In this document: piece after piece, positions 1 through 56,851 of the stretch
How the letters are laid out: each line of letters opens with the position of its first letter
Numbering within the stretch: the first letter of the stretch is position 1
The notes under the pieces: generated by a model
What the model saw: the letters and a program-made list of their open reading frames with translations, nothing else
What the model was told of the DNA's origin: nothing
Database searches by the model: none
Source: a virus
Virus record (IMG/VR): IMGVR_UViG_3300034082_002860
Location: 1-56,851 of that record
Strand: one strand, 5' to 3'
Length of the DNA stretch: 56,851 nt
Made by a program: the position numbers and the translations under genes

Positions 1-184
1 CCTCATTGATGTTATTCACAATTGATGCATTCATCTTATCCAATGTTTCAAATGGGCGTGTTTGTTTCTCTGGTACATCACCATTAGGCAATCTCCAATT
101 AGTTATTCCACGACATATGTTTGTGTGTGAATAGTGTGTGTCCGAAGTCACCCATACTTTTCTATCGTTATCAATCTTTAACAT
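1..184 (-). CDS. Calcineurin-like metallophosphoesterase, N-terminal part
   Basis: The reading frame starts at 184 and runs off the left edge without a stop, so only the first 61 residues are visible. Residues 10-23 read VWVTSDTHYSHTNI, the first metal-binding block (D-x-H) of calcineurin-like phosphoesterases, with a second His at 20. The spacing matches small phage phosphoesterases that begin with this block right after the start. The start codon overlaps the end of the upstream membrane-protein gene by 14 nt, suggesting co-translation. Substrate cannot be inferred. The family call rests on one motif; the remaining metal ligands lie outside the window. Confidence 0.75.
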   Translation of the reverse strand, partial: MLKIDNDRKVWVTSDTHYSHTNICRGITNWRLPNGDVPEKQTRPFETLDKMNASIVNNINE

Positions 185-584
185 TACTCCTTAAAAATTT
201 GAAGTCCTTTAATTTATTTTTATCTATTCTTTCTATTGCCGACCTAATTGCTTCATCTCTTTCTGATTGTGCTCGTTCAATTCGTGATATAGGTGGTGGA
301 GGTGGAATGGATCTACCAAAACTTGTCATTCGTTGTCTATTAATTTCTGACATTGTTCTAAACCATCCTCTATGTCTATTATTACTCTCCTGTTCCATTA
401 CCCCATAATATTTCTTCTTCTCTTCAACATCCTTTCCTACTATTAAAGCTAATATTGGTCCTAACAATATTGCACCTATTACCATATCCAAACCTAATGT
501 GTAATGTTTATTATGATAATACATCACATATACGGATGAGGTTGCCCAAACCAATATTATAAAGATTAATAGTAATATATTCAT
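171..584 (-). CDS. Small membrane protein with two N-terminal TM segments
   Basis: Protein of 137 residues. I start it at 584 rather than at the in-frame ATG at 644, because the latter lies inside a terminator hairpin and because a good promoter ends 5 nt before 584. Residues 1-23 and about 31-50 are hydrophobic and look membrane-spanning. The rest is charged, with a five-proline run and a basic-acidic tail, and probably faces the cytoplasm. I do not recognise a family. It is followed by the metallophosphoesterase, whose start it overlaps. Confidence 0.65.
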   Translation of the reverse strand: MNILLLIFIILVWATSSVYVMYYHNKHYTLGLDMVIGAILLGPILALIVGKDVEEKKKYYGVMEQESNNRHRGWFRTMSEINRQRMTSFGRSIPPPPPISRIERAQSERDEAIRSAIERIDKNKLKDFKFLRSNVKD

Positions 585-589
585 ACCAA

Positions 590-621
590 CAAAGATATGA
601 AATGTTTTTGAATATACAAAA
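590..621 (-). promoter_or_regulatory. Bacteroidetes-type promoter
   Basis: Read on the minus strand: TTTTG, 19 nt, TATCTTTG, then 5 nt to the ATG at 584. This matches the known Bacteroidetes housekeeping promoter (TTTG at -33, TAnnTTTG at -7). Transcription would start at or almost at the ATG, giving a leaderless message. The same elements with identical spacing occur at 9676-9707. Confidence 0.6.
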
Positions 622-626
622 TAATA

Positions 627-656
627 CAAAAAAAATCCCCACATTTCTGTGGGGAT
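627..656 (-). terminator. Intrinsic terminator
   Basis: On the minus strand a perfect 9-bp stem (ATCCCCACA / TGTGGGGAT at 635-643 and 648-656) with a 4-nt loop is followed by a run of eight T. It lies downstream of the 410-residue gene ending at 713 and separates it from the promoter at 590-621. Confidence 0.85.
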
Positions 657-660
657 CAGG

Positions 661-703
661 GCGAAACACGTACGTGTGTCAGTCCAAGGATACTCACCTT
701 GGA
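661..703. other. Compact inverted-repeat region before terminator
   Basis: Between the stop at 713 and the terminator lie two further foldable elements: a 12-nt palindrome ACACGTACGTGT at 666-677 and a 7-bp stem TCCAAGG / CCTTGGA at 683-689 and 697-703 with a 7-nt loop. The segment is much richer in G+C than its surroundings. It could be a structured 3' end or a small RNA processed from the message. I do not recognise a known RNA family. Confidence 0.4.
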
Positions 704-712
704 GGGGCTCAA

Positions 713-1945
713 TTATTTTTTTAACTTTTTAAGTTTATCTATTCTTTTAATAACTTCTTTAGCAATCCCAACTCCTTCGTTTACCGTAGGTTTTTTGGTG
801 ATGTCATATTGTTTAACGTTAGCAAGTTTCAATGTCTCAACTGGTTTAAATTTAGTCATTATAGTATCTCTTAATTCATCCAATGCTTCAATAAGTGAGG
901 TCTTGATAGGTAAACTATCTATAATTGTCATTTTATCATCAAACTGAGTTCCTGGTTCTAATTCAGCCGTCTTTCTAAATGTAAGGTCTTTATCCAATGT
1001 TAAACCGTTAACCCATCTATCTTCTTTTAATTTTCTACCAAATTTAGTTTTAAATCTAATAGTCCATAGATATTGATTATCAAGCATCGTTCCTTTAATT
1101 GATAAGTCCATTCTAACTGTTACATCCAAGTTCTCCTCATCAAAACCATATGCGTCCAACATATATGATGGGGTCTTACCCATATATTGTTTACTATTCT
1201 TTTTTGTTTCTTCCCAATTCATATAGAGTTCATTGAATTGACGAGCCAAATGATATGATTTAAATTCGTCCTCTAATTTCTTACCTGTAATTCTCGCAGT
1301 TACAAACTTTAAGAATTGTGTTGATGATAAATAAGAATTAAATGTGTGTGTTTGATAATTAACTTCTTGATTATCAACTCTACCATATCTATTCAAATGT
1401 TTTCTATCTCTTGATTTAACCTCAGGAATACTTAACCTTTCTAAACGAGCCGATACTTCAGGATTACCTAAGTATTCTTCAACCAAACGATTCAATTCAA
1501 TCTTAATCTTTGTTGTTGCTGGTTTATTAACTCCAGAATGTTGATAAGATGTTCCAACCTGAGCATTTCTTGGTGGGTATTTAAGTTTCTTTCCTGAAAC
1601 CAATTCAGGTTCTTTACCAAATTTGTCAGTTAAAGAATCTAACCATTCTTGATTAGCTTCCTTAAATGCCTCTAACTCAGCTCCATCTAAAGGAACCCAA
1701 ATACGTTCTTCACCCGCTACAAGTTCTTTTTTCTTCTTACCTGTGTTAGGATCTTCAGTGGTGTTTATTTTATTTAGTTGAAACCCGTCAGGTATTTCAG
1801 ATGTATTTCCATCTTTAAAAATTGGTCTGAATGCAACAACTTTACCCGATGTATCTTGAGTTCCTTTCGGATTATACGCCATTTCATCTACATCAGATTG
1901 TTCTTGTAATTGAACTAATAAATCTTTCTTTGATATTTCTTTCAT
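713..1945 (-). CDS. Uncharacterised 410-residue protein, possible virion component
   Basis: Soluble-looking, lysine-rich protein with no signal peptide or membrane segment. It starts MKEISKKDLL and ends in a basic tail (about residues 385-410). No family motif is recognisable. Upstream is the AGTATTTATA element shared with the tail-fibre gene and two other virion-like genes, so late expression and a structural role are plausible. A strong terminator follows, so it is probably monocistronic. The virion role is inferred only from the shared upstream motif. Confidence 0.6.
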   Translation of the reverse strand: MKEISKKDLLVQLQEQSDVDEMAYNPKGTQDTSGKVVAFRPIFKDGNTSEIPDGFQLNKINTTEDPNTGKKKKELVAGEERIWVPLDGAELEAFKEANQEWLDSLTDKFGKEPELVSGKKLKYPPRNAQVGTSYQHSGVNKPATTKIKIELNRLVEEYLGNPEVSARLERLSIPEVKSRDRKHLNRYGRVDNQEVNYQTHTFNSYLSSTQFLKFVTARITGKKLEDEFKSYHLARQFNELYMNWEETKKNSKQYMGKTPSYMLDAYGFDEENLDVTVRMDLSIKGTMLDNQYLWTIRFKTKFGRKLKEDRWVNGLTLDKDLTFRKTAELEPGTQFDDKMTIIDSLPIKTSLIEALDELRDTIMTKFKPVETLKLANVKQYDITKKPTVNEGVGIAKEVIKRIDKLKKLKK

Positions 1946-1966
1946 TTGAGTATACTTCTATGTCTA

Positions 1967-1976
1967 TATAAATACT
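1967..1976 (-). promoter_or_regulatory. AGTATTTATA element (putative late promoter)
   Basis: AGTATTTATA on the minus strand, 21 nt before the ATG at 1945. The same string or a close variant precedes the genes at 33920, 37104, 51178 and (plus strand) 14859. Confidence 0.45.
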
Positions 1977-1989
1977 CCAATTATTTAAT

Positions 1990-2409
1990 TTAGTTCACGT
2001 TCCAAGACGGGTCATTCTTCATTTCTTCTTTAAGATGACATTCAATATGATCCACTCCCATTAAGTAATCGTAATCTACATTAGATGTGTCTTTACCACA
2101 TAGACCACAAACCCATTGATTAGGTACCTTTTCAGGTTTACCGTAAGTGTCCCAATATTGTTGTCTAACTTTTGCCCCCAATTGCATATCGTTAGGTGTT
2201 CCTAAAATATCTTCAGCCGAAATTGTAAGTAAGGTTGTACGATTTTTCATGGTTCTCGTTACATAATCCTCTTCAATATTTGAGGTCTTATTATAACATT
2301 CTTTACAACATTGACCAGCACCTTCTACATAACCATATCTATGGTCGATGTGTGTGTTAATATCTACATTAGTTTCTTTTCCACAAAGGATACAAATTTC
2401 GTTTGGCAT
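1990..2409 (-). CDS. Duplicated zinc-finger protein
   Basis: Protein of 139 residues containing two related Cys/His modules. The first (residues 5-40) has CILCGKET, an HIDH pair and CCKECY. The second (about 99-127) has CGLCGKDT and VDHIECH. The C-x2-C-G-K-[DE]-T pattern followed by D/H-H suggests that each module binds zinc, as in zinc ribbons or HNH-like folds. A complete nuclease active site is not evident. The function is likely nucleic-acid or protein binding. About 64 nt of AT-rich sequence without a clear promoter precede it. Confidence 0.6.
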   Translation of the reverse strand: MPNEICILCGKETNVDINTHIDHRYGYVEGAGQCCKECYNKTSNIEEDYVTRTMKNRTTLLTISAEDILGTPNDMQLGAKVRQQYWDTYGKPEKVPNQWVCGLCGKDTSNVDYDYLMGVDHIECHLKEEMKNDPSWNVN

Positions 2410-2473
2410 AAATTAAGTTTTAGAATACTAATTTAAATAATTTATTTTGTAATTCAAAAGAAAATGTAAAATA

Positions 2474-3958
2474 TTATACTATTGTTTGAGCAATTTTGTT
2501 AGCTTGGGAAGCTATAGAATTTACCGATTTTTCGTAATCAGGTCCAGCATATCTTAATCCTGAATGATTTACAAAGTTATTAACTAAGTCGTTGGCCGTT
2601 TTACCTTTACCTAAGTATCTATTTGCAATTAAATTATAATACGTGTTAATTCCTGATTGAACGTCTCCATAAACTACATCGGCACCATCATCCGTATTCC
2701 CTACATTAAATGGATTACGTGTCTTAATTGGTCTACTATTTGGATTGTTGTTACCAATCCCACCTTCTGTTGCTAATTGAGCCAATGCCAATTCAGCAGG
2801 CACAAATTTTTGATACTTGTCAAATGCTTGTTTAGCTGCTGTTGCCATCATTGCACCTGTGATATTCAATAAGTTAGGTTTTCGTGTATCAATGAATTTT
2901 TGACAGATTTTAGAATACTTTTCAAAATCTTCTGATTTAGTTAAGTCCAAATCGGTAAATTGAGCACCTCCACCTGTTACTACCTTATCAATGTATTGAT
3001 TCAACTCTTCAGATGTAACTCCCTTTTGTTTTAATAAATCCAATAATTTTTTTAACATTTCAGGTGTTGCATCAATATTTGAAACTTGGGAAGATTGTTG
3101 TGCCCCTCCTGTCATTACGATACCACTTTTGTTTATATAATCCAATGGATTAACTAACTGACCGTTTTTTCTTAATGTAAAATGTAAATGTCTTCCGTCG
3201 CTCCTACCATGACCAACATCACTTGAATCTCCACCACTTATACCTAAAACCTCACCTTGTTTAACTTGTTGTCCCGCTTTAACATTAATTTTTTGCATGT
3301 GGCAGTATCCTGTCTTGAATCCACCAGCGTGATTTATAATAATAGTACCACCACAATCGTCATTTTTGATTTCACCAACCTCAACAATACCATCTGCTGG
3401 CGATTTAACTTGTGCCGCGTTTGCCGCCAAATCAACACCGTTATGTGAACCACCACCTCGTGAACCAAATCCTGAATTAACTGATGTTTTGTCTAATGGA
3501 GAATTTAAAGCCGCCTCTAACAAACTTAATTTAATTTTTATCACCGATTCTTTTATCGGATTTTCTGATGTGATGTTTATATCATTATCTGTAGCGAATT
3601 TTTGAACTGAACTTGCAGTTTCAGGTCCAAATAGACCATCTACACCATGTTTTGGTAAATCGTAACCAAGTAACATCAACCCAATTTGCATTGATTCAAC
3701 CTCTTTTTGATAAGTCATTGAACCTAAACTTTGTTCTTTCAATCCACCATTTTCGATTGATTTTTGAATGGTATCGTAAAAATCTTGGATATCATTAGAA
3801 ACTAAATCGGCCTTACTAGGTTCGTCAATTTTCTTTTGAATACCGCTGTCTTTGGTTTTTCCCAATAAAAAATCAAGAAATCCTTCTTTAACTGATTCTT
3901 CACCATACGTTATACCATGAATTCTTTCTAATTCTTCTTGCAAGGTTCTTTTCTTCAT
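2474..3958 (-). CDS. Modular peptidoglycan hydrolase (PG-binding, M23, glucosaminidase-like)
   Basis: Protein of 494 residues. I choose the ATG at 3958 (MKKRTLQEEL) because the frame upstream overlaps another gene. The N-terminal 80 residues are charged. A peptidoglycan-binding repeat lies at about 88-122 (GVDGLFGPET). An M23 metallo-endopeptidase follows at about 160-275, with ligands H172, D176 and the HLH pair 257-259, plus H220. The C-terminal region, about 385-494, resembles a muramidase/glucosaminidase-type lysozyme (AQLATEGGIG, then TRNPFNVGN). It probably cuts the cell wall, either as a tail-associated lysin during entry or as an endolysin; no signal peptide is visible. Confidence 0.85.
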   Translation of the reverse strand: MKKRTLQEELERIHGITYGEESVKEGFLDFLLGKTKDSGIQKKIDEPSKADLVSNDIQDFYDTIQKSIENGGLKEQSLGSMTYQKEVESMQIGLMLLGYDLPKHGVDGLFGPETASSVQKFATDNDINITSENPIKESVIKIKLSLLEAALNSPLDKTSVNSGFGSRGGGSHNGVDLAANAAQVKSPADGIVEVGEIKNDDCGGTIIINHAGGFKTGYCHMQKINVKAGQQVKQGEVLGISGGDSSDVGHGRSDGRHLHFTLRKNGQLVNPLDYINKSGIVMTGGAQQSSQVSNIDATPEMLKKLLDLLKQKGVTSEELNQYIDKVVTGGGAQFTDLDLTKSEDFEKYSKICQKFIDTRKPNLLNITGAMMATAAKQAFDKYQKFVPAELALAQLATEGGIGNNNPNSRPIKTRNPFNVGNTDDGADVVYGDVQSGINTYYNLIANRYLGKGKTANDLVNNFVNHSGLRYAGPDYEKSVNSIASQANKIAQTIV

Positions 3959-3986
3959 ACGATTATAAATATCCCGAATAGTCGTT

Positions 3987-4148
3987 TTATCCCAAATAAT
4001 CCTTGTCCTCATCGTCAAATTCACCGAACAAGTCCTCACCCTTATAGTTAGGGTGGTTTTCCTTCATATGGTCAATACCTCTAACCCAAAAGAAAGCGAT
4101 TATTACCGCTAAAACAAAACTACATCCAATACCAATTACGTATCCCAT
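3987..4148 (-). CDS. Small single-pass membrane protein (53 aa)
   Basis: A short gene starting MGYVIGIGCSFVLAV. Residues 2-22 form one membrane span. The tail, from about residue 27, is hydrophilic and very acidic (GEFDDEDKDYLG). It fills the space between the hydrolase gene and the HExxH gene, with 3 nt to the latter's stop. The role is unknown. Proximity to a lytic enzyme raises the possibility of a holin- or spanin-like helper, but nothing in the sequence proves it. Confidence 0.6.
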   Translation of the reverse strand: MGYVIGIGCSFVLAVIIAFFWVRGIDHMKENHPNYKGEDLFGEFDDEDKDYLG

Positions 4149-4151
4149 AAC

Positions 4152-4835
4152 TTATTTAATTAATTTTTTAAAATTACTTTTAAACTCCTTTTCATACACT
4201 TTTAGTTCCTTTGTGTTCAATCCATTATATAACCCCGTTGACATGAACGCTTGAATCTCATCGTCAATAATTTTCTTGTCGTTAACATAACCCATCTTAA
4301 TAAGTTTCTTTTTTAACTTATCATAATGAGTTGGTTTAATATTACCAATAAGTTCATTTACCTTTTTCTTATATTCTTTGTTAGTGAAATATAAACCATG
4401 AGCAATTTCATGATTCATTGTTCCTTTATCTTTGGAACTCGCACCAATCAAATACCAATCACATCTTGTTCCATTATTTTTATTTTGTGAATCAATTGCA
4501 CAGTAATAATAAATGTCGTTCATTATTACATCATACTCGGTTTCTTTATAAAAAGCATCAACTCCTCCGTCCAATATATTTGATGGGATATTATATCCGG
4601 CCCAATCATCGGGATATGTAAATGTTCTTTTCTTCCACATATCTTTGTAATGTCTCATATATTCCATCCAAGTAAAACGTTTACCTCTAAACTTTTTATA
4701 TGGTGATTCATAATATTCTTGATAACGACAGAATAACATTGCACGATCATAGTCATCATCAACTGTTGCACAATAAATTTGTGGGACAATTTCTTTAACC
4801 ACACCTTTAACTAAAGGATGTTTAATTTTTTTCAT
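4152..4835 (-). CDS. Putative zinc metallopeptidase (HExxH)
   Basis: Protein of 227 residues, started at 4835 (MKKIKHPLVK). Residues 142-146 are HEIAH, the zinc-binding and catalytic motif of gluzincin-type peptidases, followed by a Gly. Glu193 in DDEIQAF could be the third ligand. The remaining sequence is rich in Tyr and Lys and matches no family I can name. Substrate unknown. It overlaps the preceding PQ-loop-like gene by 14 nt, so the two are probably co-translated. The motif is clear, but activity is inferred. Confidence 0.6.
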   Translation of the reverse strand: MKKIKHPLVKGVVKEIVPQIYCATVDDDYDRAMLFCRYQEYYESPYKKFRGKRFTWMEYMRHYKDMWKKRTFTYPDDWAGYNIPSNILDGGVDAFYKETEYDVIMNDIYYYCAIDSQNKNNGTRCDWYLIGASSKDKGTMNHEIAHGLYFTNKEYKKKVNELIGNIKPTHYDKLKKKLIKMGYVNDKKIIDDEIQAFMSTGLYNGLNTKELKVYEKEFKSNFKKLIK

Positions 4836-5040
4836 ACATTTTATTTTTAACAAACCAAATAATGTGTGTTATTAATATTGCTAAATTGACAAACATAGTT
4901 GGGTTATTTGTTATAAAATAACCATAACATATCCACATAACACAAGCAACACTATTCATCAATCTTAATTTCCACATTGTTTTAAATGTCATAGACACTA
5001 ACACAACTACTGACGACATCCAACCCAATAGTTCAATCAT
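4822..5040 (-). CDS. Small three-helix membrane protein, YgjV/SemiSWEET-like
   Basis: Protein of 72 residues with three predicted membrane helices (about 2-18, 28-43, 46-65). The arrangement GWMSSVVVLVSMTFK, then KLRLMN and WICYGY resembles the half-transporter fold of YgjV and SemiSWEET proteins, which work as dimers. No substrate can be assigned. Its start overlaps the end of the preceding 33-residue gene by 8 nt and its end overlaps the HExxH gene. Confidence 0.5.
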   Translation of the reverse strand: MIELLGWMSSVVVLVSMTFKTMWKLRLMNSVACVMWICYGYFITNNPTMFVNLAILITHIIWFVKNKMYEKN

Positions 5041-5134
5041 CTTTAATTTTATTAATTTGTCTAAGCATATTTACTAACGAAAAAACGGATAATGTTGCAA
5101 ATGCAACGTAACCGATTATAATTAACATTTCCAT
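5033..5134 (-). CDS. Tiny single-span membrane protein (33 aa)
   Basis: Starts MEMLIIIGYVAFATLSV with a hydrophobic helix at residues 3-23 and a short basic and acidic tail. It overlaps the next gene by 8 nt and follows the methylase gene's stop by 17 nt, a layout typical of a real co-translated phage gene. Function unknown. Confidence 0.5.
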   Translation of the reverse strand: MEMLIIIGYVAFATLSVFSLVNMLRQINKIKDD

Positions 5135-5151
5135 ATTATTTAATTTTTAAT

Positions 5152-5766
5152 TTATAAACAACTTTTTAATATCTCATAACATAGGTCTTCTGGTATCTTA
5201 CTTCTTTCATAAGCATTAGCTCTACCTTGTGTGCCAGTTCTTGATCCTCTTGGTGCCGCAACGTGACAAGGGTCACCATTCTTACACATCTTACGAGGAA
5301 CCCACACATCACTGTTAGTCCATATGTCTGTTGGTTTCATACGTTCATCACCATATTGACAATAGGTAACCGTTTGGCGTTTCAAATTTTGAACCAAATC
5401 CATTTTACGAAGTAATCCTCGTGGATTTTCCATAAACCAATGTTGGGGTTTATAGTGGTCAATAATCTCTAACGTTTTCTTTACGAGTTCTATACCTAAT
5501 CGAGCGGTATCTGTATTAGGGATATAAGCCCCTTTACCACCTGTCCAATGGTGACCAATTGCGGCAACGCTAAACCCAGTACAGGGTGGTGATGCCCATA
5601 TTACATCTGGTTTAAATGGAACTTTCTTATAATCAAAATCTAATATACTAACCGCGTAGTTAATACCTTCAAAGTCAATAAGGTCGGAAGAAAAAACTTC
5701 CATACCAAGTTTTTCGGCAATTTTACCTACTGAACGACTTCCCGCAAATAATTCTAATACCTTCAT
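5152..5766 (-). CDS. Short C5-cytosine-methyltransferase-like protein
   Basis: Protein of 204 residues with the core motifs of C5-cytosine DNA methylases: motif I LELFAGSRSVG (4-14), catalytic loop SPPCTGFS with Cys62, and ENPRG (113-117) in place of ENV. The long target-recognition and motif IX-X region of host-type enzymes is missing, as in several compact phage methylases. It probably modifies phage DNA to evade restriction. A fuller C5 methylase is encoded at 8680-9654, so the two may recognise different sites. A TATATTATA promoter-like element lies 3 nt before the start. Confidence 0.75.
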   Translation of the reverse strand: MKVLELFAGSRSVGKIAEKLGMEVFSSDLIDFEGINYAVSILDFDYKKVPFKPDVIWASPPCTGFSVAAIGHHWTGGKGAYIPNTDTARLGIELVKKTLEIIDHYKPQHWFMENPRGLLRKMDLVQNLKRQTVTYCQYGDERMKPTDIWTNSDVWVPRKMCKNGDPCHVAAPRGSRTGTQGRANAYERSKIPEDLCYEILKSCL

Positions 5767-5769
5767 AGG

Positions 5770-5796
5770 TATAATATAATAAAAATAAATGAAAAA
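5770..5796 (-). promoter_or_regulatory. TTCA-N10-TTATATTATA element (putative phage promoter)
   Basis: Minus strand TTTTTCA, 10 nt, TTATATTATA, then 3 nt to the ATG at 5766. Same elements and spacing occur before the starts at 33664 and 44654, and on the plus strand before 24875. Confidence 0.5.
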
Positions 5797-5802
5797 TAAA
5801 AA

Positions 5803-6132
5803 TTAGAGAGCAAAACTTTCTCCACATCCGCAAGTGCGGCTCGCCGACGGATTAATCCAATTAAAACCCCTTCCGTTTAATCCATCAGAATAATCTAATT
5901 CAGTGCCATATAGATATAAAAGTGATTTTTTATCTATAATCACCCTCAATACGTTTAAATCAACGACTTCATCCATATCTGTTACATTATCGTCAAAATC
6001 CATAGCGTAAGATAAACCACTACATCCACCTCCTTTAACTCCAACACGAAGAAAATGGGTGTCAGGTGTTATTCCTTTTTCCGTCATCAACTCAACAACG
6101 TGTTCAAGTGCTTTGTCCGAAACTGTAACCAT
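5803..6132 (-). CDS. A-type iron-sulfur carrier (HesB/IscA family)
   Basis: Protein of 109 residues, full length for the family. It has the three cluster-binding cysteines: Cys37 in GGGCSGLSY, and Cys101 and Cys103 in CGCGESF near the C terminus. The family receives Fe-S clusters from the IscU scaffold and hands them to target enzymes. It lies 1 nt downstream of the ferredoxin gene and in line with iscU, so the three form one operon. No cysteine desulfurase is visible; sulfur would come from the host. Confidence 0.92.
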   Translation of the reverse strand: MVTVSDKALEHVVELMTEKGITPDTHFLRVGVKGGGCSGLSYAMDFDDNVTDMDEVVDLNVLRVIIDKKSLLYLYGTELDYSDGLNGRGFNWINPSASRTCGCGESFAL

Positions 6133-6133
6133 T

Positions 6134-6442
6134 TTAATTGTATTTTAAACCAAAGAACTCGTAATTTTTATGAACGTATTCTTCTTCGCCAGCCTTAATT
6201 GCTAAATCTTCATCTTCATAGATAGCGCTAACAGGACACTCAGGAACACATGCACCACAATTGATACAAGTGTCAGGGTTTATATAAAGTTGTCCACCAG
6301 GGAACGCATCTTTACCTTGTTCACCCACTTCTGAACCTGAACCTTCAACATTTATTGGTCCGTGAATACAATCAACCGGACATGCATTTGCACATGCGGT
6401 ATCCATACAATCAACACAACTACTTCCAATAATAAAACTCAT
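6134..6442 (-). CDS. Bacterial-type 7Fe/8Fe ferredoxin
   Basis: Protein of 102 residues with two cysteine clusters. The first is C9, C12, C17, C21 and C25 (CVDCMDTACANACPVDC). The second is C59, C62, C65 and C69 in CINCGACVPECP. This fits a two-cluster bacterial ferredoxin of the 3Fe-4S/4Fe-4S or 2[4Fe-4S] type with a C-terminal extension. It would act as a small electron carrier, either for cluster assembly or for phage Fe-S enzymes. It sits between iscU and the A-type carrier with 1 and 13 nt gaps. Confidence 0.92.
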   Translation of the reverse strand: MSFIIGSSCVDCMDTACANACPVDCIHGPINVEGSGSEVGEQGKDAFPGGQLYINPDTCINCGACVPECPVSAIYEDEDLAIKAGEEEYVHKNYEFFGLKYN

Positions 6443-6455
6443 AATTTATTTTTTT

Positions 6456-6866
6456 TTATACATGTGAAGCGTCAAAGATTATTTCCTCTAATCCTTGTTT
6501 CTTCCTATAATCGTTTATTGCAGATTTAATAGCGTCCTCAGCTAAAACTGAACAGTGAATCTTAACCGGTGGTAGATTTAATTCTTCCACTAAATCCATA
6601 TTATCAATTGTCAATGCCACATCGACGCTCTTTCCTTTTAACCATTCAGTTGCTACAGATGAAGATGCAATTGCTGAACCACATCCAAATGTTTTGAATT
6701 TTGCATCAACAATAATATTATCAATTACTTCTATTTGTAATCTCATCACATCACCACACTCGGGAGCCCCAACCAATCCGGTACCTACGTTTGATTTGGA
6801 CTTATCTAATGTCCCCACATTTTGTGGATTGGAATAATGATCTAAAACTTTTTCTGAATACGCCAT
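6456..6866 (-). CDS. iscU: IscU iron-sulfur scaffold protein
   Basis: Protein of 136 residues, full family length. The three scaffold cysteines are present at 37, 62 and 105 with Asp39 and His104, in the contexts GAPECGDVM, FGCGSAIASSS and KIHCSVLAEDAI. Residues 98-102 are LPPVK, the signature by which the chaperone HscA recognises IscU; SufU lacks it and has a zinc-site insertion that is absent here. The protein therefore looks like a working ISC-type scaffold expecting host IscS, HscA and HscB. It is first in an operon with ferredoxin and the A-type carrier. Confidence 0.93.
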   Translation of the reverse strand: MAYSEKVLDHYSNPQNVGTLDKSKSNVGTGLVGAPECGDVMRLQIEVIDNIIVDAKFKTFGCGSAIASSSVATEWLKGKSVDVALTIDNMDLVEELNLPPVKIHCSVLAEDAIKSAINDYRKKQGLEEIIFDASHV

Positions 6867-6889
6867 ATTAGTTGTTTATATGATAAATA

Positions 6890-7030
6890 TCATCTTTTCT
6901 TTTTAAATAAATCTGATAATTTATTACCTGGTTTAGTTATTCTACCGTTGTCATCCATCATAGGTGCGGTGTACATTTCGTATACCATCCAAAGAGTGGT
7001 TCCAACAATACCAATTATAAAATAGATCAT
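6890..7030 (-). CDS. Small membrane-anchored protein (46 aa)
   Basis: Starts MIYFIIGIVGTTLWMVYEMY with one N-terminal membrane helix (2-19) and a basic tail ending FKKKR. It overlaps the stop of the preceding gene by 4 nt (ATGA), a strong sign of translational coupling. No family recognised. Confidence 0.55.
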   Translation of the reverse strand: MIYFIIGIVGTTLWMVYEMYTAPMMDDNGRITKPGNKLSDLFKKKR

Positions 7031-7335
7031 ATACTTAAAGTTTTACTTTTCCAAAATTGGTACCATTTACGTTTAGGTGCGGGTTGACATTGTGAGAATG
7101 GATTATCTCCAAATGAAACTCTACCTAAATATTTTGTAGACATCATGTTTAAAAATATTTCATGATATTCTTGAGGTATTGTGTTAAAATCTGCCGATAT
7201 TTCAACATTCAAACTTATTACTCCATTTTCAGGTGTGGTTAAATATAATGTTTGGTATGTATTAACATATTGAGATGATTTCATCTCCATGTTATTTCCA
7301 CCACCTAAAAATATTTCAGTTTCCTTATTTTTCAT
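7027..7335 (-). CDS. Uncharacterised 102-residue protein
   Basis: Soluble protein with a hydrophilic N terminus, a central part with alternating hydrophobic residues that suggests beta strands, and a Lys/Trp-rich end. No motif recognised. Its start overlaps the previous gene by 11 nt; an alternative start is Met16. Part of the 7886-6890 chain of overlapping small genes. Confidence 0.5.
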   Translation of the reverse strand: MKNKETEIFLGGGNNMEMKSSQYVNTYQTLYLTTPENGVISLNVEISADFNTIPQEYHEIFLNMMSTKYLGRVSFGDNPFSQCQPAPKRKWYQFWKSKTLSI

Positions 7336-7594
7336 ATGTTAATCCTTCAGTATTTTTTAAAATATCATCTACCATTAATAGATTTTTTATTTTCACTTCT
7401 TCAATTATCATATCACGTAGTCCAATTTGATTGTCTTTAAATTTTATTTCTTCTTTCAAACTATCAATTTGTTTTGATGACGATACTATAAGTTCTTGAT
7501 AAACTCTATCTTTCTCAAAATATTCAAATGTCATTATAAAAAACCCTAACAAAGACATTACAATTCCCGCTCTAAATTTTGTTTCGTTTCCCAT
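7325..7594 (-). CDS. Membrane-anchored coiled-coil protein
   Basis: I start it at 7594 (MGNETKFRAG), immediately after the stop of the upstream gene, giving 89 residues. Residues about 10-25 form a membrane helix. The rest has the heptad-like, charged pattern of a coiled coil (KQIDSLKEEIKFKDNQIGLR). The topology resembles small phage spanin or antiholin-like proteins, but no lysis motif is present and no family is assigned. Confidence 0.5.
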   Translation of the reverse strand: MGNETKFRAGIVMSLLGFFIMTFEYFEKDRVYQELIVSSSKQIDSLKEEIKFKDNQIGLRDMIIEEVKIKNLLMVDDILKNTEGLTYEK

Positions 7595-7595
7595 T

Positions 7596-7886
7596 TTATT
7601 GTTCTTGTAATTCAATCATTTTGTTAGTAATCTGTTCTTCAGTAACTTCCATAATATTAGTTGATGTAACAACTTCATTATTAAAAATTTCCGCCATATC
7701 ATACAAATTACTTTCACCGATAAAGATATGACCCTTAACGACGCTAATCCCATGTCCATTTTTAAATTCCATTCTTGCTATTTTACCAGTGCCTGAAGGA
7801 TGTTCTTCAAATGCCAAATCTTTAAATGTTTTCATATTTTCATAATAAATTTTATTTGCAAATGCGTTTATTTGATAGTAATTCAT
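7596..7886 (-). CDS. Uncharacterised 96-residue phage protein
   Basis: The ATG overlaps the stop of the upstream methyltransferase gene by 4 nt, supporting the start at 7886; Met18 is an alternative. The segment from residue 18 (KTFKDLAFEEHPSGTG, then NGHGISVVKG) resembles small conserved phage proteins of unknown function with a compact beta-rich core. No catalytic motif. Confidence 0.5.
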   Translation of the reverse strand: MNYYQINAFANKIYYENMKTFKDLAFEEHPSGTGKIARMEFKNGHGISVVKGHIFIGESNLYDMAEIFNNEVVTSTNIMEVTEEQITNKMIELQEQ

Positions 7887-8500
7887 GATAGAACAATGGT
7901 ATAAAATTTTGATTTACCTTTCCACCCATAATCATCATATTCCACATACTCAACTTTAAACTCATCTTTTGTTAATTCTCTAATATCATCTTCGGTTACA
8001 CCATCGCAATTTTCAACAAGAATTATGATACCATCTTTTGATAAATGTTTTTTAACATCTTTAAAAAATTCTCTATGGAAGTTCATATCTTTGTCTAACG
8101 ATAATAATTTCTCATTGTCAAATCTATAACCTTCAGGTCTTAATGTTTTAAAATGTGGTGGATTACTAATGATAACATCAATATTTGGTTCACCAACTAA
8201 TTCATTAAAACCATTTGATTCAATAAATTTAACATTATCCAAATTATTTAAACTTATTGTTTCATTTATATGTTTAAGATTTTCTCGATTGATGTCGACC
8301 AAATATAACTCATCACAATAACCCTGTCCAAGTAAATGAAATCCCATAAAACCAGGTCCTGAACACATTTCCATAACTCTACCTTTCTTAACGAATTTTT
8401 TTACATTTTCACTATCTAAGGCATTTATACCAAATGTGGTACCTCCACCATCTAAATGTGGTTCATAGGAAATCTTAATGTTGTTTGTTTCAAATACCAT
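7883..8500 (-). CDS. Class I SAM methyltransferase, HemK/RlmG-like
   Basis: Protein of 205 residues with SAM motif I at 42-53 (VMEMCSGPGFMG), the acidic end of strand 2 at LVDINREN, and NPPH (113-116) in place of the NPPY of HemK/PrmC and N6-adenine or guanine methylases. NPP[YH] enzymes methylate planar amino groups, for example Gln in release factors or bases in rRNA and DNA. There is no target-recognition domain, so a protein or RNA substrate is as likely as DNA. It overlaps the next gene by 4 nt. Confidence 0.7.
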   Translation of the reverse strand: MVFETNNIKISYEPHLDGGGTTFGINALDSENVKKFVKKGRVMEMCSGPGFMGFHLLGQGYCDELYLVDINRENLKHINETISLNNLDNVKFIESNGFNELVGEPNIDVIISNPPHFKTLRPEGYRFDNEKLLSLDKDMNFHREFFKDVKKHLSKDGIIILVENCDGVTEDDIRELTKDEFKVEYVEYDDYGWKGKSKFYTIVLS

Positions 8501-8502
8501 AA

Positions 8503-8667
8503 TTAAAATATTTCTTCGGCGATTCCGAGTGCTTCAGCAATGATTAATAAACCACCAGCATCCATTAAAGACCCATCAACTAAAGCAACACCCGCACAAA
8601 TTCTAAAAAAAGATTTAACTAAACTAATCCAAAAATGTGTCGATGTCTTTGATTCTTTTTCTTGCAT
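8503..8667 (-). CDS. Small hydrophobic protein (54 aa)
   Basis: Starts MQEKESKTSTHFWISLV. A mildly amphipathic hydrophobic stretch spans about 13-50, including DAGGLLIIAEALGIAEE. It sits between the Dcm gene and the methyltransferase gene with a TATATTATA element 2 nt before its ATG, so it seems to be the first gene of a transcript running to 6890 or beyond. Function unknown; it may be membrane-associated. Confidence 0.5.
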   Translation of the reverse strand: MQEKESKTSTHFWISLVKSFFRICAGVALVDGSLMDAGGLLIIAEALGIAEEIF

Positions 8668-8669
8668 AG

Positions 8670-8678
8670 TATAATATA
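8670..8678 (-). promoter_or_regulatory. TATATTATA element (putative phage promoter)
   Basis: TATATTATA on the minus strand, 2 nt before the ATG at 8667, squeezed into the gap after the Dcm stop at 8680. The upstream TTCA half-site seen at other copies is absent here. Confidence 0.4.
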
Positions 8679-8679
8679 G

Positions 8680-9654
8680 TTAATTTTTCTTAGATTTCAA
8701 AATCTTTTTAGATTCAATATAATTGTCAATAAAATTAATTCTCTGTCCAATCCAATACATTACATTGACAGTCATTGAATTACCGAGAGCACCCTTTACA
8801 GCGGAATAACCATGTTTCTTACCATCAACTTCAAAATCTAAATAACCATCAGGGAACCCCTGTAATCTTTCTAATTCTCTTTCAGTGAAACATCTTATAC
8901 CATTATCATCAACCCAAAAATTAGATGTTGACACACGACCCATTCCATCTGTTTGGGTTTGTCCGTATGATTTTGTTATCGTACCAGCGAGTTTAATTTC
9001 TCCGAGAATATTTTTGGTGTACTCATCCCTCTTGCTTTTATTCTTTTCTTTAACGCTTTCAAAACATCCTTGCTCAAATAATACTGAGAATGGGATTTTC
9101 CAGTTTTTTCCACGATATCCAACAATATAGATTCTTTTGCGTCGTTGGGGAACTCCGAAGTATTGGCTGTCGAGAATCCTATAAGCAATTGAGTACTCTT
9201 CTCCTTGGACAATACCTTGTTTGTCGAGACCTTCTGGTTTGAAGTCAACACCAGTGAAAGAGGAGATGATTTCACATAAGGCTTTTTTGTGTTGTTTTTT
9301 AAAAACGCCTTCGACATTTTCCCAAATGAACCATCTTGGTCGTTTGTCTTTAAGAATTCTCGCATATTCAAGGGAGATTCTACCACGGATGTCATCCATT
9401 CCTTTGTTGAGTCCTGCATCGGAAAAAGATTGACAAGGCGTTCCGCCGACCAATAAGTCGAATTTAATTTTTTTGTACTTTTCATGTTGGGTTAGTTTAG
9501 TAATGTCAGTAAATAAGGTTGTGTTTGGATAATGATGAGATAATACTTTTTGTGGAAATGGTGCGAAGTCACATAGACCGACACATTCCCAACCAAGTGG
9601 TTCCCATGCAACTGTGGCGGATTCAATACCACTACAAACTGATAGATATTTCAT
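8680..9654 (-). CDS. dcm: C5-cytosine DNA methyltransferase
   Basis: Protein of 324 residues with the complete C5 methylase set: motif I (VCSGIESAT), catalytic GTPCQSFSDAG with Cys74, ENV, QRRKRIYIVGY, a variable target-recognition region, then RLQGFPDGY and GALGNSMTV (motifs IX-X). It methylates cytosine at C5 in a specific DNA site. No restriction endonuclease is adjacent, so it is an orphan phage methylase, most likely protecting the phage genome. It has its own Bacteroidetes-type promoter. Confidence 0.93.
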   Translation of the reverse strand: MKYLSVCSGIESATVAWEPLGWECVGLCDFAPFPQKVLSHHYPNTTLFTDITKLTQHEKYKKIKFDLLVGGTPCQSFSDAGLNKGMDDIRGRISLEYARILKDKRPRWFIWENVEGVFKKQHKKALCEIISSFTGVDFKPEGLDKQGIVQGEEYSIAYRILDSQYFGVPQRRKRIYIVGYRGKNWKIPFSVLFEQGCFESVKEKNKSKRDEYTKNILGEIKLAGTITKSYGQTQTDGMGRVSTSNFWVDDNGIRCFTERELERLQGFPDGYLDFEVDGKKHGYSAVKGALGNSMTVNVMYWIGQRINFIDNYIESKKILKSKKN

Positions 9655-9675
9655 TTGATTTAATTTAGTTCACAT

Positions 9676-9707
9676 CAAAGATAGGTATTAATTAGAATAT
9701 ACCAAAA
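9676..9707 (-). promoter_or_regulatory. Bacteroidetes-type promoter
   Basis: Minus strand TTTTG, 19 nt, TATCTTTG, then 21 nt to the Dcm start. Identical elements and spacing occur at 590-621. Suggests transcription of the methylase by host RNA polymerase early in infection. Confidence 0.6.
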
Positions 9708-9736
9708 AAAATTTCACTAAAAAAATACATTGATTA

Positions 9737-11137
9737 TCAATAAGTTATGAAATCATATTTGTCTTTCTTCCACTCTATCGTTGGATACTTCTTAAACCTT
9801 GAAGTTAAAATATTGGTAGCCTCTTCAAATATCTCAATAACTGGAGTATTAGCCTTACCATAGGACTGTATTAAATTGCCCTTTCTGTATTGTAAATTAA
9901 TTCTTTTCCTTTTATGTTGCAATGACGAAAATATATAAACGACTCCATGTGCAAATTGTTTAGACATGCAGTTTTTCATATTGAATCCTTCAATTCTAAA
10001 ATCATCTTCGGTTAATAATAATTTGGGTTTAAATACTAATTCATCAATCACAATATCTTCTTCCATTTCTTTCACAAAATCTTCAGGTATGAGATACCTC
10101 ACTTTATATCCACGTGCGAAATGTAATTTCAATCCTGACCATGTTTCCATAATGTTATCAAATTCAATATCGTTTTTTGCTTTGAATTTAAGATTAACTC
10201 CTCTTTGTTCTAACAAATCTCTAATCGAAAATAATTTATTTAATGTGTAAATTAACGAATCCGTTTTAATTGTGTCTATTTCCCAATCATTAATTACTTT
10301 AACTAAAAAATCTTTTTCTGATTCATTCTTTAAATAATGTAATTTTTTGTTAGGTGGGGTATCGTAACAATGTATTTCCCAAATAAATTTCTTTAAGTAT
10401 TCAACATGATTATCACCAAATAATTTACAGAAATAATTTAATGTAGATATTTGAATTTGTCTAACGTTTTGACTTAGTTCTTTAATGAGGTATTTTGATT
10501 TAATACCATAATAATCTAAAACCGCCGGTAGAAATTTATTATCGTTTTTATCTAACCATTTCTTTTTTGGGTAATCATTTTGAATATCATAATATACTGC
10601 GTTGTGTCCTTTAATACCTTTAATATCTAAGTGATAATCAACTAACATATCATAGATAGTATTGTAAAAAGGTTTTAATTTATAATCTTTATCTTTAAGA
10701 AATTGTGATTTAAATTTTGGTTGTATTTGTTGAACAAAGATGTCACATATTTTATCAACTGACCTTTCATATTTGACTCCCCAATAACCTCTTCGTTTTT
10801 CTCCTCGTGCAATTCCATTTTCAATTAAATCGAACAATAATTTAAAATCATTCTTTTTATCTTGATCTGTACTTCTAAACATTTTCTCATCAATGTTTAA
10901 ATTATTTTTAATTGTATATTTTACCGAAACATCACCAGTGATTAAATTAACAATTAAATTGTGTTCGAATGTTACGTGTCTTGGTGTACCATATCTATCA
11001 TAATCAAAATCAAAAATACCTTCATATGTAAGTTCATCATTGTGTTTGTGTAATCTAATTAAACATTCACTAATAGACTCATCTCTCTTTCTATTCTTAT
11101 CCTTCTTTTGTTGGGAGTACGAAAATAATAAATCCAT
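9737..11137 (-). CDS. PcfJ-like protein, copy 1
   Basis: Protein of 466 residues. The C-terminal quarter holds the PcfJ signature: a Leu-rich lead-in, EGFNMKNCM near residue 390, then VYIFSSL, an RINLQY strand and the GNLIQSYGKANTPV stretch. PcfJ-like proteins occur on plasmids and phages; their biochemical role is unknown. The N-terminal two thirds are Lys/Asp-rich with no recognised domain. It lies 35 nt downstream of a larger PcfJ-like gene, with which it shares only the C-terminal pattern and loose middle-region similarity, suggesting an old duplication. Confidence 0.65.
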   Translation of the reverse strand: MDLLFSYSQQKKDKNRKRDESISECLIRLHKHNDELTYEGIFDFDYDRYGTPRHVTFEHNLIVNLITGDVSVKYTIKNNLNIDEKMFRSTDQDKKNDFKLLFDLIENGIARGEKRRGYWGVKYERSVDKICDIFVQQIQPKFKSQFLKDKDYKLKPFYNTIYDMLVDYHLDIKGIKGHNAVYYDIQNDYPKKKWLDKNDNKFLPAVLDYYGIKSKYLIKELSQNVRQIQISTLNYFCKLFGDNHVEYLKKFIWEIHCYDTPPNKKLHYLKNESEKDFLVKVINDWEIDTIKTDSLIYTLNKLFSIRDLLEQRGVNLKFKAKNDIEFDNIMETWSGLKLHFARGYKVRYLIPEDFVKEMEEDIVIDELVFKPKLLLTEDDFRIEGFNMKNCMSKQFAHGVVYIFSSLQHKRKRINLQYRKGNLIQSYGKANTPVIEIFEEATNILTSRFKKYPTIEWKKDKYDFITY

Positions 11138-11172
11138 ATAGAAATATATATGGATTAAATGAAAATGTGTAG

Positions 11173-13095
11173 TTAAAATGGTAGGGGTTCTACTCCGTCT
11201 AAATTTAAAATATCTATTAATCTTCTTGGTTCTCTCATTTCTGGTGCAATTTCAACTCCATTTATCATAACAGGTACTCTATCCTTCTTTAACCAGTTGA
11301 GTGTTCCAAATCTCGCATGCATTCTAATCAAATCACTTACATCATCTATCGCATTTTGGTAATGTTTTGGTGGTTGTGCGTTTGAGAAATATTTTGATTG
11401 TACCATTCTTCCGTCTGATATTTTAAACTCACACGTAACTCTATCTTGTTTATCTTCGGTCCTCAATGATACAATGATTGATGTGTCTGTCTCCGCGTAT
11501 GATGCAACACAGTGATGCATAAACCTACCTTCTTCAACGTATTCCTCTTCTCTTGTTAGAACATATGGGTGTATCATTATCTCACCGTCACTTATTGTGG
11601 TGATAAGTTCTTTATTACCATTACTATTGTGTTTCCACAACTCACTTTTTTTCTCACAACTAATTGGTTGTTGAATTTGTCTCACTGTTTCTTCAGGGTA
11701 GAAGTATTGAATAACCCAACCCTTTTTAATTGCCGATATCATTCTAGATAGTTCATTATGTTCACTATGAAACTTTACTCTGGTATTTGCTCTCATTCTA
11801 ATATTAGAATCATACTCTCTTATTTTACTTAACATCTTAAAATGATCCATCACTAACCCCATAAAATTTTCATCTACAGATATTCCTTTTTCTGTTTCAC
11901 TTGTTAACACCGATAATAAATTTTCTTTTTCAATATCAGATATATTATATCCATGATTTTTAATTCTGTCACGTATATTTTCCATATTTTTTAACGATGA
12001 CGCACCTATTAAATGTCCCTTATCTGATGTTGTTCCAAATAAATCTTTATTTATTGACCCAATATATTTTTGATAGTTGTCACCAAACAAATAACATAAC
12101 ATATATAAAGAACCTAAATCAATATTAGGTTTCTCGTGTAATAGTTTTATTGTTACTTTAGATTTTATTTGATAAACATCTAACACTGACGCGATTAATT
12201 TTCTATCGTTTTTCTTTAAGTATTTTTCAGTTGGGTAATAATGAACCAATAGTTTTTTATAGTCGTTTGGTATCTTTATTTTCTTGGTATTAATAAACCA
12301 TCTCATTACCTCTTCATAAAAAAAAGTTTTAAAAAATGAACCATCTGTTGTGAAATTAATGTTAAACACCTTACTCAGTACGTCGTTAAATTCTTTATCT
12401 TTAAAATTATTTTTTAATTCTTTATACAATGGATTATTTTTACCCATATGATTTCTTAAAAACTTGAATGGTCCATCACTACTATCTAAAAAATTGTCAA
12501 GTTGTTGAAACCCGTTCTTTCTAAATCGAGGTGTGGTTTTGGTTTTTCCATGTTTCCCACTATCAACAAATAAAAAATCCCCTTTAACCATATCAAAAGT
12601 AACTGATGTGGTGTATTTGTTTGTTTTAAAATACTTACAGTTAAATCCTCTAGATTTTGTGAATTTGTTTGTTTTAATTGTAATCTTATCTCCTTTTTTT
12701 ACTATTGATCTTTCTAATATGTGAACTGATATTTCACTAAGGGGTTCGTTATAGTATTTCTTGATGTGTCTATCCTTTGTAGTATAAAACTCCCCCGGTG
12801 TTCCATTTAGTTTATGAGTGGAAGCATACATAATAATCGGAGCATTTTTATATTCATCGTCCCAATAAAAAAATCTTGTTTTTTTCTTTTTAATTTCATC
12901 AGTAAGTGGTGATATTGGAACCCCACTACCCCCATCATAATATTCAGTGGTCGTACTACCACCATACTTGTCTTCATAAGACACTTGTTTATGTATACCA
13001 CTATGTGATGTATCTACTTTGGGGAACTTAGAATAGTTCTTAAATGGGGTAATTCTCGCGTAAGTGTATGTTTGGTAAAGTAATATTTCCTCCAT
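11173..13095 (-). CDS. PcfJ-like protein, copy 2
   Basis: Protein of 640 residues with the PcfJ pattern near the C terminus: EGRFMHHCVASYAE around residue 525, then SIIVSLR, VTCEFK and MVQSKYFSNAQPP. The first 200 residues are polar and Tyr/Lys-rich and have no counterpart in copy 1. A middle region (about 290-370, KNDRKLIASVLDVY) resembles part of copy 1 (KNDNKFLPAVLDYY). Upstream, 17 nt before the ATG, is TATATTTG, matching the -7 box TAnnTTTG, without a clear -33 box. Confidence 0.65.
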   Translation of the reverse strand: MEEILLYQTYTYARITPFKNYSKFPKVDTSHSGIHKQVSYEDKYGGSTTTEYYDGGSGVPISPLTDEIKKKKTRFFYWDDEYKNAPIIMYASTHKLNGTPGEFYTTKDRHIKKYYNEPLSEISVHILERSIVKKGDKITIKTNKFTKSRGFNCKYFKTNKYTTSVTFDMVKGDFLFVDSGKHGKTKTTPRFRKNGFQQLDNFLDSSDGPFKFLRNHMGKNNPLYKELKNNFKDKEFNDVLSKVFNINFTTDGSFFKTFFYEEVMRWFINTKKIKIPNDYKKLLVHYYPTEKYLKKNDRKLIASVLDVYQIKSKVTIKLLHEKPNIDLGSLYMLCYLFGDNYQKYIGSINKDLFGTTSDKGHLIGASSLKNMENIRDRIKNHGYNISDIEKENLLSVLTSETEKGISVDENFMGLVMDHFKMLSKIREYDSNIRMRANTRVKFHSEHNELSRMISAIKKGWVIQYFYPEETVRQIQQPISCEKKSELWKHNSNGNKELITTISDGEIMIHPYVLTREEEYVEEGRFMHHCVASYAETDTSIIVSLRTEDKQDRVTCEFKISDGRMVQSKYFSNAQPPKHYQNAIDDVSDLIRMHARFGTLNWLKKDRVPVMINGVEIAPEMREPRRLIDILNLDGVEPLPF

Positions 13096-13160
13096 AAAGT
13101 AAGTTTAGGTATCAAATATACGAAACTATTTTCAGATATACTTATTAATAAATAAATTTT

Positions 13161-13286
13161 ATGGCTAAAGGAAAAAGCACTAGTAACAACAAGGTCTCTT
13201 TTGGTAAGAGAAAAAGAGGTTCGGCAACAAAAACTCGCAACAAACACGATAGAACTGAAAACAACTATCGTGGACAAGGTCGCTAA
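13161..13286 (+). CDS. Small, highly basic protein (41 aa)
   Basis: Starts MAKGKSTSNNKVSFGKRKRG and ends RGQGR. About a third of the residues are Lys or Arg, with almost no hydrophobics, as in nucleic-acid-binding or histone-like small phage proteins. It is the only plus-strand gene in this part and is followed by a strong terminator, so it is a single-gene transcript, divergent from the PcfJ genes. The exact role is unknown. Confidence 0.65.
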   Translation: MAKGKSTSNNKVSFGKRKRGSATKTRNKHDRTENNYRGQGR

Positions 13287-13300
13287 TTCTCTCCCTTGTT

Positions 13301-13335
13301 AACCCTGGTAATTTATTGATTATCAGGGTTTTTTT
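13301..13335 (+). terminator. Intrinsic terminator
   Basis: 12-bp stem (AACCCTGGTAAT with ATTATCAGGGTT, one G-U pair), 6-nt loop, then a run of T. It ends the transcript of the small basic gene. The stop codon of the convergent minus-strand gene lies in its loop. Confidence 0.85.
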
Positions 13336-13510
13336 GTATTTGGAACCCCATCATATATGTCAACCATCTAATAGTTAACCCCCAAGATGGTGATGTTTTA
13401 CCATCCTCATAATATTCATCCTTATCGTAATAGAAAATAATTGCAGGTATAATGAACCAATGGTGTTTCTTATTATATATAAAAAAATCTTTATGGTAGT
13501 TCTTAAACAT
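13313..13510 (-). CDS. Small hydrophobic protein (65 aa)
   Basis: I start it at 13510 (MFKNYHKDFF), 1 nt after the upstream stop, rather than at 13543 inside the upstream gene. It is Tyr/His/Phe-rich with a hydrophobic stretch at about 18-28 and another at 45-55 that could contact membrane. No family recognised. It forms a two-gene unit with the next entry. Confidence 0.5.
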   Translation of the reverse strand: MFKNYHKDFFIYNKKHHWFIIPAIIFYYDKDEYYEDGKTSPSWGLTIRWLTYMMGFQIQKNPDNQ

Positions 13511-13511
13511 A

Positions 13512-13691
13512 TTACTTCTTTTTAGGTTTCTTAATATAATCAATGACCATATTGATTGGTCCTAAACTAATCATACCCCAACCAAACATCTTTTCCAATT
13601 CAGGGTTACCCGTATTCAACCCGTATTTCTCAATAAGAATACCAGTTATCATCATCATTATATAGATTATTTCTCTAATTTTTATTTGCAT
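13512..13691 (-). CDS. Small hydrophobic protein (59 aa)
   Basis: Starts MQIKIREIIYIMMMITGILI with a hydrophobic helix at about 8-20, a polar centre and a Lys-rich end. Its stop lies 1 nt before the start of the next gene. A TATATTATA string lies 12 nt before the ATG. Function unknown. Confidence 0.5.
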   Translation of the reverse strand: MQIKIREIIYIMMMITGILIEKYGLNTGNPELEKMFGWGMISLGPINMVIDYIKKPKKK

Positions 13692-13703
13692 AACTTTGTT
13701 TTT

Positions 13704-13712
13704 TATAATATA
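13704..13712 (-). promoter_or_regulatory. TATATTATA element, distant copy
   Basis: TATATTATA on the minus strand, 12 nt before the ATG at 13691, in the divergent gap before the DUF192 gene. Read on the plus strand it contains TATAAT and could serve that gene instead. Confidence 0.3.
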
Positions 13713-13747
13713 ACCTTTTAATTTGAAATTTCCAAATAATTATAGAT

Positions 13748-14113
13748 ATGTCAGTTCACATCAATAACAAAACATTCCCCGCCGAATACCTTTCATCTCC
13801 AAATGAGATTCAAAAAGGTATGATGGGTAGAACAGAACTAAACGGTTGTATGGTATTCAAGATGGGTAAGGGTCACCATTCATTTTGGATGAAGAACTGT
13901 TTAATACCATTAGATATTTTATTTGTCCTTAACAACCGTATTAATCGTATACATTCTAACTGTGAGGCTCCTGACCCACACAGGATGACTTTACCTCGTT
14001 ACACAGGTATCGGTGATCATATCATTGAATTTCCCGCAGGTACCTGTGATGGTTGGAAAGTAGGGGATAAAGTGGCTATGTACTTGGGGACTCCTCAGAA
14101 TCCAGTTCAATAG
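13748..14113 (+). CDS. DUF192 family protein
   Basis: Protein of 121 residues matching DUF192 (COG1430) throughout: GMMGRTELNGCMVFKM, FWMKNCLIPLDILFVL, then YTGIGDHIIEFPAG and WKVGDKV. The family folds as a small beta barrel and occurs in bacteria, archaea and many aquatic phages; its molecular role is unknown. Bacterial members usually carry a signal peptide, absent here. Its 3' end overlaps the convergent methyltransferase gene by 38 nt. Confidence 0.88.
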   Translation: MSVHINNKTFPAEYLSSPNEIQKGMMGRTELNGCMVFKMGKGHHSFWMKNCLIPLDILFVLNNRINRIHSNCEAPDPHRMTLPRYTGIGDHIIEFPAGTCDGWKVGDKVAMYLGTPQNPVQ

Positions 14114-14774
14114 AATAAGGTTCAATGTTTGAGAAATCGTACTTAACTTTTGGTTTAGTTTTTTGAAAAACCCAAAAATAACTATGATATTTCCGTGCAT
14201 GTTCTTGTTTTGTCCATTTTGTTCCAAAACTATTAATTCTTAAATTTGCAACTAAAATAAACAAATCTTTAGGGTAAAACCCTATTTCCATTGCCATATC
14301 CATAACCATTGAATGTGTAAAATGATTTTTACCACCAGAAACGGTGTCTTGACATTTAAAAACAACCAAACCATCTTTTTCGGTTATTCTATACAATTCC
14401 TTTAATGTATTGTAGTAATTCTTCATTAGATGTCCATATGTCTCATATCCCTCATAACGTTTAGCAATAATAGAACTCCCCACTCTATTATCCTTATATG
14501 TTTTACCCGCAATTACAAATGGAGGGTCGTACATAATACTCTTCATACTTCCATCCTCAAATGGTAAATGTTCTGAACTGGCCTCAATAATAGTATCATT
14601 TTTAGGGAATAAATCCGATTTAAACTTTGGTGTTGGGAGTTCCTTCCAAAAATTTCCAGTAGAATAGGTACAATCTAAATCAAAACGGTCAATTTTATGT
14701 AAATCCATTATATTCTTAATCACTTCGTAGTTGCTATTGTAAACGCTTTTTATAGGTTTGAAATCTTTATCCAT
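14076..14774 (-). CDS. Amino-type DNA methyltransferase (DPPF)
   Basis: Protein of 232 residues with DPPF (83-86), the catalytic motif of N6-adenine and N4-cytosine methylases. There is a motif III-like helix (LKELYRITEKDGLVVFKCQD) and an aromatic C-terminal part, but no obvious GxG SAM loop at the start; the TYSTGNFWKELP segment (36-47) probably serves that role. It likely methylates an exocyclic amino group in phage DNA. It is the third methylase-type gene of the window and is also an orphan. Confidence 0.75.
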   Translation of the reverse strand: MDKDFKPIKSVYNSNYEVIKNIMDLHKIDRFDLDCTYSTGNFWKELPTPKFKSDLFPKNDTIIEASSEHLPFEDGSMKSIMYDPPFVIAGKTYKDNRVGSSIIAKRYEGYETYGHLMKNYYNTLKELYRITEKDGLVVFKCQDTVSGGKNHFTHSMVMDMAMEIGFYPKDLFILVANLRINSFGTKWTKQEHARKYHSYFWVFQKTKPKVKYDFSNIEPYSIELDSEESPST

Positions 14775-14835
14775 TTGACTTTTTTATTTATTTTTCGTAT
14801 TATTAAAATATAAGAAATTAATTTCAATAAACCAA

Positions 14836-14845
14836 AATATTTATA
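14836..14845 (+). promoter_or_regulatory. AATATTTATA element
   Basis: AATATTTATA, one mismatch to the AGTATTTATA element, 13 nt before the ATG at 14859. It is the only plus-strand copy found. Confidence 0.3.
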
Positions 14846-14858
14846 AAAAACAACAATT

Positions 14859-14993
14859 ATGGGATGCGGATGTAAAGGTAAAAAACAAGAACCACCGGTT
14901 CAACCACCGGTAAACATTAGATTAAGTGAAGTTCAAACACCAGAGGTTACTCAACCAGTAACACAAGAGGAAACACCAAACACTAATCAATAA
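14859..14993 (+). CDS. Small Cys-Lys/Pro-rich protein (44 aa)
   Basis: Starts MGCGCKGKKQEPPVQPPVNI; the rest is Pro/Thr/Gln-rich and probably unfolded. The N-terminal CGC could bind metal or form disulfides. A terminator follows within 20 nt, so the gene stands alone. Function unknown; a small virion accessory is possible given the upstream element. Confidence 0.5.
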   Translation: MGCGCKGKKQEPPVQPPVNIRLSEVQTPEVTQPVTQEETPNTNQ

Positions 14994-15011
14994 TATACAC
15001 GATAATCTAAG

Positions 15012-15039
15012 ATATCGTTATTATTGACGATATTTTTTT
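15012..15039 (+). terminator. Intrinsic terminator
   Basis: 7-bp stem ATATCGT / ACGATAT with an 8-nt loop, followed by seven T. It ends the transcript of the 44-residue gene. Confidence 0.75.
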
Positions 15040-15074
15040 GATTATGGTATATATCAATAAATATATATTTGAAT

Positions 15075-15272
15075 ATGAAAGTAGAAAAAAAATTAACGAG
15101 TGTCCATATATTGGAAGACGTTTACAGAAAATTTAAGATAAATGCGATTGATGGTAATATTAACTTACAAAAATTAGTTAATCGTACATTAGACCTTTAC
15201 GTCAAAGACGAATCATTTAGAAATAAAATAAATAATTACACAGATTTATCTGTGAGTGGATCAAAATATTAA
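15075..15272 (+). CDS. Ribbon-helix-helix type small protein
   Basis: Protein of 65 residues beginning MKVEKKLTSVHILEDVYRKF. A short strand (KLTSVHIL) followed by two helices, the second containing LQKLVNRTLDLYVKD, matches the Arc/MetJ ribbon-helix-helix layout, which binds DNA as a dimer. It is first in the long plus-strand sugar operon, with its stop 1 nt before the first glycosyltransferase, and could regulate it. TATATTTG lies 3 nt before the ATG, with TTTTTG 23 nt further upstream, a loose Bacteroidetes-type promoter. Confidence 0.55.
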   Translation: MKVEKKLTSVHILEDVYRKFKINAIDGNINLQKLVNRTLDLYVKDESFRNKINNYTDLSVSGSKY

Positions 15273-15273
15273 T

Positions 15274-16632
15274 ATGGGTAAGAAAAGAATATTATTATTA
15301 TCGGACGATTTACGAATGACTTCAGGTATTTCAACAATGTCTAAAGAATTTGTAATGGGCACTGTTGATAGGTTTAATTGGGTACAATTAGGTGCAGGTA
15401 TTAATCATCCCGAAACCGGTAAATTTGTTGATTGTAATGATGATGTGAGAAAAAGAACTGGTGTTAAAGATGCCGAATTAAAAATCATACCATATAATGG
15501 TTATGGGGATATTAATGTTTTAAGGACAATTCTTAAAGAAGAAAAGATAGATGCTATATTACATTTCACCGACCCTCATTATTGGCAATGGTTGTATGAT
15601 AATGAACACGAGATTAGACAACAAGTTCCAATTCTTTATTATCATATTTGGGATAATCTTCCTGATCCATCATATAATAAAGATTACTACGAAAGTTGTG
15701 ATTGGTTAGGATGTATTTCTAAATTAACTTATGGTATTGTTAATCGTGTGGGTAAAATGGACGATGGTATTCGTAAACCATTAGAAGATTGGCAAGTTAG
15801 TTATGTTCCACATGGAATTAATCCAAACGTTTTCAAACCATTAGATATTGATTTAACAGAAACCAAGAAACAATTGTTTGGTGATAAAGAATATAGTTTC
15901 GTGTTATTTTATAACAGTAGAAACATTAGAAGAAAACAAACATCAGATTTAATTTATTCTTATAGATTATTTTGTGATAAATTGTCAAAAGAAGATTCGG
16001 ATAAATGTGTCTTGTTATTACATACAACACCAATAGATAATAATGGTACTGATTTATATGCTGTTAAAGATAAATTGTGTCCTGATTACAATGTTGTATT
16101 CTCAACTAATAAAATTGAAGCCGAAAAGTTAAATGAATTATATAACATTGCCGATTGTACCATTAACATTGCAAGTAATGAAGGATTTGGTTTGGGTACC
16201 GCAGAAAGTATAATGGCAGGTACCCCTATTATTGTTAACGTCACTGGTGGATTACAAGACCAATGTGGGTTTAATTATAGTGCTGATGATTATAAATCAT
16301 TTGGTACATTACATAATAGAAAAATTCACGGGTCAGCATTACACGGTGAATGGGTTTTACCAGTTTGGCCATCAGCAATTAACATAAATGGTTCACCTAT
16401 TACTCCTTACATATTTGACGATAGAGTTAACGATGAAGAAGTTGCGAGTAAAATAATGGAAATATATACGACAGATAAAGAATTAAGAAAACATAACGGT
16501 TTGAAAGGAAGGGAATTTGCAATTAAAAACCTATCATCAAAAGTGATGTGTGATTCGATGAGTGAAGGTATCGAGACAACAATAAAAAACTTTACACCAC
16601 GTGAAAGATATAATTTATATAAAATAGTTTAA
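15274..16632 (+). CDS. Glycosyltransferase, GT-B fold (GT4-like)
   Basis: Protein of 452 residues, started at the ATG at 15274 directly after the RHH gene stop. An N-terminal Rossmann-like start (KKRILLLSDDLRMTSG) and the C-terminal donor-site motif NEGFGLGTAESIMAGTPI (about residue 300) place it in the GT4-like family. It transfers a sugar from a nucleotide-sugar donor; acceptor unknown. Its stop overlaps the next gene's ATG by 1 nt (TAATG). Confidence 0.85.
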   Translation: MGKKRILLLSDDLRMTSGISTMSKEFVMGTVDRFNWVQLGAGINHPETGKFVDCNDDVRKRTGVKDAELKIIPYNGYGDINVLRTILKEEKIDAILHFTDPHYWQWLYDNEHEIRQQVPILYYHIWDNLPDPSYNKDYYESCDWLGCISKLTYGIVNRVGKMDDGIRKPLEDWQVSYVPHGINPNVFKPLDIDLTETKKQLFGDKEYSFVLFYNSRNIRRKQTSDLIYSYRLFCDKLSKEDSDKCVLLLHTTPIDNNGTDLYAVKDKLCPDYNVVFSTNKIEAEKLNELYNIADCTINIASNEGFGLGTAESIMAGTPIIVNVTGGLQDQCGFNYSADDYKSFGTLHNRKIHGSALHGEWVLPVWPSAININGSPITPYIFDDRVNDEEVASKIMEIYTTDKELRKHNGLKGREFAIKNLSSKVMCDSMSEGIETTIKNFTPRERYNLYKIV

Positions 16633-17882
16633 TGAAACCAACGTTATTATTTAGAGGACCAATTAAAACAAGAAGTGGATATGGTTCACATTCAAGAGAT
16701 TTATTAGAATCGTTATATCAAATGAATATGTTTGATATTAAAATTGATAGTTGTGTGTGGGGTTCAACACCAATGACCGCATTAGAAAAAGACAATTTAT
16801 TTCATCAGTGGATTGAAAGTAATATTGTTAATTCTTTTGAGGGATTACCCGAAATTTACGTTCAAGTTACAGTACCAAATGAATTTAGAAGATTTGGTAA
16901 ATTTAATATTGGTATAACTGCCGGTATTGAAACAACTATAGCACCTAAAGATTGGGTTGATGGTTGTAATAGAATGGATTTAATCATTGCAACATCTAAT
17001 TTTTCTAAAGAAGTTCTTTTATCAACAGTATATGATGAAAAAGAAAAAGATAGTGATAAACTAATAAAACAACATAAAATTGAAAAAACTATTGAGGTTT
17101 TATTTGAAGGTGCTGACATATCAATTTATAATGATGTAATTAATAAAGATTTTAAATTAGATATTAAAGAAAATTTTGCATATCTTTTTGTTGGTCATTG
17201 GTTGAAGGGTAACCTTGGTCATGATAGAAAAGATGTTGGTATGTTAATTAGATGTTTTGTGGAATCATTTAAAGATGAAAAAGATAAACCCGCGTTAGTT
17301 CTTAAAACATCTTCCGCCAATTTTTCAGTAAAAGAGAGAGAATCATTTAGGAAAAAAATAAAAGAAATTGTTGGTGATGTAAAAAATCCACCTTCTATTT
17401 ATTTATTATTTGGTGATTTAACTAATAACGAAATGAATGATTTATATAATCACCCTAAAATTAAATCAATGGTATCAATCACTAAAGGTGAGGGATTTGG
17501 TAGACCGCTATTAGAGTTCACTATGACGGGTAAACCTGTAATTGCATCCAATTGGTCAGGTCATAAGGATTTTTTATCTATAGATAATTCGGTTATGATT
17601 GGTGGTAAATTAACTGAGGTTGATGATAGTGCGGTGGATACTTTTATAATTAAAGGTTCTAAATGGTTTACTGCTAACTACAATGAAGTAGTTGAGGTTT
17701 TTAAATTAGTTAAAAAAGATTATAATAAATTTTTAACTAAATCTAAAATATTAAAAGAAGAAAATAAAAATAATTTTTCATTAAGTAAAATGACAGAAAA
17801 ATTTAAAAGTATATTAACACCATTTATTATTATACCACAACAAACTAAACTAATTCTACCTAAATTAAATAAAGTTAAATAA
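16632..17882 (+). CDS. Glycosyltransferase, GT-B fold (GT4-like)
   Basis: Protein of 416 residues with the C-terminal donor-site pattern KGEGFGRPLLEFTMTGKPVI near residue 285 and an N-terminal RSGYGSHSRDLLESL loop typical of GT4-like enzymes. Translationally coupled to the preceding glycosyltransferase (TAATG). The last 60 residues are Lys/Asn-rich. Donor and acceptor unknown. Confidence 0.82.
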   Translation: MKPTLLFRGPIKTRSGYGSHSRDLLESLYQMNMFDIKIDSCVWGSTPMTALEKDNLFHQWIESNIVNSFEGLPEIYVQVTVPNEFRRFGKFNIGITAGIETTIAPKDWVDGCNRMDLIIATSNFSKEVLLSTVYDEKEKDSDKLIKQHKIEKTIEVLFEGADISIYNDVINKDFKLDIKENFAYLFVGHWLKGNLGHDRKDVGMLIRCFVESFKDEKDKPALVLKTSSANFSVKERESFRKKIKEIVGDVKNPPSIYLLFGDLTNNEMNDLYNHPKIKSMVSITKGEGFGRPLLEFTMTGKPVIASNWSGHKDFLSIDNSVMIGGKLTEVDDSAVDTFIIKGSKWFTANYNEVVEVFKLVKKDYNKFLTKSKILKEENKNNFSLSKMTEKFKSILTPFIIIPQQTKLILPKLNKVK

Positions 17883-18128
17883 ATGGCGAAGTCAACAAAA
17901 AAGAAAAAAGGGGAAGTTCAAATTGAAAACACTATTATCAAGTACATGCCATGTGAATGGGTTGTTCAATTTGATAATGATGAACCTCAGATTTTTGCAA
18001 CGGCGGATGAAACGGTAGAAAAACCTGAAGTTGTTATTACAATACCCAACACAAACCAATCAATAATGACTTTTACCGACAGTACCACTGGTAAAACATT
18101 TAAATTTTATGCTAGACCAAAACAATAA
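17883..18128 (+). CDS. Uncharacterised 81-residue protein
   Basis: Begins with a Lys-rich stretch (MAKSTKKKKGEVQI) followed by a probable beta-rich domain with regularly spaced hydrophobics. It starts immediately after the previous stop. No enzyme motif. It lies with the next gene as a pair of small non-enzymatic proteins inside the sugar operon. Confidence 0.6.
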   Translation: MAKSTKKKKGEVQIENTIIKYMPCEWVVQFDNDEPQIFATADETVEKPEVVITIPNTNQSIMTFTDSTTGKTFKFYARPKQ

Positions 18129-18130
18129 TA

Positions 18131-18373
18131 ATGGGAGTTAGAGAGTTTAGATTTTTTCATGGGATAACAATTCAATCGGAAGGTATTCAGAATATCGTTA
18201 GAACACTACGTGCACAATGGAGACCTGAGTTGGTTGATGATTTAAATACTGTTTACTCAATTGATGCTGAGGCAGAATTAACAAGATTAATGTCGGAACA
18301 AATTGTGGAAGAAATTGACAACGAAGTAATAAATATATTAACGGGAAGAATAAACGGAGGACAAAGAGCATAA
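18131..18373 (+). CDS. Small protein resembling a T4-like capsid segment
   Basis: Protein of 80 residues. The second half, with SIDAEAELTRLMSEQI and then VEEIDNEVINIL, resembles from memory a helical segment of major capsid proteins (gp23) of T4-like marine phages, where a similar EAELT...EIDrEI pattern occurs. As a free 80-residue protein it cannot be a capsid subunit. It might be a stray or repurposed fragment, or the resemblance may be convergence. No other motif. Confidence 0.45.
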   Translation: MGVREFRFFHGITIQSEGIQNIVRTLRAQWRPELVDDLNTVYSIDAEAELTRLMSEQIVEEIDNEVINILTGRINGGQRA

Positions 18374-18374
18374 T

Positions 18375-18995
18375 ATGAAAATAAGTTTTGCAATTACAGT
18401 TTGTAATGAACTAGAAGAAATAAAAAGATTGGTTTCATTTTTATTTGAACATAAAAGAAAGGAAGATGAGATTGTTATTTTATATGATGAAAAGAATGGT
18501 AACCCTGAAATATTGGATTTCTTACTACCATACAATAAATTCCCTCATGTTCAAACGTGGAGAGGATTTGATTTTGAAGGTAACTTTGCCAATTGGAAAA
18601 ACAAATTAAATGATTATTGTGCTGGTGATTACATCTATCAAATAGATGCCGATGAAATGATTAGTGAATATATGGTTAAAAATATAAATCAAATGTTGGA
18701 AATGAATCCTGATGTGGATTTAATATTTGTTCCTCGTATTAATACTGTAAACGGTTTAACCGAAGAACACATAAATAAATGGGGGTGGAGAGTTAACGAT
18801 AAGGGATGGGTTAACTTCCCTGACGCACAAGGACGAGTATACCGTAAAGGTATGAGTTGGTACGGTAAGGTCCACGAACGAATAATAGGTGGTCAGAAAT
18901 TTTCATCATTACCATTAGATGAAGAATACTGTATACTACACCATAAAACAATATCAAGACAAGAAAAACAAAACAATTATTATAGTACATTATGA
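18375..18995 (+). CDS. Glycosyltransferase family 2
   Basis: Protein of 206 residues with a GT-A start (ISFAITVCNELEEIKRLV) and a DAD metal-binding motif in YQIDADEM (about residue 95), followed by a family-2-like acceptor region ending HHKTISRQEKQNNYYSTL. The pattern resembles LPS core glucosyl/heptosyl GT2 enzymes. Its stop overlaps the next gene by 4 nt. Confidence 0.82.
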   Translation: MKISFAITVCNELEEIKRLVSFLFEHKRKEDEIVILYDEKNGNPEILDFLLPYNKFPHVQTWRGFDFEGNFANWKNKLNDYCAGDYIYQIDADEMISEYMVKNINQMLEMNPDVDLIFVPRINTVNGLTEEHINKWGWRVNDKGWVNFPDAQGRVYRKGMSWYGKVHERIIGGQKFSSLPLDEEYCILHHKTISRQEKQNNYYSTL

Positions 18996-19603
18996 GTTAT
19001 CAATATCCAAAACATTTCAAATATCCTGAAGAAAGAATGTTCTTTACCGACCACATTACTATATGGGAAGAAATACTTAGTTCATTAAAAGATAAACCCA
19101 ACATTACTTTAGAAATTGGTGCATTATATGGTGGCTCTTCTGTATACATATTGGAAGAATTTTGTAAAGAGGAAGGTTCACATCACTACATTATGGACAT
19201 TAATACTAATGAATTTATTGAAAATAATATTGAACCATATAAAGATAAATTAACATATCTTTTAGGTGAATCGTCAGATAGTTTTAAACAATTCAAACAT
19301 AATGGTAAATCAAAGGAATTTTTAGATTTGATATATGTTGATGGTAATCACATGTCCAATTATGTTTTGGAAGATTCTGTTAATTCATTTTATTGTCTGA
19401 AAGAAAATGGTTATATTATATTCGATGACTATGGTGGTGGATGGGAACAAGAAAAATATCTACAGGTTAGAACCGCAGTGGATTCTTTTAACCATTCTTA
19501 CTACAAATACATTGAAATATTACACGTTGGTTATCAAGTAATTATGAAGAAAATAAAATACATTAATGAAAACGATTTAAAAGAAAATTATTATAAGATA
19601 TGA
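18992..19603 (+). CDS. Class I SAM methyltransferase (Methyltransf_24 type)
   Basis: Protein of 203 residues with motif I LEIGALYGGSSVYILEEF, IMDIN at strand 2 and YVDGNHMSNYVLEDSVNSF followed by YIIFDDYGGG, the pattern of small-molecule/sugar methyltransferases of the Methyltransf_24 group. Overlaps both neighbours by 4 nt, so it belongs to the same coupled operon. Probably O-methylates a sugar; the exact target is unknown. Confidence 0.75.
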   Translation: MSYQYPKHFKYPEERMFFTDHITIWEEILSSLKDKPNITLEIGALYGGSSVYILEEFCKEEGSHHYIMDINTNEFIENNIEPYKDKLTYLLGESSDSFKQFKHNGKSKEFLDLIYVDGNHMSNYVLEDSVNSFYCLKENGYIIFDDYGGGWEQEKYLQVRTAVDSFNHSYYKYIEILHVGYQVIMKKIKYINENDLKENYYKI

Positions 19604-20163
19604 AATCATTAAATGAAATATACATAAATTATCAATTCCCTGAAGGTCATGGAGATAAGGGTACTGCTCACACATACATTGACGAATACGAAAAATTATT
19701 AAGTGGTCGTAGAGATAGTATAACCATTTTAGAAATTGGTGTTAGATATGGTCATTCAATTAGAATGTGGAATGAATATTTTATAAATTCTAACATTGTT
19801 GGTATTGAAGTAAGTGTTGATTCAATTAATACATTGAAAAATGATGTACCATTCAATGAAAATACAAACTTATTACATATAATACATGGTGATGCTACCG
19901 ATGAGAATATTTTAGAAGAATTAAAAAATTATGAATTTGATATAATAATTGATGATGGTAGTCATTTATTTAATGACCAAGTTAAATCTTTTGGGATTTT
20001 AAAGAACAAAATGAAATCAGATGGAATTTATATCATTGAAGATGTGAATGACATCGGTTCAAAAAAACAAAATTTTATTAATTTACACCCCAACAGTGAA
20101 ATAATTGATAATCGACATATAAAAAATAGAAGTGACGATGTTTTAATCTTATATAAATTTTAA
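19600..20163 (+). CDS. Class I SAM methyltransferase, TylF/CmcI-like
   Basis: Protein of 187 residues: SLNEIYINYQFPEGHGDKGT at the start, motif I TILEIGVRYGHSIRMW, VGIEVS, IIHGDATD and DIIIDDGSHLFNDQVKSF. The DDGSH with bound divalent metal is typical of macrocin O-methyltransferase and cephalosporin-hydroxylase-like enzymes. Likely sugar O-methylation. Starts inside the previous stop. Confidence 0.75.
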   Translation: MKSLNEIYINYQFPEGHGDKGTAHTYIDEYEKLLSGRRDSITILEIGVRYGHSIRMWNEYFINSNIVGIEVSVDSINTLKNDVPFNENTNLLHIIHGDATDENILEELKNYEFDIIIDDGSHLFNDQVKSFGILKNKMKSDGIYIIEDVNDIGSKKQNFINLHPNSEIIDNRHIKNRSDDVLILYKF

Positions 20164-20166
20164 AAT

Positions 20167-20868
20167 ATGAAAAAATTCTTAGTATTAACTGCAATCACTA
20201 ACGGAAAAGATAAGTTGATTGATCCTCCAATGGTTTTTGAAAATTGTGATTATATTGCATATGTAGATAAAAAAGAAAACGATGTTAAGGTTTGGGAACA
20301 AAGAGACGTGTTAAAATTCTCAACTATAGATAATTATAAAAATAGAAGGGATGCTAAAACTTATAAGATTTTATCGTCGTTAATTTTTTCTCAATATGAA
20401 TACATTATATGGGAAGATGGTAATCACCAATTAAAAAAAGACCCTCAATTAATTATAGATGAGTATGGTGATGGTGTGGATATATTCTTATTTAAACATC
20501 CTGATAGGAAATGTTTATATCAAGAGATGACGGCATGCGCTCAATGGAATTTAGATATTCATGAAAATATTCAAAACCAATTCAGTTTATATAAATCATT
20601 AGGTATGCCAGATGGATATGGTCTTTATGAAATGTGTACATTTATTGTTAAAACAACGCACTCAGTTAAAGAACTTCAATTAATGTGGTGGGAACAAATC
20701 ACTAAATTTAGTTCTAGAGACCAAATTAGTTTTCCATTTTGTTTATGGAGAATGGAAAAAAACATCAAAATAAAAAAATTAAGAGGTTATGCAAATAAAT
20801 TTACATTACAAGGGGAACAAAAAGACAATGAATATTTTGTGGACCAAGGAAGACATTTAAAGTATTAA
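20167..20868 (+). CDS. TOD1/MUCI70-like glycosyltransferase (DUF616)
   Basis: Protein of 233 residues with IIWEDGNHQLKKDP, an ED-type metal site, and RDQISFPFCLWRM near the C terminus. These match the DUF616 domain (TOD1/MUCI70) found in plant and bacterial sugar enzymes and thought to be GT-A glycosyltransferases. Donor and acceptor unknown. Confidence 0.7.
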   Translation: MKKFLVLTAITNGKDKLIDPPMVFENCDYIAYVDKKENDVKVWEQRDVLKFSTIDNYKNRRDAKTYKILSSLIFSQYEYIIWEDGNHQLKKDPQLIIDEYGDGVDIFLFKHPDRKCLYQEMTACAQWNLDIHENIQNQFSLYKSLGMPDGYGLYEMCTFIVKTTHSVKELQLMWWEQITKFSSRDQISFPFCLWRMEKNIKIKKLRGYANKFTLQGEQKDNEYFVDQGRHLKY

Positions 20869-20869
20869 T

Positions 20870-21730
20870 ATGAAAACAATTATAAACTATTCAACAAGTG
20901 GATTAGGTAATAGATTAAGACCTCTTTCATCTTGTTACGCAATTTCAAAACAATCCGGTAGAAAATTAAAGGCTTACTGGGATAACATTACACCTAATGG
21001 TTGTTTAGCTCCGTGGCATGAATTATTTGATGATGAATTAGATATCATTACATTAAATGATATGGAACAACTCAATAACTGTCTATTACTCACAGAAGGT
21101 GGTCCAGGTCACGGATTTGAAAGGGAAGAATCTAAATTCGGTAGGTCAACATTAAAGAAGTTATCACAAAAGAATCCATATCGTAGTTATGATTCATTTA
21201 GTTATGATGATAAACAAGATAATATTATCTTCTATCACAATAACTTCTCTCGTAATGTTAGTAATGAAGATACGTTCGAGTTCTTACATAACTTACAACC
21301 AATTAAAAAGATACAAGATAAGATTAACCACTATGTTGGTGAATTAGGATTAAATAAAAACGTATTAGGTATTCACGCTCGTGGTACAGACTTCGGTGTT
21401 GGTGCTGTTACTTACGTTAACGCAGTAAGAGACATTCTAAAGGACAAACCTGATGTTAAATTCTTCTTATCAACTGAAGATCCTGATATTGAAAATACTA
21501 TGTTAGAGTTATATCCTAATAATATCATTACCCGTAAAAAAGATAACTATATTGTTAGAACTGACACATCATTACCGTGGAACGACCACAACAGTTTTGC
21601 GATCACAACAGAATCTGCACAAGAGGCCGTTGAGGACATCTTCTTATTGGCACATACCACATTAACCATAGCACATCCTTCAAGTAGTTTTGCGGAGATT
21701 GCTAATATTATTTCAAACAAATTTAATTAA
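20870..21730 (+). CDS. Fucosyltransferase-like protein (GT-B, O-FucT superfamily)
   Basis: Protein of 286 residues. The start STSGLGNRLRPLSSCYAIS (11-18 is the GLGNRL loop), then GIHARGTDFG (168-176), FFLSTEDP and SSSFAEIA form the GDP-binding pattern of alpha-1,2/1,6 fucosyltransferases and NodZ/POFUT relatives. Two GDP-mannose 4,6-dehydratases further down the operon could supply a GDP-6-deoxyhexose donor, which agrees with this call. Base composition is like its neighbours. Confidence 0.75.
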   Translation: MKTIINYSTSGLGNRLRPLSSCYAISKQSGRKLKAYWDNITPNGCLAPWHELFDDELDIITLNDMEQLNNCLLLTEGGPGHGFEREESKFGRSTLKKLSQKNPYRSYDSFSYDDKQDNIIFYHNNFSRNVSNEDTFEFLHNLQPIKKIQDKINHYVGELGLNKNVLGIHARGTDFGVGAVTYVNAVRDILKDKPDVKFFLSTEDPDIENTMLELYPNNIITRKKDNYIVRTDTSLPWNDHNSFAITTESAQEAVEDIFLLAHTTLTIAHPSSSFAEIANIISNKFN

Positions 21731-22476
21731 TGGAATCACCTAATAACTTTATCTTTGTTTCGTCACTTAACGCAAGATTATATAGACACAGAGAAAATTC
21801 ATTCACGAGGTATGTACCACAGTCGTTTCCGAATAACAAATGTATTCTTTATCACGAGAACTCATTTGACCAATCGAATAACAATGAATCGATTGATTTA
21901 GATGAGATGAAAGATTTAACCAATTTAGAGTTAATCGATTTATTTGAGGATTCACCTTGGTTAGAATCGTTCTTAAAAGAATCACCATTTAAAGATTGTT
22001 ATAAGTCAGGTAACTATTATATGGTTAACTCACCGTTTTGGTTTAGAAAAGTCGTTGCAATTGCAAGGGCAATTGAGAAATTAGAAATTGGTGATGTAAT
22101 GGTTTGGGCCGATTGTGATTCATACGTCACTCAAGAATTCACAGATGAATTTTATGAGTATCAAAAGAAACATGATTGGTTAGTAATTTTAAGACATAAT
22201 GATTGGATTGAAAGTGGATTTCAATTCATTAACATTAATGAGACCACTAAAGAGTTTGGTAAGTTTTATTTAAATTATTTCTTATCAGGTGAAGTATTTG
22301 ATAAAGAACCCGAGTGGGCCGACAATTGGGTATTGGATGTATGTTTCAAAAACTTTAATAAAGAAATGAAAGTGGGTGGATTAAATTCATCGTTTGGTTG
22401 TCCAATCAATATTATGGATTACATTTCACACGCAAAAGACCCATTAAAATCAGTGAGATCAAAATTTAAAATATAA
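21730..22476 (+). CDS. Putative GT-A glycosyltransferase
   Basis: Protein of 248 residues with VMVWADCDSYVTQEF (a DCD-type metal motif) around residue 122-136 and a conserved aromatic block before it (NSPFWFRKVVAIARAIE). The layout resembles sugar transferases that act on large acceptors. Overlaps both neighbours by 1 nt (TAATG). Family not certain. Confidence 0.6.
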   Translation: MESPNNFIFVSSLNARLYRHRENSFTRYVPQSFPNNKCILYHENSFDQSNNNESIDLDEMKDLTNLELIDLFEDSPWLESFLKESPFKDCYKSGNYYMVNSPFWFRKVVAIARAIEKLEIGDVMVWADCDSYVTQEFTDEFYEYQKKHDWLVILRHNDWIESGFQFININETTKEFGKFYLNYFLSGEVFDKEPEWADNWVLDVCFKNFNKEMKVGGLNSSFGCPINIMDYISHAKDPLKSVRSKFKI

Positions 22477-23150
22477 TGATAACTAAAAAAAATATAATAC
22501 ATTTTAATAATGTTGAGTTAACATTGATTGATTTAGAATCAAGTGAGACATTACATCATTTACAAAGAGAAACCTGTGATGGTGATGAATATAAAATAAA
22601 AGATATTGAATTAAATGACGGTGATGTGATTGTTGACATTGGAGCAAATGTGGGAATCGTGTCAATTTATTTAGCTAAAAGATTCCCTAACGCAATAATA
22701 TATGCATATGAGGCACATCCAAACACATACGAGAACTTAATTAAGAACATTAAAATAAACAACGTTAAAAACATTGTTGCATATAACTTAGCAGTTTATT
22801 CAAAAGATAATGAAACGTTAGATATTACTTTAGATATTATTAATACTGGTTCATCAAGTTGTTTTAAAAATGTCGAAGGTCAAATAAAAGAAACCATACC
22901 TACAATATCTTTGGACACGATTATCACTAACAACAACATATCAAATATTAGATATTTGAAAATTGATTGTGAAGGTGCGGAGTTTGATATATTGGAAGGT
23001 TCCAAATTAATACACGAGATTGAAGTACAAGATATTGGAATTGAAATACATTCGTTTATGAAATCTCATAGTAAGAATGTTAAATCATTAATTGAATTAG
23101 TAAAACAAATAAGTAAACAAAGCCCTAAAATTAAAATATATGGAAAGTAA
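22476..23150 (+). CDS. FkbM-family methyltransferase
   Basis: Protein of 224 residues with VIVDIGANVGIVSIYLA at about 52-68, YAYEAHPNTYENL, a TISLDTI block and YLKIDCEGAEFDIL. These are the FkbM motifs in order. FkbM enzymes O-methylate sugars or natural products. The C-terminal FkbM domain of the 911-residue fusion at 41919-44654 is a distant paralogue. Confidence 0.88.
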   Translation: MITKKNIIHFNNVELTLIDLESSETLHHLQRETCDGDEYKIKDIELNDGDVIVDIGANVGIVSIYLAKRFPNAIIYAYEAHPNTYENLIKNIKINNVKNIVAYNLAVYSKDNETLDITLDIINTGSSSCFKNVEGQIKETIPTISLDTIITNNNISNIRYLKIDCEGAEFDILEGSKLIHEIEVQDIGIEIHSFMKSHSKNVKSLIELVKQISKQSPKIKIYGK

Positions 23151-23889
23151 AGTACCTCAAGAAATGTACGATGGCTATTCAATGAATGGTAAAGTGGAAA
23201 TACATGAGCAATACGTTATGAGCGGTTCAGACCGTAGATTGTATCATTATTCCGAAGAATTAGTTAACAGATTTGTTGACATGGGTAATAAAAGACAAGT
23301 GTCACATTACCCCGAAACCGATAAATGGTTTTACGACGCTTTAGATAAGCATAACATCGAACAAAAACAATATCTGATTATAGGTTCAGAAGAACCTTAC
23401 TATGAAGGTATTGCAATTAGTAGACGAGCAACAGTAACTATGGTTGAATATCAACGAGTTACATCAAGTCATCCATTGTTAACAACAATGACGGTTGAAG
23501 AATTTGAAAAAGAGGACTATCAATATGATGGTGCGATTTCAATATCGTCAGTTGAACATTCAGGTCTTGGTCGTTATGGTGACCCTTTAGATCCTGATGG
23601 TGATTTAAAATCAATGAAGTTCCTACACGGTAAATTAAAACCAGGAGCATTATTATTCTTATCGGTACCAATCGGTAAAGACCAAATTTTGTGGAATGCT
23701 CACCGTGTTTATGGTAGAGAAAGATTACCATTATTAATCGATGGTTTTAAAATCATCGAAACTTACGGATTAATCGATAGCGATTATGATGTAGATGAAA
23801 ATGTGAGAAGAATTAATGGCAAAAGACCACATAGAGAAGGATGTAATGGTGGTGCACACCAACCAATTTATGTATTAAAACGAATCTAA
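23140..23889 (+). CDS. DUF268 methyltransferase-like protein
   Basis: Protein of 249 residues with ISISSVEHSGLGRYGDPLDP followed by FLHGKLKPGALLFLSVPIG, which is the DUF268 signature, a degenerate class I methyltransferase. The normal GxGxG loop is replaced by YLIIGSEEPYYE. Its start overlaps the FkbM gene by 11 nt. Probably acts on the same glycan. Confidence 0.75.
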   Translation: MESKVPQEMYDGYSMNGKVEIHEQYVMSGSDRRLYHYSEELVNRFVDMGNKRQVSHYPETDKWFYDALDKHNIEQKQYLIIGSEEPYYEGIAISRRATVTMVEYQRVTSSHPLLTTMTVEEFEKEDYQYDGAISISSVEHSGLGRYGDPLDPDGDLKSMKFLHGKLKPGALLFLSVPIGKDQILWNAHRVYGRERLPLLIDGFKIIETYGLIDSDYDVDENVRRINGKRPHREGCNGGAHQPIYVLKRI

Positions 23890-23890
23890 T

Positions 23891-24304
23891 ATGGAGAAAA
23901 TATATTCAAAAGTACAACCAGATAAATTATTACACATGATTATTCGTAAAGAAGAAATCAAACCAGGTCGTGTGGACATTGTATCTGAAGAAAATTTTAT
24001 TCAATGTTCAATGTTGAATATGGAGAAAGGTAAAACTTTCAAACCCCATAAACACATTTGGAAAGAGAGAACTCGTAATGTGATTGCACAAGAGAGTTGG
24101 GTTGTTATTCAGGGTAGTGTTAAATGTATCTTTTATGATTTAGATGATACTATCATTGCGGAACCAATCTTATATCCAGGTGATTCAAGTTTCACATTAG
24201 AAGGTGGTCACAACTATCTTATTATGGAAGATGATACATTAGTTTACGAATATAAAACCGGACCTTATGAAGGTCAGGCAATGGACAAAACATTTTTAGA
24301 ATAA
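23891..24304 (+). CDS. Cupin-fold protein
   Basis: Protein of 137 residues with cupin-type metal ligands in FKPHKHIWKERT and a second block at GGHNYLIMEDD, separated by a barrel core (SWVVIQGSVKCIFYD). Cupins near sugar operons often are nucleotide-sugar isomerases or epimerases, or simple binding proteins. The class cannot be fixed from sequence. Overlaps the next gene by 1 nt. Confidence 0.65.
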   Translation: MEKIYSKVQPDKLLHMIIRKEEIKPGRVDIVSEENFIQCSMLNMEKGKTFKPHKHIWKERTRNVIAQESWVVIQGSVKCIFYDLDDTIIAEPILYPGDSSFTLEGGHNYLIMEDDTLVYEYKTGPYEGQAMDKTFLE

Positions 24305-24846
24305 TGAAATTACATTTAGGTTGCGGAAAAAGAGACTTCGGTCCAGAATGGATTAGTATTGATGGGGGAGATTTCCCCCACTTACATTCCCACGACATTA
24401 CCACATTACCTTTTGAGGACAATAGTGTTGATTTAATCTACTCATCTCACGTACTTGAATACTTTGACAGAACTGAAGTATTGAATGTCTTAAATGAGTG
24501 GAAAAGGGTGTTAAAACCTAATGGTACATTAAGGTTGGCGGTGCCTGATTTTAAATCGATGGTTACATTATATCTAATCTATGGATATCCATTAGAATCG
24601 TTCTTGGGTCCTATCTTTGGTAAGATGCCAATGAGTGAACAAACAATTTATCATAAAACAACTTACGATTTTGATTCACTTGAAAAAGTTTTGGAATCGG
24701 TGGGATTTAATAATGTAGAAAAATATGATTGGAAGACAACCGAACATGGTTCTTATGATGATCATTCCCAATCATATATACCGCACATGGATAAGGAAAA
24801 TGGTACATTAATAAGTTTAAATGTTGAGTGTATTAAACTTGTTTAA
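24304..24846 (+). CDS. Class I SAM methyltransferase (Methyltransf_11 type)
   Basis: Protein of 180 residues starting MKLHLGCGKRDFGPEWISID, with PFEDNSVDLIYSSHVLEYFD, WKRVLKPNGTLRLAVPD and a C-terminal lid region. This is the predicted SAM methyltransferase that recurs in surface-polysaccharide clusters. Substrate probably a sugar. Ends at 24846, followed by a 28-nt gap containing a promoter-like element. Confidence 0.85.
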   Translation: MKLHLGCGKRDFGPEWISIDGGDFPHLHSHDITTLPFEDNSVDLIYSSHVLEYFDRTEVLNVLNEWKRVLKPNGTLRLAVPDFKSMVTLYLIYGYPLESFLGPIFGKMPMSEQTIYHKTTYDFDSLEKVLESVGFNNVEKYDWKTTEHGSYDDHSQSYIPHMDKENGTLISLNVECIKLV

Positions 24847-24870
24847 TTCAATTATTTTACATATATTATA
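24847..24870 (+). promoter_or_regulatory. TTCA-N10-ATATATTATA element (putative phage promoter)
   Basis: TTCA, 10 nt, ATATATTATA, then 4 nt to the ATG at 24875. The same arrangement as the minus-strand copies at 5770, 33669 and 44659. It sits in the only sizeable gap in the middle of the operon, so it may give a second transcript for the nucleotide-sugar genes. Confidence 0.45.
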
Positions 24871-24874
24871 ACAT

Positions 24875-25462
24875 ATGAATTTTGAATCTGTAACAAACTT
24901 TGAAAAGGAGATTGCCAAATTTTTTGGGTCTCCTTTTGCTATTGCTGTGGATAGTTGCACCCACGGTATTGAATTGGCATTAAGATACACAAGTGAAAAA
25001 GAAATCCTTGTACCAAAAAGAACTTACTTATCAATTCCATTTTTAGCTAATAAGATGGGACTTGATTTGTTTTGGAAAGATGAACAATGGGTTGATTACT
25101 ATTATCTTACACACAACATAATTGATGCTGCGGTTCTTTGGAAAAAAGATAGTTATATACCGGGGACATTTATGGGATTGAGTTTTCAATTCCAAAAACA
25201 TCTATCGTTAGGTAGAGGTGGTATGTTATTAACTGACAATGAAGAAGCTGCAATTCAAATTAAGAAGATGTCATATGATGGTAGGTTACCAAATATTCCA
25301 TGGAGAGACCAAAATATCGACACGTACGGTTACCATTATTATATGACACCTGAAACAGCAGAGAATGGTTTAAATAAACTACCAAAGGCAATTGAGACAG
25401 AACCGAAACAATGGGTCGTTACAGATTGGCCAGACCTAACAGAAATGAAAATTTTTAATTAA
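24875..25462 (+). CDS. Half-size DegT/DnrJ/EryC1 aminotransferase
   Basis: Protein of 195 residues against about 370-400 for the family. The visible parts are the N-terminal substrate region (IAVDSCTHGIELALRY), the late GTFMGLSFQFQKHLSLGRGG with Lys108 in the PLP-lysine position, and a short C-terminal part. The central PLP-ring and phosphate-binding region is shortened to a few dozen residues. It may be a minimal active form, a partner subunit, or a relic. Its stop overlaps the start of the first gmd by 1 nt, so it is in the operon and not obviously broken. Confidence 0.7.
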   Translation: MNFESVTNFEKEIAKFFGSPFAIAVDSCTHGIELALRYTSEKEILVPKRTYLSIPFLANKMGLDLFWKDEQWVDYYYLTHNIIDAAVLWKKDSYIPGTFMGLSFQFQKHLSLGRGGMLLTDNEEAAIQIKKMSYDGRLPNIPWRDQNIDTYGYHYYMTPETAENGLNKLPKAIETEPKQWVVTDWPDLTEMKIFN

Positions 25463-26436
25463 TGAAAAAAAGAGCACTTATCACGGGTATCAACGGAATG
25501 GATGGTTCACATTTAACGGACTTACTATTATCGAAAGGGTATGAGGTATATGGAATGGAGAGACGGAAGTCTAGTGAAGATAGAATTAACACATCTCACT
25601 TGATTGATAAGATAACATTTTTGAAGGGTGACTTAACTGACCAAAATTCTTTGGTTAGATGTATTAAAGAATCTCAACCACATGAAGTTTATAATTTGGC
25701 ATCACAATCATTTGTTGCAGATAGTTGGACAACACCTGAATCAATGGGTAACACCACAGGATTAGGTGTGTTAAGAATGTTAGAGGCAATTAGAGAGTAC
25801 GGTGATAAAGATGTTCGATTCTATCAAGCATCATCATCTGAAATGTTTGGTAAGATGATTGAGAATCCAGCAAGAGAAACTACAACATTCTATCCACGTT
25901 CACCATATGGTGTTGCAAAACTTTATGGACATTGGATTACCAAGAATTACAGAGAATCATATAATATGTTTAATTGTAGTGGTATTTTATTTAATCACGA
26001 AAGTGAAAGAAGAGGTATTCAATTTGTAACTCGTAAGATTACAGATGCTGTGGCTAAAATACATTTAGGTTTATCTGACAGCATTTCATTAGGTAATATG
26101 AAAGCTTTACGTGATTGGGGTTATTCTCCTGATTATGTGGAAGGTATGTGGTTAATGTTACAACAAGATGAACCAGATGATTATGTTTTATCTACGGGTG
26201 TCACAAGAAGTATTGAAGATTTCTTAAATGAGGCGTTTGCAATTATTGGGATTACCGATTGGTCAAATTATGTAAAGGTAGATGAAAGATATATGAGACC
26301 TGCGGAAGTTGACGTTCTTAGAGGAGATTCATCTAAAGCACAAGAAAAATTAGGTTGGGAACCTAAAACTTCATTCCCTGAATTAGTGAAGAGGATGGTT
26401 AATAATGATATTGAACTTTTAAAAAATACAAAATAG
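25462..26436 (+). CDS. gmd: GDP-mannose 4,6-dehydratase-like SDR, copy 1
   Basis: Protein of 324 residues: NAD(P) loop TGINGMDGSHL (8-18), ASSSEMFG (123-130), catalytic Y149-x3-K153 in SPYGVAKLYG, and FNHESERRG typical of GMD. It converts GDP-mannose to GDP-4-keto-6-deoxymannose, the precursor of GDP-fucose, GDP-perosamine, GDP-rhamnose or GDP-colitose. It is followed by a second gmd-like gene 1 nt later. Confidence 0.82.
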   Translation: MKKRALITGINGMDGSHLTDLLLSKGYEVYGMERRKSSEDRINTSHLIDKITFLKGDLTDQNSLVRCIKESQPHEVYNLASQSFVADSWTTPESMGNTTGLGVLRMLEAIREYGDKDVRFYQASSSEMFGKMIENPARETTTFYPRSPYGVAKLYGHWITKNYRESYNMFNCSGILFNHESERRGIQFVTRKITDAVAKIHLGLSDSISLGNMKALRDWGYSPDYVEGMWLMLQQDEPDDYVLSTGVTRSIEDFLNEAFAIIGITDWSNYVKVDERYMRPAEVDVLRGDSSKAQEKLGWEPKTSFPELVKRMVNNDIELLKNTK

Positions 26437-26437
26437 A

Positions 26438-27409
26438 ATGAAGAAAGCATTTATTACCGGTATTGCCGGACAAGATGGAAGTTATTTGGCTGAACATTTA
26501 TTAGATTTAGGTTATGAGGTACACGGTATCGTACGTAGAAACTCAACACCTGAACATCAAGAAAGTCGTATCGGTCATTTAGAAGATAAGGTAAAAACAT
26601 ATTACGGTGATTTAATTGATTACTCAACTTTACATAAGTTGTTAACTGAAATTCAACCTGATGAAATATATAACATTGGTGCTCAATCACACGTAAGAAT
26701 TAGTTACGATATACCTATTTTTACCGCACAATCAAATGCTATTGGTGTATTAAATATTTTAGAAGCATATAAAATATCGTGTCCTAACGCAAGATTCTAT
26801 CAAGCATCTTCATCTGAAATGTTTGGTTCGGCGGTGGATGAGGATGGGTTTCAAAGAGAATCTACTCGTATGAACCCTGTGTCACCTTATGGTTGTACAA
26901 AAGTATTTGGTTACAACATTGTTCGTAACTATCGTAATGCATTTAATTTATTTGCAACTAATGGTATTTTATTTAATCATGAATCACCGAGACGTGGTTC
27001 TAACTTCGTAACTAATAAAGTTGTTAAAGGTGCAGTTAGAATTAAATTAGGGTTACAGAATCAATTAGAAATGGGTAACATGGATGCTTATCGTGATTGG
27101 GGACATTCTAAAGATTATGTACGTGCAATGCATATGATTATGAATCACACAGTTGCTGACGACTTTGTTGTTGCAACAGGTGAGAGTAGATCTGTACGTG
27201 ATATGTGTAAGTATGTGTTTGGTCAATTAGGATTAAATTACGAAGACTACATTGTACAAAATCCTAAATTTTTAAGACCTGAAGAATTACCTTATTTGAA
27301 AGGTGATCATACAAAAATTAAAGAAACATTAGGTTGGGAACCAGAGTACACATTTGAGGGTATGATGGATGAAATGATTGATCATTGGATGAGAATTTAT
27401 AAAGCTTAA
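26438..27409 (+). CDS. gmd: GDP-mannose 4,6-dehydratase-like SDR, copy 2
   Basis: Protein of 323 residues: TGIAGQDGSYLAEHLL (7-22), QASSSEMFG, Y151-x3-K155 in SPYGCTKVFG, FNHESPRRGSNFVTNK. Closer to canonical bacterial Gmd than copy 1, especially around GQDGSYL and ESPRRG. Two adjacent paralogues with the same catalytic set suggest that one may have a changed substrate or act as a reductase (RMD-like). Confidence 0.88.
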   Translation: MKKAFITGIAGQDGSYLAEHLLDLGYEVHGIVRRNSTPEHQESRIGHLEDKVKTYYGDLIDYSTLHKLLTEIQPDEIYNIGAQSHVRISYDIPIFTAQSNAIGVLNILEAYKISCPNARFYQASSSEMFGSAVDEDGFQRESTRMNPVSPYGCTKVFGYNIVRNYRNAFNLFATNGILFNHESPRRGSNFVTNKVVKGAVRIKLGLQNQLEMGNMDAYRDWGHSKDYVRAMHMIMNHTVADDFVVATGESRSVRDMCKYVFGQLGLNYEDYIVQNPKFLRPEELPYLKGDHTKIKETLGWEPEYTFEGMMDEMIDHWMRIYKA

Positions 27410-27410
27410 C

Positions 27411-28259
27411 ATGAAAATATTAGTAACAGGTGGTGCTGGGTTTGTTGGTACCAATTTAATTAAAAGATTAGTAACTGAAGGTCATCAAATAACTTCAATT
27501 GACAACTACTCAACAGGATTAAGAAGTAATCATATTGATGGTGTTAGATATCTAAATGAAGATATTAGTTTTTGTTATAGAGATTGGGCTGTATTTGATA
27601 ATTTTGAGATTGTATATCATCTTGCCGCAATTGCAAGAATACAACCATCGTTTAAAGACCCGATAAATTATTTTAAAACTAACTCAAATGGTACAATGTA
27701 TATTGCAGAATTTTGTGTTAGAAATAATATCCCTTTGGTTTATGCTGGTAGTAGTTCTCACCACAGTGGTAAGTTTAAAAACCCTTATACGTTTAGTAAA
27801 GATGTTGGTGAAGAAATTGTTACATTATATCAAGAACATTTTGGATTAAATGCATCAATTGCAAGATTCTATAATGTCTATGGCCCATATCATTTAAAAA
27901 GTGGTGGATATTGTACATTAATTGGTGCGTGGGAGAAATCAATTGAAAATAACCAACCATTGACAATTTATGGTGATGGTACAAAAAGAAGAGATTTTAC
28001 ACATATAGACGATATTGTTGATGGATTAGTAAAAATATTTGAAAAAAATGCTTGGGGTCATATTTTTGAATTGGGTAGAGGAATAAACTTTTCAATAAAG
28101 GACATTGCTTTAATGTTTAATCGTGAGTTTATCTTTGCAGAAGATAAACCAGGGGAGGCTCAAGTAACTTTATGTGAAAATTATTTGGCAAAATTAATAT
28201 TGGACTGGCAACCAACTAAAAATATAAGTGATTATATTAAAAACTATTTAAATAAATAA
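27411..28259 (+). CDS. NAD-dependent sugar epimerase/dehydratase (SDR)
   Basis: Protein of 282 residues with GGAGFVGTNL (7-16), HLAAIARIQPS, Y126-x3-K130 in NPYTFSK, RFYNVYGPYH and GDGTKRRDFTHIDDIV, the extended SDR pattern of UDP-glucose 4-epimerases and their relatives. The usual SSSxxYG stretch is replaced by SSSHHSG. Epimerase, dehydratase or reductase activity cannot be told apart by eye. Confidence 0.78.
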   Translation: MKILVTGGAGFVGTNLIKRLVTEGHQITSIDNYSTGLRSNHIDGVRYLNEDISFCYRDWAVFDNFEIVYHLAAIARIQPSFKDPINYFKTNSNGTMYIAEFCVRNNIPLVYAGSSSHHSGKFKNPYTFSKDVGEEIVTLYQEHFGLNASIARFYNVYGPYHLKSGGYCTLIGAWEKSIENNQPLTIYGDGTKRRDFTHIDDIVDGLVKIFEKNAWGHIFELGRGINFSIKDIALMFNREFIFAEDKPGEAQVTLCENYLAKLILDWQPTKNISDYIKNYLNK

Positions 28260-28263
28260 AAGA

Positions 28264-28839
28264 ATGAATATAGAATTCGTAATACCAACATACAATAGAC
28301 CACATCAATTAATGAGTGTAATATGTTCTATATTTTCTCAAACATCACCCAATTGGAAAATACATGTTGTTGCAGATGCATTTTACGATGGATATCAAAA
28401 AGTAAAAGATTATTTTGAAAATGATGAAAGAATTAAATTTACAGAATTAAACGGTCCACATATGGATTGGGGACACACCGCTAGAAATTATGGATTACAA
28501 AATACAACTGAAGAATGGGTAGTGATGACAGGTGATGATAATTATTATGTACCAATTTTTGTTCAAGATTTTTTAAACGAAGTTGATGTCAATACTCATT
28601 TTGTTTATTGTAATATGGTACATAATTGGACACAACAACAATATTTAGTTATCAATTCAAGACCAATAGCTGGTGCAATAGATATTGGTAATTTTATGAC
28701 AAGAACTCAACTTTCAAATAAATTAAAAATAAACATTACTAAAGGGGATGCTGATGGTTTATTTGTTGAAGAATACTTATTAAAATACCCACATGGAACT
28801 ATAAAAAAAATAAATAAAGTTCTTTATGTACATAATTAA
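28264..28839 (+). CDS. Glycosyltransferase family 2
   Basis: Protein of 191 residues with an N-terminal VIPTYNRPHQLMSVICSI, an acidic MTGDDNYYVP (DD-type metal motif) and a short C-terminal region. Typical but compact GT2. Four nt follow the epimerase stop. Acceptor unknown. Confidence 0.82.
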   Translation: MNIEFVIPTYNRPHQLMSVICSIFSQTSPNWKIHVVADAFYDGYQKVKDYFENDERIKFTELNGPHMDWGHTARNYGLQNTTEEWVVMTGDDNYYVPIFVQDFLNEVDVNTHFVYCNMVHNWTQQQYLVINSRPIAGAIDIGNFMTRTQLSNKLKINITKGDADGLFVEEYLLKYPHGTIKKINKVLYVHN

Positions 28840-28845
28840 AATAAT

Positions 28846-29838
28846 ATGAAAATACTAATTACAGGTGTTGCTGGATTACTTGGATCAAGATTATCTGATT
28901 GGATAATTGAAAATAAACCAGAAGTTCAAATTGTCGGTATTGACGATTTAAGTGGTGGATACATTGAAAATGTTAACTCAAAAGTTGAGTTGTGGCAAAT
29001 GAATTTGGTTAATGGTAACATTTCAGAATGTTTTGAAAGACATCAATTTGATTACGTTTATCACATGGCAGCATATGCCGCTGAGGGGTTATCTCCATTC
29101 ATTAGAAGTTATAATTACCAAAACAATTTAGTAGCGACGTCACGTGTTATAAATGAATGTATTAAACATGATGTTAAAAGATTGGTGTTCACGTCAACAA
29201 TGGCAGTATATGGTCATGGTAATGGGGATATATTTGATGAAAAACAAGTACCTTGTCCTGTTGATCCATATGGTATTGCAAAATATGCCTGTGAAATGGA
29301 TATTAAGGTCGCTGGTGAACAGCATGGTCTTGATTGGTGTATCATTAGGCCACATAATGTATATGGTGTTAAACAGAACATATGGGACAAATATCGTAAC
29401 GTATTAGGTATTTGGATGTATCAACATATGAATGGTGAACCAATGTCAATCTTTGGTGACGGTGAACAAAAAAGAGCATTTAGTTTTATTGATGATTGTT
29501 TAGAACCGTTATGGAAAGCTTCACAACAAGAAAATTGTTCTAAAGAAATTATTAATTTAGGTGGGACAGGTCATTATACAATTAATGAAGCAAATGAAAC
29601 ATTAAAAGAAGTAATAAAAGATGGTCAAACAGTATATAAAGAACAAAGACATGAAGTAAAAATTGCCGTACCGACTTGGCAAAAATCTGTAGATTTATTG
29701 GGTTATGAAGATAAGACGACATTATACGATGGATTATCTCAAATGTGGGAATGGGTACAAAAACAACCTAATCGTAAAAGATTTGTTTGGGGAAATTATG
29801 AGGTGGATAAAGGAATTTATAGTTTTTGGAAAAAATAA
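28846..29838 (+). CDS. NAD-dependent sugar epimerase/dehydratase (SDR)
   Basis: Protein of 330 residues with ITGVAGLLGSRL (5-16), HMAAYAAEGLS, TSTMAVYG, catalytic Tyr and Lys in YGIAKYACE (around residue 142) and RPHNVYGVKQN. An extended SDR of the GalE/WbpP type, with a C-terminal extension (about 300-330). TAATG coupling to the next gene. Confidence 0.8.
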   Translation: MKILITGVAGLLGSRLSDWIIENKPEVQIVGIDDLSGGYIENVNSKVELWQMNLVNGNISECFERHQFDYVYHMAAYAAEGLSPFIRSYNYQNNLVATSRVINECIKHDVKRLVFTSTMAVYGHGNGDIFDEKQVPCPVDPYGIAKYACEMDIKVAGEQHGLDWCIIRPHNVYGVKQNIWDKYRNVLGIWMYQHMNGEPMSIFGDGEQKRAFSFIDDCLEPLWKASQQENCSKEIINLGGTGHYTINEANETLKEVIKDGQTVYKEQRHEVKIAVPTWQKSVDLLGYEDKTTLYDGLSQMWEWVQKQPNRKRFVWGNYEVDKGIYSFWKK

Positions 29839-30254
29839 TGAAAAAAGTATATACTGGTGGTACGTTTGATTTGTTTCATAGAGGACATGTCAATTTTTTG
29901 AAACAATGTAAAGAAATTGGTGATTATATTGTTGTGTCATTAAATACTGACGATTTCATCTATAGATATAAAGGAAAATACCCAATAATGAATTACGAAG
30001 AAAGACGTGATGTTTTATTAGGTTGTCGATATGTTGATGAGGTTATACCAAATACTGATGGTGAAGATTCTAAACCGGCAATATTGACTATTAATCCAAA
30101 ATTCGTTATAATTGGTAGTGATTGGGCGAAGAAAGACTACTATGGACAAATGAATTTTACCCAACAATGGTTAGATGATAATGGAATCATTTTAGTTTAT
30201 TTACCATACACTGAAAACATATCCACAACATTAATTAAAGAAAAATTAAAATGA
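29838..30254 (+). CDS. Cytidylyltransferase-like nucleotidyltransferase (TagD type)
   Basis: Protein of 138 residues; I start at 29838 on the ATG that overlaps the previous stop. It contains GGTFDLFHRGHVN with the HRGH nucleotide-binding motif (14-17), EERRDVLLGCRYVDEVI and ENISTTLIKEKL. This is the glycerol-3-phosphate cytidylyltransferase/HldE-C family. It could make CDP-glycerol, or activate a sugar phosphate. A role making a nucleotide-sugar donor for neighbouring enzymes fits. Confidence 0.85.
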   Translation: MKKVYTGGTFDLFHRGHVNFLKQCKEIGDYIVVSLNTDDFIYRYKGKYPIMNYEERRDVLLGCRYVDEVIPNTDGEDSKPAILTINPKFVIIGSDWAKKDYYGQMNFTQQWLDDNGIILVYLPYTENISTTLIKEKLK

Positions 30255-31471
30255 AAAAATTATTTAGTTTAGGTGAATTATATGTATCTGACTTTATTAA
30301 ACAAGATGAAGATGCGAGAGCGGGTAAACATGATTTATCGTTGGTAATCGATGAAAGATATGGTGCGGCGAGATTAGAAAAATGTACACCAATCCATTCT
30401 ATGTTTGGTAAATATTGGTATCGTAGTGGTGTTAATGCGACCATGAAGAAAGAATTATCAGATATTGTTGATAGTATAGTTAAAGTACAGAAACTTGAAA
30501 AAGATGACTTGTGGTTAGATATAGCATGTAACGATGGAACATTATTAAGTTACGTACCTAAACACATATCTAAATTAGGTATTGATCCAGCCGACGAGAC
30601 ATTTGCAATAGAATCTAGAAGAGTTTCAGATGAAATTATTCAGGATTACTTCACGTTGGAAACATTCAAAGGTTCTAAATTTTCTTTAAAGAAAGCTAAG
30701 GTAATAACTTGTATTGCAATGTTTTATGATTTAGATGAACCATCTATTTTCTTAAAAGATGTTATTGAGGTATTGGATGATGATGGGTTATTTGTACTTC
30801 AAATGAGTTATACACCATTAATGTTAAAACAATTGGCATTTGATAATATATGTCATGAACACGTATATTATTGGTCATTAATGTCGTTACAAAAATTAAT
30901 GAATGATGTGGGATTAAAAATTGTAGACTGTCAATTAAATGATTTGAACGGTGGTAGTTTCAGAATATATATTAAAAAAGAAAATTCCGATATAACTAAA
31001 TTTGCGACAAGACCATATAGAGATGTTTGTGATGTTAGGATTGAATCCGTACTTAAATGGGAAGAAACGCAACATTTAGATTCGTTAAATACATGGTTAG
31101 ATTTTTTTCAAGGTATTGAAGATTTAAAGAAACAAACTGTAGATTTTATTAAAGAAGAAAAATCAAAAGGTAAAAAGATTTGTGGTTACGGTGCCTCAAC
31201 TAAAGGGAACACATTATTACAGTACTTTGGTTTAGATAATACATTAATTGATGCTATCGCTGAACGTAGTCCATACAAATATGGTTATAAAACAATTGGA
31301 ACAAACATACCAGTAATATCCGAAGATGACGTTAGGTCAATGAATCCTGATTATTTATTAATATTACCGTGGCATTTCATATCTGAGTTCACAAAAAGAG
31401 AAGAAGAATACTTAAATAAAGGTGGAAAATTAATTGTACCTTGTCCTAAATTTGAAATAATTAAAAAATAA
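30251..31471 (+). CDS. TylCIII/NovU-type sugar C-methyltransferase
   Basis: Protein of 406 residues with a central SAM domain (LWLDIACNDGTLLSYVP, LFVLQMSYTPLMLKQLAFDN) and the C-terminal domain KKICGYGASTKGNTLLQYFG, then YLLILPWHF, as in NDP-hexose C-methyltransferases such as TylC3. The usual N-terminal Cys-rich zinc domain is missing or strongly reduced: only the 50 residues before the SAM domain remain. Would branch a keto-sugar intermediate by adding a carbon. Fits the keto-deoxysugar enzymes of the window. Confidence 0.82.
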   Translation: MKKLFSLGELYVSDFIKQDEDARAGKHDLSLVIDERYGAARLEKCTPIHSMFGKYWYRSGVNATMKKELSDIVDSIVKVQKLEKDDLWLDIACNDGTLLSYVPKHISKLGIDPADETFAIESRRVSDEIIQDYFTLETFKGSKFSLKKAKVITCIAMFYDLDEPSIFLKDVIEVLDDDGLFVLQMSYTPLMLKQLAFDNICHEHVYYWSLMSLQKLMNDVGLKIVDCQLNDLNGGSFRIYIKKENSDITKFATRPYRDVCDVRIESVLKWEETQHLDSLNTWLDFFQGIEDLKKQTVDFIKEEKSKGKKICGYGASTKGNTLLQYFGLDNTLIDAIAERSPYKYGYKTIGTNIPVISEDDVRSMNPDYLLILPWHFISEFTKREEEYLNKGGKLIVPCPKFEIIKK

Positions 31472-31474
31472 AAA

Positions 31475-32575
31475 ATGAATATTAGTTTTGTACTAGCGGT
31501 TTATAATAAATTAGAATTAACAAAAGAATGTTACAAACATCTACGTAAGATTTATCCTAAATCTCCATTAGTAATTAGTAGTGGTGGTTCAAGTGATGGT
31601 ACTAAAGAATGGTTAGAATCTTTAGAAGATGAAAACTTATCTTTCTTTCACGATGATGATAGATTAACATTCTCTGAAACTTATAATGCTGGTATTGATT
31701 TAGTTGACACTGAAAAATTAGTTCTAATCCATAATGATATGGTTATTAGTAAAGGGTTTTTAGAAAATTTAGATAGATTATTAGATGAAAATCCGAATAC
31801 ATTATTATCATATACCACAATTGAACCTCCGATATTTGCTGGACATCAAAGACCTGGTAAAGTAATATTGGATATGGGTACAGGTTTTGATAACTTTAAT
31901 AAAAAATTGTTTGATAAGTACGTTAAACAAAATAAAGATAAATGTGAACTTTACGATGGTGCCGTTTTCTTTATGAGTGGACGTAAAGATATGTTTGTTG
32001 ATTTGGGTGGTTTTGATGGATTTAGTTTTGTTCCATGTTTTTGTGAAGATGATGATTTTTTAATTAGAGCAAAATTAAAAGGATATAAATTAAAGACAAC
32101 TGAATGTGCTATCACATATCATTTCGTGTCTCAAACATCAAGATTTAGTGATGAAATGAAAGATAAAAGACAAAATATTGAAATATTCTCAAATAGAAAT
32201 TTTGTTAGAAAATGGGGAATTCCAATTTCAACATTTAATCAAGTAAATTATCAACAAAAAGAAGATTTCTCATATAAGAATTTAAATATAGGATTAACAA
32301 TAAATGACGATAGTAATTTAGTTTTATTAGAACCATTCTTTAATAAAATTAATTTGGGTACAGTTCCTCAAGATTATATTGATGCTGAACAACCAACGAC
32401 TCGTTATAATTTAAAATCTAAATTTGAAAATTATGATGATGTTGATGTTATGGTAAAATTAACATCTGTTTTAACACAAGAAGATTTTAACAATATAATA
32501 GTATTGAAGATGATTATTCAGGAATACGAACCTGGTATGTACAGTATTGGTAATTTATCTGTGGAAATTAAATAA
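31475..32575 (+). CDS. Glycosyltransferase family 2
   Basis: Protein of 366 residues with SFVLAVYNKLELTKECYKHL, DDDRLTFSETYNAG, LIHNDMVISKGF, then GGFDGFSFVPCFCEDDDFLIRAKLKGY with the C-terminal EDD acidic cluster. Clear GT2. Last gene of the plus-strand operon; the strands converge 1 nt after its stop. Confidence 0.88.
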   Translation: MNISFVLAVYNKLELTKECYKHLRKIYPKSPLVISSGGSSDGTKEWLESLEDENLSFFHDDDRLTFSETYNAGIDLVDTEKLVLIHNDMVISKGFLENLDRLLDENPNTLLSYTTIEPPIFAGHQRPGKVILDMGTGFDNFNKKLFDKYVKQNKDKCELYDGAVFFMSGRKDMFVDLGGFDGFSFVPCFCEDDDFLIRAKLKGYKLKTTECAITYHFVSQTSRFSDEMKDKRQNIEIFSNRNFVRKWGIPISTFNQVNYQQKEDFSYKNLNIGLTINDDSNLVLLEPFFNKINLGTVPQDYIDAEQPTTRYNLKSKFENYDDVDVMVKLTSVLTQEDFNNIIVLKMIIQEYEPGMYSIGNLSVEIK

Positions 32576-32576
32576 C

Positions 32577-33224
32577 TTAATCGTTATTTCCAAAAGCATA
32601 TATTCCTAAATGTTTTATATCCATACTTAAAATTGTATCAATATAAACATTAAATTCATTTAATCTTAATTTAGTTAATAACATAAAATCTTCACCGTAC
32701 CAATCTTGAGTGTCTCCTTTATATGTGAATTCAAAATATGGTTTTTGTAATGAACTGAAAATTTCTGTTTTCATTAACATACAACCCATTCCAACACCTT
32801 CAACTTTTATTAAATCATCTTTAGGTTCTAATGGTAACCAACTATCCCAATTTCCTAAATCGGTATATGCAACAGTTTTTAAAGGTTTAGACCTTTTCAT
32901 GTAATTACAAGCAACAATATCTTTATTATGTGATAATAGTCTTAATGCGGTTGTGGATGGAAACATCATATCACTGTCTAACCACAAAACATAATCACAT
33001 TTAATATCTTTAGCATTTTCAATTAACTTTTCTCTTTGGTTTAAAAGAATAGTACTGGAATCAAAAAACAAATATGTATCAATACCAGCTTCGGATGTTG
33101 TTTTAATTAATTGTGCCAAACAATAAGCGAATTGTGAATGGACAGTATCTCTAGTTGGTACTAAAATTGCAAGTTTAGTTGGTTTACTATCCCATAGTGA
33201 ACTATTTTGTATTGATTTACTCAT
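32577..33224 (-). CDS. GT-A glycosyltransferase-like protein
   Basis: Protein of 215 residues with ILVPTRDTVHSQFAYCLAQL, YVLWLDSDMMFP (DSD metal motif), a variable centre and DWYGEDFMLLTKLRLNEFNVYIDT. This resembles phage and viral Anp1/GT2-like glycosyltransferases. First gene of the minus-strand half; overlaps the upstream gene's stop by 4 nt. Confidence 0.72.
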   Translation of the reverse strand: MSKSIQNSSLWDSKPTKLAILVPTRDTVHSQFAYCLAQLIKTTSEAGIDTYLFFDSSTILLNQREKLIENAKDIKCDYVLWLDSDMMFPSTTALRLLSHNKDIVACNYMKRSKPLKTVAYTDLGNWDSWLPLEPKDDLIKVEGVGMGCMLMKTEIFSSLQKPYFEFTYKGDTQDWYGEDFMLLTKLRLNEFNVYIDTILSMDIKHLGIYAFGNND

Positions 33225-33664
33225 GTGCCAGGTATATTGTCGGTAATTTTATCTTTTTGTGTTGTGAAATTTTGTGCTAATGAAATTAATTCCTCAACTC
33301 TTTTTGTTAACAATTGATAATCACTCACAGGTAAATTGCTAATCGTTGTAAATGTTAATCTTGAATAAACATTAGTAAGGAGGATATCAACAGATGCTAT
33401 CCTTGCCCATTTTTCAATAAAACATATTCTTGATATGTTTTCATCATTTTCCAATAAACCTTTTATAATTTTATCATCGTAAGATGTGAGTATCTCATTA
33501 AGTATGGTATGTTCTTCTTTGAAAGATGGAATAAATGATAGGAAACAGGTCAATTTAAGACGTTTAACAAACTTGATGAGTCTTTCTCTATCAAAGTTAA
33601 TTCCGTTCCATTTAACGTATTGTAATTCGTATTTTGAGGGGTAGTTTTTATAACGTAAATCCAT
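33221..33664 (-). CDS. Uncharacterised 147-residue protein
   Basis: Mostly helical, hydrophobic-rich soluble protein with SYDDKIIKGLLENDENISRI and a Cys-poor core. No motif recognised. Overlaps the glycosyltransferase gene by 4 nt, and a TTCA-N10-TTATATTATA element lies 4 nt before the start, so the pair forms one transcript. Confidence 0.55.
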   Translation of the reverse strand: MDLRYKNYPSKYELQYVKWNGINFDRERLIKFVKRLKLTCFLSFIPSFKEEHTILNEILTSYDDKIIKGLLENDENISRICFIEKWARIASVDILLTNVYSRLTFTTISNLPVSDYQLLTKRVEELISLAQNFTTQKDKITDNIPGT

Positions 33665-33668
33665 ACAT

Positions 33669-33694
33669 TATAATATAAGAAAAAAAGGTGAAAA
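33669..33694 (-). promoter_or_regulatory. TTCA-N10-TTATATTATA element (putative phage promoter)
   Basis: Minus strand TTTTCA, 10 nt, TTATATTATA, 4 nt, ATG at 33664. Exact spacing match to 5770-5796 and 44659-44685. Confidence 0.5.
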
Positions 33695-33701
33695 TGTAAA
33701 A

Positions 33702-33920
33702 TTAATATGTACCTGATCCTGATAAACCACCGAAATTTGAAGATTCTAATGTTTGCGATCCGCTTGGAATACTTGCGACGTTTGAATATGAACGGTTACG
33801 ACCAACGCCTAAAGTTGAATTTAATCCTACCTGTACCGCTCCTGGTGATACTGCTAATCCCAAGACTACACTTATCCTTCCCATACTTACTTCGGTTCCC
33901 GTTGCTGGTACTGTACCCAT
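33702..33920 (-). CDS. Small putative virion protein (72 aa)
   Basis: Gly/Ser-rich, low in charge, with MGTVPATGTEVSMGRISVVLG at the start. This resembles short structural proteins of phages that begin with a P-x-[ST]-G turn followed by [IV]S. It is preceded by the AGTATTTATA element and lies next to the tail-fibre gene. A virion or tail-tip part is plausible but not shown. Confidence 0.5.
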   Translation of the reverse strand: MGTVPATGTEVSMGRISVVLGLAVSPGAVQVGLNSTLGVGRNRSYSNVASIPSGSQTLESSNFGGLSGSGTY

Positions 33921-33949
33921 GATATATTTCTTTTAACTAAGTTCTTTGT

Positions 33950-33959
33950 TATAAATACT
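33950..33959 (-). promoter_or_regulatory. AGTATTTATA element (putative late promoter)
   Basis: AGTATTTATA on the minus strand, 29 nt before the ATG at 33920. It overlaps an 11-bp perfect inverted repeat (33956-33966 with 33978-33988, 11-nt loop) that follows the tail-fibre stop and may be a terminator-like structure. Confidence 0.45.
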
Positions 33960-33988
33960 CACTATACTTTTTTAGGATATAGTGAGTA
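33956..33988. terminator. 11-bp inverted repeat after tail-fibre gene
   Basis: TACTCACTATA (33956-33966) pairs perfectly with TATAGTGAGTA (33978-33988) across an 11-nt loop. In the tail-fibre direction it is followed by TTTATAAC, a weak T-run, so termination may be inefficient. It shares bases with the promoter-like element of the next gene. Confidence 0.4.
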
Positions 33989-34002
33989 TTAATTTATTTT
34001 AA

Positions 34003-37000
34003 TTATTTAATTTTCTCTTCTAAAGCTTCAACTCTTTCAAGTAATTCTTTATTAGTTTGAATTAATAATGCCACTAATTTTTCGTATTTAACAGCCATGT
34101 AACCATTCTCTCTTGTTGTTACAACTTCAGGTAAAACTTTTTCAATTTCTTGAGCAATTACACCTATATCGTGTCCTTCATTTTCATGAACACCTTCCAT
34201 TGTAATCCAATCGAAATAATAACCATTAATTTGTTTCAATATATCTAAAGAACCTGAGATAGTCAATACGTTCTCTTTCAATCTTTCATCAGAACTTGCG
34301 TAAGCGATTACATCATTAGATGCTCTAATTAAACCGACAGTTGTTGATGTTGTAGCTCCTCCCACGATTAATGCTCCTGTAACTGCGGTTGTTGCTGTAT
34401 TTAATGTTACAGCTCCGTTTACAGTTAAACTGGTTAATGTTCCTAAACTTGTAATTGAAGATTGTGCAGCCGTTGTAACCGTTCCCGCCGTTGTTGCGGT
34501 TGAGGCGTTACCACTTAATGCTGCCGTAATTGTACCTGCACTAAAGTTACCACTTGCATCACGACTAACGATTGCATTTGCAGTATTCGCATTTGTTGCA
34601 GTTGTCGCCGAATTACTTACTTTACCTGCTGTACTGATTGTTGATAAGTTGGTGTCAGCAATTGTTTTGTTAGTAAGTGTTTGTGTTCCACTAATAGTTG
34701 CAATTTCAAGTTCAGATCCTAAAGGACCCGCAATCCACTTATCAGTTGTTGTATTCCATAATAATGAACCTGACACCAATGATGCTGCGGTTGCGTCTCT
34801 AACAACTATACCACCATTTGCCGCTCCCGAACCATTTAATGATATAATATTATCACCAATCGCAACTGTTGTTGAGTTAACTGTTGTTTGTGTTCCTGAT
34901 ACTACTAAATTACCACCAATAGTAACTGTTGTTCCGTCATCGGTTATTGTTGAGTTACCAACTGTTGACGCTGAGGTGAATTTAACTAAAGTGTTATTTG
35001 TTCCTGATACAGATACTGACGTTCCTGAAGTTCCACTTGTTCCAGAACTACCACTAGTTCCTGATGTACCAGAACTTCCGTTAGAACCTGAAGAACCACT
35101 TGTTCCTGAAGAACCATTAGATCCACTAGAACCTGAAGTACCAGCTGTTCCTGATGAACCGTTAGAACCTGAACTACCTGATGAACCGTTAGAACCTGAA
35201 CTACCTGATGTTCCTGAAGAACCGTTAGAACCTGAACTACCTGATGTTCCTGAAGAACCGTTAGAACCACTAGTACCTGATGAACCGTTAGAACCTGAAC
35301 TACCTGATGTTCCTGAAGAACCGTTAGAACCACTAGTACCTGATGTACCTCTTGTTCCTGAAGAACCTGATGTTCCTGATGAACCGTTAGAACCCGAAGT
35401 TCCTGATGAACCGTTAGAACCTGAACTACCTGATGTTCCTGAAGAACCGTTAGAACCTGAAGAACCTGAAGTACCAGAAGAACCATTTGAACCTGATGTG
35501 CCAGATGTTCCTGAAGTTCCACGAGTACCAGATGAACCTGAAGTACCAGAAGAACCGTTTGAACCTGAACTACCACTAGTTCCTGAAGAACCGTTACTAC
35601 CTGATGTTCCTGAAGTTCCAGAAGAACCATTAGAACCTGAACTACCACTAGTTCCTGAAGAACCGTTAGAACCTGAAGAACCAGATGTACCTGAAGAACC
35701 GTTACTACCTGAAGTTCCTGAAGTTCCACTAGTACCTGAAGAACCGTTAGAACCTGATGTTCCTGAAGTTCCACTTGAACCAGCGGCAGCTAACCAAGTT
35801 GATCCATTATATCTATAAATGTTATTATCTGTTGTATTGTAAAATATTTGTCCCGCAACAGTTCCTAATGCCGCAGCTGTTGATATTGCAGTTGGGACCC
35901 TCAAGGAACCTGTAACTTGTAATGAACCAGTAAATTGGTGAACGTCAACCGTATCATTACCAAATGCAGTAGAACCACTTGCAAATTGTACTGTCATATT
36001 AGTTACAGACGAACTAACGACATATTGTTGTGCTGTAAGTGTTCCGTTAACGGTTAAGTTATTACTAACTATTTGACTACCAGTTAATGATAGTGTTGTA
36101 CCGTCAAAAGTTAAATTAGATTCAGCATTTAATGTAACACCACCAGCACTTGTCATTACTCTATTATCAACCGCATTTGTAATTGTTGTTGTACCACTTG
36201 AACCTGAAGTTCCTGCTGTTCCTGAAGAACCGTTAGAACCTGATGTTCCACTTGTTCCTGATGAACCATTTGAACCACTAGAACCTGAAGTTCCTGCTGT
36301 TCCTGAAGAACCTGAAGTTCCTGATGTACCCCTTGTTCCTGAAGAACCTGAAGTTCCTGATGTTCCTGATGAACCATTAGAACCTGAAGTTCCTGATGTT
36401 CCTGATGTTCCTGAAGAACCATTTGATCCACTAGAACCTGAAGAACCATTTGATCCACTAGAACCTGAAGAACCATTTGATCCACTAGAACCTGATGTGC
36501 CAGATGTTCCTGAAGTTCCACGAGTACCAGATGAACCTGAAGTTCCTGATGTGGCTGCGGTATATGATGTTCCATTAATGAATAATGAACCTGTTACAGC
36601 TAAACTACCACTAACCGCCAAACTACCTGTGATAGATTGACTACCTGTAATATTTTGACTACCTACTATCGTACTTTGACTTGATCCTACAGAACCTGTT
36701 GGAGGAACTGGTAGACCAACTGAAGCCAAACTTGCTGAAGTTTGTACAACTTGAGCTCCTACTTGTATTGTACCATCGGAGTTTGTGCTGATAGCTTTAA
36801 TTCCACCAATAAAGATGGAACCTGTTGATACATAGATGTCCTTCCACCAATGTGTCGCATCACCCAAATCGTAAGCATTATTAACAGATGGGATTATAGA
36901 TCCGCTAATTGTTTGATTTGCTTTGAATAGGTTACTACCTGTGGTAGCAAAACGAGCAGAACCTGTTGTGTCTAAGGTTAGTGCGTTTGATGTGGTACCA

Positions 37001-37104
37001 CTGATGGTGGCGTTTATTGTTCCGTCTACCTGAAGATCTCCAAAAAAACGGGCTGAGCCCGATACATTAAGTGATCCAGAGACATTTGCGTCAAATATTT
37101 TCAT
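34003..37104 (-). CDS. Collagen-like tail fibre with S74 chaperone domain
   Basis: Protein of 1033 residues. N-terminal part (1-183): Ser/Gly/Thr-rich short beta repeats (VSGSLNVSGS). Two long Gly-X-Y blocks, about 184-305 and 440-694, made of G-[ST]-[SNRA] triplets without proline, a collagen-like rod of bacterial type. Between and after them are beta-helical or repeat-type segments. The C-terminal 96 residues (DERLKENVL, GVIAQEIEKVLPE, then a coiled-coil end) form a peptidase S74-type intramolecular chaperone that trims itself after trimer assembly. Likely a long tail fibre or spike contacting the host. It has the putative late promoter 21 nt upstream, and a TibC-like transferase gene lies 66 nt upstream in the same direction. 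Confidence 0.92.
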   Translation of the reverse strand: MKIFDANVSGSLNVSGSARFFGDLQVDGTINATISGTTSNALTLDTTGSARFATTGSNLFKANQTISGSIIPSVNNAYDLGDATHWWKDIYVSTGSIFIGGIKAISTNSDGTIQVGAQVVQTSASLASVGLPVPPTGSVGSSQSTIVGSQNITGSQSITGSLAVSGSLAVTGSLFINGTSYTAATSGTSGSSGTRGTSGTSGTSGSSGSNGSSGSSGSNGSSGSSGSNGSSGTSGTSGTSGSNGSSGTSGTSGSSGTRGTSGTSGSSGTAGTSGSSGSNGSSGTSGTSGSNGSSGTAGTSGSSGTTTITNAVDNRVMTSAGGVTLNAESNLTFDGTTLSLTGSQIVSNNLTVNGTLTAQQYVVSSSVTNMTVQFASGSTAFGNDTVDVHQFTGSLQVTGSLRVPTAISTAAALGTVAGQIFYNTTDNNIYRYNGSTWLAAAGSSGTSGTSGSNGSSGTSGTSGTSGSNGSSGTSGSSGSNGSSGTSGSSGSNGSSGTSGTSGSNGSSGTSGSSGSNGSSGTSGSSGTRGTSGTSGTSGSNGSSGTSGSSGSNGSSGTSGSSGSNGSSGTSGSNGSSGTSGSSGTRGTSGTSGSNGSSGTSGSSGSNGSSGTSGSNGSSGTSGSSGSNGSSGTSGSSGSNGSSGSSGSNGSSGTAGTSGSSGSNGSSGTSGSSGSNGSSGTSGTSGSSGTSGTSGTSVSVSGTNNTLVKFTSASTVGNSTITDDGTTVTIGGNLVVSGTQTTVNSTTVAIGDNIISLNGSGAANGGIVVRDATAASLVSGSLLWNTTTDKWIAGPLGSELEIATISGTQTLTNKTIADTNLSTISTAGKVSNSATTATNANTANAIVSRDASGNFSAGTITAALSGNASTATTAGTVTTAAQSSITSLGTLTSLTVNGAVTLNTATTAVTGALIVGGATTSTTVGLIRASNDVIAYASSDERLKENVLTISGSLDILKQINGYYFDWITMEGVHENEGHDIGVIAQEIEKVLPEVVTTRENGYMAVKYEKLVALLIQTNKELLERVEALEEKIK
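35023..35786 (-). repeat. Gly-X-Y coding repeat, larger block
   Basis: DNA repeats encoding about 85 G-[ST]-[SNRA] triplets, with nine-base units and imperfect higher-order repeats (GSN and GSS mixtures). Such DNA is prone to slippage and recombination that alters rod length. It creates a long open frame of Pro/Glu-rich residues on the other strand, which I reject as a gene. Confidence 0.85.
36190..36552 (-). repeat. Gly-X-Y coding repeat, smaller block
   Basis: Second collagen-like block of about 40 triplets, including short exact tandem copies around 36420-36490 that encode GSSGSN. Same organisation as the larger block. Confidence 0.85.
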
Positions 37105-37125
37105 AGGTTATATTGTTATACCCTA

Positions 37126-37134
37126 ATAAATACT
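37126..37134 (-). promoter_or_regulatory. AGTATTTAT element (putative late promoter)
   Basis: AGTATTTAT on the minus strand, one base short of the full AGTATTTATA, 21 nt before the tail-fibre ATG at 37104. Position and sequence agree with the copies at 1967, 33950 and 51197. Confidence 0.45.
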
Positions 37135-37170
37135 TTATAAATCATATTTGTGAAATAAATCTATAGATTT

Positions 37171-39960
37171 TTATATTAATTTATCAATTTCTTTTATGAC
37201 ATCTTGACCTGTAATAGTTTTTGAACATTCAAATTGGTTTTCTGTCTTCTCATGAATAGGACACCAATTCCAATTACCTGGATCAAACTCGTGGTTAGAC
37301 CAACAACTATTACATACATTTTTGTTAATTACTCTTGTTACACCATCTAACGGTTCTAAATCTACGTCAGTGAAACCTGAAATAATTACAGTAGGGGTTC
37401 CTGACGCCCAAGATAACCAACTTAATCCACTGCTTATACCAATGAATAGTTCAGACTCTTGTAAAACTTTTATTAAATCTTTTAATGTACTCTTTGGTTG
37501 AATTGTTATTCCTTTTGGGTTTTTATTACCCATATATCCGTTTTCTTCCCTTGATAATAATCTAACCTCATATCCTTTACCTTTACAATAATCTACCACC
37601 TCCTGCCAACCTGTTGGGTTATTCCAATATTTACATTGAGCCGTTGAGTGAATAGCTATTGTTACAAGTTTCTTTTTCTTTTTACCTAATTTAGGTAATT
37701 TAGGTTTTAATTCCTTATAAGTTAATCCTAATATATCAGAAGCCACCTTCATTAAAGGTTCCTTTTTAGGGTCGTTATAATGTTTTGTATAATCTATTTC
37801 ACGATTATCGTTATAAAATAATCCCAATCTATATAACGCATAAATGTTATTTACATTAGACCCTGGTGTAACAAACTCAATATTAGGGTATTGATCCTTA
37901 AATAAATCTATTTGAAAAGAAGAACATATAACTTTACATTTGTTTTCTGTTCTGAATTTCTCAACATATTCCATCCATGCCAAATTGTCACCTAATGATT
38001 TTGATTCAAAGCAAATCATCACACGTTTGTCTGTTAAATCTATGTTATATTCTTGATAATAATCATTATCCACCCCTTTTATCTTAATTAACCAATCAAT
38101 ATAGTATTTTTTAACCGATTTAACCCAATGATTACTCTTTAAATTAAATTCAAACTCTAACTTACCGTTCTTCTTATCAATGAATTGGACGTTATAAAGA
38201 TAATCGCCGTCTTCTAATATTTCCACGAATGGACCATCTACAAAATGTATATTTACTCTTCTGTTTGTATTAACATTTTTTCTTGTTATTTTATTCTTTC
38301 GTCTAAACTCATTCATTTCGTCCTTCAATTCTTGACCAAATATTTCTTTACCCTGATAAAACACTTCAACAGATTTCCCTTTCTCATATTGACCTAATCT
38401 TTCTAATTTATATTCTCCCTTCTTAATTGTGTGAAACTTATTATACGAACCGTAGTTGATTTCAATTAGATAATCTTTATCCGCAGGTTGTTCTGAAAAT
38501 CCTGAAATAAAATGGACAAACAATTGTCCCGCTTCGTCAACACCTAAATAAGTTTGTAAACGTGCACCATTCTTTAATATGCCATTCCTATTCCATACTG
38601 CAAAGATGTTAAGTTCATTATTGTTTGGTACGTATTTACTAACAAATACACTATTAGTGACCTTTTTAATTGATTGGTACAGTTGTTTTTCTAATTGCCA
38701 ACTATCCGGTTTACCCTTAAAGTATTCTTCTTTACTGTTAATAAGACTAATCATTTTTAATGCGACATCTGTCTTAATTGAAAAGATATAAGCTGAACTA
38801 TACGGATTACTTTCTCTTGTTGATCCTTCGGAATACTCATATACAACAGCGTCATTACTTCTAATATACTCCATAAACGCTTGACGATATTGAATTTCGT
38901 CTGGTAAGTTATCATATTCTAAAAAGTGAATATATTTTTTACCTATTTGTTCCGCTAATTTAAATGCATTTTTCATTGTCAACCAAATTGCATAATCATG
39001 ATGAAATTCATTTTTATTGGTGACAACATAGCTATGTAAATCAGTCCATCTATCACTTTGTACGCCGTATTCAGCAAAATCTTTTTCTAATAAAACATCA
39101 TTATCACCATCATAAATGTAATAATCAACTAATTTTTGTATTTCAGGTTTTACAGGGTAATGTCCAGCTAAAATTATTGGACAACCATAAACTTTAACTT
39201 TATTAATTAATTCAACTAATACCTTTTCTTTTTCTATCGTGTTTGGCCAGGAATCAATAACAAATACATCCTCAGTAAATTGATTATATTTTACTTCAAC
39301 ATTTGTATCATATTTTTCAATGTGCGTATTTTCAATTTTTATTTCTTCATAATCTTTTTTAGTTTTATAATTCAAATCAAAAATATATGGCATTAATCTT
39401 TCAATTACCCATGGTGATAAATCATCTGTCTCTAAAATATTGACAATATCTTTATAAAACCCAATTGGTCTTTTACGAACATGGCTTTTAGAGACACAAA
39501 AATGTCCTGCTGGTGTGAATCTAAATGTTTCCGGACATGGGTCTAAAAATAATTTATCCCATATTGGTTTAAGATTTATTGTGCCATCATGATGCGGTCT
39601 ACCATTTCTATCACATAATAAAATTGGATATGTAGTCGAAAAAAACCAACATTCTGAAAATACTTGTTGTGCATATGTATCCCAAGTATCTTTGTTACCA
39701 TTCATGATATCCAAATAATTGCTTACATGGTCTTCAAAATAATCTTGTGTTGTAAATGTATATTCTAACAACGTATCATATCTTTCAACAAAATGATTGA
39801 AAAAAGTATGAACATCTCTACCTACGTTGTTTTCAATATAAATTTCATTTGGGTTATTAAAATTTTCCCCCTTTCTATAAACGGTTGCTTTAACATCGGA
39901 GTTTAAATTATTAACCCATGAATAGTCTCTTTTATATGCTGATATTATTACTTCTTTCAT
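37171..39960 (-). CDS. Multidomain glycosyltransferase with BAHT (TibC-like) C terminus
   Basis: Protein of 929 residues. N-terminal about 1-110 resembles DUF3431 (NVGRDVHTFFNHFVERYD). A middle part (about 215-430) looks like a GT-A module (YIHFLEYDN). The C-terminal third is a GT9/heptosyltransferase-like fold ending in C883-x2-C886-x13-C900-x11-C912 (CNSC, WNWCP, FEC). That is the iron-finger pattern of BAHT autotransporter heptosyltransferases such as TibC, which attach heptose to Ser residues. It lies just upstream of the Ser/Thr-rich tail-fibre gene. The sugar donor is unknown; no heptose-synthesis gene is seen. Confidence 0.8.
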   Translation of the reverse strand: MKEVIISAYKRDYSWVNNLNSDVKATVYRKGENFNNPNEIYIENNVGRDVHTFFNHFVERYDTLLEYTFTTQDYFEDHVSNYLDIMNGNKDTWDTYAQQVFSECWFFSTTYPILLCDRNGRPHHDGTINLKPIWDKLFLDPCPETFRFTPAGHFCVSKSHVRKRPIGFYKDIVNILETDDLSPWVIERLMPYIFDLNYKTKKDYEEIKIENTHIEKYDTNVEVKYNQFTEDVFVIDSWPNTIEKEKVLVELINKVKVYGCPIILAGHYPVKPEIQKLVDYYIYDGDNDVLLEKDFAEYGVQSDRWTDLHSYVVTNKNEFHHDYAIWLTMKNAFKLAEQIGKKYIHFLEYDNLPDEIQYRQAFMEYIRSNDAVVYEYSEGSTRESNPYSSAYIFSIKTDVALKMISLINSKEEYFKGKPDSWQLEKQLYQSIKKVTNSVFVSKYVPNNNELNIFAVWNRNGILKNGARLQTYLGVDEAGQLFVHFISGFSEQPADKDYLIEINYGSYNKFHTIKKGEYKLERLGQYEKGKSVEVFYQGKEIFGQELKDEMNEFRRKNKITRKNVNTNRRVNIHFVDGPFVEILEDGDYLYNVQFIDKKNGKLEFEFNLKSNHWVKSVKKYYIDWLIKIKGVDNDYYQEYNIDLTDKRVMICFESKSLGDNLAWMEYVEKFRTENKCKVICSSFQIDLFKDQYPNIEFVTPGSNVNNIYALYRLGLFYNDNREIDYTKHYNDPKKEPLMKVASDILGLTYKELKPKLPKLGKKKKKLVTIAIHSTAQCKYWNNPTGWQEVVDYCKGKGYEVRLLSREENGYMGNKNPKGITIQPKSTLKDLIKVLQESELFIGISSGLSWLSWASGTPTVIISGFTDVDLEPLDGVTRVINKNVCNSCWSNHEFDPGNWNWCPIHEKTENQFECSKTITGQDVIKEIDKLI

Positions 39961-40630
39961 TTAATATATTTTTTAATTTTGTTAAATTTAATGACACATC
40001 TTCTGGTGCCTGCTTAGGTTTTAGTGTTGGTTTAACATTTTTATTTGTTTCAAGTGCTAAATCATAAATTGTTTTCAAATCTGTTCCAACGTTAATAATA
40101 CCATTTTGTTCTAATTTTATCAAGTTGATGATTATATCAGCAATCTTGTTTACATAATCAAAATTCCCAATAAGATTAATCCACGCATTATCATATGGAA
40201 ATGGATTTGGTTTATGTGATTCTCTTAATATTAAGTAATCATGAGATTTTAATTCAATGAAAGCATCAGCCAATAATTTGGTATATGAATACCAATTATT
40301 ACCATGTATTGGAATATCTTCTTCAGATGCATTTGAAACTGAATTTGTATAAACATAGTCAGTTGAAATATGTACCAATTTAATATTATAATTGTTACAA
40401 TAGCCAACCAAATCTGCAACTGCTTTATAATTAATATTCCAATTACTTTCTTTATCGTTGGAGTATGTGCTAGTAAATGCTATACAATTAACTATGACAT
40501 CGTAACCATAAAAATTAAACTCATCTTTGGTTATGTCAAACCCATCTTTTTTTCTTGAAATGTAATCCCAATTAGTTTGTTTAATTATTTCCGAGCCAAG
40601 TAAACCATCACCTAGAACTAATACCTTCAT
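39932..40630 (-). CDS. RmlD-like SDR reductase
   Basis: Protein of 232 residues with VLGDGLLGSEI (5-15), HISTDYVYTNSV (87-98) and Y114-x3-K118 in WYSYTK, the layout of dTDP-4-dehydrorhamnose reductase. It would reduce a 4-keto group on a nucleotide-deoxysugar, plausible for the product of the RfbH-like enzyme next to it. Slightly short for RmlD (about 280). Overlaps the 929-residue gene by 29 nt. Confidence 0.75.
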   Translation of the reverse strand: MKVLVLGDGLLGSEIIKQTNWDYISRKKDGFDITKDEFNFYGYDVIVNCIAFTSTYSNDKESNWNINYKAVADLVGYCNNYNIKLVHISTDYVYTNSVSNASEEDIPIHGNNWYSYTKLLADAFIELKSHDYLILRESHKPNPFPYDNAWINLIGNFDYVNKIADIIINLIKLEQNGIINVGTDLKTIYDLALETNKNVKPTLKPKQAPEDVSLNLTKLKNILNERSNNISI

Positions 40631-41919
40631 TATTTGAATTTTTTTACCACCTCTTCAATATAATTGAACACAACATCAGTATAATGTGGTGCTGCGCCTA
40701 TAAAGAATACCTTATCTAAAACTTTATTTGCTTCAGGATAGTTTTTATAATCATCTAAATGTGAATAACCTGGATGCATCAAAATATTACCTGCAAAATA
40801 ATTTCTTGTTTGTATTTTATTTTCTTCTAAAAATGCCACTAATCTATGTTTAAGTCCGGGTTCATCACAAATAAATGGTGTACCAAACCAACATGGTTCA
40901 GCACTAACTAACGTACTTGGTGCTCTTAAGTTTGGTATATTATCAACAAATATCTTTGTGATAATGCTATTGCTATTTCGTCTATTAGTTTCAATTTCTT
41001 CAAATTTTTCTAATTGTTCTAATCCAATTGCACCTTGTAAATCTAATGGTTTTAAATTGTACCCCATTTCACTGAATACATATTTGTGATCTATCACGCC
41101 ATCATAGTTTTCTAACCATTTATCAAATCTGTTACCACATGTTCCACATGGTAATAAATTTGCGGAGCCTATACAATAACAATCTCTTCCCCACCAACTG
41201 ATTGAGACAAATAATTTTTTTAATTCATCATCATTGGTACAAACCATTCCACCCTCACCTGTTGATATATGATGTGCAGGATAAAATGAATTTGCAAATG
41301 CTACATAATAATCCGTTAATGGCTTACCATTCCATTTTGAACCCAATGAATCACAATTATCACCTATCAATTTTAAGTTATGCTTATCAGCAATCTCTTT
41401 TAATTTATCCATATTAGGTGGGTTACCTAATACAGGTGAAACAAAAATTCCTTTTGTTTTTGATGTGATTTTAGCTTCAATTTGATTTATATCAAAATTT
41501 AATGTGTCCCACTCAATATCAATAAAAACAGGTTTCAATCTATTTTGATACAATACAGATATTGTTGTAGCAAAGCCAACAGGTGACACAATTATTTCAT
41601 CGTCATCTTCCCAATTAAATCTTCTCTTAAGCGCAGCAATTAAAACTAAGTTAGCTGAACTACCCGAATTAACCATGTGTGAATGTTTGACATTAAACAT
41701 TTTGCTAAACTTGTTTTCAAACTTGTACACTTTCTCACCAGTTGTAATCCATTTACCATTTAAAAATGTATCAATTGCTGCAACAGTTTCTTTTTCATCC
41801 CAATATGCCCCTGAATAGTAAACAGGTGTTTTACCGGGAATAAATTCTTTGTTATTATATAGATAAGGTGCAACATGATTACCACCTACTAAATCTTTAA
41901 TGTTTTCTAAATTTATCAT
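40630..41919 (-). CDS. rfbH: RfbH/DdhC-type NDP-4-keto-6-deoxyhexose 3-dehydratase
   Basis: Protein of 429 residues of the DegT fold. The PLP-lysine position is replaced by His (SFYPAHHISTGEGG, His216/217), the hallmark of 3-dehydratases that remove the C3 hydroxyl on the way to 3,6-dideoxyhexoses. A four-cysteine set C247, C249, C258 and C261 (RDCYC, then CGTCGNRF) matches the 2Fe-2S site of CDP-glucose E1 enzymes. It depends on an electron donor (E3), not seen here. The ferredoxin at 6134-6442 is a possible substitute. Confidence 0.85.
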   Translation of the reverse strand: MINLENIKDLVGGNHVAPYLYNNKEFIPGKTPVYYSGAYWDEKETVAAIDTFLNGKWITTGEKVYKFENKFSKMFNVKHSHMVNSGSSANLVLIAALKRRFNWEDDDEIIVSPVGFATTISVLYQNRLKPVFIDIEWDTLNFDINQIEAKITSKTKGIFVSPVLGNPPNMDKLKEIADKHNLKLIGDNCDSLGSKWNGKPLTDYYVAFANSFYPAHHISTGEGGMVCTNDDELKKLFVSISWWGRDCYCIGSANLLPCGTCGNRFDKWLENYDGVIDHKYVFSEMGYNLKPLDLQGAIGLEQLEKFEEIETNRRNSNSIITKIFVDNIPNLRAPSTLVSAEPCWFGTPFICDEPGLKHRLVAFLEENKIQTRNYFAGNILMHPGYSHLDDYKNYPEANKVLDKVFFIGAAPHYTDVVFNYIEEVVKKFK

Positions 41920-44654
41920 TATCTTGTAAAATATATCATTTGTAACGCATTATTATATCCCATAAATAAAATGTATGAGTTGAACCCTAAGTCATTCATT
42001 TTGCGAATAAAATTAGTTCTTAGGTCATCATCAAAATCAAAATGACTATGATGATACTCCATTGCTATGGTTCTAACTTTCATTAAATTCTCATCACTAA
42101 TTCCAGCAAATGCCGCGTGTTCCGCTCCCTCGATATCCACTTTTAAAAAGTCTATCTTATCGACTAATCCACTTTCAAATAGATAGTTAAGTGTGTATGT
42201 TCTAACATTGTAACCTTCTTGACCTTCAATGCCAAATACATTAGACCCACCTAAATGGCTACTCTCATATAAATTTAGTTCACCAATTTCGTGTGCGACA
42301 GCAGCATTAAACAAAACTGAACGTGGGTCAGCATTTGATGATAGTAGTTTAAAATATCTTCTATCTGGTTCAAATGAGATTACTTTACTCGCACCTTGAT
42401 GATATGCCCACCTATTGAAGATACCCATATTACCTCCCAAATCAACCACAATATCTCCTTCATGTATTCTTCTTTCATTACCACCTTTATAGTAATCGTG
42501 TAAGTTAAAAATTTCATGGTAGATAGCTCTTGCCCACCCATACTTATCTGCAACTTCAATGGTTCCACCTTGTACATCTTTAATATCACCTAAGTTCTCT
42601 AACTTATATGTGTTAACATCTAATGATGTGTAAAATTGTTCTGATTTATAAAAACTATTATCACGTTGCATTTTAATGAAGTCCATCATAAAATCGGACA
42701 TCTGTGCATTCTTATTACCATGAAAGTAAAGAATTTGATTCTTATCTTTTGGTATTGCTTGATATCCAAATATTCTATTGAAGTTTTGTGGTCCTTCTTC
42801 ATTCCAAAACTTTAAGAAATGATGTTGCGTTTCATTTGTCATTCCATCGTCACCATCATAAGATGATGTATCAAAATTAGATAGTGGTAAATGTTTTTTA
42901 AAGTTGTATTTCCATCTCATCACATTATCAATGCCCTCATCATTCCATAGGTATAAACGTTTGTAATCTTTACCTCCGTCTTTCATTACTTCCACATAAT
43001 GATTAATAATCTCTTCAAACCACCATTTACATTCTTTATTAAAAATATACATACAAACGTGCATATAAGGTTGTTGTTTTTGAACTCCCCAATCTCCTGC
43101 AACTTGTTCATTAAACAATTGAGATTTAGTTCCATTATCATACCAACCAAAGAATTCTTCTTGAACGTGTATATCAGATATTGGATAATTCTCAATCTCT
43201 TTGAAATAAGATTTAATGTTATCTACATTATAATTTACAACTACGTCTCCATCCATCCAAACATAGTTATCAAATCCTTCATTGATGGATTCAATACATG
43301 CCATTTGTTTCCAATACCATTTATCGTGTTCAGATATCTTTTGTGTTGTTATCGTTCTTTTAATAATATTTGGATAATCAAATGGAACTTCACAATCAAT
43401 ACCATATACTATAATCTTACGTTTAGAAAATTCTAATAATGATTGAACTAACTTTTCAATCACCGGCATATAACCAATGTTTCCAGTTGTAATAAAAGCA
43501 AAGTCATCAAATTTATTCTCAAGTATATCTGACGCACCCTTTGCAACAGTGCCCCAATTAAACTCTTCATGTATTTCTTTCGATTCAACCATAGCAAATG
43601 ATTTATGTTTTTTATATTTGTTAAACGCACTTAACATTTGTTCACCCAAATTATTCCAATCAGGTTCACAATATTCACCAGGAAAATCCTTGTGTTCCAC
43701 ATTTGCGGGTCTTAATCCATCTATCTTTACAGGAATACCTTTACCTTCAGCAAACTGTAACTGTCCCCCCCAATCTGAATAGATTGATGGTGTTCCACAA
43801 GCCATAGCCTCAATCAATGGTAAGTTCCACCCTTCACTACGAGCACACGTCACAAACACATCACCCTCTTGCAAATATTTCACATATTCTTCCTGTGGTG
43901 TGAATTTTATAAACTTGATGTTTGTTGTATCTATGTTGTGATGTTTAACTCTTTCTTCGGTTGTTTTAAGTCCGTCAAATGGGTAAGGATTTTCAACAGA
44001 TGCAATTAACTCTACATCATCTCTATCTTTAAATGTCTCACTAAACGCCCTTAATACCTCTGTGGTTCCTTTCCTATAATCCCATCTACCAAAATGTAAG
44101 AACCTAAATTTGTCCTTATTTGGTACCTTGGTTAATGGTTTAAATGTCTCCACATCAACCCCCTCAGGAACTATTGATATTTTATGTGATGGGTAACCTT
44201 GTTCAACCAAACAATCAAATTGCCATTGAGTCGGAACCCATACCTCATCGAAGTAATGTAATCTTTTAAAGAAATTATCCGGATAACGTGTTGATTCCCA
44301 AACGTTATACGCAATATTATACCCCACATAATTGTCATAGAAATAATGATTGTTGGTATCTACCAAAACAATATTAACGTCTGGTTTATAACCACCATCA
44401 TATCCGTAGATTGGGTAATCCGATCTACTACCGTCCGAATTATTAAGAGTTTGAAGAATTAACATATCCTTCATCTCATCTGTGATGTAAGGTTCATTAT
44501 CGTGTGGGGTATTATTCATTCCCTTCCAACCCCCACCTATGGTAGAGTTTCTAACCTTTACTGTGTGGTATTTGTTCAGAGCACAAAAAAAGGACTTTGC
44601 ATGATTAGCATATCCTGTGACTCCGATAAAACATGTATGTGCAAGTATTTTCAT
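41919..44654 (-). CDS. GT4 glycosyltransferase / GT-A / FkbM methyltransferase fusion
   Basis: Protein of 911 residues with three modules. About 1-370: GT-B glycosyltransferase with SEGWNLPLIEAMACGTPSIYSDWG. About 380-660: GT-A-like region with NYVWMDGDVVVNY. About 690-911: FkbM methyltransferase (DIVVDLGGNMGIFNRWAY, KVDIEGAEHAAFAG). One protein could add a sugar and then methylate it. Overlaps the RfbH gene by 1 nt; its own TTCA-N10-TTATATTATA element lies 4 nt before the start. Confidence 0.82.
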   Translation of the reverse strand: MKILAHTCFIGVTGYANHAKSFFCALNKYHTVKVRNSTIGGGWKGMNNTPHDNEPYITDEMKDMLILQTLNNSDGSRSDYPIYGYDGGYKPDVNIVLVDTNNHYFYDNYVGYNIAYNVWESTRYPDNFFKRLHYFDEVWVPTQWQFDCLVEQGYPSHKISIVPEGVDVETFKPLTKVPNKDKFRFLHFGRWDYRKGTTEVLRAFSETFKDRDDVELIASVENPYPFDGLKTTEERVKHHNIDTTNIKFIKFTPQEEYVKYLQEGDVFVTCARSEGWNLPLIEAMACGTPSIYSDWGGQLQFAEGKGIPVKIDGLRPANVEHKDFPGEYCEPDWNNLGEQMLSAFNKYKKHKSFAMVESKEIHEEFNWGTVAKGASDILENKFDDFAFITTGNIGYMPVIEKLVQSLLEFSKRKIIVYGIDCEVPFDYPNIIKRTITTQKISEHDKWYWKQMACIESINEGFDNYVWMDGDVVVNYNVDNIKSYFKEIENYPISDIHVQEEFFGWYDNGTKSQLFNEQVAGDWGVQKQQPYMHVCMYIFNKECKWWFEEIINHYVEVMKDGGKDYKRLYLWNDEGIDNVMRWKYNFKKHLPLSNFDTSSYDGDDGMTNETQHHFLKFWNEEGPQNFNRIFGYQAIPKDKNQILYFHGNKNAQMSDFMMDFIKMQRDNSFYKSEQFYTSLDVNTYKLENLGDIKDVQGGTIEVADKYGWARAIYHEIFNLHDYYKGGNERRIHEGDIVVDLGGNMGIFNRWAYHQGASKVISFEPDRRYFKLLSSNADPRSVLFNAAVAHEIGELNLYESSHLGGSNVFGIEGQEGYNVRTYTLNYLFESGLVDKIDFLKVDIEGAEHAAFAGISDENLMKVRTIAMEYHHSHFDFDDDLRTNFIRKMNDLGFNSYILFMGYNNALQMIYFTR

Positions 44655-44658
44655 ATAG

Positions 44659-44685
44659 TATAATATAATGAAAATATGTGAAAAA
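44659..44685 (-). promoter_or_regulatory. TTCA-N10-TTATATTATA element (putative phage promoter)
   Basis: Minus strand TTTTTCA, 10 nt, TTATATTATA, 4 nt, ATG at 44654. Matches the copies at 5770 and 33669 in sequence and spacing. Confidence 0.5.
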
Positions 44686-45489
44686 TCAAATCAAATTTTG
44701 TTTATTTTTTGGTAAATAATTTATATAACTTGGGAAATTTTTTGATATAAAATCATGTAGTTTATTTGCATAGGTCTTATTATGGTTAGGCCCTGGATGT
44801 GTGTTATCAACCCCCAAATCTAAATATTTTCCGTAATCCCCATCAAACCTATTGGGTTCGTTATAATCAAATAGTGTTAATTCTCTACCATTCCATATCC
44901 AATTACATTTTTTTAATTCTAAAAAATATTTTATTAATAAATGATTTTTATACCAATTTATAAAATCCTCATTATTATTTTGTAAGTGAGTTAAATACTC
45001 TTGTGTTTTAATACCGTCATCCGTCTCCTTTAAATAACCCCAAGATGCTGTCGGCATAAAGGGTTCAATGCCACCGTCTTTAGTATATATTTCTCTTCTT
45101 AAAGGTGAAGGATACATTATCAATATTAAATCAGGTTTTATTATGTCATAATATGTTAATAAACATCTACATATAAAATCGTTACTTCTTCCACCTGTTC
45201 CAAAATTTAAATTCACTCCATTTTCAATATGACTACAAAATTGTGCTGGCCATGTTTCATCATCATTTACACCAACCCCTTCGGTAATTGAACAACCTAA
45301 TGACATTACTTTAAAACCTTCTTTTTTTATACTATCTCCCCTAAATCCTAATTCATTATAGGTGTAGGTACATAGATTAGTATTATCTCCACCGGAAGTT
45401 GTATATGTTTGATTTACTCTTTCTCTTAATGAATATTTATAAGATGAAATTTCAAATCCTTCTATATTCCAATATTTTAATGGGTTCAT
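44686..45489 (-). CDS. SGNH/GDSL hydrolase-like protein
   Basis: Protein of 267 residues with VMSLGCSITEGVG (block I, nucleophile Ser), GTGGRSND (block III-like Asn) and DNTHPGPNHNK (the catalytic Asp-x2-His). This is the SGNH acyl-hydrolase set. Such enzymes often add or remove acetyl or other acyl groups on polysaccharides. Location in a glycan-modifying cluster fits. No signal peptide. Overlaps the upstream gene by 4 nt. Confidence 0.78.
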   Translation of the reverse strand: MNPLKYWNIEGFEISSYKYSLRERVNQTYTTSGGDNTNLCTYTYNELGFRGDSIKKEGFKVMSLGCSITEGVGVNDDETWPAQFCSHIENGVNLNFGTGGRSNDFICRCLLTYYDIIKPDLILIMYPSPLRREIYTKDGGIEPFMPTASWGYLKETDDGIKTQEYLTHLQNNNEDFINWYKNHLLIKYFLELKKCNWIWNGRELTLFDYNEPNRFDGDYGKYLDLGVDNTHPGPNHNKTYANKLHDFISKNFPSYINYLPKNKQNLI

Positions 45490-45983
45490 ATTAATTTATT
45501 TGTAGGTGTTTTTATATGTTCGTTTTGTAAAAACCATAATAAAGAGTATCGTTCACCTTCTAAAATTGGTGTTATTTCATGTTCCATTCTTACATCAAAT
45601 AAATATGTATTTCCAATAACTTTATCTAATATAATTTCATTTGGATTGTATAATTTAAAATCACCACCTTCAAAATCATTATTTAGCAAAACACCCACAG
45701 CATATAATCTATTGTCTCTGATATCATTATGTTTTCCAAACCAATCACCTTTTACAAATTTATGAAAATGAATAACTTCTTTATTTTTTTTTATCTGTAT
45801 TTTTGATTGTTCTTCAAAAAATGTTTTAAGCTTATCAAACAACCATTTGGTTTCTAACGAACATATAATTGGTTGTGAGTGATATTTTCTATCGTTATTA
45901 TCCCAATTGGTAATATTATTACTTCCATAAAAAATAATAGACTGACACTCCTCTTTACTAAATAGTTTATTTTGTTTTATCAT
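45486..45983 (-). CDS. 2OG-Fe(II) oxygenase, prolyl-hydroxylase-like (copy 1)
   Basis: Protein of 165 residues. Fe ligands H85-x-D87 (GKHND) and H135 (MEHEIT), with Arg145 (GERYSLLW) for 2-oxoglutarate. The GGDFKLY strand is also typical. The family hydroxylates protein side chains, free amino acids, nucleobases or small molecules. First residues FSKEECQSI are shared with the next gene, and the two share a 25-nt identical DNA stretch. Overlaps both neighbours. Confidence 0.82.
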   Translation of the reverse strand: MIKQNKLFSKEECQSIIFYGSNNITNWDNNDRKYHSQPIICSLETKWLFDKLKTFFEEQSKIQIKKNKEVIHFHKFVKGDWFGKHNDIRDNRLYAVGVLLNNDFEGGDFKLYNPNEIILDKVIGNTYLFDVRMEHEITPILEGERYSLLWFLQNEHIKTPTNKLI

Positions 45984-46534
45984 ATAATATGTTTTATATT
46001 TTTAATAGTATCAGATTGAACTATAAAAAACATAAGTGTAATTCTTTCTCCCAATTCAATTAAATCAACTGAATGTGGTGTATTTGAATCAAATATATAT
46101 ACATTACCTAAATTAAAATCAATATTAACTACATCATTATTAATATACATTTTTAAATCTCCACCAATTAAATCTTCCGATTTATGAATCATCACACCAA
46201 TAGTATACAATCTCCTATCTCCATTGTGAATATGGTCATTGTGTTTTATAAAATAATCACCTTTGACATATTTTCTATAACCCGCATTTAAGTTTTTATT
46301 ATGATTTATTTTATACAAAACCACATCCAAAGAATTAACCCAATTTATAACTCTATTTTTAATCCAACTATTATTATCGTCCCAATTTATTTTAAACGAT
46401 TTCATAATACCTCCTTTGTTGGTTAATTGTCCACCCAATCGTACGCTTATAATAGTATCATCCCATTTTTCAATATTTTTCAAAATGGACTGACACTCCT
46501 CTTTACTAAATAATATTTTTTCTTTTAAAATCAT
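45980..46534 (-). CDS. 2OG-Fe(II) oxygenase, prolyl-hydroxylase-like (copy 2)
   Basis: Protein of 184 residues. Fe ligands H98-x-D100 (IKHND) and H154 (TPHSV), with Arg164 for 2-oxoglutarate. The first third differs from copy 1 but the catalytic core (VKGDYFIKHND, GGDLKMY, GNVYIFDSN) is closely parallel. A recent tandem duplication is likely from the 25-nt identical N-terminal coding repeat. Substrate unknown. Confidence 0.82.
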   Translation of the reverse strand: MILKEKILFSKEECQSILKNIEKWDDTIISVRLGGQLTNKGGIMKSFKINWDDNNSWIKNRVINWVNSLDVVLYKINHNKNLNAGYRKYVKGDYFIKHNDHIHNGDRRLYTIGVMIHKSEDLIGGDLKMYINNDVVNIDFNLGNVYIFDSNTPHSVDLIELGERITLMFFIVQSDTIKNIKHII

Positions 46535-46555
46535 TTTTTATTTCAATAGGTTTAA

Positions 46556-47107
46556 TCATATCAAAGTTTTTTTAAAATTTTCCAATGGGGTTATTTTAAA
46601 CCAATTAACTAATGAATATCTTGTTCCTGATATTATGGGTTTTACTCTATGTGTTAAATGTGAATAAAAAATAAATAAATTACCCAATCCTTTTTCTAAT
46701 GTTATTTCATTATCATCTACATCTTTTATTTGTAATTCACCCCCTGTATATTCTTCATTTAATTGTATAACCATTGAACAATATCTTTCTTTAGCTAAAC
46801 TACTATCAGAATCTGTGTGCCAATTATAATAACCACCTTTTGTATATTGTGTAAATTGAAATTGATTATCAGTAAAATCAATTTCATAACCTTTTACCTT
46901 AACTTCTTTTTTAAAAATTTTAATTAATTTTTCATTTAAATTTGGAAAATCTAAACTATAATCATGAAAAAAAATATTTGATTTTCTTAAATCTAAATCA
47001 CCATTAACTACTGTTGCTTCGGATAACTTTTTAGTTAATGAAAATTGTAATAATAAATCACATTCTTCTTTTGTTAAAAATTCTTTTATTGTGGTAAATG
47101 TATTCAT
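46556..47107 (-). CDS. 2OG-Fe(II) oxygenase, prolyl-hydroxylase-like (copy 3)
   Basis: Protein of 183 residues. Fe ligands H97-x-D99 (NWHTD) and H153 (LTHRV), with Arg163 (GTRYSLVNWF). GGELQI replaces the GGD-[FL]-K of the others. This is the most divergent of the three and resembles PiuC/P4H-type enzymes. It lies 1 nt from the radical SAM gene. Confidence 0.85.
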   Translation of the reverse strand: MNTFTTIKEFLTKEECDLLLQFSLTKKLSEATVVNGDLDLRKSNIFFHDYSLDFPNLNEKLIKIFKKEVKVKGYEIDFTDNQFQFTQYTKGGYYNWHTDSDSSLAKERYCSMVIQLNEEYTGGELQIKDVDDNEITLEKGLGNLFIFYSHLTHRVKPIISGTRYSLVNWFKITPLENFKKTLI

Positions 47108-47108
47108 A

Positions 47109-48152
47109 TTATATCAACGATGTATGTGTGGAATCAACAAACTCATATAGATTATGGAATAGATTTGTATTTTTCCATATTTTATTAAATTCTTTTTTAA
47201 ACAATTGGTGTTCTGGATGTTCCGTATCCCAAACTTGTTTTAATTTAAATTCACCTTCCGAAAATGTCCCCCAATTAGTTATTTTACCAAAAAATACATT
47301 TACCTTTTTTCCAAAAATAGAATACATTGTATTATAAAAGGTTTCCATTTCCATATAGTTACTATCTTGTACAACAAATGAGGTTTTTACACTTATTTTT
47401 GGTAAGGTGTTAATAAATTTTAAATTGTTCATTAAATTTTCCCAATTACCACCCAACCTTGTTTTATTTTCGTAAGTATCTTTTGTACCCGCATCTATAC
47501 TAATTTCACAGGTATGAACGTACTTATGTACATTTGGCATACTATCCCACATTTCTTTATTCCACATGCTTGCGTTGGTATGAAAATGAATAGATTTTAA
47601 ATTTGGATATTTTTTAGGATTAAAATTTCTTAAATAGTTTCTAAAACCGACGGAAACAAATGGGTCCCCTGATCCTGTTATATATAAAGTTTTAACGTGT
47701 TTTGAATAATATTTATCAATATCTTCAATAGTTTTTTCTACTCGTTTTATACCTTCACTATTTTCAACAATTAAATCAACTCTACACGATGGGCATTTAT
47801 AATTACAGGTTCTATCAAAATTCATTACCAAATAATCAGGTGTATTATTTTTTATAATAGGAGTATTAATATTTAAATCTGATTTTAACGTAATTGGTCC
47901 TGATGTAACTCCATAGTTTACCAATTTACTTAAATAGGGACAAAGTTCTTTACTACAATACTTAAATGAACCATCCAATATAGAATTTCTAATATCAATT
48001 ATAGGTTCACTATTAAAAACATCTTTTAGTGGAATTTCACGAAGTTCTACTTTGTTGGGTAACCATGATGGGCAACAAACAAAACACACATTATTGTGTA
48101 TTTCTAATGAATTAAAAGGAACACTACAAAAATAATTCTTTAAATCTACCAT
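47109..48152 (-). CDS. Radical SAM protein with N-terminal SPASM-like cysteines
   Basis: Protein of 347 residues. The radical SAM cluster motif is C116-x3-C120-x2-C123 (TCNYKCPSC). The N-terminal 75 residues have C9, C23, C26, C27, C66 and C71, resembling a SPASM-type auxiliary cluster domain placed before the core, an order seen in several phage and bacterial proteins. YITGSGDPFVSVGF is the glycine-rich SAM stretch. SPASM proteins often modify peptides or carry out sugar and sulfatase maturation. The target is unknown. Depends on 4Fe-4S assembly. Confidence 0.85.
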   Translation of the reverse strand: MVDLKNYFCSVPFNSLEIHNNVCFVCCPSWLPNKVELREIPLKDVFNSEPIIDIRNSILDGSFKYCSKELCPYLSKLVNYGVTSGPITLKSDLNINTPIIKNNTPDYLVMNFDRTCNYKCPSCRVDLIVENSEGIKRVEKTIEDIDKYYSKHVKTLYITGSGDPFVSVGFRNYLRNFNPKKYPNLKSIHFHTNASMWNKEMWDSMPNVHKYVHTCEISIDAGTKDTYENKTRLGGNWENLMNNLKFINTLPKISVKTSFVVQDSNYMEMETFYNTMYSIFGKKVNVFFGKITNWGTFSEGEFKLKQVWDTEHPEHQLFKKEFNKIWKNTNLFHNLYEFVDSTHTSLI

Positions 48153-48180
48153 ATAAAATTTTTATATCTAAAAACATTTT

Positions 48181-48567
48181 TTAAATTATTTTATAAATGT
48201 TTTGAAATTTTTCAAAAGCATTGTCTCCATAATATATACAAAGTTCTTCGTTAATATCAATATCTTTTAACGCCGTAAATGTTACAATGTGTTTATCTTC
48301 ATCAATTACTCTAAATTTTATATTTGGAATATCACTATGATTATACAGTGAACCGAATCCAAAACAATAGTATACATCGGATGAAGTGTTATTTTTATTA
48401 TATACATAATTTTTTAAAGATGTGGTATTGTGGTTATCAACGATACAATAACATGTCTCAGCAATTTCATTTTTTTCTATTTTTTCTTTGCAAAAAACAC
48501 CCCAACCTTTTTTTTTGTTAATAAATTTGATATAGATTTTATTTGATGGGTGAATTTCAGTTGTCAT
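48181..48567 (-). CDS. SET-domain protein
   Basis: Protein of 128 residues. KKGWGVFCKEKI (19-30), the SAM-binding NHS at 76-78 (GSLYNHSDIPNI) and ELCIYYGD (108-115) follow the order of a minimal SET domain. SET enzymes methylate lysines in proteins. Viral SET proteins are known (for example in chlorella viruses). No pre- or post-SET zinc domain. Overlaps the sulfotransferase gene by 4 nt. Confidence 0.82.
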   Translation of the reverse strand: MTTEIHPSNKIYIKFINKKKGWGVFCKEKIEKNEIAETCYCIVDNHNTTSLKNYVYNKNNTSSDVYYCFGFGSLYNHSDIPNIKFRVIDEDKHIVTFTALKDIDINEELCIYYGDNAFEKFQNIYKII

Positions 48568-49250
48568 ATTAATGTTTTTATTTCTTTTTCATATGCAACT
48601 TTTTCAAAATTATCATAAATAAAATTTTTAAATTCATCATTAATTATTATTTTATTTTTTTCTTTTTTGGAAGAATTAATTTTTTCTATTTTTATTTTTT
48701 CACCGAACTTATTTTCTATAAAATTAACAAATTTATCTAAATCGGTTATGTCAAATTCATATGTACATGTTTCAAATCCCTTCCAAATATTTTGTGTTGC
48801 CAACGTCGCCATAAATAAATAATCTTCATCCTTATCATCTGGAATTATTGTTTTTGTAAATATATTATAATAATTTTTTTTCCATTTATTAAAATCCCAC
48901 GAATATAAATCTTTTAATATGTTTGGATTGAAATTATCGTAAATAAATTGATTATCAACATCACACCATTTTAATTTACATTTATTGAATCCAGATGGTT
49001 CTATATTGGAGAATATAAATTCCATTGAACTAACCCATCTATCCAACCAATTTCGTTTTATACAAAATGTTTCTTTTTTACCAAATTCATCATATAAAGT
49101 TTCTACTTTAACATGTGGATGTGCAAATTTTTTGTAACCATTGGCTTTGGTGATTTTAAGATTTGATGATAATAATGCAGATTCTATCGAATGTGATGCA
49201 CATCTCGGTATTGATATCCATATCAATTCATCATTGATGAGTAAACTCAT
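48564..49250 (-). CDS. Sulfotransferase-like protein
   Basis: Protein of 228 residues with ISIPRCASHSIESAL (13-27), which is the 5'-PSB loop of PAPS-dependent sulfotransferases, and CIKRNWLDRWVSSMEF (Arg66, Ser74/75), the 3'-phosphate-binding region. It would transfer sulfate from PAPS to a sugar or protein hydroxyl. An APS kinase is encoded 2.6 kb away at 51801-52238, which supports this. Confidence 0.72.
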   Translation of the reverse strand: MSLLINDELIWISIPRCASHSIESALLSSNLKITKANGYKKFAHPHVKVETLYDEFGKKETFCIKRNWLDRWVSSMEFIFSNIEPSGFNKCKLKWCDVDNQFIYDNFNPNILKDLYSWDFNKWKKNYYNIFTKTIIPDDKDEDYLFMATLATQNIWKGFETCTYEFDITDLDKFVNFIENKFGEKIKIEKINSSKKEKNKIIINDEFKNFIYDNFEKVAYEKEIKTLI

Positions 49251-49528
49251 TAAATAACTGTTTTATTATTTTTTCTTTTTGGAAAATAAGTTGAGTCTAT
49301 TGATTCCCATTTTTTTAGTGGGCAATCATTGAACTCATCTGAGAATATTTTTTTTGATAACGGACAACCACATTCTCCGCATACCGTTCCAATTTTTAAC
49401 TTTGTGGTTAACGTTTTTTTAGATGGGCACACATCACATATTTCAAATCTTTTTTTAGCTAACATCTGTTGTTCAGTATTGGGATTATTAGCTGTAATCC
49501 AGGCCTTAGCAATTTTTAAAAAATCCAT
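49250..49528 (-). CDS. Zinc-ribbon phage protein (92 aa)
   Basis: Contains ICDVCPSKK and VCGECGCPLSKKIF with DCPLKKW after it; five or six Cys form one zinc site. The pattern is common among small proteins of aquatic phages of unknown function. Overlaps the sulfotransferase gene by 1 nt. Confidence 0.65.
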   Translation of the reverse strand: MDFLKIAKAWITANNPNTEQQMLAKKRFEICDVCPSKKTLTTKLKIGTVCGECGCPLSKKIFSDEFNDCPLKKWESIDSTYFPKRKNNKTVI

Positions 49529-49547
49529 ATAATCTATTTTAATTTAT

Positions 49548-49625
49548 TTAAGAATTGACATTAATGATTAATTGTCCGACTTGTGTCATTACACTATTAA
49601 TTGTTTGTTTTTCTGTTGTTGACAT
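49548..49625 (-). CDS. Possible 25-residue peptide
   Basis: Short frame beginning MSTTEKQTINSVMTQVGQLI in the gap between two genes. It has a plausible start and a weak helix, but nothing else supports it. Confidence 0.3.
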   Translation of the reverse strand: MSTTEKQTINSVMTQVGQLIINVNS

Positions 49626-49645
49626 TTTATAGTTTTATTTTTAAT

Positions 49646-51178
49646 TTATTCAGGTTGTGCACAGGTGCCAGTACATCCGCCTCCCATAATTGCGGGGTTA
49701 TACAACGGGGATCCTGTTGTGCAAAAATCACCTTTATCGGGGCAGTTACATTGTAAGCAACTAAAACCGCACCCGGTGCAGGATACATTGTGTTCTATTG
49801 CAACATATGATGATGTATTATCTTCTGACATGGTTAAGAACATATGATTATCTTGTACAGTTATTTCATATCCACTAAATATTATTTTATTTGTTACAAT
49901 TGTTTGTACTTCTTTTAATACTGGTGTAGGTGTTTCTTGTGTGGTGTCAATTAATATTACACTATCACCAGGTAAAAGACAAGAATCTTCTTCCGAACAA
50001 ACTGAATACAATCTTAAAAACCTAACATTATCATTTCTTAATGATAGATACGATGAACCATCAACATCTTCCCATATTGTACCATCTGTAAATGTTATTG
50101 TATCATATACAGATATTTTATTAATTTGTACTTTGTTTGTAATTTGTTTTGATGTGTATGTACTTCCACTTAAAAATTCAGCATAACTTATATTGAACTC
50201 AGTTGTTTCACTGACTAAATCAACGTTATTAGGGTTTGGTATGTTTATGGTTTTTACCAAATCACCTATTTGTAATTCTTCCCCTGTTTTAAACGTACCA
50301 TCCGCCATTTCAACTTTATCGGTTGATAATAATTTTGGATTATTCAATAAACCGTCATCGGAAATATATTTTATTTTATCAATACTTGAAATTTCAAAAG
50401 TTTCTGAATCAAATGTACTTAATTCGTCAACCGATTTTTTTGCCAAATATGTATATCCACCCAAAGATATTGATTCTAACGATGGTGGATATAATAAATT
50501 TAAACCTCTGTAAGTAGGTATGATTCCTTCATGTAAATTTTCTGAATTATAATGATACTCCATTAAAAAATAATCAGAAGTAACCATATTTGAAATAAGA
50601 GTATTTAATTCTTCTTGTGATGATATTTTATATAATTTTGGGTATATTTCCTTATCATAATCTGGTAATACCGACTTTAAAATAAAATTTGGGTGGTTAC
50701 CATTATCGTTAATAGTCGTAATATTATTAACAATTGTATTGGATTCATTTAAATAAGCAAATTGAGACCCAAACGTTGAATCTTTAATTAAATTTAAAAA
50801 ATTAACTTTATCTCTACAATATGTGTCGTCTACCAATGCCGTTGTATCATACGCACTTCTGATAATCAATGTTTGGTCATTATCCTCAACAAATGGTATA
50901 GTGATTGAATTTGATGATACACCATATAAACTATATGTTATACCCAATTCATTACATAATGTTTTTAATTTTTCATCAATAGGATGAACACTTCCAATAT
51001 ACACAATACTAGTAAATTCGTTTGATGTTATAAAAGTAGATAAACTTGTTAAATCTAAAACAGAATCATATGTTTCTACTGTACTCTCCGTCCAGCCCAC
51101 ATTTGTGTTTATCTCAATTGGTTTTAAGTTACCATCTTTGTCGTACATAAAGTCCGAACCTAATAATACTGTCCTCAT
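49646..51178 (-). CDS. Virion-type protein with ATP-grasp-like and Hint-like regions
   Basis: Protein of 510 residues, Asn/Ser/Thr-rich. The N-terminal half has GNLKPIEINTNVGW, then TLIIRSAYDTTALVDDTYC and FILKSVLP, reminiscent of ATP-grasp folds but in an unusual order. From about residue 285, DKVEMADGTFKTGEELQIGD with NHMFLTMSED near 455 resembles a Hint (intein/hedgehog) module without the nucleophilic first Cys. The end is Cys-rich (CTGCGFSCLQCNCPDKG). The upstream AGTATTTATA element suggests late expression. Resembles large proteins of T4-like marine phages from memory; role unknown. Confidence 0.55.
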   Translation of the reverse strand: MRTVLLGSDFMYDKDGNLKPIEINTNVGWTESTVETYDSVLDLTSLSTFITSNEFTSIVYIGSVHPIDEKLKTLCNELGITYSLYGVSSNSITIPFVEDNDQTLIIRSAYDTTALVDDTYCRDKVNFLNLIKDSTFGSQFAYLNESNTIVNNITTINDNGNHPNFILKSVLPDYDKEIYPKLYKISSQEELNTLISNMVTSDYFLMEYHYNSENLHEGIIPTYRGLNLLYPPSLESISLGGYTYLAKKSVDELSTFDSETFEISSIDKIKYISDDGLLNNPKLLSTDKVEMADGTFKTGEELQIGDLVKTINIPNPNNVDLVSETTEFNISYAEFLSGSTYTSKQITNKVQINKISVYDTITFTDGTIWEDVDGSSYLSLRNDNVRFLRLYSVCSEEDSCLLPGDSVILIDTTQETPTPVLKEVQTIVTNKIIFSGYEITVQDNHMFLTMSEDNTSSYVAIEHNVSCTGCGFSCLQCNCPDKGDFCTTGSPLYNPAIMGGGCTGTCAQPE

Positions 51179-51196
51179 ATTGTTTTACTATTTGTA

Positions 51197-51206
51197 TATA
51201 AATACT
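51197..51206 (-). promoter_or_regulatory. AGTATTTATA element (putative late promoter)
   Basis: AGTATTTATA on the minus strand, 18 nt before the ATG at 51178, overlapping by one base the stop codon of the preceding gene. Confidence 0.45.
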
Positions 51207-51421
51207 TATTTTTTATCTTTTAAGCCAAATTTTATCCATTTATACCAAATTCTTTCGTGAAGATAGTATTGGATAGGTTTATATATTAATTCTACCACCC
51301 CGAAAGCCGTACCAACCTTGATTGATCCACTTACCCACCATATTATTAAAAACCCAATAAGAGTACTTACAATACGATATGAGATGGTTTTAGCAATATG
51401 TCGTTTACGTTCTACTATCAT
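51206..51421 (-). CDS. DUF2061 membrane protein
   Basis: Protein of 71 residues with KRHIAKTISYRIVSTLIGFL, a second hydrophobic segment and YYLHERIWYKWIKFG. This is the DUF2061 pattern, a two-helix membrane protein. It often lies next to sulfate-activation genes in bacteria (recall). It overlaps the nucleotidyltransferase gene by 4 nt, which overlaps cysC in turn. Confidence 0.85.
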   Translation of the reverse strand: MIVERKRHIAKTISYRIVSTLIGFLIIWWVSGSIKVGTAFGVVELIYKPIQYYLHERIWYKWIKFGLKDKK

Positions 51422-51804
51422 TTGTCATTCATATCTGGATATTCTATAATATCTCCGTTTGAGTCAATATACCCGTTTCTGATACTCGTACCACTAATTT
51501 TAGCCACATCTTCAGGTGGTTCGTGGTAAATAACATCATACCCAACTCCTCTACCATAATTGATACTCTCAATATCTGGAATTATGGATATATTAATTCT
51601 ATGTGAATTTTCATTAAAAAACGGTTCTTCCGCCAAATCCATCATCACTTGTTGAGCGGTTTTTGGATTGTTCTCATCTGTCTCTACATTTCTAATGGCA
51701 ACCCATACGTCTTTTCCCTTCTCTAATTGTTGGTTGAGAAGCCATTCATGACCCTTATGCCAATTCTGCCAACGTCCCACATACATCGCATATTTTTTAA
51801 TCAT
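51418..51804 (-). CDS. Nucleotidyltransferase with HKGH and ISGTSIR motifs
   Basis: Protein of 128 residues with MYVGRWQNWHKGHEWLL (HKGH at 16-19) and KISGTSIRNG (102-111). This is the HxGH adenylyl-transferase fold. NMN adenylyltransferases have HxGH and ISxTxxR; ATP sulfurylases use HxxH and ISGTxxR. The latter half-motif and location next to cysC make a minimal sulfate-activating role possible, but an NMNAT-like role is equally reasonable. Confidence 0.65.
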   Translation of the reverse strand: MIKKYAMYVGRWQNWHKGHEWLLNQQLEKGKDVWVAIRNVETDENNPKTAQQVMMDLAEEPFFNENSHRINISIIPDIESINYGRGVGYDVIYHEPPEDVAKISGTSIRNGYIDSNGDIIEYPDMNDK

Positions 51805-52238
51805 AGTGTTAATTTTTTTAATATTTCATAATAAGATTCTGTCTCAGTTTTATCTGTTGTATCTAAATCTATAAAGTTTTCGGTCGGTGGTTCGTAATTC
51901 TCCACATGAAACTGATTTCTACCCCTATCCTCCGTTGTGTGAACGTAAACCTCAATAACGTCTTCTCTATTCTTAAAGTCCTCTCTTTGATCTTTATATG
52001 GGGAAACTAAGGACACCAAGACCGTAAACCCTTTTTTATCCAAAAATTGAGCGATGTCTTGTGCTCTTTCAATATTTTTTCTCCTCCCCACCTCAGAATA
52101 GTCCTTATTTTGAAAGATATCCCTTAAATCGTCACCATCTATAATAATAGTGTTCTCCTTACCAAAATGGGTTAAGAGGTTGTTTACTAACGTTGTTTTA
52201 CCTGATGCGGGTTGTCCAGTGAACCAATATATAGCCAT
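51801..52238 (-). CDS. cysC: Adenylylsulfate (APS) kinase
   Basis: Protein of 145 residues with P-loop GQPASGKTT (8-16), IIDGDDLRDIF, GRRKNIERAQDIAQFL and VLVSLVSPYKDQRE, the CysC motifs in order. It phosphorylates APS to PAPS, the sulfate donor of sulfotransferases; one such gene is at 48564-49250. Slightly short at the C terminus compared with bacterial CysC (about 190). A TATATTATA element lies 5 nt before its start. Confidence 0.85.
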   Translation of the reverse strand: MAIYWFTGQPASGKTTLVNNLLTHFGKENTIIIDGDDLRDIFQNKDYSEVGRRKNIERAQDIAQFLDKKGFTVLVSLVSPYKDQREDFKNREDVIEVYVHTTEDRGRNQFHVENYEPPTENFIDLDTTDKTETESYYEILKKLTL

Positions 52239-52243
52239 AATAC

Positions 52244-52252
52244 TATAATATA
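52244..52252 (-). promoter_or_regulatory. TATATTATA element (putative phage promoter)
   Basis: TATATTATA on the minus strand, 5 nt before the ATG of cysC at 52238. The TTCA half-site is not preserved (GTTTCC instead). Confidence 0.4.
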
Positions 52253-52276
52253 GGGAAACTTTTTTAAAAAACCAAA

Positions 52277-52393
52277 TTAATGGTTATAAATAAATGGGTC
52301 TCTTTTACGTAATTCCTCCAATTTCTTTTTAAACTCTTTCTTTCTTTTTTTGTCAGCAAAGTATTTCTTTACCCAATTGATTAGTTTTTTCAT
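52277..52393 (-). CDS. Small lysine-rich helical protein (38 aa)
   Basis: Begins MKKLINWVKKYFADKKRKKE and ends RDPFIYNH. Strongly basic amphipathic helix, with Leu/Ile/Trp on one side. It follows the carbamoyltransferase stop by 3 nt, so it is probably co-transcribed. Function unknown. Confidence 0.55.
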   Translation of the reverse strand: MKKLINWVKKYFADKKRKKEFKKKLEELRKRDPFIYNH

Positions 52394-52396
52394 ATT

Positions 52397-54064
52397 TTAA
52401 TTTTTATACATAACATAATTACCCATTACTAATATATCCATATCAGTATCAAAGAAAGTGTCAACGGCATCTTTTGGTGTAAGAACCATTGTTTTATCTT
52501 TAACATTGAATGAGGTATTTAGTAAAATTGGATAACCACTTAATTTTTCAAATTCCCTTAATAAATCATGAATTACGGTGTATTTGTAAACTGTTTGAAC
52601 TCTTGCACTACCGTCTACATGTGTAACTGCTGGTAGTTTATCTCGATATTCTTCCTTTACCTTAACAACTTGATTCATATATGGAACATCGTCTGTCATC
52701 TCGAAGAATTGGTCTTGTTTCTCTTTGGTTACCATTGGTGCAAACGGTCTAAAACCTTCTCTTTTTTTAATGACCTTATTAATTCTATCTTTCATATCTG
52801 GTAACGTAGGGTTTGCCAATATTGATCTATTACCCAATGCTCTTGATCCAAATTCTATATGACCATTAAACCATCCCACAACTTTACCTTCAAATAATTT
52901 TTGTGCAATGTGTGTTCTTAATTTATTTTCAGATTCAAACTTTTTGTAGTTGTTGTTACCAATTGCTTGTCTAATATCGTCTAAATAATATTCGGGACCT
53001 AAAAATGGATTTCTCGTAATTTTACTTCTTACTTTACGTTCTTTAACTAAATAATGAACGACCGCCCCAATCGCAGATCCTGCGTCAGATGGTGCGGGTG
53101 GAATCCAAAGATGGGTGAAGTGTGTCTTATCAATAATTTTACCATTTGCTGTTCCATTATATGCACAACCACCACTTAATGTTAAGTTTAGACTTTTACT
53201 TACGTGTCTAATCGATTTGATAATTTCAAATAATACCTCTTCGTATCTTAATTGAACAGCCGCCGCCAAATCTTTATGTGTTTTTTCTAAAGTTTCTTCA
53301 GGTAATCTTTGTGGAACACTTAATAGTTCCGCAAGTTTCTCATTGAACATAGATTTATCGGTCTTATTCCAACAAAATACATCCATATTACATACTAACT
53401 TACCACTTTTAAATGAAATCAAATCACGTACCTCTTTAATATACTTTTGAGGGTCACCATAGGACGCTAATCCCATTACCTTATACTCACCTTCGTTCGG
53501 TCTAAACCCTAAATAAGAGGTTAATGCGGAGTAATAAAGACCCATTGAATGTGGATACTTTGCAAGTGAACTATATTTAATTCCATTGTAATCGGCAACT
53601 CCCAATGACACCGTATCAATCTCACCTACACCGTCAACCGATAAACAAGTTGATTCCTCAAAATGAGATGTATAATGCGCATAATACTGATGAGCCTCGT
53701 GATGTGTTGAATAAAATACCGTAGGACAAATCTCTTTTAATTTCTTATCAATTTCCTTTATGTTATTACGTATTTTCAAATAGGACTTTAACGAATACAT
53801 TGGATTTTTAAACCATTGAGGTTTAATGTTTTCCATTACCCTTTGATACTTTAATTTAGGGTCTTCATAATAACAAATCACTTGTAAATTCTTAGGTGTA
53901 ATCTTATATTGTTTATAGATATATTCCAACGCCTTGACCGGAAACGAATCATCATGTTTAATACCTGTGAACTTTTCTTCTTCACATGCGAATATTAGTT
54001 GATTATCTCTGAATAAACATACAGAGGAGTCGTGGTAAAATGCGGATATTCCTATTATATACAT
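52397..54064 (-). CDS. NodU/CmcH-family O-carbamoyltransferase
   Basis: Protein of 555 residues. The start IIGISAFYHDSSVCLF, YSTHHEAHQYYAH with the metal-binding His cluster (121-125), SVDGVGEIDT, LSGGCAYNGTANGKI, EFGSRALGNRSILANP and KREGFRPFAP are all NodU/CmcH motifs, covering the Kae1-like and the C-terminal YrdC-like carbamoyl domains. It transfers carbamoyl from carbamoyl phosphate, via carbamoyl-AMP, to a sugar or other hydroxyl. Likely decorates the phage-made glycan. Confidence 0.93.
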   Translation of the reverse strand: MYIIGISAFYHDSSVCLFRDNQLIFACEEEKFTGIKHDDSFPVKALEYIYKQYKITPKNLQVICYYEDPKLKYQRVMENIKPQWFKNPMYSLKSYLKIRNNIKEIDKKLKEICPTVFYSTHHEAHQYYAHYTSHFEESTCLSVDGVGEIDTVSLGVADYNGIKYSSLAKYPHSMGLYYSALTSYLGFRPNEGEYKVMGLASYGDPQKYIKEVRDLISFKSGKLVCNMDVFCWNKTDKSMFNEKLAELLSVPQRLPEETLEKTHKDLAAAVQLRYEEVLFEIIKSIRHVSKSLNLTLSGGCAYNGTANGKIIDKTHFTHLWIPPAPSDAGSAIGAVVHYLVKERKVRSKITRNPFLGPEYYLDDIRQAIGNNNYKKFESENKLRTHIAQKLFEGKVVGWFNGHIEFGSRALGNRSILANPTLPDMKDRINKVIKKREGFRPFAPMVTKEKQDQFFEMTDDVPYMNQVVKVKEEYRDKLPAVTHVDGSARVQTVYKYTVIHDLLREFEKLSGYPILLNTSFNVKDKTMVLTPKDAVDTFFDTDMDILVMGNYVMYKN

Positions 54065-54065
54065 A

Positions 54066-55271
54066 TTAAATTAAACTTTGGAAAAAATTATAGTCTCTTT
54101 TATCATTAAGAATTTCAAAAATTATATTTCTATTTTTTATGAATCTATCTTCATTATTTTTATAAAAATCTTTTACTACTTGTGGATTTTCATTTAATCT
54201 TCTTATTTCATCCGCAATCATAAACAATCTTTTACCGTTATCAATTTCATTATCATAACTATGATTTACTAAATCATCAAACATATCAAAACCATACATA
54301 TCTCTTAAATATTTAACATGTTGATAGGTTGCAACAAAAATTGGTATTTGATAAAAATTAAATGGTGTAAATGTCTTTTCAGTTATATGTATTATATATG
54401 GTGAAACAAAATTAGTTTCAGTGGTTATATTAATATATGAATTTGAATATGTCTTTACTTTATACGCATCGTGGTGGTCATATCTGTGTCCTCCTTCATC
54501 AAAATTATATTCATATTCATATTTACTTTTCTTAATTTCAAAATTTGAGAAGTAATCTACTTCATTTTTTAAAGATTTCTGTATTTCTTCATTAAACACA
54601 TCTTTAAAAAACCAATTTACTATGTTACCATCTGATAAAATTAAACTTTTTATTTGGAACGCTCTTAATAAACTCCAATCTACATCACCTAAAATTTTAT
54701 ACTTTTTTAATAAACACAATATACCCAATCTATGAGATTTTAATGCTCTATTATGTATCATGAATAAAAATTCTTTCTCAGATTCAAATGTCACATTAGT
54801 GAAACTTAATCTTTGACAATTAGCATATTGTCCATGATTTATTGTGTAAACATTAATATCACTATTATTTTTATTTTTTAAATTTTCTAATTTATGGTTA
54901 GCATTTATATAATAAACCTTTTTTGAGTCTAAGTTTTCTTTTTTTAATCTATAGTCAACTATTTCTATGGTTTCATCAAAATCAGATTCATTTAATTCTA
55001 AAAAAATTATTTTAAAATTTTCATTATTAATAAAACACTCTTTTATATTTGTTGGTATGGTTTTTACAATATCTATTTCATTAGTAAAATTTAAATATTC
55101 ACCAATTTTTGTTACAATATAATAAAAATTTTCGTTTGGTGTTTTAGTGACGTCATCAATGTTACATATTTTTACATTATGTACATTTCTTGAAGGGGAT
55201 TCTAACTCATTTCTGATTTCCACTTCATTAAAATATACACCATCACATACAACATTAAAAAATCTATCCAT
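54066..55271 (-). CDS. Uncharacterised 401-residue protein, glycan-related
   Basis: Mixed alpha/beta protein without membrane segments. Around residues 300-325, HITEKTFTPFNFYQIPIFV and then MYGFDMFDDLVNHSYDNE match a block repeated in the neighbouring gene at the right edge (TEKTYKPILYEQPFL). From memory this pattern occurs in viral and bacterial glycosyltransferase-like proteins of GT10/exostosin type. Family and role uncertain. One nt separates it from the carbamoyltransferase. Confidence 0.5.
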   Translation of the reverse strand: MDRFFNVVCDGVYFNEVEIRNELESPSRNVHNVKICNIDDVTKTPNENFYYIVTKIGEYLNFTNEIDIVKTIPTNIKECFINNENFKIIFLELNESDFDETIEIVDYRLKKENLDSKKVYYINANHKLENLKNKNNSDINVYTINHGQYANCQRLSFTNVTFESEKEFLFMIHNRALKSHRLGILCLLKKYKILGDVDWSLLRAFQIKSLILSDGNIVNWFFKDVFNEEIQKSLKNEVDYFSNFEIKKSKYEYEYNFDEGGHRYDHHDAYKVKTYSNSYINITTETNFVSPYIIHITEKTFTPFNFYQIPIFVATYQHVKYLRDMYGFDMFDDLVNHSYDNEIDNGKRLFMIADEIRRLNENPQVVKDFYKNNEDRFIKNRNIIFEILNDKRDYNFFQSLI

Positions 55272-55273
55272 TA

Positions 55274-56284
55274 TTATCTATTTAAAAAGGTACGACCATT
55301 TTTTACTTTATTTCTCCAATATTCTAATAAATCGTTCATTGTTTGTTCAAATGAAATGACAGGTTCCCAACCAGTATGATTTTTAAATTTATCTGTATTT
55401 GGTACCTGTAAATCGGCATCGATTGGTCTTAGTCTCTCCGGATCAATTATTACCTCAATATTTTTAACGGTGGACCTTTCTAAGAAAAAATTAAGTACGT
55501 CAGCTATTTTACATGTATATGTGCCACCGATATTATAATATTCTCCCCCTATTGGGTTTACAGTTAATAACGTATGGTATGCGTTAACAGCATCTCTTAC
55601 GTCGGCATAAGTTCTTAACGAATCCAAATTGCCAACATAAATTTTAGGTTCTTGTAAACCGACTTCAATCATTGCAACTTGTTTTGCAAATGTTGATTCT
55701 GAAAACACATCTCCTCTTCTCGGACCAGTATGTGTAAACATACGTGTTGTCATAACAGTCATCCCAAATGCCTCACCATAATACCTACCAATCAAATCAG
55801 TACCTATTTTAGATATTGCATACGGTGACGCAGGATGAAAACTACACTCTTCGTCAATTGGTAGTTTTTCTTTTGGTACTCTACCAAATACTTCACTTGA
55901 CGCACAAACATGTATTTTAGCATTTTTATAATCTGAGTTTTTCAATGCCTCCAATAGGTTTGTTGTACCTATAATATTTGTTTGTAGAGTTTCAACTGGT
56001 GCGATAAAACTTGTCTGTGGGTAAGATTGTCCACCTAAATGGAACACATAGTCAGGTTTAGATATGTTAACCGCATTAATTAAAGATGATAAATCATTTA
56101 AATCACCATAAATCAACTCAACTCTATCTTTCTTATTAATTCTTTCCGTTAAATGTTCCAAATTATCCATTGAATCAATCCATCTTGCAAATCCATAAAT
56201 TTTCCAATCGGTTTTTTCTAAAAGAAAATCAGCTAAGTGTGACCCAACCATCCCACAAATTCCTGTAATTAATACGTTCTTCAT
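55274..56284 (-). CDS. GDP-mannose 4,6-dehydratase/reductase-like SDR, copy 3
   Basis: Protein of 336 residues with ITGICGMVGSHLADFLL (6-22), CASSEVFG, Y155-x3-K159 in SPYAISK, GPRRGDVFSESTFAKQ and PERLRPIDADLQVPNTDKFK. This is the Gmd/RMD-type SDR pattern, related to but clearly different from the two copies at 25462-27409. Closest by eye to GDP-mannose dehydratase or GDP-6-deoxy-4-ketomannose reductase. It may supply deoxysugar for the carbamoyltransferase product. Confidence 0.82.
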   Translation of the reverse strand: MKNVLITGICGMVGSHLADFLLEKTDWKIYGFARWIDSMDNLEHLTERINKKDRVELIYGDLNDLSSLINAVNISKPDYVFHLGGQSYPQTSFIAPVETLQTNIIGTTNLLEALKNSDYKNAKIHVCASSEVFGRVPKEKLPIDEECSFHPASPYAISKIGTDLIGRYYGEAFGMTVMTTRMFTHTGPRRGDVFSESTFAKQVAMIEVGLQEPKIYVGNLDSLRTYADVRDAVNAYHTLLTVNPIGGEYYNIGGTYTCKIADVLNFFLERSTVKNIEVIIDPERLRPIDADLQVPNTDKFKNHTGWEPVISFEQTMNDLLEYWRNKVKNGRTFLNR

Positions 56285-56345
56285 ATTTTAATTCTAATTT
56301 ATTTCATATTATAACCATTATTCACCATATTTTAAATGATGAAAT

Positions 56346-56851
56346 TTAAATTTTATATTTAAAAATTTCATCAATTACGTCTAATTTAACGTTATTTTCA
56401 AAAACATATTGATTATTATACACTAAATTAAACGTTTTTAATCCATCTTTAAAATCTTTATTATATGTTTTAAACATATCTACAATTTCTTTTGGTATAT
56501 ATGGATCATTTTTAATGATACTTAATGCATTATTTTTATTAAACAATACCTTTTCTTTGGTTATTTCATACAAATCTTTTAAATTTTTATGTCTCAATTT
56601 GGACACGTTGTAAACAATACCGTCTATTCTGTTTTCAAAATTACTTTGAACATCAAAATTGTAATCAAAAATTTCATCGTACAATTTAAAATTATATTTT
56701 TCCAATATTCTGTTTTGGTACATGGAACCGACACATAAAAATGGTTGTTCATATAATATTGGTTTATACGTTTTTTCTGTAATCATGAGACAATCATTCC
56801 ATTCAGTAGTTTCGGTAACTAAATTGAAATATGTCGTATTGTTGAGAACTA
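56346..56851 (-). CDS. Paralogue of the 401-residue protein, C-terminal part
   Basis: The frame is open to the right edge of the window; translation before the ATG at 56786 continues without a stop and reads TTYFNLVTETTEWNDC. This matches INITTETNFVSPYI of the neighbouring paralogue (54066-55271), so the true start lies outside. TEKTYKPILYEQPFLCVG is the shared block. Likely a glycosyltransferase-like protein, role unknown. Confidence 0.6.
   Translation of the reverse strand, partial: VLNNTTYFNLVTETTEWNDCLMITEKTYKPILYEQPFLCVGSMYQNRILEKYNFKLYDEIFDYNFDVQSNFENRIDGIVYNVSKLRHKNLKDLYEITKEKVLFNKNNALSIIKNDPYIPKEIVDMFKTYNKDFKDGLKTFNLVYNNQYVFENNVKLDVIDEIFKYKI

Follow-up and report, generated by a model that had tools for sequence, protein, structure and literature searches.

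Does a viral genome encode its own route from sulfate to a sulfated macromolecule, and could a 128-residue nucleotidyltransferase (NT) provide the first step? Known sulfate activation proceeds through either CysDN or Sat. The question was raised by one locus in a viral record of 56,851 bases, the whole of which was analysed and is called the window here. The first-pass annotation had placed genes for an APS kinase (cysC), the NT, DUF2061 and a sulfotransferase within 48564-52238. All four were found there on the minus strand (Table 1), but the span also holds a 510-aa and a 92-aa open reading frame (ORF), both between DUF2061 and the sulfotransferase gene, which lies approximately 2 kb downstream of the other three. 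The overlaps claimed for that trio were present, each of four nucleotides (ATGA), at both the kinase/NT and NT/DUF2061 junctions; the three genes are therefore likely to be translationally coupled. The kinase and DUF2061 both exceeded their Pfam cut-offs. The 510-aa protein had no significant family match; it is conserved beside DUF2061 (25 related ORFs), part of it recalls Hint/intein motifs, and its tail is rich in Cys.

Table 1. Window coordinates of the genes discussed, with the basis of each assignment.
Feature	Position	Strand	Basis
APS-kinase-family P-loop kinase (cysC-like), 145 aa, short lid	51801..52238	-	PF01583, phmmer, motifs
NT: NadM-related HIGH-superfamily nucleotidyltransferase, 128 aa; proposed minimal ATP sulfurylase	51418..51804	-	motifs, hhalign, AF2/Foldseek
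DUF2061 small membrane protein, 71 aa; putative sulfate-activation accessory	51206..51421	-	PF09834, linkage to NT
510-aa conserved protein, no assigned family; module membership uncertain	49646..51178	-	cluster of 25
PAPS-type sulfotransferase, heparan-sulfate-2-O/6-O-sulfotransferase-like, 228 aa	48564..49250	-	motifs, orthologue profile, Foldseek
NodU-type carbamoyltransferase, upstream of trio; decoration enzyme (context)	52397..54064	-	PF02543 E 3e-60, PF16861 E 2e-65
Proteins ending in -LI	37171-49528 and 54066-55271	-	also set-A loci L001-L080, L219-L220, L225-L240

Identity of the kinase, the nucleotidyltransferase and the sulfotransferase

The kinase matched the Pfam APS_kinase family (PF01583) at 63.1 bits (cut-off 21.1, E = 4e-17), and its best PDB matches were solved APS kinases (phmmer, E = 3e-10). 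Alignment with canonical APS kinases, including those of haloarchaea and Bacteroidota, showed that GxPxxGKT, DGDxxR, [FY]SxxxR..N and SPYxxxR are retained and that the residues contacting the nucleotide and APS are kept. In the same alignment the lid motif KGLYxxA...FTG, part of the segment that in canonical enzymes closes over APS, was missing, the region being approximately 20 residues shorter with RGRxxFHV in its place, and the protein scored below the NCBIfam apsK equivalog cut-off (64.6 v 138.7). The earlier label of cysC thus stands at the level of the family, but the lid is shorter than in canonical CysC. Because of this difference we use the name APS-kinase family and infer the substrate: the protein is probably a divergent APS kinase, with APS as the predicted substrate, and its specificity could have shifted. 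The altered lid is also a point in favour of a pathway without sulfate, in which the kinase would act first by phosphorylating a small alcohol and the NT would then form an NDP-activated group, as in NadR, FAD synthetase and HldE. Most metabolic pairings of a kinase with a HIGH-superfamily NT run in that order, and CysC-like kinases with other substrates exist, as in the Campylobacter phosphoramidate pathway.

The NT family conserves GRWQxWHKGH, R38, YGRxVGY and ISGTxIR. Pfam gave only a weak, sub-threshold CTP_transf_like/NadM signal, and hhalign returned probabilities of 98 for NadM (E = 1e-13), 36 for PPAT and 2 for Sat. Like NadM NMN adenylyltransferases, the protein has GRFQPxHxGH-type (GRxQxxHxGH) and IS[STG]TxIR (ISxTxIR) motifs and the core of the fold; unlike them, it lacks approximately 40 residues of the acceptor half (YN..W ... 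GHxKDxSSYYLxxFP), carries the new YGRxVGY motif and sits in a different gene context. There was no Pfam match to Sat (PF01747), and the Sat motifs QxRNPxHxxH and GRDHAG were absent. Direct membership of the Sat family was ruled out by the profile comparison (hhalign, 2%). On sequence comparison the NT is therefore homologous to NadM and not to Sat or CysD. Its AlphaFold (AF2) model had a pLDDT of 82.7; Foldseek ranked NadM 2qjo best, with several ATP sulfurylases at similar TM-scores of approximately 0.45, all E-values being weak (best 3e-3), so the fold does not decide function. Loss of the acceptor segment fits an acceptor much smaller than that of NadM.

The NadM homology, together with the frequency of NadM in phages, would also suit a split NadR-like pair in NAD metabolism, with ribosylnicotinamide as the substrate of the kinase and NMN adenylylated by the NT. 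That reading is very improbable: the NT has lost the acceptor-side segment and scored 21.6 bits against a curated NadM cut-off of 181.2, the match of the kinase is to APS kinase, the neighbours are DUF2061 and a sulfotransferase gene, and no NadV or Nudix partner was seen. The missing segment and the sulfation context led us to downgrade NAD salvage as a role for the NT.

The nearby sulfotransferase gene reported in the first-pass annotation had no Pfam family match, a related protein matching Sulfotransfer_2 at 1e-4, and as a lone query its product found nothing related in IMG/VR, among isolate phages or in the PDB. Its assignment was confirmed through orthologues, 39-47% identical, in related loci, which also hold more distant paralogues. 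The protein has a PRCAS 5'-PSB, H44/H46 and an R66...S74 3'-PB, and P15, S19, S21, H44, H46, R66 and S74 were invariant in 15 sequences. The orthologue profile matched heparan sulfate 2-O-sulfotransferase (E = 0.026) over the PSB, HxH and 3'-PB, with the phage HxH aligned to HGH, the catalytic site of that enzyme. The AF2 model (pLDDT 81) had sulfotransferases as its top 11 Foldseek matches (best probability 0.75, E = 0.02, weak in absolute terms). A chance motif match was ruled out by this profile, the fold and the orthologues in related loci, which settled the identity. The phage enzyme resembles heparan sulfate 2-O/6-O-sulfotransferases in these motifs and in fold, but it is smaller, approximately 10% identical and from a prokaryotic virus.

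Separately, short proteins with PRSGSTNL, PRTGSTSL or GRCGSSSL N-termini occur in NT-bearing loci (L016 823-1386, L219 13389-13886 and L031 3717-4337). Having no Pfam match, they are probably further unrecognised sulfotransferase-like families.

Gene context in phages, haloarchaea and bacteria

We identified 262 relatives of the NT in IMG/VR and examined 80 of their loci. DUF2061 lay close downstream of the NT in 80/80. Of the 77 loci whose upstream sequence reached 600 bases or more, 44 had the kinase near the NT, the gene ends mostly overlapping; this conservation exceeds chance. The sulfotransferase family was present in 13 of 20 kinase-NT records (55-336 kb), and all 13 had a copy that lay 1.4-4.8 kb downstream of the NT and shared its orientation. 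Approached from the sulfotransferase side, NT and DUF2061 occurred in 13 of 24 loci, many of the others being incomplete or short. Thus, the sulfotransferase family and the module co-occur reciprocally.

Some records, of 145 and 117 kb, which may be fragments, carried NT and DUF2061 without an APS kinase. This arrangement is easier to account for with the NT as the first enzyme and a host kinase (CysC) completing PAPS, and it counts against the kinase acting first in a pathway without sulfate.

Neither Sat (PF01747) nor CysD/CysH (PAPS reductase) exceeded its cut-off in 15 phage records, which included one of 336 kb and the window, itself without PF01747. Phage PAPS would therefore not serve cysteine synthesis, and APS would have to come from the NT or from the host. 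The first-pass annotation had the trio supplying PAPS to the sulfotransferase; independent genome context and the absence of canonical ATP sulfurylases from these phage records support this well, but its 128-aa component proved to be a truncated NadM relative with no Sat/CysD homology. A host supply of APS is the basis of another reading, in which the kinase uses host-made APS, DUF2061 and the sulfotransferase follow, and the NT carries out some other adenylyl transfer to a different small acceptor. ATP sulfurylase is usually present in hosts, and the NadM-like character of the NT, with no specific similarity to Sat, fits such a role. We nevertheless judge it unlikely, as fusions of the NT with APS kinase occur in both phages and archaea, and the NT takes the slot held elsewhere by cysD/N beside DUF2061 and a sulfotransferase gene.

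Single-protein fusions, with the NT C-terminal to the kinase, were found in isolate phages and in at least 599 viral stretches, and PHROG 10255 covers both halves. GRxQxWHxGH, R38, YGRxVGY and IS[GA]TxxR were invariant across the separate and fused forms. DUF2061 was present in 34 of 80 phage loci with the fusion (Pfam-checked), and a recognisable sulfotransferase nearby in only 2 of 80, which weighs against the proposed pathway; in one phage locus (L130) sulfotransferase, kinase:NT fusion and DUF2061 are contiguous. Matches to phrog_10255 and CysD in control genomes were too unspecific for use. A genome scan for bacterial NT homologues gave a single phage-like contig, in a Chitinophagaceae MAG, which was also the sole match in 198 Bacteroidota genomes.

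On haloarchaeal plasmids, an NT approximately 40% identical to that of the window is fused C-terminally to a canonical APS kinase (E = 3e-45), and a sulfotransferase gene adjoined the fusion in 5/5 plasmids examined. This 'cysC' operon (sulfotransferase - CysC:NT - YqcI) shares with the phage module its NT domain and the adjacent sulfotransferase, but its kinase is fused and canonical, and no DUF2061 was seen beside the fusion. With the fusion as query, no viral relatives were found. Such a pairing of a canonical APS kinase with a neighbouring sulfotransferase gene argues against kinase-first synthesis of an NDP-activated group.

The DUF2061 protein matched PF09834 at 57.2 bits (cut-off 23.1, E = 2e-15). 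Among Bacteroidota genomes having DUF2061, approximately 10 of 15 had it adjoining cysD/cysH-type genes (Pfam-checked), and most copies in Bacteroidota have CysD/CysH-type genes or APS kinase as neighbours. In one Bacteroidota contig (L096 961-1683, minus strand) DUF2061 is fused to APS kinase, with another APS kinase adjoining and Sat on the same contig; this fusion links DUF2061 directly to sulfate activation. On Mesorhizobium nod plasmids DUF2061 lies between a sulfotransferase gene and cysDN. That rhizobial nodPQ-type cluster (sulfotransferase - DUF2061 - cysD - cysN) has the same functions and the same DUF2061 partner as the phage module; it differs in using the CysD/CysN sulfurylase where the module has a small NT, and the module is viral. 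These ties of DUF2061 to sulfate activation likewise tell against the kinase-first pathway, which we consider quite unlikely.

The kinase-NT fusions, the haloarchaeal plasmids and the bacterial contexts of DUF2061 are thus separate lines of evidence for sulfate activation.

Leu-Ile C-termini and the candidate acceptor

A C-terminal Leu-Ile (often KTLI or NKLI) was common to unrelated modifying enzymes around the module, among them sulfotransferases, 2OG oxygenases, radical SAM and SET proteins. It ended 124 of 592 distinct ORFs in related loci (21%, v 0.87% among internal dipeptides) and 0 of 674 ORFs in phages with the kinase:NT fusion. Homologues were counted individually here; when they were grouped into families, 27 of 164 clusters had a tagged member. 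The codons vary (TTA/TTG/CTA/CTT followed by ATA/ATT/ATC, with all three stops), so the signal lies in the protein. Tagged proteins made up 18/22 of the sulfotransferases, 44/76 of the 2OG oxygenases, 7/7 of the second PRSGSTNL family, 9/14 of the radical SAM proteins and 9/10 of a 267-aa family, and none of the NTs (0/56), kinases (0/33), DUF2061 proteins (0/22), carbamoyltransferases (0/34) or 510-aa proteins (0/25). The tag tends to mark enzymes that would act on a large substrate and not makers of small precursors, which suggests, as a hypothesis, that it is a common docking signal and that the sulfotransferase and the hydroxylases would accordingly share a substrate or scaffold.

Two further observations concern enzymes of these loci. 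A tryptophan-halogenase-family enzyme (E = 2e-87) is encoded in a related phage locus (L067 3474-4715), and 2 of the 3 members of its family end in -LI. Within the window, 48181-48567 (minus strand) encodes a 128-aa SET-domain protein (PF00856, E = 2e-11) that ends in -II; this lysine-methyltransferase fold seems unusual for a phage.

The genes around the module encode a DegT aminotransferase, GT4 and GT9 glycosyltransferases, two GDP-mannose dehydratases, FkbM methyltransferases, the NodU carbamoyltransferase and a collagen-like tail fibre. In this setting the acceptor is likely to be a glycan, or else a protein of the virion or surface that carries modifications. A glycan would suit both the wealth of glycan genes in the window and the resemblance of the sulfotransferase to glycan-modifying enzymes of the heparan-sulfate type; the sulfated virion glycans raised in the first-pass annotation are one candidate product. 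The tail-fibre-like protein (window 34003-37104, minus strand) contains five stretches of collagen repeats, with an endosialidase chaperone at the C-terminus, and the genome has several 2OG oxygenases; this protein is a candidate target of hydroxylation and of additional modification.

A predicted sulfation pathway

Gene identities, synteny, fusions and homologies are the observations from which we infer both catalytic steps, the role of DUF2061 and the acceptor. The NT would transfer AMP from ATP to sulfate, giving APS, an ATP-sulfurylase-like reaction although the protein is of the NadM branch of HIGH nucleotidyltransferases. The APS kinase, judged by its family and retained motifs, would convert APS to PAPS and so pull the unfavourable first step. 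DUF2061 may support the pathway, perhaps at the membrane. The sulfotransferase would then transfer the sulfuryl group to a macromolecule. A glycan or a hydroxylated protein is the most likely acceptor, with neighbouring genes supplying the enzymes that make or modify it.

It is highly probable that the module makes PAPS for sulfotransfer. That it does so with the NT as its predicted ATP sulfurylase and a macromolecule as acceptor is likely, and the sulfurylase role is the best explanation for the 128-aa protein. The chances are slightly in favour of the NT having arisen independently of CysDN and Sat as a third type of ATP sulfurylase: a NadM-derived enzyme of approximately 115-128 residues, widespread in phages and present in haloarchaea. 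Viruses would then have a sulfate-to-PAPS route in approximately 270 residues, with which to sulfate a surface molecule of their own or of the host. PAPS synthetases (APS kinase plus Sat, as in PAPSS1/2 and Aquifex SAT/APSK) similarly partner a kinase with an NT, fused in the relatives of the phage module, and feed sulfotransferases. They differ in having a Sat of approximately 390 aa in place of the small NadM-derived phage NT; the phage kinase is short-lidded, and the phage has DUF2061. In the open-access literature, covered mainly as titles and abstracts, we found no description of this NT, of a phage PAPS module or of DUF2061 function.

If the prediction is true, an energetically difficult reaction would be solved in a new way, by an alternative sulfurylase of very small size, and the annotation of fused proteins now called just 'adenylyl-sulfate kinase' or 'kinase' would be corrected. 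For the uncharacterised DUF2061 family, the module offers a pathway that can be tested. Phages, for their part, would bring their own sulfation machinery and remodel a surface or virion molecule with it.
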